A stretch of 64,000 bases of DNA from Desulfobacterales bacterium HSG16 (lineage in GTDB: Bacteria; Desulfobacterota; Desulfobacteria; Desulfobacterales; HSG16): positions 1-64,000 of the forward strand of contig JAUCGE010000010.1 in the NCBI GenBank assembly GCA_030377965.1. The letters run 5' to 3'. The notes beneath the pieces were generated by a model. The model worked only from the letters and a program-made list of their open reading frames with translations. It did no database searches and was not told where the DNA came from. This document shows positions 1 through 64,000 of this stretch, piece by piece; position 1 is the stretch's first letter; every line of letters begins with the position of its first letter. A program made the position numbers and the translations under genes.

Positions 1-1530
1 GCGGATGAAGAAATAAAAAAATTCAGAACTATCTTCGACAAAGCTGTCCACGGCAACGCAATTGCTGATCTTGAGGGAAATATCATTTATATTAACGATT
101 ACTTTGCAGACACCCACGGATACGATACGGACGAATTGATCGGACAGCATCTGTCCATATTCCACACTCACAGACAGATGAAAGATGTTAAACAGATAAA
201 CGAATCTATGTTAGAAAAGGGAAGTTACGATCCGATAGAGGTGTGGCATATTCACAAAGATGGTACAGAATTTCCTATGTTAATGAGCGGAATCATTATC
301 ACAGACGACAATGGAAACCCTGAATTCATGGCTGCCACGGCAATAGATATCTCAGATAGAAAAAATATGGAATCCTGCCTTCGACAGGCCCAGAAGATGG
401 AATCTATCGGGAGTCTTGCTGGTGGCATTGCCCATGATTTTAACAACATTCTATATCCAATCATTGGATTGTCTGAAATGCTGTTGGAAGATCTTCCTTC
501 CGACAGCCTGGAATATGAAAATGCGCGTGTAATATTTAAAGCAGGACAAAGAGGCAGTGATCTCGTCAGACAGATCCTTGCTTTCAGCCGTCAGTCAGAA
601 AACGAGATAACACCAGTCCGGGTTCAGAATGTACTACATGAGGTATTAAAATTATGCCGATCAACGATTCCAGTAAATATCGAAATCACCCATAATATTC
701 AACCCAATTGCAGGCTGATTATGGCAGACCCTACACAGATACACCAGATTGCCATGAACCTTATCACCAATGCATACCATGCTGTAGAGAAGACTTGTGG
801 AAAAATTTCCGTTAAACTGAAGGAAGCGAATTTAGAAAGTGACGATATAGAAGATATCTTCTCTGAATCGGGTCACTATGCAATGATAAGCATTTCCGAC
901 ACAGGGTGCGGCATTGATCCTGTCAGAATGGATAAAATATTTGATCCGTATTTCACGACCAAGGAGAAAGATAAGGGAACTGGTCTCGGACTTGCCGTGG
1001 TTTACGGTATCGTCAAAGAGCATCAGGGTGATATCAAGGTGTACAGTGATTTGGGAAAGGGAACAACATTCAATGTGTATCTGCCATTAGTAGGAAATCA
1101 TGCTGATGTGGCAGTCAAAAAGATAGAAACAAGCCAGGCTGGCAGCGAAAGAATTCTACTGGTTGACGACGAAGAGGCAATTGTCCGTCTTGAAAAACAA
1201 ATGCTTGAACGTCTTGGCTATCAAGTAACTTCTCGAATAAACAGTGTTGAGGCGTTTGAAGCTTTCAAAGCGAAACCGAACGAATTTGACCTGGTAATAA
1301 CAGACATGACAATGCCGTACATGACTGGCGATCAGCTCGCCAGAAAATTGATTTCGATCAAACCGGATCTGCCGATAATAATCTGCACCGGGTTTAGTGA
1401 AGAGTTAAGCCTGAACAGGATTGATACAATAGGTATAAAAGGTTTATTGATGAAGCCGGTTGTTAAATCCGAGATGGCCCAGATCGTCCGAAAAGTGCTG
1501 GATGAAACAAATGGTTTGGATCAGGAATAA
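1..1530 (+). CDS. PAS hybrid sensor histidine kinase, 5' truncated by window edge
   Basis: The reading frame is open from base 1, so the gene starts upstream; a TTG at 136 lies inside the PAS domain and is not a real start. Visible order: PAS domain (about residues 1-120), HisKA with the phospho-acceptor His at residue 145 in a GGIAHDFNN context, HATPase_c with a GTGLGL G2 box, then a C-terminal receiver domain with VDDEE acidic residues and acceptor Asp at residue 435 (ITDMTMP). The AHDFNN-type H box is typical of NtrB-like soluble hybrid kinases. It should autophosphorylate and pass phosphate to its own receiver. No membrane segment is visible in this part. The signal and any partner lie outside the window or are unlinked. 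Confidence 0.93.
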   Translation, partial: ADEEIKKFRTIFDKAVHGNAIADLEGNIIYINDYFADTHGYDTDELIGQHLSIFHTHRQMKDVKQINESMLEKGSYDPIEVWHIHKDGTEFPMLMSGIIITDDNGNPEFMAATAIDISDRKNMESCLRQAQKMESIGSLAGGIAHDFNNILYPIIGLSEMLLEDLPSDSLEYENARVIFKAGQRGSDLVRQILAFSRQSENEITPVRVQNVLHEVLKLCRSTIPVNIEITHNIQPNCRLIMADPTQIHQIAMNLITNAYHAVEKTCGKISVKLKEANLESDDIEDIFSESGHYAMISISDTGCGIDPVRMDKIFDPYFTTKEKDKGTGLGLAVVYGIVKEHQGDIKVYSDLGKGTTFNVYLPLVGNHADVAVKKIETSQAGSERILLVDDEEAIVRLEKQMLERLGYQVTSRINSVEAFEAFKAKPNEFDLVITDMTMPYMTGDQLARKLISIKPDLPIIICTGFSEELSLNRIDTIGIKGLLMKPVVKSEMAQIVRKVLDETNGLDQE

Positions 1531-1589
1531 TCATTTTTTCAGGCAGTGAAGGTGACAAAAGCCTGTCCAAACTTTGTGAAAAGTATTTT

Positions 1590-2531
1590 TCAGGGCATCT
1601 TTGACTTCTTTGATTCATAATTAGCGATCAAAATACCAGATACAATGAGCAATGCGCTGTAAAAATGTACCATGCTGATGCTCTCTTTCAAGAATAGATA
1701 TGCCAAAAAGCCGCTGAAAAGAGGCAATGTATAGTAAATCATCCCTGCTTTTGACGGGCCGACTGCTACAATTGCCTTGTTCCATAAAATGAAAGCTGAA
1801 AGTGAAGCAAAAATACCGACGTAAAGAATTGCAGAAATTGTCTTTATATCGACTTCGGCAGAAGGCGTAGTTGTATATTCCCAGATAAAAAACGGAAATA
1901 GAAATATGAGTCCTAATATAAATGTGCTTAACTGAAAAGCCCATATGCTTAACTGTGCAGGTTTTCGTTTCAATAAAATGCTGTAAACAGCAAAAATTAT
2001 CGCTGCTGCAAGCATCCAGACATCACCTATGGCAAAAGATATATTCAAAAGCCTGGCAAGGATTCCTCTGGTAATCAGGAGGACAACACCTGTTGCAACA
2101 AGTATAATTCCGATTCCCTTGTTTACAGTTATCAGTTCATGAAAAAAAATCCGGGAAAAAATGACAATGAAGACAGGAAAAGTAATAGAAATCAGTGAAA
2201 GATTGATGGCGCTGGTTGTGTGAGCTGCAAAATAGATCAGAGTATTGAATGTTGTAATTCCCAGTAATGATGTAACAGACAGATAGACAATGTTTTTTTT
2301 GAGAATATCCCATTCGGTAATGATGGATTTCAATGCAAAAGGCAAAAACACGATTACAGCAACGACCCACCTCCAGAAGGCAAGGCTTATTGGTGGTATG
2401 CTTTCATTCAGACCGCGTGCAATGATAAAATTGCCTGACCATATAGCCGTTGCACCAACAGCAAAAAGGTAGCCTGAAATTATTTGTCGATTTTGTGATA
2501 CATTTGTCAATTTAGAAATTTCCTTTTTCAC
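1590..2531 (-). CDS. EamA/DMT-family inner-membrane transporter
   Basis: A 313-residue protein made almost entirely of hydrophobic helices, about ten segments, with the two-fold repeat typical of EamA (drug/metabolite transporter) proteins. The N-terminal repeat begins with an AIWSGNFIIARGL-like segment and the second half ends in a short charged tail (YESKKSKMP). Length matches the family. The start codon overlaps the stop of the upstream cyclase gene by 4 bp, so it is probably translated as the last gene of the chemosensory operon. Substrate cannot be told from sequence; family members export amino acids, metabolites or drugs. Its link to signalling may be only transcriptional. Confidence 0.88.
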   Translation of the reverse strand: MKKEISKLTNVSQNRQIISGYLFAVGATAIWSGNFIIARGLNESIPPISLAFWRWVVAVIVFLPFALKSIITEWDILKKNIVYLSVTSLLGITTFNTLIYFAAHTTSAINLSLISITFPVFIVIFSRIFFHELITVNKGIGIILVATGVVLLITRGILARLLNISFAIGDVWMLAAAIIFAVYSILLKRKPAQLSIWAFQLSTFILGLIFLFPFFIWEYTTTPSAEVDIKTISAILYVGIFASLSAFILWNKAIVAVGPSKAGMIYYTLPLFSGFLAYLFLKESISMVHFYSALLIVSGILIANYESKKSKMP

Positions 2532-4525
2532 TTTGAATCAAGAGTCCAGACCCCGTTCCAGTCTGTGGGGGAATTTTCGATCAGCTTCCGGCATCGGGCC
2601 TGATATACACGGGAAGGATTGAGTTTTCCTGACTGGGTGACTTTTTCGAGTTTATCACAGGACGTAAATACAGCGAGAGCATCTTTAAAATCGCCATTAC
2701 GAAACGCTTCTATACCTTTATCGAAAGAAGATATCAGATTTATTTCATTTTCAGTCAAATCTTTTTTCGTGTTGAACACCTCATAGCATTCTACAGGCTT
2801 CTTTTTCCCTTTTACACGGACAAGATCTATCTTTCTTGCACCGAACTCATCGAAAAGATGTTTTATGGTGTATTCGCTGACAAGGTTGTAAATGCCGTAT
2901 TGTTTGGATGCGGATTCGAGCCGGGATGCGAGATTTACAGGATCTCCTATGGTGGTAAGATCAATTCTGGCATCTGCACTTCCGATGTCGCATAGAATGA
3001 TTTCGCCAGTATTGATACCGACCCGGATACGGATAGGGTCTTTGGATAGAACAGGATGGGTTTCGTTCATCAGGGCAAGTTCTCTGTTCAGGATGATAAA
3101 CGAACGGACAGCTCTTCTGGCTGAAATTGCAGGATTTTTATCGAGCCAGAAGGCCATGCAGGCATCTCCGATGAATTTATCGATATCTCCCTCATTGCCC
3201 ATGATAACTCTTGTCACGACATCGAAAAGAGCGTTGATCTGGGCAACTATCTGCTTTGGAGAATATCTTTCGCATCTGGAAGTAAAACTTTCGATATCGC
3301 TGAAAAAAATGGTTGCACGTTTTATGTCCGCCCGGATAGAAGACTCTTTGCCGGAGAGAATCGATTTTTCCAGAGCCATGCTCAATGAAGCTTTTGAAAC
3401 ATATTTTTCCAGCTGGGCTTTTTCCATAGAAGCGCGCCGGTCAGCCAGAGTACGTTCAACCGTGGCAAGAAGGCTGTCCATAGAGAAAGGTTTGCTGATA
3501 ACGCCTGCTGCTCCGGCATTCATTACCATTTTTGTGTCTGCATCACTATCTCTTGATGTAATGATCAGCATTGCAGGCTGTTCCTGTTCAGGCAGGCTTT
3601 TTAAAGCGGCTGCCAGATCTATGGCATTACCGTCTGCCAGATCTATTTCCGAGATTACAAGATCATAATGAATCTTTTTGAGCAGTTTCAGCGTTGATTT
3701 TACGTCGCAGAGGACGCGAGCTGTAAACCCTTGTTTTGAAATAGATTTAGCCATATTATCAGCTATCTGCCTGTCCTGTTCCAGGATCAGGATGTTTTCC
3801 CGGCCCACAAGGGTGGATTTGAAAACTTTTTTGATACGATCCAGCAGTTCCGGTATGACGACGGGCTTGATAATATATTCGTCAACTCCGGCCTTGAATC
3901 CTTTCTGCTGATCGGAAGATGACGAAAGAGTGCTTGACATGATTATATAAATATCGCTTGTTTCCGGATTGCTGCGGATGGCTGAACATACCTCGAATCC
4001 GTTCATTTTCGGCATTTCAATATCGCAGATGATCAAATTCGGCTTGATTTCGAGTGCCTGAGCCAGTCCCTCCTGTCCATTTTCTGCCCCGAAAACTTCG
4101 TATCCAGCTTCTTCTAACGGGGAAGTCAGGTGTTTATGCACAAGCTTTGAATCGTCAATGATGAGAATGCGCCGGGTGTCGTCTTGAAGTTCTTTGATAG
4201 CCTCTTCTATGGTTTCAAAAAGGAGGGGAAACTGAAAAAAACAGTCAACGGCAGCGCCTGCGTCTTCTTTTGTCAGATAATCGGAAGAAAGCAGGATGAT
4301 TTTTATCTCCTGTGCGAAGATTCTCTTGAGTTTTCTGGCAAGCTCTATCAGGCTGTGTTCGGAAGTATCCGACTGGAGCAGTAAAATTTCCGGCGGAGTT
4401 TCCGCAATGGCCTGGGCAAGGTTTTTTTCGGCCACGGAAGTTACCGAATATCGTTTTTCGGCAAAGTTTTTTTCCATATACCGACGATAGAGTCTGTTTT
4501 CGACGGAAAGGGTTACTTTGGTCAT
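2528..4525 (-). CDS. Multi-receiver class III adenylate cyclase
   Basis: 665 residues. Three receiver-like domains precede a class III nucleotide cyclase domain (about residues 400-590). REC1 (about 5-112) lacks the acceptor Asp. REC2 (about 119-236) is intact with Asp168 in an ICDIEMP context. REC3 (about 243-361) has Glu293 where the acceptor Asp should be (ISEID). The cyclase has both metal-binding Asp residues (Asp410 in FFSDIESFT, Asp454 in KFIGDACMAFW) and Lys450, the usual purine-selecting lysine of adenylate rather than guanylate cyclases. A short region of unknown fold follows. It lies 2 bp after cheA, so it is the likely phosphotransfer target and converts chemosensory input into cAMP. 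cAMP specificity is inferred from residues. Confidence 0.9.
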   Translation of the reverse strand: MTKVTLSVENRLYRRYMEKNFAEKRYSVTSVAEKNLAQAIAETPPEILLLQSDTSEHSLIELARKLKRIFAQEIKIILLSSDYLTKEDAGAAVDCFFQFPLLFETIEEAIKELQDDTRRILIIDDSKLVHKHLTSPLEEAGYEVFGAENGQEGLAQALEIKPNLIICDIEMPKMNGFEVCSAIRSNPETSDIYIIMSSTLSSSSDQQKGFKAGVDEYIIKPVVIPELLDRIKKVFKSTLVGRENILILEQDRQIADNMAKSISKQGFTARVLCDVKSTLKLLKKIHYDLVISEIDLADGNAIDLAAALKSLPEQEQPAMLIITSRDSDADTKMVMNAGAAGVISKPFSMDSLLATVERTLADRRASMEKAQLEKYVSKASLSMALEKSILSGKESSIRADIKRATIFFSDIESFTSRCERYSPKQIVAQINALFDVVTRVIMGNEGDIDKFIGDACMAFWLDKNPAISARRAVRSFIILNRELALMNETHPVLSKDPIRIRVGINTGEIILCDIGSADARIDLTTIGDPVNLASRLESASKQYGIYNLVSEYTIKHLFDEFGARKIDLVRVKGKKKPVECYEVFNTKKDLTENEINLISSFDKGIEAFRNGDFKDALAVFTSCDKLEKVTQSGKLNPSRVYQARCRKLIENSPTDWNGVWTLDSK

Positions 4526-4527
4526 TT

Positions 4528-7500
4528 TTATTTTATTCCCAAGTAGTTATCAATTGCTTCAATAAGAACTGCGGTGTCCACTGGTTTGTTGTAATATTCA
4601 TTCACACCAAGTTGCCGGGCCCGTTCATGATCTGTATCAGTGGTTTTTGCCGAAATAAAAAAGACAGGTGTATTTTTATGCATGGGCAGCTGGCGAAGTC
4701 TTTCTACAAATTCGAAACCATCCATGACGGGCATGATGACATCCACACAGAAAAGGGAGTAGTTTTTATTGCGAAGGTCTTTGAGTGCATTGAATCCGTT
4801 TTCAGCCATTCCCACGGAATATCCGGCCCGGTTAAATGCTGAATGCAGATTTTTGCGATGTATGGCCGAGTCGTCTATAATCAGGATGGAATGGTTCTGC
4901 CTGGTTTTATTAATCTTTTCTTTACCTCTCAGGGGTTCTGCCTGTAAATTTTCAGTGTAGTTGACAAACTCCCAGGCGTTTAAAACCATTACCAGTCGGC
5001 TGTCGCTCAGTACGGTGCAGCCCATGATATAAGGAATTTTCTTTATCAGAGTTCCGAGATCTTTTATAAGGACTTCCTGCCGTCCTGTTATGGTATCGAC
5101 AAGCACACCGACTTTCTTTTCGCCTTCTGATAGAACGATCAGTGGAATTTCAGTGTCTGAAAGAGTACTCGGGGGAAACTTGAAGACATTAGATAAAGTG
5201 GTTATGGGCAATGTATTCCCGCGAAGATTGTAAACCATGTCGCAGGAGAGCTGATTAATATCTTCTTTATTGATATGCAGGATTTCCTCCACATGGATAA
5301 TGGGAAAAGCGAATTGAAAAGGCCCTTCCTGAACCAGGAGAATTTCTACCACGGCAAGGGTAAGGGGCAGTTTGATCTTTAAAGATGTCCCCTGGCCCAG
5401 AGCGGTATCAATGTTTATGGAACCCTGGATCTGCTTGATGGCAGACTTCACTACATCCATCCCGACCCCTCGACCGGATAACCTGGTCGTTTTTTCTACA
5501 GTTGAAAAACCCGGTTCAAAAAGAAAATCTAAAATCTGGTTTTTGTTCAGAGATTCGGCAGCCTGTGGTTCGATCAGGCCGTGTTCAATGGCCCTGGCCT
5601 GGATAGCGTCTGGATCAATGCCCTTGCCGTCATCGGTTATTTCGATAATTGCGTGAGAACCCTGATAATAGGCTTTGAGTGATATTCTCCCTGATTCTGG
5701 TTTGTTTCTTCGCAGTCTTTCTTCCGTGGTTTCGATTCCATGATCAATCGAATTACGCAGAATATGGAGAAGAGGATCGACTAATTGATTGATAAGAATC
5801 TTGTCAAGTTCCGTATCAGCACCGCTGATGTCCAGCCTGATTTTTTTGCCGACCTGCCGGGCTGTTTCACGTACCTGGGTTGGAAAACGTTCAAAAAGAC
5901 TGGCAATGGGTACCATGCGAAAACTCATGGCTCCAGATAAAAGCCGGGAACTTAAATGTTCGAGGTCGTCTGTATTTTTCCGCAGACGTTTGCAGATTTC
6001 CTCAATAGAGAGAACATTGAGTCTCATTTCTTCGGGTATGACGACTTCATTTTCTGTCATATCTTCTATAAGTTCATCGTGAAAACGGTTGATAGTTTTC
6101 GATAATTCCTTTTCCGAAAAAAAAATTTCTTGTTTCTGCAGTATCACTTCAATATCTTTCAAAAGTCCATTGTTCGACTCTGCAAGACGTTTCATAATCT
6201 CTTCAGGAGCAAAATCTTCCATATGATGGATCGTCGTCTTAAAATCCTTGATAGAATTCCCAATGGCCGCAATGTCGTTTTGAAGCCTGATCCTGCTTAT
6301 AAAGATTTCCGATGCGGTATTCAAGACTTCATCAAGCTTATGGGTAGCCAGGCGTATGGTATCGGTCAATAAGGGTTTTGTCGTTTTAATATTTGATTTC
6401 TGCCTGTCTGTAACCGTCGTTACAAGTTTCTTCAAGGCGTTTTCGGGTGTAGCCTCATCTTTTTTCAAGGCTGGTTTTTCTTTCAGCGGTATCTCGTGAA
6501 TAGCTGGTTTTGACATGTCGGGAGAAACGATACCAGCGGTCGCTTCCAGAATTTTTTCGACAAAAGGGAATGTGCGGGCGGTTACAGGCCCTTTTGAGGC
6601 AACATCTTCTACCATCTCTTCGATACATTTTCTGCTATCAAGAAGAAGGTCTATCAAAGTCGGCGTTATCTCTATTTCTTTTTTACGCAGCCTGTCAAGC
6701 AATGTTTCCAGATGATGGGTCAGGTATTCGATTTTTTGCACTTTCAAGAGCCTGGCACCGCCTTTTACAGTATGGACAAGCCGAAATATCTCATGGATGA
6801 CGGGAACCGGCTCGTTACTATTTTCAAGCTCGATAAGTTGATTGCCGACCTGGATAAGACTTTCCCTGCATTCTTCACAAAAAATACTGATCATGCCCAC
6901 TTTGTTTACGGGAACATTGAGCGGCTCGGGTTCGTCGTCAAATGGCGGTTCTATGGCTGCATCTTCCGAAAAGCCGGGCCCGGTCTGTAAACTGGACATG
7001 GCCTGTAAACTGGGCATGGCCTGTAATCTGGGTTTTGAAGAACTGCTTTCTTCTGTTTCAGATAATTTTTCATCATGGGAAACAGACTTTTGCATTTCCG
7101 CATTATTTTCGTGTGTGTTTTCATGTTCGAGCAGTTTTTGCAGATAGTTTGCACACTCTTCGACCACATCGTGTAAATCAATGCTGCACAGCCTGTCTGT
7201 TTTGTATTCATCCACTGATTTTCCGGTCGTTTCTATAATCAGGCTGATCAGGTATTTTAAAGAATGTTCGTTCAAAGTTTGAGTTTTGCGGGCATAATCG
7301 ACAACAAAGTCGAGTATGGCAAGCAGATGGCAGATTTTGGGAATATTGAAAATATCAGCAAACCCGTAAAGAATATGGCTGCGACGGTATAACTCGTCAA
7401 AGATATCTTCATTTTCGTTTTGTTCAATTCCCCTGACAGTGGATTCTATCCAGTCGAACTCTTTAGATATATCATCAAAAAACAGGAGGGCATTTTTTTC

Positions 7501-7641
7501 CGTTTCCAAACCGGTTTTCGAGCCGATTTCCGAGCCAGAACCTGTTCCAGAATCTTTTGCCCCGGAGTCTGGAATAAGATGAGAGGATGTGGAATCGCTG
7601 TCCCAGGCTGTAAGGAGTTGTGGATGGTAGTTTTTCATCAT
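4528..7641 (-). CDS. cheA: Hybrid chemotaxis-type histidine kinase CheA with C-terminal receiver
   Basis: 1037 residues. An N-terminal Hpt-like helical bundle contains His89 in RRSHILYG. A Ser/Glu-rich linker with short repeats (about 180-245) follows, then a canonical Hpt with His290 in RLVHTVKGG. After that come the P3 dimerisation helices, an HATPase with N box (ILRNSIDHG), G1 (DDGKGID), F box (EPGFST) and G2 (GRGVGMD), a CheW-like P5 domain, and a C-terminal receiver with Asp in FCVDVIMP. The start overlaps the CheW gene stop by 4 bp. The CheY-like receiver fused to the kinase and the absence of cheY, cheR and cheB nearby suggest an alternative-function chemosensory system, not flagellar chemotaxis. 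The cyclase downstream is a plausible phospho-target. Confidence 0.94.
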   Translation of the reverse strand: MMKNYHPQLLTAWDSDSTSSHLIPDSGAKDSGTGSGSEIGSKTGLETEKNALLFFDDISKEFDWIESTVRGIEQNENEDIFDELYRRSHILYGFADIFNIPKICHLLAILDFVVDYARKTQTLNEHSLKYLISLIIETTGKSVDEYKTDRLCSIDLHDVVEECANYLQKLLEHENTHENNAEMQKSVSHDEKLSETEESSSSKPRLQAMPSLQAMSSLQTGPGFSEDAAIEPPFDDEPEPLNVPVNKVGMISIFCEECRESLIQVGNQLIELENSNEPVPVIHEIFRLVHTVKGGARLLKVQKIEYLTHHLETLLDRLRKKEIEITPTLIDLLLDSRKCIEEMVEDVASKGPVTARTFPFVEKILEATAGIVSPDMSKPAIHEIPLKEKPALKKDEATPENALKKLVTTVTDRQKSNIKTTKPLLTDTIRLATHKLDEVLNTASEIFISRIRLQNDIAAIGNSIKDFKTTIHHMEDFAPEEIMKRLAESNNGLLKDIEVILQKQEIFFSEKELSKTINRFHDELIEDMTENEVVIPEEMRLNVLSIEEICKRLRKNTDDLEHLSSRLLSGAMSFRMVPIASLFERFPTQVRETARQVGKKIRLDISGADTELDKILINQLVDPLLHILRNSIDHGIETTEERLRRNKPESGRISLKAYYQGSHAIIEITDDGKGIDPDAIQARAIEHGLIEPQAAESLNKNQILDFLFEPGFSTVEKTTRLSGRGVGMDVVKSAIKQIQGSINIDTALGQGTSLKIKLPLTLAVVEILLVQEGPFQFAFPIIHVEEILHINKEDINQLSCDMVYNLRGNTLPITTLSNVFKFPPSTLSDTEIPLIVLSEGEKKVGVLVDTITGRQEVLIKDLGTLIKKIPYIMGCTVLSDSRLVMVLNAWEFVNYTENLQAEPLRGKEKINKTRQNHSILIIDDSAIHRKNLHSAFNRAGYSVGMAENGFNALKDLRNKNYSLFCVDVIMPVMDGFEFVERLRQLPMHKNTPVFFISAKTTDTDHERARQLGVNEYYNKPVDTAVLIEAIDNYLGIK

Positions 7642-8669
7642 TCACGAAAGCAATATGGTTTAAGACGATCAGAAGTGAAGAGATGGGGGACTGCCAGGAT
7701 GAAAATGCGCCCCCTTTCATCTTCGTAAATACCTGTTACATATTCCGTTATTTCTCCGCTGAGAACAGTATCCGCTTTCTGAATTTCAGATACAGGCAAT
7801 TTTTTTATGGTCGAAACCCTGTCCACGCATAAAGCCAGTTCAGAGTCATCGCCAGCCAGCACGATAAAACGGTTGTTCTCTCCCAGAGAGCGCAGCGGAA
7901 GGCCGAGGGACTCGGATATGTCGAAACATGCCAGTACCTTGCCTCTGAGACTTATCAGCCCGCGGAGCGCAGGGTCTACATCGAAAAAGGGAGAGACTTC
8001 GTAACCTTCAATGATTTCAAGAACTTTTTCCACAGGAATCCCGAAATGAAATTCATCAATACACGCTCCAATGAATTTTTTACTTGCCTTTTCATCTCTG
8101 TACACCAGCCTGCCGTGTTCTTTCTTTTCGTTTACAGCCGAAAGGAAGCGCTGTTGACCGAAAACTTTTTTTACCATCCGGCTTATTCTGATCAGGGAAA
8201 GAACTATCAGGCTGCTGCCACGAAACCCTTTTATTGAGGCGATCATGTTCGTTTCATCCGAAAAATCTGTATCCTCTTGCTCTGTATCCTCTTGCTCTGT
8301 ATCCTCTCGCTCTGTATCTTTTTGATCCTTATCTTTTTGACTTGGCCTTTCATCGTCAAAAACGACGGTATCTATGAACTTATCCATTGCCAGCCCGAAA
8401 AAAGTATCTTCATATCTGGCTATTATAACTGCATCGTATTTTATCTGTTGGTTTGAATTTTCACCTGCCCGACACAGAAGGATCGGATCGAATACAGGAA
8501 CTATGTTGTCACGATGTTCTATATTTCCAATACACCCGTGAAGAGTTCCGTAAAAGGGCAGAAATCTGGAACTATGCACCATTTCCAGTACGCTTGTAAT
8601 GGGCATAGCGTATTGAATGTCCTGATGGATATATATAAGGTATTTTTCGGATATAGTCATAATTTTCAC
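7638..8669 (-). CDS. Tandem CheW-domain coupling protein
   Basis: 343 residues with two CheW-like domains, one at about residues 8-175 and one at about 200-335 (the second contains FGIPVEKVLEII and LRGLISLRGKVL). Between the halves of the first domain lies an acidic insertion made from five 15-bp units (repeats of DTE(Q/R)E), which looks like a disordered linker grown by repeat expansion. It should bridge the upstream MCP and the downstream CheA into an array. The start shown is GTG, 8 bp after the MCP stop; an in-frame ATG three codons later is an equally good start and neither has a strong Shine-Dalgarno. Double CheW proteins occur in several non-flagellar chemosensory systems. Confidence 0.88.
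   Translation of the reverse strand: MKIMTISEKYLIYIHQDIQYAMPITSVLEMVHSSRFLPFYGTLHGCIGNIEHRDNIVPVFDPILLCRAGENSNQQIKYDAVIIARYEDTFFGLAMDKFIDTVVFDDERPSQKDKDQKDTEREDTEQEDTEQEDTDFSDETNMIASIKGFRGSSLIVLSLIRISRMVKKVFGQQRFLSAVNEKKEHGRLVYRDEKASKKFIGACIDEFHFGIPVEKVLEIIEGYEVSPFFDVDPALRGLISLRGKVLACFDISESLGLPLRSLGENNRFIVLAGDDSELALCVDRVSTIKKLPVSEIQKADTVLSGEITEYVTGIYEDERGRIFILAVPHLFTSDRLKPYCFRE
8266..8340. repeat. 15-bp tandem repeat, five units, inside CheW gene
   Basis: Five consecutive 15-bp units based on TCTGTATCCTCTTGC (the last two diverged) encode an acidic pentapeptide repeat on the minus strand. The period is a multiple of three, so the frame is kept. Confidence 0.95.
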
Positions 8670-8677
8670 AAAATCGC

Positions 8678-11158
8678 TTAGAAATCTTCCAGAGATTTAT
8701 TGTCCATATCCAGATCAATATGTTTGGAATCTGCTGGCTGTATTGTCATATTTGCAGTTCGTCGCAGCCGTTCCTGTTCCGGTTCCGATTCCGATAACGA
8801 TTCCGATAACGATAACGACGCATCATGGATCTGGTCTATTCTCTGGTGTTGTGAAGAAGCCGGAGTTTTTTTATCGAACTTGAAAAAATTAATCGATTGT
8901 TGAAGATGATCTACCTGGAGGAAAAATTCCTGTGATGTAGCGGCCAGTTCTTCGGATGATGCTGCATTCTGCTGAATAATCCTGTTGAGTTCGTGTATGC
9001 TTATATTGACTTCATCAGCGCCTTTGCTCTGCTCATCACATGTCATCGAAATAGTGGCCATCAGTGCCTTGGTTTTTCGGATATCCGGGAGCAGTTCGGT
9101 CAGCATATTCCCGGTTCGTTCAGCGACTTCCATTCCTTCGGCAGAGGCCTGCCTGACTTCAGCTGCTGATTTCTGACTGTTCTCTGCAAGTTTGCTGACT
9201 TCGGAAGCTACGACAGCAAATCCCCGCCCCTGTTCGCCCGCCCGTGCTGCCTCCACGGATGCGTTCAAGGCCAGCAGATCAATTTTTCGTGCAATATCTT
9301 CCATTATATTTATTTTTTCTGCAATGGTTTTTATGAAATTGAGAGCTTTGAGTACGGCATTGACGCTTTTTTGAAAATTATCAGCGATATCCGTAGTAAT
9401 ACCTTCGGTGGTCTCAGCATTGTTCGCATTCTGCCTGATGCCTGCCGCCATCTGTTCCACAGCGGCTGAAGTTTCATCCACCGAACTGGCCTGAGTGGCT
9501 GCACCCGTAGATATATTCTGGGCAGCACTGCTCAGTTCCGCACTGCTGTTGGTGATATTATTGGAAACTATGGAAATTTTTTCAACTATACTCCGAAGAT
9601 TGTTCACCATTGTTTTGAGAGCAATTCTGAGAGTGTCTCTATCCGAACGGATCACAGGTTCGGCATCAAGATTACCTGCCGAAATTTTTTCCGCTACTTC
9701 GACAGTGCTTCTCAGGTTGTCCAGCATGGTTGTAAGTGCTATTCCAAGAGTGTCTTTATCCGAACGGATCACAGGTTCGGCATCAAGATTTCCAGTCGAG
9801 ATTTTTTCTGCTACTTCGACAGTGCTTCTCAGGTCTTTCTGCATCAGATCAATATATGACACAAGTTCTCCAATTTCGTCCCTGGCATTGGTATTGAGGG
9901 TGCAGGACAGATCACCTTCGGCAATGGAGCGGACATTGGAGATGACATCGCGAAGCCGCCGAGCGATAGATTTTGACAGGAGAAGACTGAAAAATATTCC
10001 GATAATCATTGCAGAAATACTGATGAAGAGCAAAGTTTTCCTGGCTTCAGCTTCATTATTTCCTGCGTTTTGTATGGATTGTCTGGTAAAATCCTTGATT
10101 TTTCTCAGAAAGGCTGCAAGACCTCGGCTAAACAAATCCTCTGTTTCTGCGATGTTTTTCTGGAGATTCGATATTTCTGGAATTTTGTCATAATACTCGT
10201 TGATCAAGTCAAAAATCTTTGACGCATTATTTATGTAGATATTGTACTCTCGCTTGATTTCAGACAGTTCAACAAGGGTTTGTTCGAATCCTGCAAGCTG
10301 TTCCATGTGTTCGGAAATCTTTTTTATTTCAGCTTCAATTTTTTCAGTCAGCTTGTCAAAATTATTTTTGTTTTCCTTGAATTTTCTCTCGCTGTCTGTG
10401 CCAGGATAATGCAAAGATTTTTCAAAACTTAAAGACAACTTAAGCTGAAGTTCGACAATCCGTATTATGCTGTTTACCATCGGAATCTGAACATCTGGAA
10501 TCTGAACATCTGGAATCTGAACATCTGAAATCTGAACATCCTTTATCTCTTCAGCTATTTCCGATTTTTTCGTTCTTTTTTGGACATCATACAAAACATC
10601 TTCAAGTTTCCTGCTGAGTAAAGTCCCCTTTTCTTCAATGATTTCTTCCAGGCGTTCAATCTTTTCAAAAGATTTCAGGCTTGATGTTTGAAGCCTGAAT
10701 ATCTGCAATACCTGCTGTTCGTATTTACCATGTCGGGCCTCGACTTCCTCTAAATGTTCAATTATTTTTTCATAGTCTTCTTTGCTGTCACCTCGCGATA
10801 AATTGCTGATGGCATCGGTAGCTATTTTCTCGCCTTCTTCTATTAATTTGTCAAATTTTGCGGCTAATTCTTCAAATTCTTTTTTCGTGGTTTCGAATTG
10901 ATCGGGCTTATTCTTCAGTGCATAAATAAAGACTTTTTCGAATAAGATTGACTGCATCAGCTGATATTCGACAACCTTCGTGATGACCTCTGTCAAAGGC
11001 ATATCTTCATGGGCTATTTCTTTCAACTCATTGCTGATCTGCTTCATGCTGAAGGCAGAATACACAGCGATGGCCACAATCATGAAAATGAGGAAACATG
11101 ACAGGCATGAAATTTTAGTACGTAATTTTAAAGTATTCATTTTAAGCATTTGTTTCAC
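8678..11158 (-). CDS. Methyl-accepting chemotaxis protein with enlarged helical sensor
   Basis: 826 residues. TM1 at about 17-37, a long periplasmic all-helical region (about 38-370), TM2 at about 373-395, HAMP, then a 39-residue HAMP-adjacent unit present twice (STVEVAEKIS...NLDAEPVIRSD), and the cytoplasmic signalling hairpin whose tip reads IDLLALNASVEAARAGEQG. The periplasmic part contains two related segments (EYQLMQSILFEK and ELQLKLSLSFEK), suggesting a duplicated four-helix ligand module. Between them is a repeat DVQIPDVQIP encoded by four 15-bp units. The tail is Ser/Glu-rich and ends SLEDF, resembling but not matching a CheR-tethering pentapeptide (usually with Trp). It is first in the operon, and ATG at 11158 has TTTCACCT (AGGTGAAA in sense) upstream. 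Ligand unknown. Confidence 0.94.
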   Translation of the reverse strand: MKQMLKMNTLKLRTKISCLSCFLIFMIVAIAVYSAFSMKQISNELKEIAHEDMPLTEVITKVVEYQLMQSILFEKVFIYALKNKPDQFETTKKEFEELAAKFDKLIEEGEKIATDAISNLSRGDSKEDYEKIIEHLEEVEARHGKYEQQVLQIFRLQTSSLKSFEKIERLEEIIEEKGTLLSRKLEDVLYDVQKRTKKSEIAEEIKDVQISDVQIPDVQIPDVQIPMVNSIIRIVELQLKLSLSFEKSLHYPGTDSERKFKENKNNFDKLTEKIEAEIKKISEHMEQLAGFEQTLVELSEIKREYNIYINNASKIFDLINEYYDKIPEISNLQKNIAETEDLFSRGLAAFLRKIKDFTRQSIQNAGNNEAEARKTLLFISISAMIIGIFFSLLLSKSIARRLRDVISNVRSIAEGDLSCTLNTNARDEIGELVSYIDLMQKDLRSTVEVAEKISTGNLDAEPVIRSDKDTLGIALTTMLDNLRSTVEVAEKISAGNLDAEPVIRSDRDTLRIALKTMVNNLRSIVEKISIVSNNITNSSAELSSAAQNISTGAATQASSVDETSAAVEQMAAGIRQNANNAETTEGITTDIADNFQKSVNAVLKALNFIKTIAEKINIMEDIARKIDLLALNASVEAARAGEQGRGFAVVASEVSKLAENSQKSAAEVRQASAEGMEVAERTGNMLTELLPDIRKTKALMATISMTCDEQSKGADEVNISIHELNRIIQQNAASSEELAATSQEFFLQVDHLQQSINFFKFDKKTPASSQHQRIDQIHDASLSLSESLSESEPEQERLRRTANMTIQPADSKHIDLDMDNKSLEDF
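10482..10541. repeat. 15-bp tandem repeat, four units, inside MCP gene
   Basis: Four units of GGAATCTGAACATCT (last with two changes) encode repeated DVQIP on the minus strand within the periplasmic helical domain linker. Confidence 0.95.
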
Positions 11159-11219
11159 CTTTATATGTATGCAGTTTTACAATAAGTACCTGCCCATATA
11201 TTTTTTAACTTTAATGAAA

Positions 11220-11241
11220 GTCGGGAGATTCATCTCCCGAC
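11220..11241. other. Perfect hairpin between MBL gene and MCP operon
   Basis: GTCGGGAG and CTCCCGAC arms around a short ATTCAT loop. The T run (ATTTTTT) follows on the plus strand only. On the minus strand, where the neighbouring genes lie, the U tract is poor (CTTTCATT). It may still stop transcription from the MBL gene or act in the MCP operon leader; its role is unclear. Confidence 0.6.
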
Positions 11242-11330
11242 ATTTTTTCGCGTAGTTCATTGTTTGTGTGGCAAAGGATCGAATAAACCTGTCCAGATTT
11301 TCGGGCCCGATTTTCGATCCCGGTTTTCGT

Positions 11331-12224
11331 TTAAACTCCAGAATAAATCAACTCAATCCAGCGATCGCTTGAAAATAGTCCATCTGCCCAGTCTGCATCA
11401 AGATCGGCCAGAGGTCTGGCGGCTGCGGCCTCTTTGGCGGTTTTTCCTTCAGCTTTAAGCTTGCTCAAGCGTTCATAAGCAGTGTTGAGCATCTTACGAT
11501 AATCTGCCAGTTGTTTTTTGTCTGCCAGCGGGCCGTGTCCCGGTATAATTTTTGTATTGTCGTCAGCTACAGATAAAACAATGTCAACAGCTTTAATAAT
11601 TCCCTTGAGCGAGCCGCCATGATTGACATCGATAAATGGATAGAAACCATTGAAAAAGAAATCACCGGCGTGAATAACATTGGCTGTTTTAAAATAGATA
11701 AAACTGTCACCATCGGTATGGGCGTTGGGTACATGGGTAGCATGGACAGTGTCGCCGTTAAGATGAAAACTTATATCCTTAGAAAAAGTCACGACAGGTA
11801 AACCTTCACTGGAAAGACCTGCCCGCTTTGTATTAAACGCCTGCAAAAATGAACCATTTTTCAGGCGCTCACGCACATTGTCGTGAGAAAAAATTAAAGT
11901 GCCGCCCTGGCCCAATTTTTCGTTTCCGCCTGTGTGATCACCGTGGTAATGAGTATTAATAAGAAATTTCGGATGATCCCCGCCGACAGACTTGATGCCA
12001 GCAACAATTTTTTCCGTTAAAGGAGCGAATTGATCGTCAATTAGAAAGGTTCCGTCCTTACCGATAAAGACACCGAGATTCCCCCCTTGTCCTGCAATCA
12101 TATAAATCTGTTGAGTGATTGCAACAGGAACAATTTTTTTTTCGTCGGCAGACCATCCGGGTGTTGCAAGTGACATTAAACCTGCGATCAAAATAAAGAA
12201 TACAGCCGTCATTTTACCAATCAT
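11331..12224 (-). CDS. Exported metallo-beta-lactamase-fold hydrolase
   Basis: 297 residues from the ATG at 12224, chosen because AAAGGAGG stands 8 bp upstream; a longer frame from 12266 would start before this ribosome site. It has an N-terminal signal peptide (MIGKMTAVFFILIAGLMSLA, cleavage near GWSA-DE) and then an MBL fold with the zinc motif HYHGDHTGG, downstream His in VPNAHTDGDS, Asp in VIHAGDFFF and a final GHGPL. The combination resembles the quinoprotein relay / SoxH-type subgroup of periplasmic MBL proteins more than true beta-lactamases. Substrate cannot be named. It is transcribed divergently from the MaoC-NRPS operon across a 280-bp A+T-rich gap. Confidence 0.88.
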   Translation of the reverse strand: MIGKMTAVFFILIAGLMSLATPGWSADEKKIVPVAITQQIYMIAGQGGNLGVFIGKDGTFLIDDQFAPLTEKIVAGIKSVGGDHPKFLINTHYHGDHTGGNEKLGQGGTLIFSHDNVRERLKNGSFLQAFNTKRAGLSSEGLPVVTFSKDISFHLNGDTVHATHVPNAHTDGDSFIYFKTANVIHAGDFFFNGFYPFIDVNHGGSLKGIIKAVDIVLSVADDNTKIIPGHGPLADKKQLADYRKMLNTAYERLSKLKAEGKTAKEAAAARPLADLDADWADGLFSSDRWIELIYSGV

Positions 12225-12408
12225 CTGTAAGCCTCCTTTGAAGTTAAAATAGAAAGAGAATGTCATTTAACTTTACTGGCGATGAACTCTCTTTTAATGA
12301 AACTTTTTTATACCCATCCACCCATAGCTAAATCTATTATTAGTAATCGATAAGTTATAATATGTCAAGCACAAAGAAAAGATAAAAATAAAATACTATT
12401 ATAAATCA

Positions 12409-12437
12409 TTGACCTTTTTGAACTGAGAAGTTAAAAT
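12409..12437 (+). promoter_or_regulatory. Candidate sigma-70 promoter for MaoC-NRPS operon
   Basis: TTGACC at 12409-12414 and TAAAAT at 12432-12437 are separated by 17 bp, close to the TTGACA/TATAAT consensus, about 70 bp upstream of the MaoC start. Found by eye; no transcription data. Confidence 0.5.
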
Positions 12438-12505
12438 CATGCTTATTTTACATGAAATGGATAAAACGCAGACAAAATTGACATTTTTTGCACAGGAGGT
12501 GAATT

Positions 12506-12946
12506 TTGACAGGCAAAGCGTATGATGAGATAAGCATCGGTCAGACATTTTCAGCATCATTGACAGTAACTGAGACTCATATCGTCCAGGGTTCGGGGTT
12601 GTTCGGTGATTTCAATCCCCTGCATGTCAATGAGGAATATTGCAAAAGCACTTCATTTGAAACCCGCATTCTGCACGGCCCGCTTACTTCTGCCCTGATG
12701 TCAGCCCCCATAGGAAATTATTTTGCAGGTACGGCAATAGCATATCTTGAGCATAACTGCCGTTTCCTTAAACCCGTCAAAGCCAATGACACCTTGACAA
12801 CGGTATGGACAATTGCAGGCAAGCTGGACAAACCGAAACACAATGGCGGAATTGCGGTTCTGTCTGCAACCTGCCATAATCAGAATAAAGTATCCGTGGC
12901 TGAGGCCGAAGGTAAAATTCTTTTGATGAATCGTTTGACAAAGTGA
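12506..12946 (+). CDS. MaoC-like hot-dog hydratase
   Basis: 146 residues. The TTG start is chosen because AGGAGGTG lies 4 bp upstream. The fold is the single hot-dog MaoC domain; the hydratase-type motif is seen in GLFGDFNPLHVNEEYCKST (Asp and His of the (R)-specific enoyl-CoA hydratase signature), followed by ILHGPLTSALMS. Family members hydrate trans-2-enoyl-CoA to (3R)-hydroxyacyl-CoA. It sits 87 bp upstream of the FAAL-containing NRPS on the same strand and is probably co-transcribed. It could supply or tailor a 3-hydroxy fatty acid starter, but this is inference from position only; it may also serve general fatty-acid metabolism. Confidence 0.85.
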   Translation: MTGKAYDEISIGQTFSASLTVTETHIVQGSGLFGDFNPLHVNEEYCKSTSFETRILHGPLTSALMSAPIGNYFAGTAIAYLEHNCRFLKPVKANDTLTTVWTIAGKLDKPKHNGGIAVLSATCHNQNKVSVAEAEGKILLMNRLTK

Positions 12947-13033
12947 TAAAAGACCTCTGTTGGGTGTATATATAAACATAACCTAACTATCAGATATTGT
13001 TTGGGTCAATTTTACGCAAAAGGATTGCTAATC

Positions 13034-16000
13034 ATGAATCAATTAAATGAAAACGGGGCGGGAAAAATTTCTGATCTGGCATCACTTTTAAGATTCAAGG
13101 CCAAAACACAGCCTGACAAGACCGGGTACATTTTTTTAAAAAACGGAGAAAAAGAGGAGTCTTCGATTACATACAGTCAGCTTGACGCAAAAGCTATGGC
13201 TATTGCCGAAAATCTGCTGATCAACTGCCGGAAAAATGACAGAGTTCTATTACTCTATCCTTCCGGAATAGATTATATTGCGGCTTTTTTCGGGTGTATA
13301 TACGCAGGCTGTATAGCTGTACCGGTCTATCCTCCTCAACCGGCAAGAATGGACAGAACCCTTCCCAGGCTTTTGAGCATAGTATCGAATGCATGGCCTT
13401 CCGCTGTTCTGACAACATCTAAATTCTTTCGAATGAAAGACAAAATGCTGATGTTCGATCAGTCTTTCGATAGAATGAAATGGCTTGTCAGCGATGATAT
13501 GAAAGAGCCTGCTGCGCCTGATTGGAAAGGGCCTTTGATAGAGCCTGATATGATAGCGTTTTTACAATATACTTCAGGTTCTACAGGCAACCCTAAAGGC
13601 GTGATGATAAGCCACAGTAATTTGATGCATAACCAGGAAGTTATCAAGGCCGGGTTTGAATCCAGAGAATCGAGCGTGGCTGTCGGATGGCTGCCTCTTT
13701 ATCATGATATGGGCCTGATCGGCAATATAATGCATTCTCTCTACAGGAGCATTAAAATCGTTTTCATGTCTCCCATGTCATTTCTGCAAAAGCCATCTCG
13801 ATGGCTTAATGCAATCTCGAAATACAGTGCGGCTTTCAGTGGCGGACCCAATTTTGCTTATGATTTATGTGTTCAAAGAGTATCTTCCGATCAGAAAAAA
13901 GAACTCGATCTCAAATGCTGGGATACTGCATTCAGCGGGTCTGAACCAGTCCGCTTTGAAACTATAGAACGTTTTTCAAAAGCTTTTGAATGCTGCGGCT
14001 TTACAAGAAAAGCTTTTTTTCCGTGTTATGGGCTTGCCGAAGCGACTCTTATGGTTTCCGGCAACAGAAAAGAGGAACCCATAATCAAATCATTCGATTT
14101 AAAAGCCTTGAATGAAAAACGCATGATTGTATCCTGTGAGAAAACCACAGAATCGACGAATCTGGCAGGCGCGGGCAGGCCGGTGAAAGGACAGCTGGTC
14201 AAGATAGTTGACCCTGAAACATTTGAAGTATGCAAATCCGGTGAAATCGGTGAAATCTGGATATCCGGGCAGAGTGTTGCCGGAGGATACTGGAAAAACC
14301 CGGATGAAACCCGCAAAATGTTTCAGGTTCGCCCGAAAGAATATAAAAATATTGAGCCTGGCCGAACATTTTTCAGAACCGGGGATCTCGGGGCTTTTTA
14401 TGATGAAGAATTATTTATTACAGGCAGAATCAAGGATATGATCATCATCCGGGGAAAAAACCATTATCCCCAGGACATAGAAAAAACCGTGGAGAAGAGT
14501 TTCCCACTGATCAGGCCGGGGTCATGCGCTGCCTTCTCCGTAGAGCATAAAAACAATGAACGACTTGTAGTTGTTGCAGAAATTGAACGCCGCCATATAG
14601 AACATAAAAAGCCTGCTTCTGATGGCAGAAGACGTAGAAAACCGAAAAATCTAAGAAATTTCAAAATATTACCCGAATATGATCATGAAGACAATCTGCC
14701 TTTTTCAGCAGAAGATGCCCTTAATGCAGTTCGTGCGGCAGTTTCAAAACGGCACGACCTCCAAGTCTGGGCGCTGATGTTAATAAAAGTTGGAACCATT
14801 CCGAAAACTACAAGCGGAAAGATAAGGCGTAATGCCTGTAAATCCGAATTTTTCAATAAAGAGTTTAACCTGGTCGCAAGCTCCATTATAGCAGACAAAC
14901 TTTCCGATGAAGATATTAAACTGCCTGGTAAAAAAGAATTAATGGGAGTATCTTTCGAGACAGGCAAAAAATTACTTGGAACCGGCCTTATAAATCTTGC
15001 AGCAAAAATATTGAAGATAGATCCGTCAACAATTCGAAAAGAAAATCATTTGACAGGTCTTGGTATAGATTCTCTGCAAGCTGTCGAATTTCAGCATTTT
15101 ATTGAGAGTGAATATAGCATGAAAGTGCCGATGATCAAATTTTTGCAGGGACTCAGCATAGAACAACTATCTGGTGAAATATGCCTTGGACTGGATGAAT
15201 CGCATAACGATTCTGTCGTTACTGCTGAAACAGGCGCATCAAAACCTTTCACATCATATCCGCTTTCACATAATCAGCGATCATTGTGGTTCATGCACAA
15301 ACTGGACCCCAGAGGCTCTGCCTACAATGTCTCCTTTGCCGTTAGAATCAAGAATAACCCGGACACCAGAATTTTGAAAAAATGTTTCAAAGTACTTGCC
15401 ATGCGCCATCCTTCGTTAAGGACAGAATATAAAGAACAGGACAATGGCCCGATTCAGGTGATAAATGATGATCCAGATATTTATTTTGAAATAGAAGACG
15501 CATATTTTTCAGGCCCGAAAGAACTCAATAACCATTTATCGAAAAAAGCTCATATAGCATTTGACCTGGAAAACGGGCCGATATTCAGGGTCAATCTTTT
15601 CAAGCTGGACGAAAAACAGATAATTTTATTGTTCTGTGTTCATCACATAGCCATAGATTTCTGGTCTATTAACATATTAATGGCTGAACTGGGGATTTTA
15701 TACGAAGCAGAACTGAAAGAAGAAGGATCTGGCCCCGGACTGCTGAACTTTGCAGGCATGTCCTGTGCCGATTATGCCCGTTTTCAAACAGAAAGGCTGG
15801 CAGGAATTGAAGGTGAACGACTCAGGACATACTGGAAAAATATGCTGGGAAATGATATTCCTGTTCTCGACCTGCCGACCGACCATAAAAGACCGACAGT
15901 TCAGACATATAACGGGGCTTCTCATGGTTTTGCCCTGGATGGATATATGGCTCATATGGTCGAAAAACTGGCAAAAAATACAGATACCACACAATATATG

Positions 16001-19000
16001 GTGCTTCTTTCAGCTTTTCACATTCTACTTCACAGATTATCAGGCCAGACGGACATCCTGACGGGTTCTCCTGCTGCCGGGCGAACACATGCCAGTTTTT
16101 TCGAAACTGTGGGCTATCTTGCCAACCCGGTAGTTATCAGAAGTGATTGTTCTGAAAATCCGAAATTTTCAGCATACCTTGAACAGATTCGTAAAAAAGT
16201 GATAGGAGCCCTTGATCACCAGGATTACCCCTTTCAACTACTTGTGGAAGAACTGAATCTTCGCCGTGATCCGAGCCGTACTCCTTTGTTTCAGGTGATG
16301 TTCGTTCTGGAAAAGCCCCATCTTATAAAAGAATCAGCTCCTTTCATCCTGAACGAACCAGGAGCAAATTTTAAACTCGGAAGTCTGATACTCGAATCAA
16401 AAGCTATAAACAACAGGGCATCCCAGTTTGATCTGACCCTTATCATGGTTCGTACTGAAACCGGTTTTCGTGCATCCATAGAATATAACACAGATATCTT
16501 CGAAAAGAAGAGTATTGTCAGGATGGCCGGCCATTATATCAATATTTTAAAATCTATAGTCGATGACCCAAACAGTAAAATATCGAATCTGAATATGCTT
16601 TCTCCAGGAGAAAAAAGACTGGTTATACAAGGCTTTAACGAGACCAAAGCCCGATACTCTCTTTCAAAAAGTGTTGTACAGTTATTCGAAGATGAGGTTG
16701 AAAAAACCCCGGAGAGGACTGCAACTGTATTCCAGGGGAAAAAGACAAGCTATCTTGAATTAAACAGACATGCCAATCGTATAGCCAGTTTTCTTTTGAA
16801 TCATTTTCAAATAAAGCCTGGCGAAATAATAGGCTCCGTACTGGATCGTTCAGATATGACAGTGGCTGGAATGCTGGGTATAATGAAAGCAGGTGGCGCT
16901 TATACTCCTGTGGATATGTCATATCCGCCAGAACGGATACGTTATATGATCGAAGACAGCGGATTACGGGTCGTAATTGTTGACAGGGCAGGAAAAACCC
17001 TGCTCGATTCTCTTGATCTTGACTGTAAAACAGTTGACATCACAACCATTCATGAAAATGTCGATAATCCATGCCTTAATATTGCAGCCCAAGATCTTTC
17101 ATATGTGCTTTACACATCAGGATCTACAGGAAAACCCAAGGCCGTCATGCAGACCCACAAATGCCTGAGCAACCTCGTGCAATGGCAGACTCGTGCAATC
17201 GGCAGAGAATTTCGGATATTACAGTATGCAGCACTTGGATTTGATGTTTCCATCCAGGAAACATTGTACAGCCTCGTTTCAGGCTCCACCCTCTTTATCA
17301 TCCCGAATTCTCTCAGATATGATATGGCAGGTTTATCGGCCTTTATCAGAAAAAATCGGATCAATCTTTTTACAATGCCTTTTTCGCCCATGAATCTTCT
17401 GTTCAAAGAAGGCCGGACGATTACAGACAACCCTTATTTACGCCATATTGTCACATCAGGGGAAGCATTGAAAATTTTTCCGGAACTTGCCGATTATCTG
17501 TTAAGACATCCTAATGTCAGACTTCATAACCAATATGGGCCTACAGAAACCCATGTAATAACTGCTCACACTATTTCGAGTGAACTCGGAAATATAAAGA
17601 CGTACCCGCCCATAGGAAAACCCATTGCTAATACAGAGATCTACATCCTTGACGAATATTTCAACCCGTGTCCTGTCGGTGTCGTCGGTGAAATTTATGC
17701 AAGTGGAGCGAATCTGGCCAGAGGGTATTTGAATAAAGAAAGTATGACGGCAGAAAAGTTCATATCAGGGGTTGCTCCGGTAGAATCAAAGCGCATTTAC
17801 CGGACAGGAGATATGGGAAGATGGCTTGATGACGGAATGATCGAATTTCTGGGACGAAATGACGACCAGGTAAAAATCCGTGGAAACCGAGTAGAGCTGC
17901 AAGAGATTGAAAACCGGCTTCTTCAACATCCAGCGATAAAAAATACTGTAGTTATTGCAGGAGAATTCAAGGAAGGCCAGACAGAAATAGCAGCCTATAT
18001 AATATTATCTAAAAAAAATGAAAAATCTGAAAATCCTGAAAAAAATGATGATATAACAGATTTGAGAAATCATTTAAAAAAGAGCCTGCCCGATTATATG
18101 ATTCCTTCTTATTTTGTATTCCTCGAATCTTTTTCTCTGACTCCTAACGGCAAAGTGAATAAAAAAGACCTGCCCGACCCTTTAAAAGCTGGTGTGCATA
18201 CGCAAAAAACCCAGGCCGGGCCGGAAAATGACATCCACGAAAAACTTATCGATATATGGATCAAAATTCTGCCTGTAGATTCAATTGGTATAACAGAGGA
18301 TTTTTTCCAATGTGGCGGACACAGCCTCACTGCCATACAATTGATAAGCAGAATTCATAAAAATTTTGGCGTTAAGATGGCTGTCAGCGCAATTTTCGCA
18401 GGCCCGACTATAGCAGAAATGGCTAAAAAAATTCAAAATACGCAGCCTTCGGAATATGAACGAATAATTCCTGAACCCGAAAATCCAGACTCAGGGCAAA
18501 GGAACACATGGCCGCTTTCCAATGCCCAGAGCCGCCTTTTTATTTTACATCAGATTGCAGGGGGGCATATAGCATATAATATGCCAGGGGCCATGAAAAT
18601 CAAAGGTGATTTCAATCAAACAACCTTGATTCACGCATTTACCGAACTTATAAAACGGCATCAATCCCTTCGCACCGTTTTTGTCATCGAAAACGGCGTA
18701 CCATGCCAGCGAATAACACCGCCCCCTGAAAATCTAATTGATGCCGGGATAATCAGAATTATAGACCTGCCTGATGATCTTGATCTTGATAATGATCTTG
18801 ATTTGGAAAAAAAATCTAAAGAATTAATTCTAAAGGATGCAAATACACCTTTCGATCTTGAAACCGGGCCTCTTGTCAGGATCACCCTGGTCAAGGTGAC
18901 AGCTGATAGAAAAAAAGTGACAACTGATAGAAAAAAAGCGGCAAATGATAGAAAAGAGGAAAAATCGTCCGGGAACATCATGATCATAAACATGCATCAC

Positions 19001-21904
19001 ATTATATCCGATGGCACGTCGCTCAATGTTATGGTCAATGAGTTCAGCCTGTTATATCAGGCATTTTCGAGGGGCGAAAAAAATCCGCTTTCCCCTCTGT
19101 CAATTCAGTACAAAGATTATACAATGTGGCAGAACCGGATGATAGAAACCGGGGTTTTCAGCGATCATCAACAATACTGGCATAAGAAACTTGCAGGAGA
19201 GATTCCAGTGTTGAACCTGCCTGCTGACTTTCAGCGTCCATCAGTACACAAATTCAACGGAAAAATTCTTTCGTCCAGACTTCCAGAAGAACTTACCGGG
19301 CAATTAAAGACGCTTGCCAGCAATGAAGGTGCTTCGCTTTTCATGGCCCTTATTTCAATGATAAAAATTCTTGCTTACAGATATACCGGCCAGGAAGATA
19401 TTATCATCGGAACTCCGGTGGCAGGCAGAAATCATGAGGATCTTGAAAATCAGATCGGATTTTACGTAAATACTCTGCCTTTAAGAGATCACATTGATCC
19501 TGATGCCGGGTTTACGGATCTTTTAAAACAGGTGCAGGAGACTATCACTATGGCTGTCGAATATCAGTCATATCCTTTTGATAAACTTGTGGACGAACTG
19601 AACTTGAATCGCGATCTTTCAAGGTCTCCTTTATTCGATGTAATGGCTGTACTGCAGGAAGACCCGAGACCATGCCTTAAAATAGAAAAACTTCTTCTGG
19701 AACCGATAAAAACCGAGTATGAAAGCTCAAAGTTCGATCTTTCTTTTATGTTCTTTGAAAAAGAAGGGTATCTTATCTGCGATATCGAATACAACACATC
19801 GCTTTTCGCCAGAGAGAGAATCTCTCGCATGACCGGTCATTTTCAAACTCTTGCCAGAAGCATTCTCAAACATCCATACCGTCCTGTGAAAAAGCTCGAC
19901 ATTCTGACACTCGAAGAACGTACAAAACTTGTTCATGAATTCAATTATACAGAAGCTGACTATCCGAAAAATAGTAATATCGTCGAACTTTTCAGAAAAA
20001 AAGCTTTTTCTGCTCCTGACAATAATGCAGTGGTGTCTGGTGGCAAAACTCTTACCTTCAGGCAATTGAACGATAAAGCAGTAAGTGTTGCAGCCTTCTT
20101 AATAGAACAATATGATGTGGGTAACGATGAAAGAGTGGGACTTTTAACAGATCGATCCGATGGATTGATCATCGGCGCTCTTTCGATTCTCATGGCAGGG
20201 GCTGCATATGTGCCAATAGATCCTTCTTATCCTGACAATAGAATCGATTTTATCGTGAAAGACAGCGGTTGCAAACTCGTGTTAACCTCAACAAAATATA
20301 TTCGGGAAAAAAATATATCCGAAGAAGAAATTCCATTTGTAGAAATAGAATCTATTCCTGGAAAAAAAGCTTTGGCTGAAATGCCCGATTTCCTGACACC
20401 AAAACCAGAGGATCTTGCATATGTAATCTACACTTCGGGTTCTACAGGCCAGCCAAAAGGCGTTGCAATAGAGCATAGATCTCTTATAAATCTCGTATCC
20501 TGGCATGCCAGAGCATTTGAGGTAACATCTGAAAGCAGGGCAACGATGTATGCCAGCACAGGTTTTGACGCTTCTGTATGGGAATTGTGGCCATATCTTT
20601 TAAATGGCGCAGCTTTGTATCCTCTGGACGAAGAGATAAAACTCGACAGCGACGAGTTGTGTAATTTTTTCATCAAAAACCATATCAGCCATGCTTTCCT
20701 TCCGTCCCCTGTATGCGATGCTCTTATTATGAAAAATCCTGGGGGTATGGAAACAATGAAAATATTAACAGGCGGCGATGTCCTCAAGAATAAACCAGGT
20801 GAAAACTTGTGTGTCATCAACAATTATGGGCCTACAGAGTTTACAGTAGTAGCAGCGAGTGCAGAAGTTGATCATTTATCTGCCGGTACTGTTTCCATAG
20901 GAAAACCGATCCATAATACCACAATCGACATACTTGATAAGAACATGGAACTGGTGCCTGTGGGCATTAAAGGAGAAATCTGCATATCAGGTGCTGGGTT
21001 GGCCCGTGAATATCTGAACTTGCCGGATTTGACAAAAAAGAGTTTTATTTCTCATCCGTTCAGAAAAAAAAGCAGGATGTATCGTACCGGCGACATGGGG
21101 CAGTGGAGATCTGACGGTATGATCGACTTTATGGGCAGGAACGATCATCAGGTAAAAATCAGAGGCTATAGAATCGAAACCGGTGAGGTCGAAAATTCCA
21201 TGAAGCAGCATCCTTTGATCAAAGATGCCGTGGTTCTGTCAATGAAAATCCGGGGGAACGAAAAAGAACTGGCTGCCTATTTCACGATACGGAAAAAAAA
21301 GCAGGGTGATTCGTCAATTGTCGATTCTTTACGAAAGTTTCTTGAAAGCAGGCTGCCTGCATTTATGATACCTTCCTGGTTCTTTGAAATGGACGAATTT
21401 CCTCTTACATCCAGTGAAAAAATAGATAGAAAATCGCTGCCTGTTCCGGAAAGAAAGAGCAGAAACTATCAGGATACCATAGCAGAGATATTGAGTGATA
21501 CAGAAAAAGTGCTTATCGAAATATTCGAAGAAGTATTGATGATTGAAAAGGCCGGTCTTCACGAAAATATTTTTGATATGGGCGGAAATTCCTTAATCCT
21601 TATAAAAATCAAGGATTTGATAAAGAAAAAACTCGGTTGCCAGATTTTAATGGTGGATATGTTCCGTTATCCAACAGCCGGAATGCTTGCTGGCCATATT
21701 GATTCAAGCAATATCAATTCAAGCAATATCGGTTCAAATAAGATTTCGAGTCAGGACGACTCAAACAAGGCCGATTCTGGTCATACCAATTCAGTTAAAA
21801 AAGCGAATATGCGTTCCACAAGAAAAAGAAAATCTGAAAAAAGACGAAGTGCCAGGTCAAAAGGCAGAAAAAAAGAAACTATAACAATTCCACAGGGACA
21901 CTAA
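13034..21904 (+). CDS. NRPS 1: FAAL-ACP-C-A-PCP-C-A(Leu)-PCP
   Basis: 2956 residues from ATG 13034 (AAAAGGA 8 bp upstream; the earlier TTG at 13001 has none). Order: fatty-acyl-AMP ligase (13060-14900, YTSGSTGNPKG), ACP (GIDSLQ, Ser680), C1 (HHIAIDF), A1 (16680-17960), PCP (GGHSL), C2 (HHIISDG), A2 (19980-21250), PCP (GGNSL, 21581-21595). A fatty acid is activated as its adenylate, loaded on the ACP and passed to two amino acids. The A2 pocket read by eye is DAWFLGNVV(K), the standard Leu code. A1 reads DVQTVSQVI(K), which matches no code I know. Linkers carry short tandem repeats. The C-terminus is an unusual Lys/Arg-rich tail (about 30 residues). No TE, E or methylation domain is in this protein. 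Confidence 0.95.
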   Translation: MNQLNENGAGKISDLASLLRFKAKTQPDKTGYIFLKNGEKEESSITYSQLDAKAMAIAENLLINCRKNDRVLLLYPSGIDYIAAFFGCIYAGCIAVPVYPPQPARMDRTLPRLLSIVSNAWPSAVLTTSKFFRMKDKMLMFDQSFDRMKWLVSDDMKEPAAPDWKGPLIEPDMIAFLQYTSGSTGNPKGVMISHSNLMHNQEVIKAGFESRESSVAVGWLPLYHDMGLIGNIMHSLYRSIKIVFMSPMSFLQKPSRWLNAISKYSAAFSGGPNFAYDLCVQRVSSDQKKELDLKCWDTAFSGSEPVRFETIERFSKAFECCGFTRKAFFPCYGLAEATLMVSGNRKEEPIIKSFDLKALNEKRMIVSCEKTTESTNLAGAGRPVKGQLVKIVDPETFEVCKSGEIGEIWISGQSVAGGYWKNPDETRKMFQVRPKEYKNIEPGRTFFRTGDLGAFYDEELFITGRIKDMIIIRGKNHYPQDIEKTVEKSFPLIRPGSCAAFSVEHKNNERLVVVAEIERRHIEHKKPASDGRRRRKPKNLRNFKILPEYDHEDNLPFSAEDALNAVRAAVSKRHDLQVWALMLIKVGTIPKTTSGKIRRNACKSEFFNKEFNLVASSIIADKLSDEDIKLPGKKELMGVSFETGKKLLGTGLINLAAKILKIDPSTIRKENHLTGLGIDSLQAVEFQHFIESEYSMKVPMIKFLQGLSIEQLSGEICLGLDESHNDSVVTAETGASKPFTSYPLSHNQRSLWFMHKLDPRGSAYNVSFAVRIKNNPDTRILKKCFKVLAMRHPSLRTEYKEQDNGPIQVINDDPDIYFEIEDAYFSGPKELNNHLSKKAHIAFDLENGPIFRVNLFKLDEKQIILLFCVHHIAIDFWSINILMAELGILYEAELKEEGSGPGLLNFAGMSCADYARFQTERLAGIEGERLRTYWKNMLGNDIPVLDLPTDHKRPTVQTYNGASHGFALDGYMAHMVEKLAKNTDTTQYMVLLSAFHILLHRLSGQTDILTGSPAAGRTHASFFETVGYLANPVVIRSDCSENPKFSAYLEQIRKKVIGALDHQDYPFQLLVEELNLRRDPSRTPLFQVMFVLEKPHLIKESAPFILNEPGANFKLGSLILESKAINNRASQFDLTLIMVRTETGFRASIEYNTDIFEKKSIVRMAGHYINILKSIVDDPNSKISNLNMLSPGEKRLVIQGFNETKARYSLSKSVVQLFEDEVEKTPERTATVFQGKKTSYLELNRHANRIASFLLNHFQIKPGEIIGSVLDRSDMTVAGMLGIMKAGGAYTPVDMSYPPERIRYMIEDSGLRVVIVDRAGKTLLDSLDLDCKTVDITTIHENVDNPCLNIAAQDLSYVLYTSGSTGKPKAVMQTHKCLSNLVQWQTRAIGREFRILQYAALGFDVSIQETLYSLVSGSTLFIIPNSLRYDMAGLSAFIRKNRINLFTMPFSPMNLLFKEGRTITDNPYLRHIVTSGEALKIFPELADYLLRHPNVRLHNQYGPTETHVITAHTISSELGNIKTYPPIGKPIANTEIYILDEYFNPCPVGVVGEIYASGANLARGYLNKESMTAEKFISGVAPVESKRIYRTGDMGRWLDDGMIEFLGRNDDQVKIRGNRVELQEIENRLLQHPAIKNTVVIAGEFKEGQTEIAAYIILSKKNEKSENPEKNDDITDLRNHLKKSLPDYMIPSYFVFLESFSLTPNGKVNKKDLPDPLKAGVHTQKTQAGPENDIHEKLIDIWIKILPVDSIGITEDFFQCGGHSLTAIQLISRIHKNFGVKMAVSAIFAGPTIAEMAKKIQNTQPSEYERIIPEPENPDSGQRNTWPLSNAQSRLFILHQIAGGHIAYNMPGAMKIKGDFNQTTLIHAFTELIKRHQSLRTVFVIENGVPCQRITPPPENLIDAGIIRIIDLPDDLDLDNDLDLEKKSKELILKDANTPFDLETGPLVRITLVKVTADRKKVTTDRKKAANDRKEEKSSGNIMIINMHHIISDGTSLNVMVNEFSLLYQAFSRGEKNPLSPLSIQYKDYTMWQNRMIETGVFSDHQQYWHKKLAGEIPVLNLPADFQRPSVHKFNGKILSSRLPEELTGQLKTLASNEGASLFMALISMIKILAYRYTGQEDIIIGTPVAGRNHEDLENQIGFYVNTLPLRDHIDPDAGFTDLLKQVQETITMAVEYQSYPFDKLVDELNLNRDLSRSPLFDVMAVLQEDPRPCLKIEKLLLEPIKTEYESSKFDLSFMFFEKEGYLICDIEYNTSLFARERISRMTGHFQTLARSILKHPYRPVKKLDILTLEERTKLVHEFNYTEADYPKNSNIVELFRKKAFSAPDNNAVVSGGKTLTFRQLNDKAVSVAAFLIEQYDVGNDERVGLLTDRSDGLIIGALSILMAGAAYVPIDPSYPDNRIDFIVKDSGCKLVLTSTKYIREKNISEEEIPFVEIESIPGKKALAEMPDFLTPKPEDLAYVIYTSGSTGQPKGVAIEHRSLINLVSWHARAFEVTSESRATMYASTGFDASVWELWPYLLNGAALYPLDEEIKLDSDELCNFFIKNHISHAFLPSPVCDALIMKNPGGMETMKILTGGDVLKNKPGENLCVINNYGPTEFTVVAASAEVDHLSAGTVSIGKPIHNTTIDILDKNMELVPVGIKGEICISGAGLAREYLNLPDLTKKSFISHPFRKKSRMYRTGDMGQWRSDGMIDFMGRNDHQVKIRGYRIETGEVENSMKQHPLIKDAVVLSMKIRGNEKELAAYFTIRKKKQGDSSIVDSLRKFLESRLPAFMIPSWFFEMDEFPLTSSEKIDRKSLPVPERKSRNYQDTIAEILSDTEKVLIEIFEEVLMIEKAGLHENIFDMGGNSLILIKIKDLIKKKLGCQILMVDMFRYPTAGMLAGHIDSSNINSSNIGSNKISSQDDSNKADSGHTNSVKKANMRSTRKRKSEKRRSARSKGRKKETITIPQGH
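18896..18958. repeat. 21-bp tandem repeat in C2 domain of NRPS 1
   Basis: Three 21-bp units (GTGACAGCTGATAGAAAAAAA and variants) encode KVTADRK-type heptads inserted just before the HHIISDG motif strand. The frame is kept and the insertion is basic, so it is probably a surface loop. Confidence 0.93.
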
Positions 21905-22017
21905 TTACCTGTGTATAACTTTTATATTCCTGTTTCTGACGGTGCATTGTACCCTGCAGAAGTTTATTTTTTGTACAGGCACTTATATCGGCAGGTATAA
22001 AACAGAAAGAATGAGTT

Positions 22018-25000
22018 ATGAGCGAAATCTATTCGGATGATATTATCGAAGAATCTATGGTAGGCGAGGATATGGTAGATGAGGATGCTGTTGCCATCGT
22101 TGGAATGGCAGGAAGATTTCCTGGAGCTGATTCTGTTGAAAGCTTCTGGGAAAACCTTTGCAATGGAAAAGAATCGATCACATTCTTTTCTGCCAAACAA
22201 CTTCTCAAAGCAGGTATAAGTCCACAAATATTAGATAATCCGGCATATGTCCCGGCACGAGGTGTTCTTTCTGACATAGAAATGTTTGATGCCGATTTTT
22301 TCGGCTTCTACCCTCGAGAAGCTGAAATCATGGATGTCCAGCATCGAATTTTTCTTGAATGCGCGTGGCAGGCTCTTGAAAACGCGGGCTATGATCCAGA
22401 CAATTATGATGGCGAGATCGGCGTATATGCAGGTGCGGGCATGAGTACATATTTTCTCAATAATTTAATTCCGTATTTCAATGTTGCAGATCCAAGCTTT
22501 GCATACCAGGCGATATTATCGAACGACAAGGATTTTTTATCTACTTTGACCGCGTACAAACTTAATCTCAAAGGGCCTGCCATTGGTGTGCAGAGCGCAT
22601 GTTCGACATCCCTTGTGGCAGTTCATACCGCATGTCAGAGCATTGCAAACGGCGAATGCGACATGGCTCTGGCAGGCGGCGTTTCAATAGATGTTCCCCA
22701 GGTTGCAGGTTATATGTATGAAGAAGGCATGATTCTGTCAAAAGACGGTCATTGTCGGGCATTTGACGAAAAAGCGGGGGGGACAGTTCCGGCAAGCGCC
22801 TGTGGTATAGTATTATTGAAAAGATTGAATGACGCTGTCGAAGACAAGGATAATATCCTTGCCGTGATAAAAGGATCTGCCGTAAATAACGATGGATCGC
22901 TCAAGGCCGGATATACTGCCCCAGGTATTGACGGGCAGACGGACGTGATTGCTCAGGCCCTTGCCGTCGCAGATATCGAGCCTGAAACCATAAGCTGCCT
23001 GGAAGCTCACGGAACAGGTACATCCCTCGGAGACCCGGTGGAAATAGAGGCATTAAAAAAGGCTTTTGATACAGGTCATGGGAAAAAAGGTTTTTGCGCC
23101 ATAGGTTCTGTCAAAACCAATATTGGTCATACCAACGCTGCGTCGGGAATAGCAGGCTTCATAAAAACAGTCCTGTCAGTTAAACATAATCTGCTTGTTC
23201 CATGCCTTCATTTTAATAAGGCAAATCCTGGAATCGACTTTGAAAACAGCCCTTTTTTTGTAAATACTCAACTGACAGACCGGAAGAACAGCGAAAATAT
23301 TCCCATGAGAGCTGGTGTGAGTTCCTTTGGTATCGGCGGAACAAATGCCCATATTATAATTGAGGGTTATCATGACCGTCAGGGTTATCCCTGTCAGAGC
23401 AGATCTGTCCCGGATTCAGAAAAAAAGAAGGAAAAACCAGCCCTTCTCATTCTTTCGGCAAAGACGGAAAATGCACTTGATAAAGCCGCAGAAAATCTTG
23501 CCCGTCATTTTGAAAATTATCCAGATATAGATATTCATGATGCTGCCTATACATTACAAATCGGACGCAGATCGTTTGCACACAGGCGCACGATGGTATG
23601 CCATAACACAAAGGAAGTTATACAGAATTTGACTCCTGGAAAAAAATACCTGGCTTCTTCTGTGGTGAAATCAGGCAAAAGGCCCGTGATATTTATGTTT
23701 TCAGGACAGGGGACACAATACACAGGCATGGCAGAAGATTTATATACGAACAACCGGATATTTAAGGAAGCAGTCGATTGTTGTGCAAAAAAACTTCTGC
23801 ATTTACTCGATTTTGATATCAGGGATGTTATATGGCCAAAAAGTCCTGGAATCAGAAGGAATCTGCCGGATATTTCCAGTTCCGATACTTGTCAGCCTGC
23901 TATCTTTGTTATCGAATACGCACTATCTCAACTTTTCATGAAATGGGGAATTTGTCCTGCAGCAGTAACAGGCCACAGCTTAGGCGAGTATGCTGCCGCA
24001 TGTGTTTCAGGTATCTTTAATCTTGACGACGCACTGAAGCTTGTATGCAGAAGAGGCAAACTTATAAACGACCTGCCGCCAGGAGCCATGATTGCCGTCC
24101 CCATGCCCGAAGAGGACATAAAATCGTATATGGAGCCATCCCTTTGTTTTGCGGCTGTCAACACTCCAAAACGCTGTGTGATTTCAGGGCCTTTGGATGC
24201 AATAAATCGTATAGCAAACAGATTTGAAAAAGATGGTGTCCAACCTGTACGTCTGAAAACTTCACATGCATTTCATTCTTCAATGATAGAACCGGCTATA
24301 AAGCCTTTCGCTGATTTTTTCGAAGGTATTGATTTTGGAAATATTAAAATTCCAATGTTATCATCGGTTTCAGGCAGCTGGCTTAAAAATGAACAGGTAA
24401 ACAATCCTGAATATTGGACAAATCAGATGCGAAGTACCGTCAGATTTAAAGAAGTTATAGAAAAAATATTTGAAAATAATAATGGAGAAGACAGTCCAGT
24501 ATTGCTCGAAATTGGCCCTGGAACTACGCTTGCTGGTATTGTCAGAAGTCATCCGGCAACCCCTTGTGATCATCCTGTTATAACATCAACACGACATCCA
24601 AAAATTATATCCGATACGGACAATAAAATGGCAGATACTGTTCATATAACCGAAGCTGTCGGAAAACTATGGGCTGCCGGGGCAGATATAGACTGGGAAG
24701 GTTTTTATGATGGCAGCAGGCATTATCGAGTTCCCCTTCCTTCATATCCTTTCGAGCGTAAGCGGTACTGGATAGAAGAAAAAAAATCTGAGGCAATAAA
24801 AAGAGAACCCTTATTAAAAAAGAGAAATGATGACCCTGCCCTGATCTGGAAGTATGCGACCGAAACAGCCGCAGAAAAAGCCGGAGAGCAAGACATGAAC
24901 AGCCTTAAATGGCAGGAAAAAAAAGCAGATATGAACCGCTTATGCCTGGCATATATAAATCGGGCGTTTCAAGAATCAGGAGCGTTTATAAAAGAAAATG

Positions 25001-28000
25001 TTGAGTTATCGACAGACGACTTTTTCAATAAATACAGTGTGCTGCCACAATTTCATTCTCTCGTTTCCCACTGGCTCACTCTTCTGGCTGAAGATGGACA
25101 GATTCATATATCACAAGTTAGATCACAAGATAGATCACAAAAAAAATCAGAAGACAAATATTCGAATCTTGCGATAATAGAACAAAAAGTCTTTGACGAG
25201 CTTTTAAAAAAGACCGAAGCAGCCTGGGCAGACGAACCCCTATGGCTTGAACGACTTAAAAAATGCGGGAAAAATCTGGATGCGATAATAACGGGAAAAG
25301 AAGACCCCTTGATGCTTCTCTTTCCTGAAAAAGGATTCGATACAGCGGAAAAGATGATAAAAGAATCCAGCCTGGTTCGCTATTATAACCCGATCATGCA
25401 GGCGGCTCTTAAAAAAATAGTCGAAAAACTCCCGCAGGAAACCGGAATCAGAGTTCTTGAAATCGGAGCTGGGATGGGAGTTTGCACATCATGGCTCCTG
25501 CCAATACTGCCGGCAGACAGGACAGAATATTATTATACGGATGTGGGGCAGTTATTTTTAAATCAAGCGGAAAAAAAGTTTTCGGATTATCCGTTTGTTA
25601 AATACAGAATCCTGGATATAGAACAATCTTTGCTTTCTTCCGAAATCAAGGCCGGATTTGATATAATTGTTGCTGCAAACGTCCTGCATGTCACAGAAAA
25701 AATAGATAGAAGCCTGGCAAATGCAAGACATATGCTTGCAAAAAATGGCATCTTTTTCTTATGGGAAATAACTGATGCTCCGTATTATTTCCATATTACA
25801 GACGGTCTTCTAATGAACGACGTAAATGATAAAAACCGGAGCCGGGCAAACCCCTTTCTTGACACGAAACAATGGACGGCAGCGTTGACAGATCACGGGT
25901 TTTCAAAAGTGGCACAATTTCCTGAAAATGATGCTGCTGGCTCTCATATCTTTATGGCCTTTGCAGATGAATCGTCAAAAAATGAAAATACTCCTCCTGC
26001 TTTTTCTCAAAAAATATGTAAATCAGCTGATAAAAACCTTCTTCAAAGAAGATCAGAAATTTCAGAATGGTTCTATCTTCCTTCATGGAAAAGATCAAGG
26101 CTGCCTGCTTTAAAATCAGAATCGAAATTATATGAAAATATTCTTATTTTTATCGACGACAAAGGACTTGGCAGGAAAATTAAATCAAACCTGGATAAAA
26201 ACGGCCATGATACGATAATTATCACGCCAGGCGATAGTTATAAAAAAGAAGATAGCAGGGCATACACCATAGCCTATGACTGTCAGTCCGATTATGCCAT
26301 GCTTTTTGACGACCTTTTTTCATCTGACAGGCTCCCTGATACCTGCATTCACCTGTGGTCTATCACAGATTCAGAGAAAAACAATAATGAAAAACCAGAT
26401 GAAAAACTGTTAGACGAAAGCCTGAACAAAGGATTTTACAGCCTGGCTTTTATAGCCAGAGAATTTCGACGTAAGGCAAAATCTGCCCCCTTGAAACTTA
26501 TGGTAATATCAAACGGTGTCCATGATGTAACTGGTGAAGAAACCCTGTGTCCGGAAAAAGCGCCCATAATCGCTCCAATTATGGTAATCGGTCGGGAATA
26601 TCCTGAGATTTCATGCAGGCATATAGATATTATCATGCCGAAAAATATAAACAAGCAGGGAATTGAAGAGATTTCAGATCAGATATTGGCAGAAAAAGTA
26701 TTATTGGCAATGCAGCAATCAGTGTCCGATCATGTTGATCCGTGTATCGCGTTAAGAGGAAAATACAGGTGGACAAAGGCGTGGGAGCAGGCAGGATGCG
26801 ATATGTTTGAACACCATGATGTCTCCGTTTTAAAGGAAAAAGGAGTTTATCTTATAACAGGAGGACTTGGAGATGTAGGGGGCAATCTTGCCGAACTTCT
26901 GGCTGAAAAGAAAAAAGCCAGACTCGTTTTGACAGGCAGATCTGTGCATATAGAAAGAGATAAGTGGGACCAATGGCAGCAGACACATGGTGAAAATGAT
27001 CCGATATCCGTAAAAATCGCAAAAATCAAGAAGCTTGAAATTCTTGGAGCAGAAATTATGATTGAAGCCGCCGATGTCGCAAACTATGAACAGATGAAAA
27101 AAGTTGTGTCAAAGGCAAAATCAGCATTCGGCAGAATTGATGGCATAATACATGCGGCAGGTGTCACCAGGGCAAATTCTTTCAGTCTGATTGATGAAAT
27201 TAATCAAAAAGATTGTAATAAACATTTTCACTCCAAAATTTTCGGAAGCCTGGTTCTATCGCAGATAGTAAGAGAGGAATCACCTGATTTCTGTATCCTG
27301 GTGTCGTCCCTCTCTTCGGTTCTCGGCGGAACAGGTCTTGCCGCCTATGCAGGGGCAAATCTTTTTATGGACGCTTTAGCTGTCAACGCTGGAAGGATGA
27401 AAGAATGTGTGATCAAAAGCGTCAATTCTGATATCTGGCAGTTTACCGGAGACAGGACAGGCAAAACCGATATTCGTTCGAGCCTGGCCCAGTTAGCGAT
27501 GACTGCAGAACAGGGAAAACAGGTTTTTGAGAAAATCTTTGACCAGCCCGATATAAATCATATTCTGGTATCAACTGCGGATTTGAAACAAAGAATGGCA
27601 TATAAACCGGTCTCTTTTAAGCAGAAAGCAAAAAACACAACAGAAAAAAAGTCGCTTACACACAAGCGTCCTGATACCGGCAAGCCATATATTGCCCCCC
27701 GCAATGCAATCGAACGACAACTCGTTGATATCTGGCAGAAACTGCTTGGAATAGAACCTGTGGGCATTCAAGATGATTTTTTCGATTTAGGTGGAGATTC
27801 CCTTTTAGGAACTCAGATTATCTCGCGCGTCAGGAATCGTTTCAACATTGACCTTCCGGTAAAAAGCCTGTTCGCAGAGCCGACCATAAGCGGTCTTTCG
27901 GAATTGATGGAACAGCTGAGACTTGAGCAGGCCGATGATGAAGCCCTCGCATCCTTGATCGACCAGTTGGAAAAAATGCCTGATGAGGAGGTGAAAAAGC

Positions 28001-28050
28001 TGCTTGATATCGAAAACGAAAGAGTTGGAAAAAACGAGACTGAAAGTTAA
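22018..28050 (+). CDS. Type I PKS module: KS-AT-cMT-KR-ACP
   Basis: 2010 residues. Ketosynthase (22084-23370) with active-site Cys in SACSTS and both His motifs (EAHGTGT, NIGHTN). Acyltransferase (about 23690-24600) with GHSLGE and HAFH, the malonyl-CoA-type signature. C-methyltransferase (about 25430-25950, SAM motif LEIGAGMG), ketoreductase (about 26845-27400, TGGLGDVGG, Ser and YAGAN), ACP (GGDSL, 27700-27930). No DH or ER, so the extender should end as a 2-methyl-3-hydroxy unit. The N-terminus is strikingly acidic (ten Asp/Glu, no Lys/Arg in the first 26 residues), complementary to the basic tail of NRPS 1. The KR lacks an obvious LDD motif after HAAG, so its stereotype is uncertain. Start ATG 22018. 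Confidence 0.95.
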   Translation: MSEIYSDDIIEESMVGEDMVDEDAVAIVGMAGRFPGADSVESFWENLCNGKESITFFSAKQLLKAGISPQILDNPAYVPARGVLSDIEMFDADFFGFYPREAEIMDVQHRIFLECAWQALENAGYDPDNYDGEIGVYAGAGMSTYFLNNLIPYFNVADPSFAYQAILSNDKDFLSTLTAYKLNLKGPAIGVQSACSTSLVAVHTACQSIANGECDMALAGGVSIDVPQVAGYMYEEGMILSKDGHCRAFDEKAGGTVPASACGIVLLKRLNDAVEDKDNILAVIKGSAVNNDGSLKAGYTAPGIDGQTDVIAQALAVADIEPETISCLEAHGTGTSLGDPVEIEALKKAFDTGHGKKGFCAIGSVKTNIGHTNAASGIAGFIKTVLSVKHNLLVPCLHFNKANPGIDFENSPFFVNTQLTDRKNSENIPMRAGVSSFGIGGTNAHIIIEGYHDRQGYPCQSRSVPDSEKKKEKPALLILSAKTENALDKAAENLARHFENYPDIDIHDAAYTLQIGRRSFAHRRTMVCHNTKEVIQNLTPGKKYLASSVVKSGKRPVIFMFSGQGTQYTGMAEDLYTNNRIFKEAVDCCAKKLLHLLDFDIRDVIWPKSPGIRRNLPDISSSDTCQPAIFVIEYALSQLFMKWGICPAAVTGHSLGEYAAACVSGIFNLDDALKLVCRRGKLINDLPPGAMIAVPMPEEDIKSYMEPSLCFAAVNTPKRCVISGPLDAINRIANRFEKDGVQPVRLKTSHAFHSSMIEPAIKPFADFFEGIDFGNIKIPMLSSVSGSWLKNEQVNNPEYWTNQMRSTVRFKEVIEKIFENNNGEDSPVLLEIGPGTTLAGIVRSHPATPCDHPVITSTRHPKIISDTDNKMADTVHITEAVGKLWAAGADIDWEGFYDGSRHYRVPLPSYPFERKRYWIEEKKSEAIKREPLLKKRNDDPALIWKYATETAAEKAGEQDMNSLKWQEKKADMNRLCLAYINRAFQESGAFIKENVELSTDDFFNKYSVLPQFHSLVSHWLTLLAEDGQIHISQVRSQDRSQKKSEDKYSNLAIIEQKVFDELLKKTEAAWADEPLWLERLKKCGKNLDAIITGKEDPLMLLFPEKGFDTAEKMIKESSLVRYYNPIMQAALKKIVEKLPQETGIRVLEIGAGMGVCTSWLLPILPADRTEYYYTDVGQLFLNQAEKKFSDYPFVKYRILDIEQSLLSSEIKAGFDIIVAANVLHVTEKIDRSLANARHMLAKNGIFFLWEITDAPYYFHITDGLLMNDVNDKNRSRANPFLDTKQWTAALTDHGFSKVAQFPENDAAGSHIFMAFADESSKNENTPPAFSQKICKSADKNLLQRRSEISEWFYLPSWKRSRLPALKSESKLYENILIFIDDKGLGRKIKSNLDKNGHDTIIITPGDSYKKEDSRAYTIAYDCQSDYAMLFDDLFSSDRLPDTCIHLWSITDSEKNNNEKPDEKLLDESLNKGFYSLAFIAREFRRKAKSAPLKLMVISNGVHDVTGEETLCPEKAPIIAPIMVIGREYPEISCRHIDIIMPKNINKQGIEEISDQILAEKVLLAMQQSVSDHVDPCIALRGKYRWTKAWEQAGCDMFEHHDVSVLKEKGVYLITGGLGDVGGNLAELLAEKKKARLVLTGRSVHIERDKWDQWQQTHGENDPISVKIAKIKKLEILGAEIMIEAADVANYEQMKKVVSKAKSAFGRIDGIIHAAGVTRANSFSLIDEINQKDCNKHFHSKIFGSLVLSQIVREESPDFCILVSSLSSVLGGTGLAAYAGANLFMDALAVNAGRMKECVIKSVNSDIWQFTGDRTGKTDIRSSLAQLAMTAEQGKQVFEKIFDQPDINHILVSTADLKQRMAYKPVSFKQKAKNTTEKKSLTHKRPDTGKPYIAPRNAIERQLVDIWQKLLGIEPVGIQDDFFDLGGDSLLGTQIISRVRNRFNIDLPVKSLFAEPTISGLSELMEQLRLEQADDEALASLIDQLEKMPDEEVKKLLDIENERVGKNETES

Positions 28051-28080
28051 GGGCCGTGCATAAATTATGTTACATTTATT

Positions 28081-28114
28081 GTAGGGGCAAACCCTCGTGG
28101 TTGCCCTCCGTACA
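28081..28114. repeat. REP-like element, copy 1
   Basis: 34 bp beginning GTAGGGGCAAACCCTCGTGG, identical to the copy at 37857-37890 and related to the arms of the palindrome at 33007-33095. It is followed by a second GC-rich half (GGGCAGGCACGGGGCATTCCC), as if two half-hairpins are fused. It lies between the PKS and NRPS 2 genes. Confidence 0.9.
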
Positions 28115-28225
28115 AGGGCAGGCACGGGGCATTCCCAAAAAAATAATATCCAGTCCTGCTTGTCTTTTGGCCCGTATTCTGCGTTGCTGCAAAGGGTGAA
28201 GATGTTAAACAAAAAAGGTTATGAT

Positions 28226-31200
28226 ATGAACGATTTAAAAGAACGACTGAAAGGGCTTTCGCCTGAAAAACGCGCTCTTCTCCAATCCATGCTTGCAAAA
28301 AAATCAAAGGCTGCTGCCATAACGACGATAGAAAAACGCTCCAAAAATAAAGAAGCAAAGCTTTCTTTTGCACAGCAGAGACTCTGGTTTCTCGAACAGA
28401 TGGAGCAAAATATCTCCCTCTATAATCTTCAGGCTATGTTAAGGCTTAGAGGAAATATAGACCCGGAGCTTCTCGAACGCAGCTTTCTGCTGATCATTGA
28501 ACGGCATGAAGTGTTGAGAACCTGCTTTAAAAGCGATAGCAACGGCCCTTTTCAATACATATCGGATCATATTGAACTGCCTTTTTTACATAAAAGTATG
28601 GAAAAACTCCCGGAATCTGAAAAACTTGGGCAAGTATTTGAACTTGCAGCTAAAGAAGCACAATATCCTTTCGATCTTGAAAAAGGCCCATTGCTGAGAA
28701 TAATGTTGATAAAACTCGCACCGGGAGATCATGTCTTTGTTTTAACTCTGCATCATATTATCACAGATGCATGGTCTGTTGGTATAATGATTCGCGAAAT
28801 CACAATGGTTTATGAGGCTTTTTCAAAGGGTATGCCCTCCCCTCTTGCCCCATTGAAAATCCAGTACGCTGATTTTGCCTGCTGGCAGCATGAATATTTA
28901 AAGGGTGTACTGCTGGAAAAGCAGCTCGATTACTGGAAGAATCAACTTGCAGGCGTTCCCCGGATTCTCAAGCTTCCCCTTGACAGGCCAAGGCCGTCTG
29001 AAAAAACATTTCCAAGAGGTGTTGTCCGATTTTTCATAGATACTGATCTGACAGCGCGTTTAAACCGGATTTCCCGAAAATCGGAAGCCACCCTTTTTAT
29101 GACCCTGCTTGCAGTGTTCAGCATTCTCATGGCTCGTTACAGCGGGCAGAAGGATATTCTGATCGGCTCTCCTGTTGCAAACAGACATATAAAAAGTGTA
29201 GAACCTTTGACAGGATTTTTTGTCAACACACTCGTATTTCGCACAAAACTTGACGGTAACCCGAAATTTACCAATGTTCTGGAACAGGTGAAAAAAAACG
29301 CAGCAGAGGCATATTCTAATCAGGATATCCCCTTCGAACATCTTGTGGAAATCTTACAGCCTGGAAGAAGCCTGAGCCATACGCCTCTTTTTCAGGTCAT
29401 GTTCGTTCTGCAAAACGCTCCTGTAGATAATATCGACATGCCCGGACTGAGAGTAGATGTACTTGAAGCAGAACCTGTGGCAGCTATTTTTGATATCACT
29501 CTCTCCATGACTGAAACAAAAACCGGAATCAAGGGGATGTTCGAATACAATACAGATCTTTTCGATGAAGAGACATTGTCGAATATGGCGACTCACTTTG
29601 AAACACTGCTCGAATCAGTCAGTAAAGACTGCGATCAGCCGATATTCAATCTGCCGATGCTGACAGAGAATGAAAAAAAGCATATAATAGAAAACTTGAA
29701 CGATACGGACGCTCAATATCCCCATAACATGACGATAAGCGATCTTTTCTGTGAGCAGGCTGAACAAAAACCTGATAAAACAGCAGTGATCTATGGAAAC
29801 AATAAGACTACTTACAGGGAGTTAAATATACAGGCTGATCGCCTGGCCCGATATATCAAAGAAACCTGCAAAACCGAAAACGAAGAATTCATTGCTGTAA
29901 TTTTAAATCGTTCCGACAAGGTAATTTCCACTTTTTTAGGTATTTTAAAGGCAGGGGCCGCATATGTGCCGATAGATTCAACATATCCAGAAGACCGGAT
30001 TTCTTATATCCTTGCAGACAGCGGATGCCGCGTGATAGTGACGGAATCTGAATATGCAGACACCCTTGCTGCCAGTCAGGTGGAAAGGATGAGAAAACAA
30101 GGGAATAAAACAAATTTTCAAATAGTGAATATCGATACCCTCCCCTCTTTTCCTGAAACCGTGGGATATGAAACAGGCCAGTATGAAACAGGCAGGTATG
30201 AAACAGGCCAGTATAAAACCAGGCCGGACAATGCTGCATATGTAATTTACACATCAGGCTCAACAGGGCTGCCCAAGGGCTGTGTTATAAGTCATCGTAA
30301 TGTAGTAAGACTTATGAAAAATGACAGATACAGATTTGAATTCGGGCCTGATGATGTATGGGTGACAGCTCATTCTTTCTGTTTCGATTTCTCGGTATGG
30401 GAAATGTACGGGGCGTTATTATACGGAGGTCATGTGGTAGTCGCTGCACAAGAAGATGTTCGTGATCCGCATCGGTTTTTAAACCTGATTCGCACCCATA
30501 AAGTTTCAGTATTAAACCAGACACCCGGAGCTTTTTATAACCTGATCGAAGCCGAACTTGACTTGAACTGTCATAATTTAGACGATCATCTTCGATATGT
30601 AATATTTGGTGGAGACAGGCTTGACCCGGGATATCTCAGAAAATGGGCAGATACATATCCTCTTGAAAAGATCAGGCTTGTAAATATGTACGGAATTACA
30701 GAGACGACAGTTCACGTAACCTTCTGCCAGCTTTCCAAAGCAGAAGTTTTCGGTGAATACGGCAAAAGCCCGATTGGAGTTCCTCTGCCCGAAACAAGAG
30801 TCTATGTCTGCGACGACTACATGAACCTTCAGCCAACAGGTGTTCCCGGTGAAATGTATGTAGGTGGAACAGGGGTCAGCTCTGGATATCTCAACCGTCT
30901 GGAACTCACTTCCCAGAAGTTTATAAAAAGCGAATTCCGGACAGACGAAAAACTGTACCGGACCGGTGACACAGGGAAATGGCTTAAAACAGGAGTCCTT
31001 GAATTTTTAGGAAGAAATGATGATCAGGTTCAGATTCGGGGATATCGCGTGGAACCAGGGGAAATCGAAAACAGCCTCATATCACACGAATTCGTCGAAA
31101 AAGCCGTAGTTATAGCAAAAGAAGGACGGGAGCAAAATATGCATCTTGTCGCATATTTGACCTTCACAGACAAATCTGAACAAGGCCCAGGCATAGATAC

Positions 31201-32935
31201 CCTTAGGGAATACTTGAAAAAAACTCTGCCAGATTATATGATTCCAGCCTATTTCGTATGTCTTGTAAAGTTTCCTCTTACGTCCAATAACAAAGTGGAC
31301 AAAAAAGCTCTTCCAGACCCCTTGCTTGAAACTATGAATAGCGGAGTCGAATTCATTACTGCCCGAAACCAGCCGGAAGCAGATATTATAAAGGTATGGT
31401 CAAAAGTGCTGGGAATCAAAAAAATCGGCATTCTCGACAATTATTTTGCACTGGGAGGAGACTCCATAAAGGCCATCAGAACGGTATCAAAATTATTGAA
31501 AAAAGGGTGGAAAATGGAAATTCGAGATTTATTCAAATATTCCACCCCGAAAGAACTTGGCCCCCATCTTCTGCCTGTCGGCAAAATAGATGAATATAAA
31601 CGGCCTTGGGGTATCGTACCCATAACCGCCATTCAACAATGGTTTTTTGAAACCATACACCCTGATTCCAATCATTTCAACCTCCCGATAATCCTTGAAG
31701 GACTGCCGGATTTTGATGCGGATATTCTGGAGCAGGCTCTGAATGCTGTATGTAAACACCATGACACTCTTCGATTGCGCTTTTTTTCCCAAAATGGGCA
31801 AATCATCCAGAAATATACAGAAAAACCCGAGGCATTTCATTTTGAAGTGTTGAATTTTGAAAACGAAGATGGAATTTTAAAGATGAAATCCCATGCAGAT
31901 AAACTGCATGGGAGCATGAATCTGGAAAATGGCCCTTTGATAAAAACGGCTCTTTACAGGATCAAAGATAAAAAAGAACTGCTGCTGATCACCGCTCATC
32001 ATCTTGTTATTGACGTATATTCCTGGAAAATTTTCCTGGAAGACCTAAATCATGCCTACGGCCAGATAATCAGAAAAAAATCCGTCCAACTGATACGAAC
32101 CGCTTCTTTCAAGCAATGGGCTGAAAAAATTTGCGAATATTGTAAGACCGACAAGCTTTTGTCCCAGATATCTTTATGGCGTAATATAGTAACTGCCGAT
32201 GTAAAACCCCTGCCATCTGACATGAACCGGGCATCTGACAAAAACCGGGCGGATATAAACCAGGAAAAATGCCTGGTCGCAGATACGGACTATGAATCCA
32301 CGGAACTTTCCGAAAAACACACTGAGTTATTAACGACAATAGTACAAAAAACCTTCAATACTGGAATGGATGAATTTATCATAGCTGCCCTTGCAAAATC
32401 GCTTAAAAATTGGACGGGAAACAACATTCAAAGACTATTTCTTGTCGGACACGGCAGGGAAAAATTATTCGATGATCTCGACATAAGCCGCACTGTTGGC
32501 TGGTTTACAACACTCTATCCGGTGCTTTTGACTTTGCCGCAAGAAGAAGATATCGAACTTTTGACAGCCCATATCAAAAACACCTTGAAAAAAGCGCCTG
32601 ATAACGGAATCGGATACGGCATCCTGCGTTATGTTGCAAAAGATCAAGTTCTATGTGACAATACTATTCCTTCGGAAATTGTGTACAGCAATCTCGGACA
32701 TTTAGACGGAGAAATCAAAACCGATTTTTTTACGGTGACACTCGATTCTTCTGGCAATCCGGTAAGCACGTTCCAGAAACGCCCCCATTTCCTGGAAGTT
32801 GTAACAATGATTGCAGACAACAGGCTGAGACTGAGGATAAATTATTCAAGCAGAAGATTTTATAAGAAAACCATTGAAACCTTTCTGACTGATTTCAAGA
32901 ATATGCTTGAAATAATAATACAGCATTGCATATGA
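28226..32935 (+). CDS. NRPS 2: C-A(Thr)-PCP-E
   Basis: 1570 residues from ATG 28226, preceded by AAAAAAGG; longer upstream frames run through the REP-like repeat and are rejected. Domains: C (HHIITDA, 28350-29640), A (29730-31100, YTSGSTGLPKG), PCP (GGDSI, about 31465), and a terminal epimerisation domain (31610-32920) with HHLVID, GHGRE and TVGWFTTLYP motifs. A-domain pocket read by eye is DFWNIGMVH(K), the classical Thr code. The C domain should accept the polyketide from the PKS ACP, and E should convert L-Thr to D-Thr. No thioesterase or reductase follows and the next gene is unrelated, so release is unexplained. A repeat (15-bp units, 30165-30224) lies in the A domain before the A3 motif. 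Confidence 0.95.
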   Translation: MNDLKERLKGLSPEKRALLQSMLAKKSKAAAITTIEKRSKNKEAKLSFAQQRLWFLEQMEQNISLYNLQAMLRLRGNIDPELLERSFLLIIERHEVLRTCFKSDSNGPFQYISDHIELPFLHKSMEKLPESEKLGQVFELAAKEAQYPFDLEKGPLLRIMLIKLAPGDHVFVLTLHHIITDAWSVGIMIREITMVYEAFSKGMPSPLAPLKIQYADFACWQHEYLKGVLLEKQLDYWKNQLAGVPRILKLPLDRPRPSEKTFPRGVVRFFIDTDLTARLNRISRKSEATLFMTLLAVFSILMARYSGQKDILIGSPVANRHIKSVEPLTGFFVNTLVFRTKLDGNPKFTNVLEQVKKNAAEAYSNQDIPFEHLVEILQPGRSLSHTPLFQVMFVLQNAPVDNIDMPGLRVDVLEAEPVAAIFDITLSMTETKTGIKGMFEYNTDLFDEETLSNMATHFETLLESVSKDCDQPIFNLPMLTENEKKHIIENLNDTDAQYPHNMTISDLFCEQAEQKPDKTAVIYGNNKTTYRELNIQADRLARYIKETCKTENEEFIAVILNRSDKVISTFLGILKAGAAYVPIDSTYPEDRISYILADSGCRVIVTESEYADTLAASQVERMRKQGNKTNFQIVNIDTLPSFPETVGYETGQYETGRYETGQYKTRPDNAAYVIYTSGSTGLPKGCVISHRNVVRLMKNDRYRFEFGPDDVWVTAHSFCFDFSVWEMYGALLYGGHVVVAAQEDVRDPHRFLNLIRTHKVSVLNQTPGAFYNLIEAELDLNCHNLDDHLRYVIFGGDRLDPGYLRKWADTYPLEKIRLVNMYGITETTVHVTFCQLSKAEVFGEYGKSPIGVPLPETRVYVCDDYMNLQPTGVPGEMYVGGTGVSSGYLNRLELTSQKFIKSEFRTDEKLYRTGDTGKWLKTGVLEFLGRNDDQVQIRGYRVEPGEIENSLISHEFVEKAVVIAKEGREQNMHLVAYLTFTDKSEQGPGIDTLREYLKKTLPDYMIPAYFVCLVKFPLTSNNKVDKKALPDPLLETMNSGVEFITARNQPEADIIKVWSKVLGIKKIGILDNYFALGGDSIKAIRTVSKLLKKGWKMEIRDLFKYSTPKELGPHLLPVGKIDEYKRPWGIVPITAIQQWFFETIHPDSNHFNLPIILEGLPDFDADILEQALNAVCKHHDTLRLRFFSQNGQIIQKYTEKPEAFHFEVLNFENEDGILKMKSHADKLHGSMNLENGPLIKTALYRIKDKKELLLITAHHLVIDVYSWKIFLEDLNHAYGQIIRKKSVQLIRTASFKQWAEKICEYCKTDKLLSQISLWRNIVTADVKPLPSDMNRASDKNRADINQEKCLVADTDYESTELSEKHTELLTTIVQKTFNTGMDEFIIAALAKSLKNWTGNNIQRLFLVGHGREKLFDDLDISRTVGWFTTLYPVLLTLPQEEDIELLTAHIKNTLKKAPDNGIGYGILRYVAKDQVLCDNTIPSEIVYSNLGHLDGEIKTDFFTVTLDSSGNPVSTFQKRPHFLEVVTMIADNRLRLRINYSSRRFYKKTIETFLTDFKNMLEIIIQHCI
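30165..30224. repeat. 15-bp tandem repeat in A domain of NRPS 2
   Basis: Four 15-bp units close to AGTATGAAACAGGCC encode a (Q/R)YETG pentapeptide repeat directly upstream of the YVIYTSGSTG loop; frame is preserved. Confidence 0.93.
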
Positions 32936-33006
32936 AAGATTGGCACATTAATTACAGTAACTGTCGGCTTTCGCTTTTAAACCTGATCATATATTATGTA
33001 ACAATC

Positions 33007-33095
33007 CGTAGGGGCAAATCCCTTGTGGTTGCCCTTGCTGAAAATACAAAATGTTCCGTTTTCAAGCAGGGCAACCACAAGGGATTCCCCCTACG
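33007..33095. repeat. REP/MITE-like palindrome downstream of NRPS 2
   Basis: Arms 33007-33034 and 33069-33095 are near-perfect inverted repeats (CGTAGGGG...CCTTGTGGTTGCCC against its complement), about 27 bp each, enclosing about 34 bp that partly pair further (TTGCTGAAAA / TTTTCAAGCA). The structure could form a long cruciform or a strong RNA hairpin and may act as a terminator of the NRPS operon. Confidence 0.9.
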
Positions 33096-33101
33096 AAAAT
33101 A

Positions 33102-33359
33102 TTAAAAAATTATTGGTCGGGTACTTACACCGCCATTAACAATTTCGCTACTATCAATCCTGCCAATATAACCCACAAGTAAATCAGCCAAAGTTTTCGG
33201 CTCAACTTGCTGTTTTAGTGTTCTTTTAAAGTTTTTTTCCCTTTTGGAGAAAAAACGTTCTTGAAGTGTTTTAAGAGCAAGCAATTCAATAGTCGTTCCT
33301 TGCTTCTCGGCAATGTCGCCCAATACTTGTTCTATTTCAGGCGTTAATGCTATGTTCAT
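33102..33359 (-). CDS. Antitoxin-like small protein, C-terminus apparently altered
   Basis: 85 residues: an N-terminal MNIALTPEIEQVLGDIA segment, then helices and a TLADLLVGYIGRIDSSE segment, the pattern of small antitoxin-like proteins that usually precede PIN-domain toxins. Family members normally continue beyond GG with a conserved charged tail; here the frame ends STRPIIF seven bases from the palindrome at 33095. No toxin gene follows. I infer an orphaned, 3'-disrupted antitoxin. Family assignment is from memory of the pattern only. Confidence 0.55.
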   Translation of the reverse strand: MNIALTPEIEQVLGDIAEKQGTTIELLALKTLQERFFSKREKNFKRTLKQQVEPKTLADLLVGYIGRIDSSEIVNGGVSTRPIIF

Positions 33360-33414
33360 ATTACAAACCTCATACGACTAAATGAATTGTATTATTAATA
33401 AGTTAAATTTGACA

Positions 33415-34302
33415 TCACATCTTTTTCAGACAACATTTCTTAAATTTTTTTCCACTTCCGCAGGGGCAAGGTTGGTTTCTTCCGATTTTTTTTACTTTTT
33501 TGACATGAGGAGAAGCAAAGAACTTGCCTGAAGGTTTGGTTATTTTATTCTGACCCAATTGTTTGAAACATGACCAGCTTTCCAATTCACTGATTGTATT
33601 GTCAATCAATCGGTATCTTCTATTATTTTGTAATTCATAAAGACATTGCTCTTTACCTCTATTTAGAACATCTTCAACGTATTCTCTATTGATAATGAAA
33701 TTTTCCACTAAATTTTCATTAAACACTTTTTTTATTTCTTCATAAATTTCTTCTGGATATAACCTGGTACTTTGAACAATCAACTCTGTCCATGCATATG
33801 AATATCTTCTTTCAAGTCTACCATTGAACAGTCCTTTAAAATAAAATATTGCTTCTTCACGAGAAATTTTTCCGATTACTACAAGAATGGTAATAGCTTT
33901 GAGTGCGGCTGATTTAACATATCCATTAGTATTTTCATTTTCTATCAAAGCTTTAAGAAGATTGATATCACCATCATAAACAGATGCCAATATTTTATCA
34001 AGATCCTCAGTTACAATGTCTCCTGTAAAATCAAGGGTGATTTCGCCTGGAATAGAAAACAAGTTTATTAATAATTTATATGCTTGTTTTTCTCTGAATT
34101 GAGCCAATAAATATATCGCATAGGTATGAGCAAAGTATCTATCTTTTTCAATCAGTGTTTCAATATTTTTAGTTGAAAATTTTATTATTTCTAATAATTC
34201 AGGAGTTATTAATTCCTGTTTTTCTATTGCTTGAATTAATGCTTTGCGAGGAAATACTCCATTATTATATTTCAATTTTTCTAATATTTCTTCAATTGTC
34301 AT
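33415..34302 (-). CDS. DUF1186/SEC-C zinc-motif protein
   Basis: 295 residues, largely helical (HEAT-like spacing), with an N-terminal MTIEEILEKLKYNNGVFPRKAL segment resembling DUF1186 proteins and a C-terminal SEC-C zinc motif, CPCGSGKKFKKCC, as in the tail of SecA. SEC-C motifs bind zinc and mediate protein or ribosome contact. Function unknown. It lies 23 bp downstream of the DNA methyltransferase on the same strand and may be co-transcribed with the restriction-modification genes. Base composition here is more A+T-rich than in the flanking core genes, consistent with transfer. Confidence 0.8.
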   Translation of the reverse strand: MTIEEILEKLKYNNGVFPRKALIQAIEKQELITPELLEIIKFSTKNIETLIEKDRYFAHTYAIYLLAQFREKQAYKLLINLFSIPGEITLDFTGDIVTEDLDKILASVYDGDINLLKALIENENTNGYVKSAALKAITILVVIGKISREEAIFYFKGLFNGRLERRYSYAWTELIVQSTRLYPEEIYEEIKKVFNENLVENFIINREYVEDVLNRGKEQCLYELQNNRRYRLIDNTISELESWSCFKQLGQNKITKPSGKFFASPHVKKVKKIGRNQPCPCGSGKKFKKCCLKKM

Positions 34303-34325
34303 GTCAGCTCCTTTTATTTTATAAG

Positions 34326-35690
34326 TTATTGATGGCTATCTCCATCCGATATTAGCTGTGCGTTTTTTTTGTGTCCGTTGAATTTGTTTATTGACATACT
34401 GGTGTCATCAAAAAGGGGAAGCTGCTTATGCTTAGTTTGATTTTTAGAAAAATATTGTGGCTCAAATTTTGTATCTTCATTCCATGTTGCATAAACACAA
34501 TACTCAAAAAGTTCCTTTTTGCTATTTCGCTTTCTGACGACTTTATTCCCAATATTCGAAAAACCGAGTAGTTGCAAAGATTCTTCTAAAAGCGATTCTG
34601 TCTGAACTTGAACACCGTAAAAGCTTGAATTTCCAACAATGTAAGATAAGACAGCGCCTTTTTGTAGAAACTTAGATATATTCTGAAAATGCAAGTGCAT
34701 ATCATGAAAATATTTCCACACATAATTAGCCATAAGCAATGAATTTTTTTCTTCAGTTTGAAGGATACGTGAAACAACAGTATTCAAAGATTCTGGCAAA
34801 TCGAGTCCATTTGATTTCCAATCTTTAAGGCGGCTAGTTGCGATTCCCCATGTACCTCCAACAGCTTTCCAGTCTAATTCGCCAGCATCTCTGGATTCTT
34901 CAAGAAATTTTGTCCAGTACATATACGGGCGGAGTTCACGGATGTAGCTTATTCTATTTGGGTATGGAGGGGATGTAACAATATGAGAATACAATGTATT
35001 TTTAATTGAGCCAGGGTTAGTGGAATCAATATGGTGAACAGATACATTGCCAGAAAAAGTTTCGATTGTACTTTGAATAATCGCATGGATAATATCATTA
35101 TAACCGGATTCAATTTGTTCAATCTCAAATGTTGTGACTTCATCACTAAATGACATGGATACATGGTTGAATGCGGCTGATGAAGTTTCTATGATTAATC
35201 TACAGAACGCAATCCACGCCAGCGAAGAGACATTATCTTCTTTTGGTTCTCCAAACTGGTTTACAATCGCTTGACGAAGTGCAGATAAAACTTGCAGTGT
35301 CTGTTCACACCACCATCTCGTGATATTATGGATGGATGGCTGCCAGTTATTTTTATGTATTAACTTTCTACAATCTTTAAAAGACTTTTGAATCCCTGTT
35401 TTAAGTTCCTCAATTTCAAACTTTGAATAGTTTCTACATTTGGCATTTCCAAGCCAGATAAGGAATGGATTAATATCATAGCAATGTGCAGATAATCCAT
35501 GTTCTGCAGCTACTATACCAGTTGTAGCTGTACCTGAAAAAGGGTCAAGAATGAAAGAATTGTCGGGAGTATGTTCAATAATCTCTTCGACCAATTTGAC
35601 AGAATAGGCGGGTGTTAATCTAAGCCATCCATGTCTGCCTAATTTTTTATTATATTTAAATGTATAATCCGAATTTTGTTTAATCTTCAT
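34326..35690 (-). CDS. DNA methyltransferase of type II restriction-modification pair
   Basis: 454 residues. SAM-binding motif I is at residues 48-58 (LDPFSGTATTG) and catalytic motif IV TSPPY at residues 239-243. TSPPY is the form favoured by N4-cytosine enzymes, though some N6-adenine enzymes also use it. The I-before-IV order with about 180 residues between is not the common beta-class arrangement of m4C enzymes. The gene begins 4 bp after the stop of the putative endonuclease, a tight pair. It protects host DNA from that enzyme. Recognition sequence cannot be read. The C-terminal tail (KFNGHKKN) has a degraded look-alike at about 36607-36650. Confidence 0.85.
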   Translation of the reverse strand: MKIKQNSDYTFKYNKKLGRHGWLRLTPAYSVKLVEEIIEHTPDNSFILDPFSGTATTGIVAAEHGLSAHCYDINPFLIWLGNAKCRNYSKFEIEELKTGIQKSFKDCRKLIHKNNWQPSIHNITRWWCEQTLQVLSALRQAIVNQFGEPKEDNVSSLAWIAFCRLIIETSSAAFNHVSMSFSDEVTTFEIEQIESGYNDIIHAIIQSTIETFSGNVSVHHIDSTNPGSIKNTLYSHIVTSPPYPNRISYIRELRPYMYWTKFLEESRDAGELDWKAVGGTWGIATSRLKDWKSNGLDLPESLNTVVSRILQTEEKNSLLMANYVWKYFHDMHLHFQNISKFLQKGAVLSYIVGNSSFYGVQVQTESLLEESLQLLGFSNIGNKVVRKRNSKKELFEYCVYATWNEDTKFEPQYFSKNQTKHKQLPLFDDTSMSINKFNGHKKNAQLISDGDSHQ

Positions 35691-35694
35691 GTCA

Positions 35695-36495
35695 TCACTC
35701 AGCGCTTAACAGTGTTTCAAGGATATCATGTATTTCGTTTTGTATATCCACAGCATGCCTTTTGAAAAAATCGGCTAAATCATAACCCAGGATGTTATTG
35801 CAAAAAGCATACAACGACGATTGTTCGTTATCGCTTATTGTTCCAATGAGTATCCCGCATCGATTGTTTCGATACCTTAAAACAATATCAGTGTCGATTT
35901 GCGAAGAAAAGATCGCAAAAACAGGTAGATAATTATTAGCCCACGCTACTGTTGCATTGTCAATGTCCGCATTTTGGCGTTTAGAATCTTTGCTTTTATA
36001 ACCTTGACGAACTTCAAAAACAATACCATTATCAGGTTCGGATACTTCTCCTAAGTCGGCACAGTAATCTTTAATCCAGCGCCTTACTTCGTTAAGTACT
36101 ATTTCTTTTTTGATTTCAGCAAGTTCTATCCTGCCATCAAGGGATAATTTTTTTGTTTTACCTGATCTGGTTTTAGCGGTGTAAGACCAGGTAGCAAATT
36201 CAGGATGAGTATAGCCAGTACTGTCAAACAAAACAGAACGAAACAATCGTTCACAGCCAATCCCTATCTGCCGATAAACGGAGGTCATTCCACCGGCTAC
36301 TCGGTGTGCAGAATATATTAATTCTGTATCGAGACCAAGCCATGAATAGAATGGATCAGAGCTATACAGAGTTTTGAATTCGCTTATTGAGAGTCCTTTA
36401 CCACTACCCCCTTGCCCAAATTTGGGTCTATAGTTTTTACAATTCCTGATTGGAATAAGAAATGTTTCCAGATATTCTTTATCTTTGTTTTCCAT
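35695..36495 (-). CDS. Putative type II restriction endonuclease
   Basis: 266 residues from ATG 36495, chosen because GCAGGAGATAAT stands immediately upstream; a longer frame to 36570 lacks such a site. I do not recognise the family firmly. A likely PD-(D/E)xK-type core is seen in a strand ending VFEVRQGYKSKDSKRQN, with Glu and Lys residues followed by NADIDNA. The gene directly precedes a DNA methyltransferase by 4 bp on the same strand, which is the main reason for the call. It also contains a Gly-rich loop (KFGQGGSGKG) near the N-terminus. Alternative: another component of a defence pair. Confidence 0.68.
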   Translation of the reverse strand: MENKDKEYLETFLIPIRNCKNYRPKFGQGGSGKGLSISEFKTLYSSDPFYSWLGLDTELIYSAHRVAGGMTSVYRQIGIGCERLFRSVLFDSTGYTHPEFATWSYTAKTRSGKTKKLSLDGRIELAEIKKEIVLNEVRRWIKDYCADLGEVSEPDNGIVFEVRQGYKSKDSKRQNADIDNATVAWANNYLPVFAIFSSQIDTDIVLRYRNNRCGILIGTISDNEQSSLYAFCNNILGYDLADFFKRHAVDIQNEIHDILETLLSAE

Positions 36496-36606
36496 ATTAT
36501 CTCCTGCATACATCAAAGGGGCCAACGACAAGCTCAGAAGCCCTATGTTGCCATACCCAATATTCCGCAAAATAAAAATTAAAAAGAAACTCGCACCATG
36601 ATCGAC

Positions 36607-36650
36607 TCGGTTTTTTGCGTCCGCTGAATTTTTTATTGTCAGCCATCTTT
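36607..36650 (-). other. Degraded look-alike of methyltransferase 3' end
   Basis: On the minus strand this segment reads NKKFSGRKKPSRSW, resembling NKFNGHKKNAQ near the end of the methyltransferase, and the DNA around TGCGTCCGCTGAATTTTTTATTG matches 34365-34398 with a few changes. It may be the tail of an earlier methyltransferase copy. Short, so chance similarity is possible. Confidence 0.3.
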
Positions 36651-36653
36651 AAT

Positions 36654-36788
36654 TTAAGCCGCTTTCTGTAGATACAAATGCTGCTGAAAGTCTATAAACA
36701 GCGATGTTATGTTTGAAATATCGCCCAATATTTCTTTGGGTTTATATTTTTTTAAACAAAGATCGACAACATCATCAATGCAAAATTG
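36654..36788 (-). pseudogene. Open remnant of unknown gene
   Basis: A 44-codon open stretch on the minus strand, reading CIDDVVDLCLKKYKPKEILG and onwards to a TAA, has protein-like composition but no start codon and begins directly after an in-frame stop next to the esterase 3' end. It looks like the C-terminal leftover of a broken gene. I do not recognise the family. Confidence 0.3.
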
Positions 36789-36791
36789 TCA

Positions 36792-37730
36792 TCAGCCGGA
36801 ATTCAGAAAGCGAGCTATATTACGGTAAAGTCTGTCACACTGATCTTTCAACAGATTTTCCATATTTATGAATGCATGGGCCATGTCATCGAAATGGAGA
36901 TGCTGGTTTCGAATACCGGCATCGTTTAATTTTTGAATATAGGCAAAAGCTTCATCACGCAGCGGACAGAATTCAGCGCTGATGACCAATGATTCGGGCA
37001 AATTTCCCGTAAATTCCATATAAAGCGGAGAGACTTTTCTGCGGTTTTCGTCATGTTGAAAATAATTATCGAAAAACCATTCGATTTTTTCTTTTTGCAG
37101 CAGATATCCGTCTCCGTTCAATTCTATGGATTCCGACTGCATGGTATAATCGAGGCTGGGATATATGAGTATCTGCACCCTTATGTCAACATCGATGTCG
37201 TGCTGTGTATAGTGTGAAAGAGTAGCGCTTATGGCTCCGCCTGCACTGTCACCGGCTATGGAAAGTTGACGAATATAGTTGACTTTTCTCTGGCCGAGGG
37301 TAGCCCATATATTTTTAGCAACAGTGACTGCATCGACAATACCCGCCGGATAAGGGCATTCTGGAGCAAGTCTGTAATCGACTGAGACCACAATATGATT
37401 GGTTGCAAGAGCCATTTTCCGGCATATGGAATCATAAGCGATAATACTTCCGGCCATGTGGCCGCCGCCATGAAAATAGAGGAGTACCGGCAGCCTGGAT
37501 TCGGGTTCGGGATGATATATTCTCACCGATACATTGAATTCTTCCCCCTCGACCAGATCGTCTTGAACCCACTTGATCACCGGTTTTTCCGTTACAAAAG
37601 TGGATGTCAGGTTTACCAGCCCTTCACGGGCATTGGTCGGAGTCTGCTTGAACCCGTTTGCCTTCAAGTCTTTTAAAAGTTTGTTATATCCCTTGAGCCA
37701 GTTTTCAAGTTCTGATGCCAATTGTCGCAT
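36792..37730 (-). CDS. HSL-family alpha/beta hydrolase (esterase)
   Basis: 312 residues. It carries the oxyanion motif HGGG (YFHGGGHMAG), the nucleophile elbow GDSAGG, an acid residue in CPLRDEAF and the catalytic His in DMAHAFINM, all in the order of hormone-sensitive-lipase type (family IV) carboxylesterases. A YRLAPECPYPAG segment is also typical. No signal peptide, so cytoplasmic. These enzymes hydrolyse short acyl esters. It stands alone in the accessory zone, with a REP-like element and an integron-like site upstream. No evidence ties it to the lipopeptide cluster. Confidence 0.9.
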   Translation of the reverse strand: MRQLASELENWLKGYNKLLKDLKANGFKQTPTNAREGLVNLTSTFVTEKPVIKWVQDDLVEGEEFNVSVRIYHPEPESRLPVLLYFHGGGHMAGSIIAYDSICRKMALATNHIVVSVDYRLAPECPYPAGIVDAVTVAKNIWATLGQRKVNYIRQLSIAGDSAGGAISATLSHYTQHDIDVDIRVQILIYPSLDYTMQSESIELNGDGYLLQKEKIEWFFDNYFQHDENRRKVSPLYMEFTGNLPESLVISAEFCPLRDEAFAYIQKLNDAGIRNQHLHFDDMAHAFINMENLLKDQCDRLYRNIARFLNSG

Positions 37731-37856
37731 AGATTCGCTTTCCTGTTTTTTGATAAAGTATGAAAAAAAATATCAACATGAAATGGAAAAGGAAGCAAAA
37801 ATGATTTCCTTCTCACAGTTTGATAAGTACCTAATCAAATATTTCTCAACATTAAT

Positions 37857-37890
37857 GTAGGGGCAAACCCTCGTGGTTGCCCTCCGTACA
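37857..37890. repeat. REP-like element, copy 3
   Basis: 34 bp identical to 28081-28114. It ends where the attC-like site begins (CATAAC from 37889), so the repeat and the cassette border touch. Confidence 0.9.
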
Positions 37891-37960
37891 TAACCGTCGC
37901 GCCAACAGCTTTAGGGGAAAACGCCTCCCGTTCTCGCGGTCGGGTTGAGCCCTTGTTATG
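37889..37960 (-). other. attC-like recombination site downstream of PIN gene
   Basis: Read on the minus strand, the outer boxes CATAAC and GTTATG are exact complements, with inner CAAC and GTTG boxes at 7 and 8 nt spacing, matching the R and L box layout of integron attC sites (72 bp overall). The stop codon of the PIN gene falls inside the first box, as is usual for integron cassettes. The central part pairs only weakly, so this is a structural guess. Confidence 0.5.
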
Positions 37961-38420
37961 AAAGCATATTTTCCATTCTTAGATGGTTGAAATTTATAAC
38001 TTTACAGCCTGCTCTCGAAATTTCGTTGTACAAATCAAAATCAACCGTAAAAACACAATCAACACGTTTAGCTTTTACAGTTATTGCGGAGTCTGCAACA
38101 CCCAAACGACTGAAACATTCCTGCTTGAAAACGATAGTTTTCTCAATATGTGATTCTTTGAATTGAGATACTATTTCCTTCAAGAACGCCATTAATTTGT
38201 TGCTTTTGTTGGCATGAGATTGTTTCAATAAATTAGAAACCTCTGCCAGACAGTGTGAAGTAACCCATATTACTTGGCAATTAGCAAGACTCTCTTTGAG
38301 CAAAGCAAAATCTTCCTTAGTGAAATTACTTGTCCTTTTATGGTTTTCGATGAGATTTTCATCATAAAGCCCCACGACTAAGAGCAATAGCAAATTTGTA
38401 TCTAATAAAACACTACTCAC
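37956..38420 (-). CDS. PIN-domain ribonuclease, probable toxin
   Basis: 154 residues with the acidic PIN quartet: Asp7 (LLDTNLLL), Glu60 (CLAEVSNLL), Asp110 (GVADSA) and Asp127/Asp129 (FTVDFDLY). PIN proteins are Mg-dependent RNases and most small solitary ones are VapC-type toxins. It overlaps the preceding 94-residue gene by 8 bp, so the two are translationally coupled, and it ends inside an attC-like site. The partner is not a recognisable VapB, so a standard toxin-antitoxin role is likely but unproven. Confidence 0.82.
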   Translation of the reverse strand: MSSVLLDTNLLLLLVVGLYDENLIENHKRTSNFTKEDFALLKESLANCQVIWVTSHCLAEVSNLLKQSHANKSNKLMAFLKEIVSQFKESHIEKTIVFKQECFSRLGVADSAITVKAKRVDCVFTVDFDLYNEISRAGCKVINFNHLRMENMLS

Positions 38421-38697
38421 TTTTGATTTCTCTTATTTTAATTGATTTCACTTTTTCAGTTTCATTATCAATTTTTACTACTTTGTATTGCCGTTTTGGA
38501 TTCAGAGCTTGCAAAGTTGCTATCACACCAGTTTGTTTGGGATGGTCCCATGGACGAGAAAAACCCACTGTTACTTCCCAGGCTTTTTCATCTTCATTCA
38601 AAAACACTTCTTCCAAGCCAATATTTTCAGGTTTCTCCGCTCGAAATATTTCTGCTGCATATTCTATAGCTTTTTTTACCGCATCTTTAACATTCAT
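38413..38697 (-). CDS. Small hypothetical protein paired with PIN gene
   Basis: 94 residues: a helical N-terminal half (MNVKDAVKKAIEYAAEIFRA), a central beta-like segment with AWEVTVGFSRPWDHP, and a Lys-rich C-terminus. ATGGAGAAAAAC precedes the ATG and the stop overlaps the PIN gene start. I do not recognise a DNA-binding fold, so calling it an antitoxin rests only on the coupling to the PIN gene. Together the two form the body of an integron-like cassette. Confidence 0.7.
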   Translation of the reverse strand: MNVKDAVKKAIEYAAEIFRAEKPENIGLEEVFLNEDEKAWEVTVGFSRPWDHPKQTGVIATLQALNPKRQYKVVKIDNETEKVKSIKIREIKSE

Positions 38698-38713
38698 ATG
38701 TTTTTCTCCATTT

Positions 38714-38814
38714 CATAACGTATAGCATTATATGCATGGAGCGAGTAAACCCGGTCTCCAAAATTGAGATTACAGTTGTCACGAGCGGAGCATGCATATA
38801 ATGCCGTGTTGGGC
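38714..38814 (-). other. attC-like recombination site upstream of cassette
   Basis: On the minus strand it starts GCCCAAC (fits RYYYAAC) and ends GTTATGA, with a 15-bp near-perfect stem (GCATTATATGCATG and its complement, 38725-38738 and 38790-38804) inside. About 101 bp. The GTTATG box matches that of the site at 37889-37960, as expected for cassette borders. The next ORF starts 17 bp beyond the box. Confidence 0.55.
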
Positions 38815-39079
38815 TAAACCTACAGCTCCATAATGACAATTTAACATATGGATTTTTAACGCAAATGGCTCTGAAAAGTCAAGAAATTTTGGCTGAGGTA
38901 AGAAAATTTTTGGATTATAGATATGAAAAAATGCACGTTCCAGTCCATTTTCTTTGAAGAAACAGATGGAACATGCAAAAAAATATAAGAATCAGACAGA
39001 TCACAATGGCCATAACGGCGTTTATATCTGGCCTGTATTACGCGAAAAATACCCAGCGCTTTAAATCAGGAGACAACTA
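38815..39079. other. Non-coding gap before murI
   Basis: 265 bp between the attC-like site and the end of murI. No ORF of protein-like composition, tRNA or strong hairpin was seen. Confidence 0.6.
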
Positions 39080-39865
39080 TCAAAGATCAGCATGTTCAAG
39101 CAGAATCCGGCGCTTTAAAATCGTTCTTGCGCTCTGCTCAAATCTGTCAGTCAGGTCAGATACCATAAAACGGGTTGATCCGGTTTTGCTGATCTGCTCA
39201 TCAACATCAGGGTGATCTTCAAGAAAGGATTTTATTTTTTCGGCAATGGCAAGGGATGAATCGACAAGATAAACCCTTTTGCCCATTTTTCGCTGTATGA
39301 TTTTTTTCAATATGGGAAAATGAGTGCATCCCAGTATGAGCGAGTCTATCTGTCTGGTTTTCAGAGGATGCAGATATTTTTTTATGATCATGGTGGTTTC
39401 GGGTCTGTTGAGCCAGCCTTCTTCTACTATAGGCACAAGCAGGGGGCAGGCTGCTGAATGAATCCTGGACCTGCCGTTTTTTTTCATGATCATTTTTTCG
39501 TACACACCGCTTTTGACAGTGGCTCTTGTGCCGATTACACCGATTTGCTTTTTTCGTGAATTTTTCAAGGCAAGATCGACAGCAGGCTCAATGGGTTCGA
39601 ATACGGGAACACCAAAATTTTCACAGACTTGAGTGTATGCAGCACTTGATGCCGTGTTGCAGGCAATGACAATAATTTTTGCACCGATATTGAAAAGAAA
39701 ATCGCTCACCTGAAGGGAATACTCTGCAATTGTCGCAGCACTTTTGGTTCCATAAGGGGTGCGTGCAGTATCTCCCATATAAACAATATCATAGCTGGGT
39801 AGAGAATTCATTATGGCCTTTGCAACTGTCAGACCGCCTATGCCGGAATCAAATATTCCTATCAT
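39080..39865 (-). CDS. murI: Glutamate racemase
   Basis: 261 residues, full length. Interconverts L- and D-glutamate for peptidoglycan. The N-terminal IGIFDSGIGGLTV, both catalytic cysteines (Cys69 in IACNTASS and Cys180 in LGCTHFP) and the YMGDTARTPYG segment are present. It is the first housekeeping gene after the accessory zone and is transcribed alone on the minus strand, with divergent small hypothetical gene at 39972. Confidence 0.96.
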   Translation of the reverse strand: MIGIFDSGIGGLTVAKAIMNSLPSYDIVYMGDTARTPYGTKSAATIAEYSLQVSDFLFNIGAKIIVIACNTASSAAYTQVCENFGVPVFEPIEPAVDLALKNSRKKQIGVIGTRATVKSGVYEKMIMKKNGRSRIHSAACPLLVPIVEEGWLNRPETTMIIKKYLHPLKTRQIDSLILGCTHFPILKKIIQRKMGKRVYLVDSSLAIAEKIKSFLEDHPDVDEQISKTGSTRFMVSDLTDRFEQSARTILKRRILLEHADL

Positions 39866-39971
39866 GATAAATAAACCGCATTTTTTTTATTGATTAAAAA
39901 AGCATCCGAAATTACGATTACTGGCATTTGGCTATATGCCGTTTAACCGATTTTAATTCAAAAGGATGATG

Positions 39972-40274
39972 ATGATGACTATGGATAACGATCTGTACAA
40001 CCAACGCTCCATGAGCCAGAAAATATTTGAAACCGGGCTGGATACGAACACCATATCCTTGTATCTTCTATGCTGCGGCATAGCGGACACTGGCGCGGCA
40101 GTTACAAAAGAAAATCTTCTTGGCCCATGGAACAATACTCCAGATGCCTTAGATACTGCCATTGGCGTACTTGAAGACATCCGAATCATTTCAAAAAAAG
40201 ATGGAGCCTTTCTGGCTGACAATGACAATTCCCTGGCATGGCATATCAATGCCCCCGATCACTGGGAGATATGA
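39972..40274 (+). CDS. Small hypothetical protein
   Basis: About 100 residues. Four consecutive ATG codons (39966-39977) follow AAAAGG at 39960; the third or fourth has the best spacing. Sequence has a hydrophobic helix (ISLYLLCCGIADTG), then a KENLLGPWN turn and a C-terminal helix-strand part ending HWEI, suggesting a small winged-helix-like fold, but I do not recognise a family. It is convergent with the YkgJ-like gene. Confidence 0.6.
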   Translation: MMTMDNDLYNQRSMSQKIFETGLDTNTISLYLLCCGIADTGAAVTKENLLGPWNNTPDALDTAIGVLEDIRIISKKDGAFLADNDNSLAWHINAPDHWEI

Positions 40275-40308
40275 CCACTTAAAAATCTTACCATCGGATC
40301 ACCAGGGA

Positions 40309-40782
40309 TCACCGGGGCTTATTATACATATTGTTGCCGGTTGACTTAATGACCTCCCGGACACATTCTGCTATAAGATGGTTCGGAACATCTGTTCGCA
40401 TACCCGGACATGACCCTGCCATCATATGCCAGTTATCTGTATCGATCAGAACACTGTTGATAAATGGCCAGGCCCTGCACATGCGGGGCTTGACCGGATG
40501 GATGGTACACAAACTGTCCCAGAACATGCAAACCCCATTTTCATTCTGGGCAAGAACATACCTGTTTCCTGACAACTGGCAGCATCTGTCGATAAAAAGT
40601 TTTGGGTCTTCATTGATATATGCGGCAATTGCCTCAATGTCGGCAGGGGTTACATATGTTCCGCCATATCCTTTGCAGCATTCTCCGCACAGGGTACACT
40701 CGAATATATCCGAAGGTTTTGCTTTTGTTCTGTCTGATGATGAATCGTTTATTTTATCAGACAAGCCTTCACTGGAACTCAT
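40309..40782 (-). CDS. YkgJ-family cysteine-cluster protein
   Basis: 157 residues with the CTLCGECCKGYGG cluster near residue 30, further Cys in DRCCQL, CMFWDSLCTIHPVKPRMCRAWPF and SCPGM. This is the spacing of the YkgJ zinc/iron-chelating family, of unknown function. The start overlaps the recR 3' end by 14 bp, so it is likely the fourth gene of the dnaX-ybaB-recR operon. Confidence 0.88.
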   Translation of the reverse strand: MSSSEGLSDKINDSSSDRTKAKPSDIFECTLCGECCKGYGGTYVTPADIEAIAAYINEDPKLFIDRCCQLSGNRYVLAQNENGVCMFWDSLCTIHPVKPRMCRAWPFINSVLIDTDNWHMMAGSCPGMRTDVPNHLIAECVREVIKSTGNNMYNKPR

Positions 40783-41371
40783 AGCGGCACTCCATCGCTC
40801 TTTTCATGGTCGATTGATCCACATATTTCAAATCTCCTCCGATGGGAACTCCTGATGCTATCCGGCTGACTTTGACCGGATATTTTTCGAGCTGGCCCGC
40901 TATATAAGATGCCGTGGCCTCGCCTTCTACACCAGTGCCTGTAGCAAGCACCACTTCCCGCACACCTTTCGATTCGACCCGCTGGATCAGTTCCCTGATT
41001 CTGATATTATCCGGCCCGATTCCGTCCATGGGTGACAGCACACCCTGGAGGATATGGTAAAGACCTGAAAAACCGCCTGACTTTTCAATGGCCACCATTT
41101 CAGCAGGCTGCTCCACCACGCATACGCAGGCAGAATCTCTTGCCGGGCTGCTGCAAATCTGGCAGATATCTTCATCGCTTAAACAAAAGCACATGGAACA
41201 GAGTTTCGCCTTTTCTTTGACATCCGATATGCTTCGGGCAAGATTTTCGGCTTCCTGGCCTGGAGCGTCAAGAATATGCACAGCCAGACGTTCTGCGGTT
41301 TTTTCGCCTATACCCGGAAGCCTGGACAATTCCCTGATCAAATTTAAAACAGAAGCGGGATAATGGTTCAT
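40769..41371 (-). CDS. recR: Recombination mediator RecR
   Basis: 200 residues, typical length. Helix-hairpin-helix near the N-terminus (SRLPGIGEKTAERLA), four-cysteine zinc finger (CSMCFCLSDEDICQIC), then a Toprim domain (VCVVEQPAEMVAIE) and the C-terminal Walker-B-like region. With RecO/RecF it loads RecA at gaps. It lies 3 bp after ybaB in the usual dnaX-ybaB-recR order. Confidence 0.97.
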   Translation of the reverse strand: MNHYPASVLNLIRELSRLPGIGEKTAERLAVHILDAPGQEAENLARSISDVKEKAKLCSMCFCLSDEDICQICSSPARDSACVCVVEQPAEMVAIEKSGGFSGLYHILQGVLSPMDGIGPDNIRIRELIQRVESKGVREVVLATGTGVEGEATASYIAGQLEKYPVKVSRIASGVPIGGDLKYVDQSTMKRAMECRYEFQ

Positions 41372-41374
41372 GAA

Positions 41375-41689
41375 CTAAAACATTCCCGGTATATTCATGC
41401 CGCCTGTCAGTTTTCCCATTCTTTCATTCGCCATCTGCTGAGATTTGGCAAGGGCATCATTTACGGCTGCTACAACCAGATCCTGGAGCATTTCAACATC
41501 CTCCGGGTCAACCACTTCTTTTTCGATCTCTATGGAAACAATTTCCTGTTTTCCAGTCACAACAACTTTTACCATGCCGCCGCCGGAAGAACTTTCAGTT
41601 GTTTCTTTTGCCAGATCATCCTGAAGCTTCATCATTTTTGACTGAAGTTTCTGCGCCTGTTTCATCATCTGTCCCATTCCACCTTTCAT
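41375..41689 (-). CDS. ybaB: YbaB/EbfC nucleoid-associated protein
   Basis: 104 residues: N-terminal Met/Gln-rich helix (MKGGMGQMMKQAQKLQSKM), central strands (GMVKVVVTGKQEIVSIEI), C-terminal helix with DLVVAAVNDALAKSQ. Binds DNA as a dimer. Located between dnaX and recR as in most bacteria. Confidence 0.96.
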   Translation of the reverse strand: MKGGMGQMMKQAQKLQSKMMKLQDDLAKETTESSSGGGMVKVVVTGKQEIVSIEIEKEVVDPEDVEMLQDLVVAAVNDALAKSQQMANERMGKLTGGMNIPGMF

Positions 41690-41713
41690 CTGCTTTCCTT
41701 TCTTCTTGTAAAT

Positions 41714-43747
41714 TTATTGGTTCAAAACTTTAAAATCGACAATTTTGCCGTTGAATATCTCAAGAGCAGCTCCTATTAAAGGATGGCTCAAGGCTTCCTG
41801 TTCAATTGCATTGGCCTGCCTTGCTCCTGCCTGTCCGTTGTTTTCGGCAGGTTTGCCGGGTGTAACTATTACTTCCATTTTTCTGCCAAAAACCGATTCG
41901 CAGGCAGTTTTTATCATACTCATGTTTTTATTGATCTGTTTTAATTGAAATGCCTGACCGCTGGTTTCGATTTCGATTTTACCTGTGTCAAAGTTTTTCA
42001 GCCTGCATTGTGACAAACAGTTTGCCAGCAGGCTTTTCTGATCTGCTATCCGGCTTATCAAGCGTTTCCATCCTTGTTCAGGATTTACAGATCCGGTATT
42101 GACAGATTCTGCTGCAAAGTTTTCTCCGGCCAGATTCGGTGTATTCACAGGAGCGGGGGCCTGCATCGGGGCAGAATAATTGTCTGGAGTACTTAATGAA
42201 ATATCCGCAGAATATGCATCCAGAGGAATTTCTTCCAAAGCTCCGTTCTGTTGATCTTCCATATGGCCGGAAGTATTCGACGGGCGTGCGGCAGGAACTG
42301 GTTCCGGCACAGGTGGTTCCGGTATCTGCTCTTTTTGTACTGGTGCGGCAGGAACTGGCTCCGGCACGGACGGCTCAGGTATCTGCTCTGTTTGTACTGG
42401 TGCGGCAGGAACTGGCTCCGGCACGGACGGCTCAGGTATCTGTTCTTTTTGCACTGGTGCGGCAGGAACTGGTTCTGGCACTGGCGGTTCAGCTATTTGC
42501 TCTGTTTGTACTGGTGCGGCAGGAACTGACTCCGGCACGGGCGGTTCAGTTTTCTGCCCTTTTTGTACTGGAGTAACAGGAACTGCAACTTTCATATCAA
42601 TACCGATATTACCTGCCAGATGATCCAGTTTTTCTATCAGAGTATCTATGGGCAGGCCCGGTCTGGTCTGAAACATTCGTATGAAAGCCATTTCCAGAGC
42701 TATCTGTGAATGAGCGGAAAAAAGGACAGAAGCCTCTTCTTTGAACAGAATATCAAGCATACGGCCCAGATAAATATCCGAAACCTGATTGGCCTGGGCT
42801 TTCATTGATTGGATTTCACGCGCCGGAAGATCCATGAGTTTTGCAGCATTGTCGGTTATACGTACCATCAGAAGATTCCTGAAATGACCCAGCAGGGAAG
42901 AATACAGTTCCTTTACGCTGTGGCCGCGTTCATATACGGTATCAAGAATTTCAAGAATTTTTGCAAGATCCTGCTTTAAAATGGCATCTGATATATCAAA
43001 AAGAATTTGCGAGTCGATTACGCCCAGGATATCTATGATCTGTTTTGAAGTTATTTCACCATCCGCACAGGTCAGTACCTGATCCAGGAGGCTCAGGGCA
43101 TCTCTCATGCATCCGCCCGATTCTTTTGCCACGATTTCAAGTCCTTCGTGATCGACCTTTTTACCTTCTGCAAGACACAGAGAAGCCATGTGATTTATGA
43201 TTGATGCTGATTCGAGCCGTTTTAAATCATGCCGCTGGCATCTTGAGAGAATTGTCACCGGAATCTTGTTGGATTCGGTGGTGGCAAAGAAAAACATTAT
43301 ATGGGGAGGCGGTTCTTCCAGGGTTTTTAACAGCGCATTGAAAGCGGCTGTACTGAGCATGTGGACTTCATCTATTATATATATCTTGTAACGGCTGTGG
43401 GCAGGCATATACCTTATATTGTCCCTGAGTTCCCGGATATTATCCACGCCATTGTTGGAGGCTCCGTCGATTTCAAAAACATCGACAGCGCTTCCCGATG
43501 TAATTTCCTTACATGACTGGCACTGGTTGCACGGTTCGGAGGCAGGCCCTTGTTCGCAGTTCATGGCCTTTGCCATTATCCTTGCTACGGTTGTCTTGCC
43601 AGTTCCCCTGGGGCCGGAAAACAAGATGGCATGAGCCACGCGATCTGCCTCAATGGCATTTTTTAAGGTGTGGGTTACATGGGTCTGAGCGACCACATCT
43701 TCAAAGGTCTGGGGGCGGTATTTCCGAGCAAGAACAAGATAGGACAT
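41714..43747 (-). CDS. dnaX: DNA polymerase III subunit tau/gamma
   Basis: 677 residues. AAA+ clamp-loader core with Walker A GPRGTGKTT, zinc cysteines in NCEQG...CNQCQSC, IDEVHMLS (Walker B) and SRC sensor (ILSRCQRH). After the collar domain (to about residue 365) a proline-rich linker consists of five 57-bp units encoding the 19-residue repeat VPEPVPAAPVQ(T/K)EQIPEP. A C-terminal tau-like domain follows (EQGWKRLISRIADQKSLLA). First gene of the dnaX-ybaB-recR-ykgJ operon. I saw no run of A/G that clearly matches the E. coli frameshift site, so a separate gamma form is not evident. Confidence 0.96.
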   Translation of the reverse strand: MSYLVLARKYRPQTFEDVVAQTHVTHTLKNAIEADRVAHAILFSGPRGTGKTTVARIMAKAMNCEQGPASEPCNQCQSCKEITSGSAVDVFEIDGASNNGVDNIRELRDNIRYMPAHSRYKIYIIDEVHMLSTAAFNALLKTLEEPPPHIMFFFATTESNKIPVTILSRCQRHDLKRLESASIINHMASLCLAEGKKVDHEGLEIVAKESGGCMRDALSLLDQVLTCADGEITSKQIIDILGVIDSQILFDISDAILKQDLAKILEILDTVYERGHSVKELYSSLLGHFRNLLMVRITDNAAKLMDLPAREIQSMKAQANQVSDIYLGRMLDILFKEEASVLFSAHSQIALEMAFIRMFQTRPGLPIDTLIEKLDHLAGNIGIDMKVAVPVTPVQKGQKTEPPVPESVPAAPVQTEQIAEPPVPEPVPAAPVQKEQIPEPSVPEPVPAAPVQTEQIPEPSVPEPVPAAPVQKEQIPEPPVPEPVPAARPSNTSGHMEDQQNGALEEIPLDAYSADISLSTPDNYSAPMQAPAPVNTPNLAGENFAAESVNTGSVNPEQGWKRLISRIADQKSLLANCLSQCRLKNFDTGKIEIETSGQAFQLKQINKNMSMIKTACESVFGRKMEVIVTPGKPAENNGQAGARQANAIEQEALSHPLIGAALEIFNGKIVDFKVLNQ
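42288..42572. repeat. 57-bp tandem repeat, five units, in dnaX linker
   Basis: Units start at 42288, 42345, 42402, 42459 and 42516, each exactly 57 bp with a GCGGCAGGAACTGG opening. They encode a Pro/Glu/Gln-rich 19-residue spacer between the collar and tau domains. High identity between units suggests recent expansion. Confidence 0.96.
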
Positions 43748-43937
43748 AAGAATCTCCGGGGCCTTTACAGGCCGCTTTTTTTATTGCGCCTTTTACATTG
43801 ATATTGTCCACGGATAAAATCGTTGAAGACCGGTTTCCATAATGAGCTGTACATTCGGGCTTCAGGATAAAGTATTTGGGAAAGACCGGAAGGGGCTGAA
43901 ATCATATAAGAGTGTAAATTATATTTTATGATAAATA

Positions 43938-44098
43938 AGGGCCGTGGATGAAATAACTTCCACAACCTTGCTTGCCTTTGAACCTGTTTTCTTCGTTGCA
44001 TCAATGGGTACAGACAATAAGTATTCACCCATTGATGCGTCTTGAACACAGATCCAAATTCGGTGCAATCTTATGGAACTAATTTCATCCACGGCCCT
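43938..44098. repeat. MITE-like inverted-repeat element upstream of dnaX
   Basis: Terminal inverted repeats of about 24 bp (AGGGCCGTGGATGAAATAAC at 43938 and its near complement ending 44098) enclose an inner stem (GCATCAATGGGT 43998-44009 with its complement 44027-44038). No ORF inside. Half-copies of the arm are seen near 28050 and 50091, so this is a dispersed family. Confidence 0.8.
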
Positions 44099-44144
44099 GA
44101 TCAGAAACTTTTTATTGAAGGTAAAGAACACCTGTAAAAAAATA

Positions 44145-44238
44145 TGGCGGAGAGAGAGGGATTCGAACCCTCGGTACCACTTGTGGCAGTACACACGATT
44201 TCCAGTCGTGCTCCTTCAGCCAGCTCGGACATCTCTCC
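44145..44238 (-). tRNA. tRNA-Ser(GGA)
   Basis: On the minus strand: acceptor GGAGAGA paired with TCTCTCC, long variable arm typical of serine tRNAs, anticodon GGA inside a CACGA/TCGTG stem, T loop GGTTCGAATCC. CCA is encoded (44145-44147). Confidence 0.95.
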
Positions 44239-44316
44239 ATTTATTTATTCATTCATATGCAAAAAAAAGCATATGGGCTTTTTAAAGTCAATCTCACTCT
44301 CTTGCAGGAAATATCC

Positions 44317-44409
44317 TGGCGGAGAGGGTGGGATTCGAACCCACGATCCCGCTTTTGGCAGGATACTGCTTTTCGAGAGCAGGGCCTTCAGCCGCTCGGC
44401 CACCTCTCC
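44317..44409 (-). tRNA. tRNA-Ser(CGA)
   Basis: Acceptor GGAGAGG with CCTCTCC, anticodon CGA in a CTGCT/AGCAG stem, long variable arm (CCTGCCAAAAGCGGG), T arm GTGGGTTCGAATCCCAC and encoded CCA. It lies 79 bp upstream of tRNA-Ser(GGA) on the same strand, probably one transcript. Confidence 0.95.
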
Positions 44410-44599
44410 AACTCTCAAACACAAAAATAGTCTAATACACGTTTGAAATTTACTTGTCAACGATCTTTATCGATATTTTTTATGTTTTATGGACATTATT
44501 TGAAAAACATATAGAATTCACTTGAAAATTGCATTTGTTTTTAGTATCAGTTTTCCGAATTTTGAATATGTCAATCACGGAAAATAAAGGAAATAAATT

Positions 44600-45934
44600 A
44601 TGGCCGAAGTGATTCCGTTTTGTGGAATATTGTACAATCAGGAAAAGATCAATGATCTTTCAAAAGTTACCACCCCTCCCTATGATGTAATTTCTGACAG
44701 ACAAAAGGATGAATTTCATGACTGCCATCCAAATAATGTAATCCGTCTGATACTTGGACAATCGAAAAAAGATGATACAGACGATGATAATTATCACACC
44801 CGTGCTGGTAAATATTTAAACGAATGGATAAAAGAAGGCATCCTGGTTCGGGACAAAGAACCTGCCGTTTATCTAAATTCCACAACTTTTACCGTTGAGG
44901 GCAGAACTTTCGAACGTTTCGGACTGATCGCCCGGGTTCGGCTGGAACCTTTTGAAAAAGGTATAGTTCTTCCTCATGAGCGAACATTTTCAAAGATAAA
45001 ATCAGAACGTCTTAATTTGATGAAGGCCAGCCATGCCAATTTCAGCCCCATCTTTTCCCTTTATTCGGATGATGACAATATCATGGACATAATCCGAACG
45101 CATTGTGAAAACAATAAGCTGGATGCCTCATTTACTGACTCTGCGGGTCATGGGCAGAAGATGTGGAGTATTTCGGATCAGAAAACTCTGGCGAGAATTA
45201 CCGATCTGATGAAAGAAAAAACCATATTCATAGCGGACGGACATCACCGGTATGAAACGGCAATCGCTTACAGGGACTGGCTGAAGCAGACAGATCCAAA
45301 TTTTTCCGATGATCATCCAGCAAACTATGTCATGATGTATTTGAGCAGTATTGAAGATCCGGGGATGGTCATCCTGCCTGCCCACAGGATACTTTCCGGC
45401 GTTGATGAGACTGATTTGAAAAAACTTGCTTCATCCTGCAAACCTTATTTTCATATCGAATCTTTTCCCTTTGAAAAAGGAGGGCTGGAAGCTGCCAGGG
45501 ACAAATGGACGGCGGAATTGAAGAAAAATCGAATGGAAAATTCAATAGGAATATTCATGAAAGATGATCCCTGTTTTTATCTGCTCCGTCTTAAACAGGG
45601 GGTCATGAAACGTGAATTCGGCAAGGAGTCCGAACTGACGGACGCTCTTCTTGAACTTGATGTTACAGTCTTGACACGGCTCATTTTCATGGAGTTGCTC
45701 GGTTTTGATCAAGCCCGGCTCGACAATGAAAAGCTGATTTCCTATTCGAGCAGGGAGGAAGAAGCTGTAGAAGCTGTAAGTTCAGGTCGGTTTGACGTAA
45801 CCTTTGTCTTGAACGGCACAAGGATAGAACAGGTGCAGCGTATAGCAAAGGAAGGCAGGATAATGCCCAGAAAATCGACCTATTTTTATCCCAAAGTGAT
45901 TACAGGGCAGGCATTGAACAGCTTGAAAAGATAG
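44600..45934 (+). CDS. DUF1015 family protein
   Basis: 444 residues, full length for the DUF1015 family. The start MAEVIPFCGILYNQ, the PPYDVI motif, LPHERTF and IADGHHRYETA are the conserved blocks. Family members are widespread in anaerobes and are sometimes annotated as SerC-linked, but no activity is established. The 3' end is convergent with the TrmN6-like gene, 6 bp apart, with no clear terminator between. A single gene on the plus strand. Confidence 0.93.
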   Translation: MAEVIPFCGILYNQEKINDLSKVTTPPYDVISDRQKDEFHDCHPNNVIRLILGQSKKDDTDDDNYHTRAGKYLNEWIKEGILVRDKEPAVYLNSTTFTVEGRTFERFGLIARVRLEPFEKGIVLPHERTFSKIKSERLNLMKASHANFSPIFSLYSDDDNIMDIIRTHCENNKLDASFTDSAGHGQKMWSISDQKTLARITDLMKEKTIFIADGHHRYETAIAYRDWLKQTDPNFSDDHPANYVMMYLSSIEDPGMVILPAHRILSGVDETDLKKLASSCKPYFHIESFPFEKGGLEAARDKWTAELKKNRMENSIGIFMKDDPCFYLLRLKQGVMKREFGKESELTDALLELDVTVLTRLIFMELLGFDQARLDNEKLISYSSREEEAVEAVSSGRFDVTFVLNGTRIEQVQRIAKEGRIMPRKSTYFYPKVITGQALNSLKR

Positions 45935-45940
45935 ATAGGA

Positions 45941-46663
45941 TCAGGGTTCAAACATCTCTGCAACTTCATCTGTATAAACGTTTTCTTTCTTATAGATAAA
46001 AAGGGGCGGGTCCAGTTTCATACCGGGTCTGCCTCCTTTTGTTCCGCATACGATAACAAGTTTTGCTTCTGCGTCCGGCCCGCCGTGAATCGTCCGGACA
46101 TATTTGGGTTCAATCTTAAAACTCTGCATACATGACAAAAGTTCGGCCATACGCCATGACGGATAAATTATTAAGAATTTTCCGGAAATATTCAACAGCC
46201 TCCCTGCTGTAGAGACCACATCAGCAAGAGTTGCCGATATCTCATGGCGCGCACATGCTTTCTCACTGTGAGGGTTGAGCCTTCCTGAACCCACATTTCT
46301 ATAAGGAGGATTAGAAATCACCAGATTCGGGGTGTCAGGGAACAAACCAGCCTTTATATTCTTCATATCCATATTGAAAAGACGTACATTTTTTTCCATC
46401 TGGTTGGCTTTAATATTCTGTGCTGCAAGATCGAAAAGCCCTTTTTGAATCTCGATACCGTAGACAGGAGTATCCGGATTCCGATAAGCCAGAATTATGG
46501 GCATGATACCGCAGCCTGTTCCAAGATCAACAATCGTATCTGCCTTGATTTTTCCCGCTGCCCAGGCCAGAAGTACCGAATCGATGGAAAACCTGTAACC
46601 GTCAGGATTCTGCTGGACACTGACTTTTCCGTTGAAAAAAGTATTATCACATAAATTATTCAT
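45941..46663 (-). CDS. TrmN6-like methyltransferase
   Basis: 240 residues, Rossmann methyltransferase with SAM motif VDLGTGCGIMP, acidic loop YGIEIQ and catalytic NPPY (LVISNPPYRN). An N-terminal RFSIDSVLLA segment is typical of the TrmN6/YfiC group, which methylates adenine N6 at position 37 of tRNA-Val1. Substrate is inferred. The DciA-like gene lies 18 bp upstream, so the two form a short operon. Confidence 0.9.
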   Translation of the reverse strand: MNNLCDNTFFNGKVSVQQNPDGYRFSIDSVLLAWAAGKIKADTIVDLGTGCGIMPIILAYRNPDTPVYGIEIQKGLFDLAAQNIKANQMEKNVRLFNMDMKNIKAGLFPDTPNLVISNPPYRNVGSGRLNPHSEKACARHEISATLADVVSTAGRLLNISGKFLIIYPSWRMAELLSCMQSFKIEPKYVRTIHGGPDAEAKLVIVCGTKGGRPGMKLDPPLFIYKKENVYTDEVAEMFEP

Positions 46664-46681
46664 ATTGCATAAAATTGATTG

Positions 46682-46999
46682 TTATACCTGACCGACTTTC
46701 AAATCGATATCTGTGATGATTTTCTTGCCGGCGGCCTGGTTTATTTTATCGATCATATCCGGTTTCATGAACATGAGGTGATGGAGCAGGATCGAATGTG
46801 CAACATGAACGATCAGCACTGTTCCTTTCAGATAGAATGGCCGAGTTTCCTCAGCCACGGCTTTTCCCACGGTCTCTTCCCAGCGTTCCTTTATTTCAGA
46901 CAGAATGCTGCTGGCTTCAGGGCGCAGGGATTTTATGGTTTTATCAAGAATCAAACCAATATGTTCAAACGAAGATCGTTTTTTTTTTCGTGAATTCAT
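46682..46999 (-). CDS. DUF721/DciA-like protein
   Basis: 105 residues from ATG 46999 (a TTG two codons earlier is possible; neither has a good ribosome site). Basic N-terminus (MNSRKKKRSSFEHIG) followed by the DUF721 fold with WEETVGKAVAEETRP and LIVHVAHSILLHHL. DciA proteins load the replicative helicase in bacteria lacking DnaC. Role here inferred from family. Confidence 0.85.
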   Translation of the reverse strand: MNSRKKKRSSFEHIGLILDKTIKSLRPEASSILSEIKERWEETVGKAVAEETRPFYLKGTVLIVHVAHSILLHHLMFMKPDMIDKINQAAGKKIITDIDLKVGQV

Positions 47000-47161
47000 A
47001 AGCAAACGAATATATGCGGCAAATCCTCATGTCAAGCGCAAATCTTATGCCTGTGGCTTTTTGCTTGACTAAACGCTGGCGCTCCATTAGACATGTTTGT
47101 AAAAATGAGCAGTTGAAAGCAAATTCATAACCGTAAAAGAAACAGGGGATAAAATTGTCAT

Positions 47162-48217
47162 ATGAGTTGGGACTGGGACAAACTTAAAGAAAATCAACAA
47201 AACAGGGGAGATATGCCTCCCAATTTGAACGATTTTGATTTTTTCAAAAAAATCAATGATTTCAAATGGAGAGGCGGATCATTGGCGTTTGTGGTAATCT
47301 TGATTGCCATTGTTTATTTCGGATCTTCGATGGTTTACAGCGTGGGCTGGGATGAAGTCGGAGTGGTTCAGAGGTTCGGTAAATATAACCGGACAGAGGG
47401 ACCCGGACTCAATTTCAAACTGCCCAGGGGAATTGAAAAAGTTACAAAAGTCCCCAAAACCAGGATATATAAGGAAGAATTCGGCTTTTCTCAGGCACAA
47501 AGCGAGTCTCGATCCTTTTCTTCAAGATCCAAAACTAGCGATGTGAGCCTGATGCTGACCGGGGATTTGAATGTGGGAGTAGTACCCTGGATCATACAGT
47601 ACCGGATCAAAGAACCAAAAAACTTTCTATTTAAGGTTGCAAATGTCAGAAGGCTGTTGATCGATATGTCCGAAGCCACTATGCGTCTCGTTGTAGGAGA
47701 CCGAAGCATCAGTGAAGTGATCAGCAAGCGTGAAGAAATGGCTCATGAAGCACAGAAATTACTTCAGAAAGAAATGGATAAGGCCGAAGCCGGGATTTTC
47801 ATCGTTACTATCGAAATGAAACGTACCAATGTACCGGACAAGGTGCGATCATCCTTTAATGAAGTCAACCAGGCTGTGCAGGAAAAAGAAAAGCTGATTT
47901 ATGAAGCTAACAGGGAATATAACAAAGCAGTGCCTGCTGCAAAAGGTGAGGCTGAACGGATCATCAAATCGGCAGAAGGATACAAATTGGAAAGGGTCAA
48001 TCAGGCAGAAGGAGATGCAGCCTGGTTTACCTCGTTGTACAAAGAGTACACAGAAGCCAAAGATGTCACGAGGAAACGGCTTTATCTTGAGACAATCAGT
48101 GAGATGCTGCCAAAAATGGGAAAGAAATATATAATTGATGAAAATCAGAAGAACCTGGTTCCTCTGATGAATCTTTCCGGTATAAATCTTCCCGACATGA
48201 AAGGCGGTGTCAAATGA
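47162..48217 (+). CDS. hflK: HflK, SPFH-domain FtsH modulator
   Basis: 351 residues. Short cytoplasmic N-terminus (MSWDWDKLKENQQNRGDM), one transmembrane helix at about 38-63, then the SPFH/band-7 domain (VGWDEVGVVQRFGKY) and a long coiled coil (residues about 235-300). With HflC it forms a membrane ring around FtsH and limits its proteolysis. The stop overlaps the hflC start by 4 bp. Confidence 0.96.
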   Translation: MSWDWDKLKENQQNRGDMPPNLNDFDFFKKINDFKWRGGSLAFVVILIAIVYFGSSMVYSVGWDEVGVVQRFGKYNRTEGPGLNFKLPRGIEKVTKVPKTRIYKEEFGFSQAQSESRSFSSRSKTSDVSLMLTGDLNVGVVPWIIQYRIKEPKNFLFKVANVRRLLIDMSEATMRLVVGDRSISEVISKREEMAHEAQKLLQKEMDKAEAGIFIVTIEMKRTNVPDKVRSSFNEVNQAVQEKEKLIYEANREYNKAVPAAKGEAERIIKSAEGYKLERVNQAEGDAAWFTSLYKEYTEAKDVTRKRLYLETISEMLPKMGKKYIIDENQKNLVPLMNLSGINLPDMKGGVK

Positions 48218-49179
48218 AATCGAGTATAATAAGTATCGTATTTGTAATCGGACTGGGGGTGGGAATCGTTTCGTTCTTTCTTTCCGCTTTCATAGTAGAT
48301 GAGACAGAACTTGTTGTAATAACACAATTTCAAAGAATTGTGGGCAAGCCTGTAACTGAACCTGGCTTATACTTCAAGATACCTTTCATTCAGAATGCAC
48401 GGTATCTGCCGAAAAACCTTCAGCAATGGGATGGTGATCCGGGAGAAATTCCCACGGTGGCAAAGAAATATATATGGGTTGATACCTTTGCTCGATGGAA
48501 AATTGTTGATGCCATCAAGTTTCTTGAAACTGTAAGCACAGTGGAAAGTGCACGTCTTCGACTTGACGAGATTATTGACCCTGCTGTTCGCAACTTTATC
48601 ACATCAAACAGCCTGATTGAGGCGGTTCGAAGCACTGATCGGAAACTTGATATTACAGAAGCAGGCCTGGAAGATCTGCAAAAGGAACAGCATTCTTATG
48701 AAGTGAAAATGGGACGTGAAAAAATTACCCAGGGAATCCTGGAGCAGGCGCGGCCCAAGCTCTCTCCTTTTGGTATCGAACTTGTTGATGTCAAGATAAA
48801 GCGAATCAACTATGTGGAATCGGTCAGAGAAAAAGTGTATGAAAGGATGATTGCAGAGCGCAGGCAGATAGCTGAAAAATTTAGATCTGAAGGTAAGGGA
48901 GAGGCCAGCAAGATCATTGGTGATAAAGACCGGGACTTGAAAAAGATTTTTTCAGAATCCTATAGGAAAGCCCAGGAAATAAAAGGTGAGGCAGATGCTC
49001 TGGCAGCAAAAATATATGCAAAAGCCTACAATGTTGATCCTGATTTTTATTCCTTTGTCCGTACCCTGAAAATATACAGGGAGGCTTTGGACAAGGATAG
49101 TCAACTCGTGCTTTCGACAGATTCGGAAATTTTCAAGTTTCTGAAAGGTAATTACAAGCCTGCGGCATCCAATCCGTAA
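48214..49179 (+). CDS. hflC: HflC, SPFH-domain FtsH modulator
   Basis: 321 residues. N-terminal transmembrane helix (IISIVFVIGLGVGIVSFFLS), band-7 domain beginning DETELVVITQFQRIVG, then a coiled coil and the conserved FRSEGKGEASKIIG segment. Translationally coupled to hflK by ATGA overlap. A terminator follows at 49240. Confidence 0.96.
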   Translation: MKSSIISIVFVIGLGVGIVSFFLSAFIVDETELVVITQFQRIVGKPVTEPGLYFKIPFIQNARYLPKNLQQWDGDPGEIPTVAKKYIWVDTFARWKIVDAIKFLETVSTVESARLRLDEIIDPAVRNFITSNSLIEAVRSTDRKLDITEAGLEDLQKEQHSYEVKMGREKITQGILEQARPKLSPFGIELVDVKIKRINYVESVREKVYERMIAERRQIAEKFRSEGKGEASKIIGDKDRDLKKIFSESYRKAQEIKGEADALAAKIYAKAYNVDPDFYSFVRTLKIYREALDKDSQLVLSTDSEIFKFLKGNYKPAASNP

Positions 49180-49239
49180 CATCTTTCCATAAGATGTATC
49201 AATCACATGGGATGTTTTTTTTGTGGGGAAATCTTGACG

Positions 49240-49276
49240 AAAAAAGCGCCATAACTTACTGACATGGCGCTTTTTT
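49240..49276. terminator. Bidirectional terminator between hflC and COX24-like gene
   Basis: AAAAAGCGCCAT and ATGGCGCTTTTTT form a 12-bp stem with U tracts on both strands, suited to stop hflKC on the plus strand and the small ribosomal-type gene on the minus strand. Confidence 0.9.
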
Positions 49277-49303
49277 AGTATAAAATAAAGGGAGACAAAA
49301 TAA

Positions 49304-49402
49304 TTATTTGCCTTTTCTTCTCTGATGCCTCGTACGGGCCAAAAGCTTGCGATGCTTATGCCGTCTCATTTTTTTTCTTCGTTTTTTCACAACACTACCC
49401 AA
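49304..49402 (-). CDS. COX24/AURKAIP1-type mini-protein, probable small-ribosomal-subunit protein
   Basis: 32 residues, very basic, beginning MGSVVKKRRKKMRRHKHRKL and ending RRKGK. TTG start is set by GGAGGTGG 5 bp upstream. The KKRRKKM...KHRKLL...RTRHQRR pattern is that of the AURKAIP1/COX24 domain; bacterial members are bS22-type proteins on the 30S subunit. It is easily missed because of its length. Confidence 0.88.
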   Translation of the reverse strand: MGSVVKKRRKKMRRHKHRKLLARTRHQRRKGK

Positions 49403-49519
49403 CAGACCACCTCCAATCCAAAAAATTTATTGATGATAAATAATGATAAAAAATTTTGATACCCCTATTTCAGATTTATTGCAAGCTTTTAAATTTATTT
49501 CGATCAAGGCATTGTCAAA

Positions 49520-50053
49520 ATGGATGATCTTTTTTATTTTGATACCCGGCAAATCAAGATTGTAACAGATTCTGTCTCAATGGCAGAAGAGCTTGTCAGC
49601 AACTTTTACAAGATGTCGGCAAGTCAGTGGACACAATTGAAATATGATGTGGTCACATTGGCGGATCTTGCTGAAAATGAGATAGTTTACGGACCTTTTG
49701 CACAGGTGATACGCTATGAAGCCAGGCAGAAGAATCGGTATCTTGGATCATCTTCCTTTCACTTTTATAAAATATGTATCCAGGACCATGCTATTTCAGA
49801 TGCGCTTGCAACTTATAAGCATATCGATCTTTTTCCTTTCAGCCTGTACATCATGGTTCATGAATTGATCCATGTAGTCCGTTTCAACAAATTTCTTCAA
49901 CATTTCGATGCCTCGGAAGAAGAGCGGGTTGCAGAAGAGGAGAGAGTGCATCGAAAAACCCGTGAGATTCTGGCTTCTGTCAGGGTAAAAGGCATGGATA
50001 AAGTTTTTCTGTTTTACAGACAATGGAAACAGCCTCTGGAATACTTAATTTAG
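49520..50053 (+). CDS. Hypothetical protein with HExxH motif
   Basis: 177 residues, no signal peptide. Contains HELIH at residues 114-118 within LYIMVHELIHVVRF, a zincin-like metal-binding helix, followed by Glu-rich helices (EEERVAEEERVHRKTRE) that could supply a third ligand. N-terminal part is mixed alpha/beta. I do not recognise a named peptidase family; it could be a metallopeptidase or a non-catalytic zinc protein. Divergent from the COX24-like gene; single gene. Confidence 0.75.
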   Translation: MDDLFYFDTRQIKIVTDSVSMAEELVSNFYKMSASQWTQLKYDVVTLADLAENEIVYGPFAQVIRYEARQKNRYLGSSSFHFYKICIQDHAISDALATYKHIDLFPFSLYIMVHELIHVVRFNKFLQHFDASEEERVAEEERVHRKTREILASVRVKGMDKVFLFYRQWKQPLEYLI

Positions 50054-50090
50054 CCTTGCAGCATAAGAAAGAAGAGAGGCTGAAGAACAA

Positions 50091-50126
50091 GTGGGACATG
50101 AAATTAATTTCATCCATGACCCTTAC
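50091..50126. repeat. Short palindrome related to the MITE arm
   Basis: Perfect 16-bp core ATGAAATTAATTTCAT with outer partial pairing (GGGAC...GACCC). The right half TTAATTTCATCCATGACCCT resembles the MITE arm at 44079-44098. It may be a deletion relic of the same family. Confidence 0.6.
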
Positions 50127-50264
50127 ATTATTTGATTGAAGAAAATGACAGATCATTCCTTGACAACCTGAAAACAAGCTCTATATTTTTTCCAGAACAG
50201 CAGACAGGCCGGGAATTAAACATCCCGGATTCTATAATTTTTTTCGATAAAGGAGAGGGTGCAA

Positions 50265-50537
50265 ATGCCGATTTATGAATATGAATGCGAACAATGCGGA
50301 AATGTTGTAGAAGCATTACAGAAGTTTTCCGATAAACCGTTGACAGAATGCGGAAATTGTTCAGGCAGCCTTCAAAAACTTATCTCTCAAAGCTCTTTTC
50401 ATCTCAAGGGAAGCGGCTGGTATGTGACGGATTATGCAGGGAAAAAACAAGGGGCCGACACAGAGGTAAAAAAAGAATCGAAAAAGACAGATTCAAAACC
50501 GGATAAATCTGCGAAAACTTCTGATAAAGCAATTTGA
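50265..50537 (+). CDS. FmdB-family zinc-ribbon protein
   Basis: 90 residues from ATG 50265 (AAAGGAGAGGG upstream; the GTG six bases earlier would add two residues before the conserved MPIYEYEC start). Zinc ribbon CEQCG...CGNCSG, then SFHLKGSGWYVTDYA and a Lys/Asp-rich tail. Typical FmdB putative regulatory protein of deltaproteobacteria; function not established. Confidence 0.9.
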   Translation: MPIYEYECEQCGNVVEALQKFSDKPLTECGNCSGSLQKLISQSSFHLKGSGWYVTDYAGKKQGADTEVKKESKKTDSKPDKSAKTSDKAI

Positions 50538-50566
50538 TAAAAACCCATTTTATTTTTTTCTCAATG

Positions 50567-50612
50567 CCTGGTTAAATGAAAACCTGGTAAATGAAAACCT
50601 GGTAAATGAAAA
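50567..50612. repeat. 15-bp intergenic tandem repeat upstream of groES
   Basis: Three units of CCTGGTAAATGAAAA (first one 16 bp) lie about 130 bp before groES. Not coding. Could affect the promoter region; no factor site recognised. Confidence 0.85.
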
Positions 50613-50737
50613 CTCTTTTTGTTTTTGACAAATAGAGTTTACAGAGAGAGAAGTGTGGTTACAGTTGCACAGATTTTTTTTGGCCAATAACTTATTGTAC
50701 TCAATATAAAAAAACATCGAAAAAAGGAGAAAGTAAA

Positions 50738-51025
50738 ATGAAACTGAGACCTCTTCAGGATCGAATCCTGGTACAGCGTGTCAAAGAAGAAGAAACAACC
50801 AAAGGCGGAATAATCATTCCAGATACAGCAAAAGAAAAACCGGCAGAAGGCAAAGTTACTGCAATAGGCAGTGGCAAAGTCGGCGATGATGGCAATAGAA
50901 TCCCTATGGATGTAAAAGAGGGAGACAGGGTGCTGTTCGGTAAATATTCCGGAACAGAAGTTAAGGTTGAAGGCGAAGAGTACCTGATTATGCGCGAAGA
51001 TGATATCCTTGGAATTATTGAATAA
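50738..51025 (+). CDS. groES: Co-chaperonin GroES
   Basis: 95 residues, complete. [15 protein letters not shown] start, mobile loop with [12 protein letters not shown], and [21 protein letters not shown]. Preceded by AAAAGGAG. First gene of the groES-groEL operon; no CIRCE element was seen in the 200 bp upstream, so control may be by sigma-32 or other means. Confidence 0.98.
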
Positions 51026-51038
51026 TAAATACTTATGA

Positions 51039-52712
<1,674 letters not shown>

Positions 52713-52783
52713 AATTGTTGGAGCCACTTATACGGCGACACTGACATCATATCGTTTATTCGTTCAATAAAATGAATAATGAA

Positions 52784-52816
52784 AAGCCCTTATGCCATTG
52801 GCATAAGGGCTTTTTT
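52784..52816 (+). terminator. Terminator of groES-groEL
   Basis: 13-bp perfect stem AAGCCCTTATGCC / GGCATAAGGGCTT with a 3-nt loop, then TTTTC. Confidence 0.93.
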
Positions 52817-52925
52817 CTTTATATGCACTAATTGTCTATTGACTATTGATGGTTTTTTAAGGCATTTATAAAAATATAATCAAGAGCGGCTATACTCTTT
52901 CAGATAATAGGAGAACCAATACAAA

Positions 52926-54155
52926 ATGGATAAGCCAGGCGGGTTTTGCAATATTTTCATACGGCTCGGTATTTTTTTTCTTTTTTTCCCCTGTCTTTCA
53001 GTTGGCGCTCAACAGGATTTTCAACCTGTTCTGGACAAACAAACTGCTCCCAGGCACTATACAGTCCAGAAAGGTGACACTCTATGGGGTATTGCCGGCA
53101 AATTTTTCAAAGCTCCTTATGAGTGGCCGGGCCTGTGGAAGCAGAATATCAATGTTCCTATTCCGAATCCACACAGGATTTATCCCGGTCAGCGGCTTCT
53201 GATATATCCAGATAAAATGGTTATCGACTCAGGCCCTGGACATTCGAGAAAAATAATCCAAATCCTGGGTCCTGGAACAGCAAGTTCGTCTGATAATACT
53301 GCCGGAACACAGGATGAGTTTGTCGAATTCGATCAAAGCGTTGTCATACCAGACTTCACCTCTCAACCACCGGTTCCGCCGGACGCTTTTGATGCAGATG
53401 CGACATTTGCCGATCCTTCAAAACCTTACAGCCAGTCAAAGTTCGGACTCCGACCCGGAGAATCAGTTTTTACCTATCCGGCTATAAACAAAGTGGGATT
53501 TGTCCGTAAAAAAAAGGCCGCTGCACATGGAGAAATATATAAGGAAATTGGCTCAAAAAGTATGATCAGTCATAACGATTTTGTCTACATACGTGAACTC
53601 GGAAACTCCCCTTTAATAATAGGCCGCCTTTATACAACATATCGTAACACTGCTACAGTAAAGGATGTGGCTACCAATAATTTGATCGGCACACAATATT
53701 ATCTGACAGGTATCCTTGAAATCAAGAGAATCGAGTCTGGATTGGCTGTCGGGCAGATAAAGCAGTCTTTCAGAACTATTTATGCAAAGGACAAGATCAT
53801 TCCTTATATTGAGAGATCACCGAATATCCCTTTTCAAGAAAGCAAGGAAGAAATGATCGCAAGAATCGTTGAAAGTGAAGAACACACAGAACTGCTTGGA
53901 GAGCATGATATTGTGTTTCTGGATAAAGGGTCTGTTCATGGTATTGAACCAGGCCAGAAATACAATATTTTTTATCAGACAAAATATACAGCAAAGAAAA
54001 AAACTATGAGCAAACACCAGCCGGATTTATTACCTCCAGAGGATTTCGGAACGGTTATTGTGCTTCATACGGAAAAAACAACTGCAACAGCTTTGATCAC
54101 AAATTCAACAAGAAAAGTTACAATAGGTTCCATGCTGAGGAATCCAAATCATTGA
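52926..54155 (+). CDS. Exported LysM-domain protein
   Basis: 409 residues. Hydrophobic N-terminal signal (about 10-29, IFIRLGIFFLFFPCLSVGA) then a LysM domain at about 44-93 (YTVQKGDTLWGIAGKFF...YPGQRLLIYP), which binds peptidoglycan. The remainder (about 130-409) is beta-rich with no named domain; conserved-looking pieces are GLRPGESVFTYPAINKVGF and DIVFLDKGSVHGIEPGQKY. Similar LysM proteins are common in Desulfobacterota next to lytic enzymes; function not known. Confidence 0.88.
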   Translation: MDKPGGFCNIFIRLGIFFLFFPCLSVGAQQDFQPVLDKQTAPRHYTVQKGDTLWGIAGKFFKAPYEWPGLWKQNINVPIPNPHRIYPGQRLLIYPDKMVIDSGPGHSRKIIQILGPGTASSSDNTAGTQDEFVEFDQSVVIPDFTSQPPVPPDAFDADATFADPSKPYSQSKFGLRPGESVFTYPAINKVGFVRKKKAAAHGEIYKEIGSKSMISHNDFVYIRELGNSPLIIGRLYTTYRNTATVKDVATNNLIGTQYYLTGILEIKRIESGLAVGQIKQSFRTIYAKDKIIPYIERSPNIPFQESKEEMIARIVESEEHTELLGEHDIVFLDKGSVHGIEPGQKYNIFYQTKYTAKKKTMSKHQPDLLPPEDFGTVIVLHTEKTTATALITNSTRKVTIGSMLRNPNH

Positions 54156-54323
54156 AGTATTTTATTTTTATATAAAATGCAGATGCTGCTCCCATTATTT
54201 TTTATGGAAGGGTTCTTAGAATATCTGGTTTCCATGACATAGCTGATACCATTTTTAAAGTTTCTATCGAAGTACCGATTGCTGTTGCAAAAAAAAAGTT
54301 AATCGTTTATGCATCCCTATTTT

Positions 54324-54917
54324 ATGAAAGGGGATAATGAACGGGAACCACATATGCCAATCAAGCTCTGGAACAAAGTCAAGTCCATATTCATTACATT
54401 CTATAAAAGGTTGCTTAAAATAAGAGGGCAGCCAAGGGAAATTGCACTTGGATTTTCTCTGGGGATCTTTATCGGGATGACACCCTCTATGGGATTCCAG
54501 ACCGGAATTGCCGTATTTTTTGCAAGCCTTTTGAAATGGAACAAAGTATCTTCTGCTATAGGTGTCTGGATATCGAATCCTTTTACTGCCCCGTTTATTT
54601 ACTACACGACATATATAGTCGGTGAAAAATTGATGCAAATGAGCAATATCGATACTCAGGGAATTGCATCCAAGGCGTGGGCAATTACCCTGGGAGGTGC
54701 AGTTATCGGACTTCCTCTGGCTGTTATTGCTTATTATTTTTGCTATTCCGCTCTTTGCCGATATCAGGAAAACATTCAAAACAGCCTTGCAAAGCAGAAG
54801 GAAAAATTTGTTCAAAAAAAGGAAAAGATCGTAGAGAACGTGACAAAGAGAAAAAAAATGAAAAAGAGAAAAAAACAGATGAAAAAGAGAAAAAAACAGA
54901 TGGCCGAACGAAAATGA
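54324..54917 (+). CDS. DUF2062 membrane protein
   Basis: About 197 residues. Start is uncertain: ATG 54309, 54324 or 54354 (MPIKLW) are all in frame. DUF2062 core with REIALGFSLGIFIGMTPSMGFQT and WISNPFTAPFIYY and three hydrophobic helices. The C-terminal tail is a run of KKRKKQM units made by 21-bp repeats (54858-54902). The stop overlaps the ATG of the lytic transglycosylase. Confidence 0.85.
   Translation: MKGDNEREPHMPIKLWNKVKSIFITFYKRLLKIRGQPREIALGFSLGIFIGMTPSMGFQTGIAVFFASLLKWNKVSSAIGVWISNPFTAPFIYYTTYIVGEKLMQMSNIDTQGIASKAWAITLGGAVIGLPLAVIAYYFCYSALCRYQENIQNSLAKQKEKFVQKKEKIVENVTKRKKMKKRKKQMKKRKKQMAERK
54858..54902. repeat. 21-bp tandem repeat at DUF2062 3' end
   Basis: Two exact copies of ATGAAAAAGAGAAAAAAACAG plus a partial, encoding basic KKRKKQM heptads directly ahead of the stop codon. 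Confidence 0.93.
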
Positions 54918-55501
54918 GAGTTTGGATTCTATCTTTGTCGATTCTTTTCCTTATAGGATGCTCGTATGCGGAAGCTGGAGAATCTTTTGCTGGATTTAAC
55001 AGGATCAAAAAATATGACAGACATTTTTCCAAATATTCCAAGCGGTATTTCGGACCCGGATTCGACTGGCGATTTTTTAAAGCTCAGGCAATAGCCGAAT
55101 CTCGATTGAAACAGGATGCCAGATCTCATGTCGGGGCAGTGGGAGTCATGCAGATCATGCCCCGCACATTTAAAGAGATCAAGAAAAAAAATTCTGCGAT
55201 AAAAGGGGGCCTGCTTAAAGCAAAATGGAATATTGCCGCAGGCATATGGTATGACAGAACTCTATGGAAAATATTTACAGCCAGACGGCCATTTCAAGAC
55301 AGGGTAAAGTTCATGTTCGGTTCTTATAATGCCGGTAAAGGCACTATTATTAAAGCCCAGAAAAAAGCCGCCAAAAAAGGACTCAACCCGAATCTCTGGC
55401 AGTCCATAGAAAGTGTTTTACCTGAGATCACTGGCAGGAGAAGTTTGGAAACACTTAAATATATCAAAAAAATACAAATAATCAAAAGGGTGCTGCGATA
55501 A
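54914..55501 (+). CDS. Lytic transglycosylase, probable lipoprotein
   Basis: 195 residues from ATG 54914, which overlaps the previous stop (ATGA). A lipobox-like LFLIGC near residue 17 suggests an outer-membrane lipoprotein. SLT domain with catalytic Glu in AQAIAESRLKQDA, GAVGVMQIMP and FGSYNAGKG, the three Slt/MltC-type motifs. It cleaves peptidoglycan glycan strands. A longer upstream frame is out of line with the lipobox and is rejected. DUF350 gene follows with 1-bp overlap. Confidence 0.92.
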   Translation: MRVWILSLSILFLIGCSYAEAGESFAGFNRIKKYDRHFSKYSKRYFGPGFDWRFFKAQAIAESRLKQDARSHVGAVGVMQIMPRTFKEIKKKNSAIKGGLLKAKWNIAAGIWYDRTLWKIFTARRPFQDRVKFMFGSYNAGKGTIIKAQKKAAKKGLNPNLWQSIESVLPEITGRRSLETLKYIKKIQIIKRVLR

Positions 55502-55743
55502 TGGAAAACGCCGATTTTTCACAATCTGTCATAATGATGTTGAATCTTTTATATTCGCTTGCAGGGTCAATGCTGGCCATTATGGTCATGATTATTGCCT
55601 ATAAAATATTTGACAGAATGACTCCGTTCGATACTGCCAGAGAACTTGCCGGAAACAACACTGCCGTGGCTATAGTAGTGGGTTCCATATTCATCTCTCT
55701 GGGCATCTCTATCGGTCTTGTTATTGGCCTGGGTTTAAATTAG
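55501..55743 (+). CDS. DUF350 small membrane protein
   Basis: 80 residues with two hydrophobic helices (about 12-36 and 53-78) and the FDTARELAGNNTAVAI segment typical of DUF350. The start overlaps the transglycosylase stop (TAATG). Role unknown. Confidence 0.85.
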   Translation: MENADFSQSVIMMLNLLYSLAGSMLAIMVMIIAYKIFDRMTPFDTARELAGNNTAVAIVVGSIFISLGISIGLVIGLGLN

Positions 55744-55862
55744 GTCAATGGTATAGAAGTCAGCTCTTTCAAAAAAGTGTTGACAACAATTCTGAGAATA
55801 TTATATCTAAAAGATTTTATGAATATAAACTGATCGTTAACTTGATAAAGGAGTTCGTTACT

Positions 55863-56126
55863 TTGGCAAATCATAAATCTGCAATCAAACGCGCCGGACA
55901 AAGTGAGATAAGACGTTTAAGGAACAAGGCTGTTAAAACCCGTGTGAAAAATGTAATCAAAGAAATCCGGCTTGCAGCCGTTAATGGCGAAGCAGAAGGT
56001 GTTAAAGCAAAGCTTGACAATGCTAAATCGGTAATTGACAAGGCTGCTAAAAAAGGAGTGATTCACGGTAACACAGCTTCCAGAAATATTTCCCGTCTTT
56101 CACGCCTGGTTCAGGATATAGCCTGA
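55863..56126 (+). CDS. rpsT: 30S ribosomal protein S20
   Basis: 87 residues from TTG 55863, which gives the conserved (M)ANHKSAIKR start and has AAGGAG 9 bp upstream. Basic helical protein (RRLRNKAVKTRVKN, GVIHGNTASRNISRLSRL). Terminator follows. Confidence 0.96.
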   Translation: MANHKSAIKRAGQSEIRRLRNKAVKTRVKNVIKEIRLAAVNGEAEGVKAKLDNAKSVIDKAAKKGVIHGNTASRNISRLSRLVQDIA

Positions 56127-56196
56127 ACAAAAAATAAATCTGTTGTAAAAATGTTGTCCCCTCCGCTTTTAAGTTAAAAGCAGGAAAGAAAAAATG

Positions 56197-56248
56197 AAAA
56201 ACCGGATTATGAGATCTATTATTTTATAAGATCCATGATCCGGTTTTT
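56197..56248. terminator. Bidirectional terminator between rpsT and lptE
   Basis: AAAACCGGATTATGAGATCT (56197-56216) pairs with AGATCCATGATCCGGTTTT (56229-56247), one bulge, with A and T runs on both sides. Confidence 0.85.
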
Positions 56249-56278
56249 ATTTCAGGTTATTCAGGCCAGCTTCTTGAA

Positions 56279-56866
56279 TCAAAAGGATTCATTGGCAATT
56301 TGAAGATAAACATCTTCCGCAAATCTTTCCGAAATATCCACAATGGCTTCATAGCGATTTCTCTCTGTAGCCATCTTATTATCCACTATGACATTATAAG
56401 CTTCCCTGAAACGAAGTTTTTTGGCTGACCACATGACTTTTTTAGTTGATAAATCAGTTAGTTTTAAGCTGATAAAACATGTCACCCTCCGTTCCGTGGG
56501 CGTGTGCTGCCCCCGATGGGATATGGTTGATACGGATATTGAATCAATTTGCCCGGAAAGAACAGTGGCAGCCTGTCCGGGAGATGTCAATATCCTGACA
56601 TCGCTGTTTTTTTGAAATTCGGAAATCAGGTGATTGGCAAAAACAGATTCAATACCTGTTTGCATTGTCCGATTTTTAAAAAGTTCGATACAGACAGATC
56701 TGATTTCTTCGGGAAGGCCAGGGCCTGAAAACCTGTAGCCGCAGCCTCCAAAAGAAAAACAGACCGACAAAAAAAGGATAATTCCTGTAATATGATAGAT
56801 TATTTTATACAACGATATTAACCAGTTTGTTTTTAACGACGATAACTTTTCTGATTGTCTTGCCAT
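56279..56866 (-). CDS. lptE: LptE-like lipoprotein
   Basis: About 195 residues. The N-terminal hydrophobic helix ([19 protein letters not shown]) contains a lipobox before Cys, then the LptE fold ([19 protein letters not shown], ...[14 protein letters not shown]). It should anchor LptD for LPS export at the outer membrane. The start is uncertain: ATG 56866 lies inside the leuS 3' end, TTG 56812 is nearer to the stop of leuS. Either way it is coupled to leuS by overlap. Confidence 0.85.
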
Positions 56867-59405
56867 CAATAAACTGTCTGGCTCTCTCATCGGCAAGAGC
56901 GGTTTCTTTTATTTGTTCATCAGTAGCAAGGGCGGATACTTCAATCCTGTTTCGGAGCTTCCCATTGACCTGAATCACTATGGTGAGACTGTCTTTGACA
57001 AAGGCATCCTCTCGATATGAAGGCCATGAGGTATTCAATGTGCTGGTCGAATAACCGATGGTACGCCAGAGTTCCTCGCAGAAATGAGGCACCATAGGAG
57101 ACAGAAGCAGAACAGCGGATTCAATAGCCAATCTTGTAACTTCCGGATTGCTGGAATCTTTTTGATCATCTTTCATGGTGTACATGAAATTGATCAACTC
57201 CATTACAGCACTTATGGCCGTATTAAAGTGAAAGCGTTTATCAATATCATCCGTCACTTTTTTGATGGTCTCATGAGTTTTGACATAGAGTTTGCGTACA
57301 TCACCCTCAAGTTTATCAATACTGTCAGCATATGCCGGTACATTTTTTATCCGATCCATGCGGTTATACACGAGCCGCCAGATACGGTTCAAAAAGCGGT
57401 ATCCACCATCTACACCCTGCTCGCTCCATTCCAGATCTCTTTCCGGAGGTGCAGCAAACAGGCAGAACAACCGTGTAGTATCTGCTCCATAACGTTTGAG
57501 CAATAACTTCGGGTCGATCACGTTCATCTTGGATTTGGACATTTTTTCCACACGACCGAAGATAACCGACTTGCCGCATTCCGTACATACGGGATCTTTT
57601 CCAGACACATCAATTTTTTCAGGCAGCAGAAAGCCATGATCCGGGCAGGATGCAGTTTCTTTACATACCATGCCCTGGGTCAAAAGGTTTGTAAACGGCT
57701 CTTTGTAATTTATAAGGCCGAGCTCGTTCAATACACGGGTAAAATAACGGGAATAAAGCAGATGAAGAATAGCATGTTCCACTCCTCCGATATATTGATC
57801 CACCGGCATCCAGTAATCTACCGCCTTACGGTCAAACATGCCTTTATCCCAGTGAGGGCTGCAATATCGCTCGAAATACCATGATGATTCAACGAAAGTA
57901 TCCATTGTATCGGTTTCACGGGCAGCATCTTCTCTGCCACAGACCGGACATTGTGTCTTATTGAAATAATCGAGACTGCCAAGAGGCGATTTGCCTCCTT
58001 CAAGAAGGTTTACGTCTTCAGGAAGCTTGATGGGAAGATCTTCGTCTGGTACGGGTACGATGCCGCAGCTTTTGCAATGAATGATGGGAATAGGCGCTCC
58101 CCAGTATCGCTGTCTGGAAATACCCCAGTCCCGCAGGCGAAAATTGACGGTTCTTTTACCGATTTTCTTTTCTTCCAGAAACTCGGCAATTGAATCCAGT
58201 GCCGCAATGTTTTCAATGCCGTCAAACTGACCTGAATTTACCATCACTCCTTGCCCTGTATATGCCTGTTCCATATCTTCAGGCTTTTGGGGATCAAGGG
58301 ATTTGTCTGCAGGAGATACAACCACAATGACTTCAAGCCCGTATTTTTCAGCAAAGTCGAAATCCCGCTGGTCATGTGCAGGCACGGACATTACAGCACC
58401 TGTTCCATATTCCATCAAGGCAAAATTTGCCGTATATATGGGCATACGCCGACCGGTTAAAGGGTTGATACAATACGCGCCTGTAAAGATCCCTTCTTTT
58501 TCATAATTTTCCAGTGCCTTTGCTGACCGATCCTGTAAGGACATACGTTCTATGAATTCTTGCACATCCTTTTTCTGATCGGTATGTTCACTCAGGACTG
58601 TTACAAGAGGGTGTTCCGGGGCCAGACACATGAAGGTCGCTCCGAAAACCGTATCCTGTCTGGTTGTAAAAACCGTTATGGTTTCATCCGAATTTTCTAC
58701 AGGAAAATCGATCTGAGCGCCAATGCTTTTTCCGATCCAGTTTTTCTGCATCACTGTCACTTTATCCGGCCATCCGGAAAGTTTGTCACAATGAACCAGC
58801 AGATCCTCGGCATAATCAGTTATACGGAAAAACCACTGCCAGAGTTTTTTCTGTCGAACCTGCTTGCCGCAGCGCCAGCACATACCAGCTTCGACCTGTT
58901 CGTTGGCAAGGACTGTCTGACAGGGTTCACACCAGTTTACAAAAGACTCTTTTCTGTAAGCCATTCCTTTTTCATACATCTTTAAAAAGAGCCATTGTTC
59001 CCATCTGTAATATTCCGGCGTACAGGTGGCTATTTCACGAGTCCAGTCATATGAAAAGCCGATACTCTTCAATTGTTCGCGCATGGCATCGATATTTTCC
59101 CGTGTCCACCTGGCAGGATGAGAATTGTTGGCAATGGCAGCATTTTCAGCAGGCATACCAAAAGCGTCCCAACCCATTGGATGCAGGACATTAAAGCCTT
59201 TCATCCGTTTATAGCGTGCCACCACATCCCCGATTGTATAGTTTCTCACATGACCCATATGAATTTTTCCAGACGGATATGGAAACATCTCCAGCAGATA
59301 ATATTTTTCCTTTTGTGGATCTTCCTTTACATCAAAAAGGCCGGAAGCTGACCATTCGGCCTGCCACCCGGACTCGATTTTTTGCGGATTGTATTTTTCC
59401 TCCAT
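56805..59405 (-). CDS. leuS: Leucyl-tRNA synthetase
   Basis: 866 residues, full length. HMGH at residues 49-52, editing CP1 domain, KMSKS at about residue 620, anticodon-binding domain and a C-terminal domain ending [11 protein letters not shown]. Zinc-type cysteines in CPVCGR and CTECGK. Divergent from rng. Confidence 0.98.
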
Positions 59406-59683
59406 GACAGTGTTCTCTCTTTCATGATAAAGGCTTATTATTAATATATAAATCTTTCTCTATAACACAATGTTTCAAAAATATCAAGTACGCTTCCAGG
59501 CAAAGATAATTATTTTTGGTTCCATCTGTCCTTATATACTTTTTTTAAGCCTGTTTCATATAGTTATCATCACCAGAAATTGTTTGACTTGTATCGAATA
59601 ATTTCATATTCATTGGTATGTTATGGCGAATTGAATATGGTCATTTAAAAAACATTTGGAGCAAAAAAAGACAGTGAAAAAAT

Positions 59684-61144
59684 ATGAGCAATAAGATTCT
59701 TATCAATGCAGTGGACCCGGAAGAGTGCAGAATAGCAAAAGTAACGGACAGTAAGCTTGAGGAATTTCACATTGAAAGCGCTGCAAGGGAAATCACCCAC
59801 GGAAATATTTACAAAGGCGTAATAACAAGGGTCGAACCTGGCCTCCAGTCCGTATTTGTGGATTATGGAGCTGAAAAAAACGGTTTTCTTCCGAAAAATG
59901 ACATACATCAAGATTATTATCAGGACGATCTTTCAGGTCATGGCTCGATTAACAATATCCTGAAACCAAACCAGGAATTGTTTGTACAGGTGGTAAAAGA
60001 TCCGATTATGAAAAAGGGAGCAATGCTGACCACCTATATCTCTCTACCAGGCCGCTACCTGGTATTGATGCCGGGCAGCAAAAATCGGGGAATTTCACGA
60101 AAAATTGAGGAGGAAAAAGAAAGAGCGCGTTTAAAAGATATTCTTTACAAAATGAAAATTCCCGAAGAATTCGGTGTCATAGTTCGAACAGCGGGAATCA
60201 AGGCAACCAAAACTTTCTTGTCCAGAGATATCAGATATCTTCTTCGCCTGTGGAAAAATATCAAAAAAATCGGCCTTACCGCATCTTCACCCTCTATTTT
60301 ATATAAAGAGCGCAATCTGGTGTTCAGGTCAATAAGAGATTATCTGACTGAAGATGTGTCTGAAATTTTGATTGATGACGCAACAGTATTCAATGAAGTC
60401 AAGGGATTTATCAACATCATAGCCCCGCGTCACGCCAAAATTGTCCGGCATTATAAAGGGCCCAAGCCGATTTTTACCAAAAATCAACTGGAACGTCAGA
60501 TCGCCTCTATTTTCGAAAACCGGGTGGAAATGAAATCCGGCGGTTCCATAGTCATAGATCAGACAGAAGCTCTTGTAGCCATTGATGTCAATTCAGGCAA
60601 AGCGATTCGTAACCGGTCAGTGGAAGAGACCGCTTTTCAAACCAATGTTGAAGCAGCCGAAGAAATTGCACGACAGTTGAGGTTGAGGGATCTTGGGGGT
60701 CTGATAGTTATCGATTTTATCGACATGAAGGACAGCAAGCACAAGTCGGAAGTCGAGCGAACTCTCAAAATGCATATAAAAGCTGATAAAGCCAGAACCA
60801 CGGTCGGAAGAATTTCCCGTTTCGGCCTCCTGGAAATGTCAAGACAGAGAATCAGGCCTTCTATAGATTATGGAAGCCATACAGTCTGCGAGCATTGTGG
60901 AGGAAAAGGGCTTAAACCTTCCACAGAAACACTTGCTCTGGCATTCTTAAGAAAGTTAAGTCTTGATACACTCAAGCCGGATATTACAAATGTTAAAGGC
61001 ATTGTGCCAGCCAAGGTTGCCGATTACCTTCTTAATCGAAAAAGAAAGGAAATCCTGGAGCTTGAAATGCGTCGGGAAGTTGGTATCCGCATAGAAGGCG
61101 ATATAAATATGCTGACTATGCAAAGCGAAATCATATGTGAATAG
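59684..61144 (+). CDS. rng: Ribonuclease G
   Basis: 486 residues. N-terminal S1 segment (GNIYKGVITRVEPGLQSVFVDYG), RNase E/G catalytic core with the two metal-binding Asp residues Asp301 (VAIDVNSGK) and Asp344 (IVIDFIDMKD), and zinc-link CEHCGGKG. Length fits RNase G, without the long RNase E scaffold. Processes rRNA 5' ends and mRNA. The 278-bp gap upstream holds divergent promoters with leuS. Confidence 0.95.
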   Translation: MSNKILINAVDPEECRIAKVTDSKLEEFHIESAAREITHGNIYKGVITRVEPGLQSVFVDYGAEKNGFLPKNDIHQDYYQDDLSGHGSINNILKPNQELFVQVVKDPIMKKGAMLTTYISLPGRYLVLMPGSKNRGISRKIEEEKERARLKDILYKMKIPEEFGVIVRTAGIKATKTFLSRDIRYLLRLWKNIKKIGLTASSPSILYKERNLVFRSIRDYLTEDVSEILIDDATVFNEVKGFINIIAPRHAKIVRHYKGPKPIFTKNQLERQIASIFENRVEMKSGGSIVIDQTEALVAIDVNSGKAIRNRSVEETAFQTNVEAAEEIARQLRLRDLGGLIVIDFIDMKDSKHKSEVERTLKMHIKADKARTTVGRISRFGLLEMSRQRIRPSIDYGSHTVCEHCGGKGLKPSTETLALAFLRKLSLDTLKPDITNVKGIVPAKVADYLLNRKRKEILELEMRREVGIRIEGDINMLTMQSEIICE

Positions 61145-61192
61145 GCTATATCACAGGAAATATCATGCCTGCCGCGTAAACAGAGGAAAATC

Positions 61193-63130
61193 ATGATCCG
61201 CAGAAAAAATCAGGCCAGTACGGGAAAAATCATATTTTTTATCATCTGCGCTGTGATGATAATCTCAATTGCTGTGGGTTTGAAATACTGGTTCGACCGG
61301 GATGAAGTCATTTCCGAAAACACTTCGGTCGAACCTGCCCCAAATATTCTTCCTGAACAATCAGACACCAAACCACTTAACAGAGGTCAAAACCGCCCTG
61401 TTGCTGTAATTGATCATGAAAAACAGAAGAATCAAGCCGAGTTCAAAGATTTGATGCAAAAACGAAAGGCTCGCTACGGCATAGAGAAAAGCCTGGATAT
61501 GGTAGTGAGGCCGGATGAGTCCGTGAAAATCGGAGATACGGTCGTGCCTGTTCAGGAAATTATAGACAAAATCCGGCTTAAAAATAATGAAGTGATCGAA
61601 GGAGATATCAAAAACGGTCCGGATAAAAATACTGGCTGGGCCGACATCGAAAAATTATTCAGCAAAATGGAAGATGCCCGAAAAAAATTTCATAAGCTGG
61701 AAACAAAACTGGCAGATCGCCCCGATCATTTACCACAGGATTTGCTATCAAACGATCCAGAATCAGCTTACAAATTTATTGATGACAGCAGCGAATATGC
61801 AAGGTTAAGCAGGATAAACCAAAACATAGACGATTACAGGGAAAACATCGAAGATATAGATCAAACCTTTGAGCTGCTCGAAAAAAATGAAACCAGAATA
61901 AGAAAAACTCTTATAGATGACATCCAGAATCTTGCAACTCGAAAAAAAGAAACCGAAGAAAACCTGGATGCCGCTATTGCCAGAACCATTGCCGAATCCG
62001 GCCCTGCCTTGCCATTAAATATAACAGGCAGTATAACAAAAGAGGGAAATGCAAAAATCATAGAGTCGTCCCTTAAACGTTTCGAACAACTGGAACAGGA
62101 GCTAGAGGCAGCAAAATCGGCAGACAGCGATATTTCCGTCAAAAAACTTGTTAAAGAACATGAAAAGCTCGAAGGTATCGTAGCAAGCTATAAAAAATAC
62201 AAAAAAAATCTGGAAAAAATCGAAGCTAAAAAAGAATTGCTGGTTCATGAAGATATCCATGTCAAGATTAACGCCTTAAATGACATCAGCGACTTGAAAA
62301 CAGAACAGGTACTGCTGCTCGAATCAATGAGAAAGGCATTAACAGAATTTTTGCCAGATGATCCAGACGATTCAAATGATCCAGATGGTCTCATTTCACA
62401 TGATGCTGACGAGACTGCTTTATTCGATATAGATGGCGATCTAACTGACGATGCCTCCCTGTTAAAACGACTCGAATCTCTTGAAACTCGATACATCAAA
62501 CTCGACCGACAGATCAAAGATCCTCTGTTCAAGAAGAAAAAAGAAAAATATTTACATATGGCGGATGAATATCAAAAGCTCGCTCCGATAATGGCTGAGT
62601 ATCGAAATTACCTGAAAACTCAAAAAAAAATCAGGGACAAAAAACGCATTCTCGATCATGACAATGGATCTATAAAAGAAGTACTAAAAAATCATGCAAA
62701 TCTCCTGCTGGTAGAAAGAAACCGCCTGGAATCAGATCTTTCAGAAAAGCTTATCGGCGATAAACCACCTGATATGTATGGAATATATATTGTCAGAGCA
62801 AATGACAATGTATGGAATATCCATTTTGCATTTTTGCGCGAATATTTTCAAAAACGCGGGGTATTGATGTCGAAGGTAGAAGACGAACCTCTATCCAGTG
62901 GAACCAGTTCAGGTGTTGGAAAAATCTTAAAATTTTCGGAAAATATGGTTTATATTTATAATGTCAGAGAGCGAAAACTGGATGTAAATCTCGATTTTAT
63001 CCATCCTTTGAGTAAGATCGTTGTTTTTAATATAAGCAGGGCCATAAGAATTCTGGATGAAATAGACTATTCCAATGTCAACACAATTCATTTTGATGGT
63101 GAGACTCTCTGGATTCCGGCGAAGTCGTAA
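61193..63130 (+). CDS. Membrane-anchored coiled-coil protein
   Basis: 645 residues. One transmembrane helix near the N-terminus (about 12-30), then long Lys/Glu-rich helical regions (about 200-540) likely to form coiled coils, with an acidic DPDDSNDPDG linker. The C-terminal 110 residues hold a degenerate LysM-like segment (IYIVRANDNVWNIHFAFL) and a beta-rich end. Topology suggests a periplasmic scaffold that may touch peptidoglycan. I do not recognise a named family. It begins 48 bp after rng. Confidence 0.75.
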   Translation: MIRRKNQASTGKIIFFIICAVMIISIAVGLKYWFDRDEVISENTSVEPAPNILPEQSDTKPLNRGQNRPVAVIDHEKQKNQAEFKDLMQKRKARYGIEKSLDMVVRPDESVKIGDTVVPVQEIIDKIRLKNNEVIEGDIKNGPDKNTGWADIEKLFSKMEDARKKFHKLETKLADRPDHLPQDLLSNDPESAYKFIDDSSEYARLSRINQNIDDYRENIEDIDQTFELLEKNETRIRKTLIDDIQNLATRKKETEENLDAAIARTIAESGPALPLNITGSITKEGNAKIIESSLKRFEQLEQELEAAKSADSDISVKKLVKEHEKLEGIVASYKKYKKNLEKIEAKKELLVHEDIHVKINALNDISDLKTEQVLLLESMRKALTEFLPDDPDDSNDPDGLISHDADETALFDIDGDLTDDASLLKRLESLETRYIKLDRQIKDPLFKKKKEKYLHMADEYQKLAPIMAEYRNYLKTQKKIRDKKRILDHDNGSIKEVLKNHANLLLVERNRLESDLSEKLIGDKPPDMYGIYIVRANDNVWNIHFAFLREYFQKRGVLMSKVEDEPLSSGTSSGVGKILKFSENMVYIYNVRERKLDVNLDFIHPLSKIVVFNISRAIRILDEIDYSNVNTIHFDGETLWIPAKS

Positions 63131-63361
63131 GGGAAGTCAAAAACAATGCTGGTCGGTTCTGTCCAGTTCAGGCATTTTAGGGTGTGACAAAAGAAAACTG
63201 AATTTTTCGGTCTTGCTGAAGTACCCCGGCGTTATGTTGCCAGTTATGTTATGTTATGTTGCCAGTTACTCAGCGTATCCCGCAAATAAAAAAATAAAAA
63301 ATACCCCGCCGCCACCGATTGCTGAAAATCAAAACTTCATATCAGTACCAGAATCCCCTCA
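63131..63361. other. Non-coding gap with short direct repeats
   Basis: Contains GTTATGTTGCCAGTTA repeated at about 63231 and 63253. No protein-like ORF seen. Confidence 0.5.
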
Positions 63362-63532
63362 TTATAATGCGCTGCTTTGGATCAAAAAAACTGCACCCAT
63401 TAACAACCCTAATAAAGCCGGGTTATTCATTAAATTAGCTTTTCGACGATCTAACTCTTGTTTTTTGCCATTCACAATTTGAGTTTTATTCATTGTATGT
63501 AGCAAATCTCGAACAATTTGCTTTTGTGCCAT
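63362..63532 (-). CDS. Small hypothetical ORF downstream of ATP-grasp gene
   Basis: 56 residues (MAQKQIVRDLLHTMNKTQIV to ...LIQSSAL) with GGAG 8 bp before the ATG. Amphipathic, basic first half, hydrophobic second half (ALLGLLMGAVFLI). Not recognised. It lies 116 bp after the ATP-grasp gene on the same strand. Confidence 0.5.
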   Translation of the reverse strand: MAQKQIVRDLLHTMNKTQIVNGKKQELDRRKANLMNNPALLGLLMGAVFLIQSSAL

Positions 63533-63648
63533 TTCTACGTCTCCATTTATTTAACTTGTTTCATAGTTCTATTACATCTCTGACGTGAAAAAGAAACAAT
63601 GACCTTGATTTCTTGGTCTGTTTGTAGATAGCCAAATTAGCCTAAAAA

Positions 63649-64000
63649 CTAAAAACCTAATAAGTTTAGTACGTCAGAGCCAACCGGACGACCTTTACCT
63701 TGATACGGATGAGAATGAATGGCTAATGCCGGATTAGCATTTAGTTCAACTATAAAACAATTATAATCGGATCTTGGACGTGATGGGTTTTCAATTAGAA
63801 GGTCAACTCCTGTTATTCGAGCTCCAAGTGTTTTTGCTGATATTTCGGCGATCGTTTTATAACTCTCGTGAACCTGGTCTGTGAAATCGATTGAATCGCC
63901 ACCAGTGCTAATATTAGCTGTTTGTCTGAGATAGACTGTCTGCTCTGGTGCTGGAATGCTTTCAAACGTAAGTCGCTGACGAGCTATTTCCTTTAAGCCT
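63649..64000 (-). CDS. 3' end of ATP-grasp glutathione-synthetase-like gene
   Basis: The 117 visible codons run off the right edge and end with a TAG at 63649. They contain LRQTANISTGGDSIDFTD, ITGVDLLIENP, VELNANPALAIHSHP and QGKGRPVG, the ATP-grasp C-terminal half as in the bifunctional GshF/GshAB or cyanophycin-synthetase group (Asp and Asn metal ligands in VDLL and ELNANP). Likely ligates an amino acid to a gamma-glutamyl or related substrate. Exact member cannot be chosen from this fragment. Confidence 0.8.
   Translation of the reverse strand, partial: GLKEIARQRLTFESIPAPEQTVYLRQTANISTGGDSIDFTDQVHESYKTIAEISAKTLGARITGVDLLIENPSRPRSDYNCFIVELNANPALAIHSHPYQGKGRPVGSDVLNLLGF

Follow-up and report, generated by a model that had tools for sequence, protein, structure and literature searches.

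In Desulfobacterales bacterium HSG16, four consecutive genes encode a chemoreceptor, a coupling protein, a hybrid CheA and a class III cyclase with three receivers. Here, we consider it probable, at about 70%, that these genes form an ACF chemosensory pathway, in which CheA phosphorylates the second receiver of the cyclase (REC2) to control cAMP synthesis as the dedicated output of the system. What the sequences give directly is the gene order, its conservation, as well as the acceptor and catalytic residues. A preliminary description of the same DNA had already proposed cAMP as the apparent output. This proposal is supported by comparison, because CheA and the cyclase are adjacent across phyla, REC2 is the only cyclase receiver with an intact acceptor, the catalytic residues are of the adenylate type and a second genome harboring the pair contains no other detected CheW or MCP.

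Gene order and encoded proteins

The window, meaning the whole stretch of 64,000 nucleotides that was analysed, belongs to a genome of 4.8 Mb in 408 contigs, which is 80% complete. The operon (2528-11158) is located on the minus strand and is transcribed in the order MCP, CheW-CheW fusion, hybrid CheA and REC-REC-REC-class III cyclase. The ORF positions and Pfam domains confirm the coordinates and the gene order given previously. The genes are tightly packed, with gaps of 8 bp between MCP and CheW-CheW, -4 bp between CheW-CheW and CheA and 2 bp between CheA and the cyclase. MCP, CheW and CheA are encoded together, as is expected of a Che pathway.

The MCP (8678-11158, minus strand, 826 amino acids; Pfam MCPsignal and HAMP) displays a 4HB-like/TarH-like N-terminus, a HAMP domain with additional HAMP-like repeats and the MCP signalling domain, and it carries methylation-site-like motifs. 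The coupling protein (7638-8669, minus strand, 343 amino acids) contains two CheW stretches detected by Pfam; the "double CheW" described earlier is correct as to the number of domains, but these are part of a single fused protein.

The hybrid CheA (4528-7641, minus strand, 1037 amino acids; Pfam Hpt, HATPase_c, CheW and Response_reg) has the domain order N1 Hpt-like, Hpt, dimerisation, HATPase, CheW and REC. The Hpt domain (P1; 6598-6894, minus strand) was identified by Pfam and by alignment with an acidobacterial counterpart described below, and harbors the motif HTVKGGA with the phospho-donor His290. At the C-terminus, a receiver (4552-4887, minus strand; Pfam and receiver alignment) contains the intact acceptor Asp967.

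The N1 region (7126-7521, minus strand), which is left blank by Pfam, appears to be a divergent Hpt-like helical bundle. A comparison of N1 with the Hpt domain of CheA by hhalign yielded an E-value of 1.6e-4 (0.075 for one helical control). Here, His89 aligns at the phospho-His position and is kept in the counterpart. The usual Hpt motif is HxxKG, the Lys of which is replaced in N1. A model of N1 together with Hpt (pLDDT 67) revealed a helix pattern of N1 similar to that of Hpt. Foldseek, using this model as a whole, matched CheA P1 structures, but repeat proteins ranked top and the half that was matched is unspecified. The Hpt-like assignment therefore rests on sequence (hhalign) and helix pattern, and not on Foldseek.

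The last of the four genes encodes the cyclase (2528-4525, minus strand, 665 amino acids; Pfam two Response_reg and Guanylate_cyc), which consists of REC1, REC2, REC3, the class III catalytic domain and a C-terminal helical tail. Its stop overlaps by 4 bp with the GTG start of a gene for an EamA-family transporter (1590-2531, minus strand; Pfam). Due to this overlap, the EamA gene may be co-translated and is a possible fifth member of the operon. On the other side, a metallo-beta-lactamase-fold gene (11331-12266) is present 172 bp upstream of the MCP gene on the same strand. A hybrid histidine kinase (136-1530), encoded on the opposite strand, is the neighbor at the EamA end. A Pfam scan of 17 window proteins revealed no cyclic-nucleotide-binding domain. 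Further along the window (13001-32935, plus strand) large genes encoding 2967, 2010 and 1612 amino acids are present, the first of which is NRPS-like by eye.

Receivers and catalytic domain of the cyclase

The acceptor residues were judged by aligning all receivers of the operon and of its counterpart. REC2 (3830-4168, minus strand; Pfam and alignment) is intact and contains D124, D125, D168, S198 and K220. REC1 (4184-4525, minus strand) and REC3 (3446-3799, minus strand; Pfam and alignment) are pseudo-receivers. REC1 has V/E at the acidic pair, Q at the acceptor and F at the lysine position; in REC3 the acidic pair reads E/Q and the acceptor is E. REC1 gave no Pfam stretch of its own and was assigned from its alignment with the remaining receivers. 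In the AlphaFold model of the cyclase, the strands and helices of REC1 also alternate as in a receiver; the model is poor (mean pLDDT 47.4, two-row alignment) and served only for this low-confidence pattern. Within the operon, the full DD/D/S/K set is found solely in REC2 and in the receiver of CheA. This agrees with the preliminary description, in which the kinase receiver and REC2 (Asp168) were named as the only intact acceptors. In REC2, a full-acceptor receiver is fused to an output domain, the arrangement of a response-regulator output enzyme.

The catalytic domain (2783-3322, minus strand) has both metal-binding aspartates (D410, D454) and, for the transition state, the pair N531/R535, as is expected of class III. 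The nearest solved catalytic structure is that of CyaB from P. aeruginosa (3r5g, E 3.2e-23). At the adenine-specifying positions, K450 and T524 align with the K and T of CyaB, and cAMP is therefore predicted as the product. K with T is usual for bacterial adenylate cyclases, and the counterpart cyclase has K/S. A guanylate cyclase was considered and rejected, since K450/T524 are adenine-type. According to PMC4215837, adenylate cyclases carry K and D at the purine positions and guanylate cyclases carry E together with one of various residues; T is present at the second position in some cyclases of both kinds, and the pair in Cya2 is E-G.

A counterpart operon in an acidobacterial genome

A second operon of this type is present on contig CANIII010000007.1 (locus L075) of Acidobacteria bacterium isolate RE-9nov16-25, a MAG of 3.7 Mb (G767). 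Here, the order is MCP, MCP, CheW-CheW, hybrid CheA with N1 and three-receiver cyclase, which apart from the second MCP is that of the window. The identity is 58% over the whole length of the cyclase, 47-49% over nearly the full length of CheA, 37% for CheW-CheW and 35-38% for the MCPs. Since the four genes keep their order and orientation in another phylum, the arrangement is not due to chance adjacency. In the acidobacterial cyclase, REC1 (Q) and REC3 (T) lack the acceptor and REC2 has kept it, so that the two copies share REC2 as their sole intact cyclase receiver. The receiver of CheA is likewise intact in each copy.

In L075, the cyclase gene is followed after 7 bp by cheR and then, with an overlap of 1 bp, by a receiver-bearing cheB (both genes together 12416-14391). 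No TPR match is found by Pfam in this CheR, and in the receiver of CheB the second acidic position is occupied by H. Within this operon, CheA has three visible phosphorylation targets, namely its own receiver, REC2 and the receiver of CheB. Furthermore, all three CheW matches of G767 and all three of its MCP-signal matches, the latter in two genes, are located in this operon (in a MAG with completeness not stated). Thus, no other chemosensory pathway is detected there for its CheA, and G767 shows no chemosensory system besides this operon.

On the window contig, no match to CheR or CheB was found, and no cheY is present among the genes of the operon. The earlier remark that the operon contains no cheY, cheR or cheB therefore stands, for CheR and CheB even at the level of the contig. 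Because the L075 operon has both genes, their absence in the window operon is probably a secondary local loss; judged from two copies, a gain in L075 is the alternative. The place of cheR in L075 is occupied by the EamA gene in the window. The presence of both genes in L075 also rules out their absence as a defining trait of the system. In general, cheR and cheB are not obligatory in every che cluster, and their absence lowers completeness and not membership.

The operon is rare and patchy. A locus scan with the cyclase as query, covering 84,980 species with one genome each, returned 80 loci, of which only L075 matched over the full length (58%) and the other 79 matched in the receiver part. 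A cyclase profile built from two rows found one of 395 genomes of the phylum of the window, namely its own, one of 193 of the class of G767 and one of 396 of its phylum, in both cases G767 itself; the genome sets searched may overlap. With the single cyclase sequence, and with up to 3 candidates scored in each genome, matches were obtained in 96 of 389 genomes of the order. Among the matches listed, the non-self ones are confined to the cyclase region (query start of at least 326), with one exception, a REC-cyclase of 491 residues with an internal stop. A plasmid-wide tblastn search yielded none of 56 records at 80% query coverage, all being partial and below 60% identity. Here, horizontal transfer of the whole unit would be the simplest explanation.

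Chemosensory and cyclase genes elsewhere in the host

As proposed in the preliminary description, the genome was searched for other che clusters. Its chemosensory equipment is very rich: the genome (80% complete) contains 34 matches to CheW and 10 to CheB, but only 3 to CheR, besides 20 to class III cyclases. Among the che loci fetched, the window CheA gave scores of more than 150 bits with at least 13 further ORFs. Due to these 13 other CheAs, cross-talk is possible. By its scores, the window CheA is not close to them, since it matches the CheA of L075 with 884 bits and the best of the 13 host paralogues reaches 287 bits. As a separate observation, another che operon (5590-10814 of L039, plus strand) has, at a distance of about 2 kb and on the opposite strand, a gene for a class III cyclase of 379 amino acids (L039:2519-3658, minus strand), which is K-type and has an N-terminus that looks PAS-like by eye.

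A further che operon of the host, on contig C45 (L029), encodes CheR, CheW, CheA, MCP and CheB and then a REC-cyclase of 490 amino acids (L029:13986-15458, corresponding to C45:38986-40455) with a single REC and the residues E/G. With a cutoff of E 1e-45, relatives of this cyclase are found in 156 of the 389 order genomes, most of the matches covering the cyclase domain only. The neighborhoods were taken from the 20 best-matching genomes of the order, where several contigs end nearby. A che gene is present directly upstream on the same strand in 17 of these 20 loci (16 CheB, 1 MCP), CheA is visible in the fetched stretch in 11, and no che gene lies beside the cyclase in L227, L237 and L238. 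A second che operon family thus ends in a REC-cyclase, which shows that the coupling of chemosensory genes to cyclases recurs.

At the purine positions of the C45 family, E and G are present in 19 of 21 sequences, the own one included; the exceptions are L236 with A/D and L238 with T/D. The nearest solved sequences are 6fht, which we take to be the E488K Cya2 fusion construct, and 2w01, presumably unmodified Cya2 and named "adenylate cyclase" in the PDB. These two differ at the position of E488K. In Cya2 guanylate cyclase fusions, E488K confers adenylate cyclase activity (PMC5995499). Since the E/G residues resemble those of Synechocystis Cya2, cGMP is predicted as the product of the C45 family, unlike that of the window cyclase. 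Tentatively, the host might possess two arrays with two messengers, cAMP for the window operon and cGMP for C45, each with its own CheA passing phosphoryl groups directly to a fused cyclase, the window operon being of a distinct, horizontally spread type with the cyclase as only output; we regard this wider picture as a real possibility.

Proposed mechanism and alternatives

In the proposed pathway, a stimulus sensed by the MCP would gate the autophosphorylation of CheA at His290 via the CheW-CheW fusion. The phosphoryl groups would then be transferred to Asp168 in REC2 of the cyclase. Phosphorylation of REC2 would control either the dimerisation of the catalytic domains or the closure of the active site, and hence the synthesis of cAMP. 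The effect on the cyclase would be an activation rather than an inhibition. The degenerate REC1 and REC3 may have a structural or docking role, and the receiver of CheA may compete for phosphoryl groups or act as a sink. Adaptation would occur in trans, by CheR and CheB from elsewhere in the host genome.

It could also be that CheA mainly signals to the receivers of other systems of the host, that the cyclase is phosphorylated by another kinase and that the adjacency of both genes reflects co-expression. The large number of other CheAs (at least 13), together with the 3 CheR and 10 CheB matches, would fit to this, as would the hybrid histidine kinase next door. Nevertheless, the pair of CheA and cyclase is kept in a genome without any other detected CheW or MCP, and the window CheA resembles the CheA of L075 far more than the paralogues of the host, which makes this explanation unlikely. 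We judge similarly improbable that the cyclase is controlled by recruitment to the array or by a conformational change via the pseudo-receivers, with phosphorylation of REC2 being secondary, similar to the action of Chp on CyaB via partner proteins. In both copies, REC1 and REC3 have been retained in spite of their degeneration, and in P. aeruginosa FimL has been proposed as link between ChpA and CyaB (PMC3019171), yet REC2 also keeps its full acceptor set in each copy.

The absence of the cheR and cheB genes that are present in L075 might further be taken as a sign that the system is decaying in the host, leaving an array without adaptation and an operon without real output. This is very improbable, since all four reading frames are intact, the catalytic and acceptor residues are all kept, the MCP still carries its methylation-site-like motifs and CheR and CheB are encoded elsewhere in the genome. 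Control of cAMP synthesis by CheA via REC2 is thus the reading that we prefer.

Relation to known systems and significance

The general kind of this system is already known, since REC-cyclases in che clusters have been reported. According to a census (PMC3447774), ACF pathways frequently contain multidomain response regulators, and in che clusters with cheR-TPR some of the receivers form fusions with a mononucleotidyl cyclase. With the ACF clusters as described there, the window operon shares the MCP/CheW/CheA core and a multidomain response regulator within the cluster, one mark of an ACF system in that source. ACF systems are otherwise defined by controlling neither flagella nor type IV pili. 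In contrast to them, the type found in the window and in L075 has three receivers of which one is intact, and synteny across phyla. It also differs from the cheR-TPR clusters of the same text, since the window operon has no CheR and the CheR of L075 has no TPR match in Pfam.

In P. aeruginosa, the Chp system increases cAMP by way of PilG and CyaB, FimL being the proposed link (PMC3019171 and PMC12632253). The comparison with Chp and CyaB made in the preliminary description is apt as an analogy: both are hybrid-CheA chemosensory systems controlling cAMP, as predicted for the window, and CyaB is the nearest solved catalytic domain. In Chp, the cyclase is separate and is reached via PilG and perhaps FimL, whereas receiver and cyclase are one protein in the window, and no stand-alone CheY regulators of the PilG or PilH type are present in the window operon. 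The Wsp system (in part PMC11253619) shares a CheA acting on a receiver fused to a second-messenger synthase, as is predicted here; WspR, however, contains GGDEF and produces c-di-GMP, and the window operon has a class III cyclase. The C45 operon also ends in a REC-cyclase, but in contrast to the window operon it has a single REC, contains CheR and CheB and is of the guanylate-type E/G. In the open-access literature searched, supplements excluded, no report of the window operon, the three-receiver architecture, the cross-phylum operon or the cAMP/cGMP pair was found.

If the proposed pathway is true, it would connect a chemoreceptor array directly to cAMP, with no CheY in between, which is testable with four purified proteins. 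Since no chemosensory system besides the L075 operon is detected in G767, the question of the output is not clouded by paralogues there, and operons of this type would be a clean case for testing signalling from sensing to cAMP. The paired adenylate-type and guanylate-type operons within one genome would in turn allow a test of how a cell separates two cyclic-nucleotide channels.
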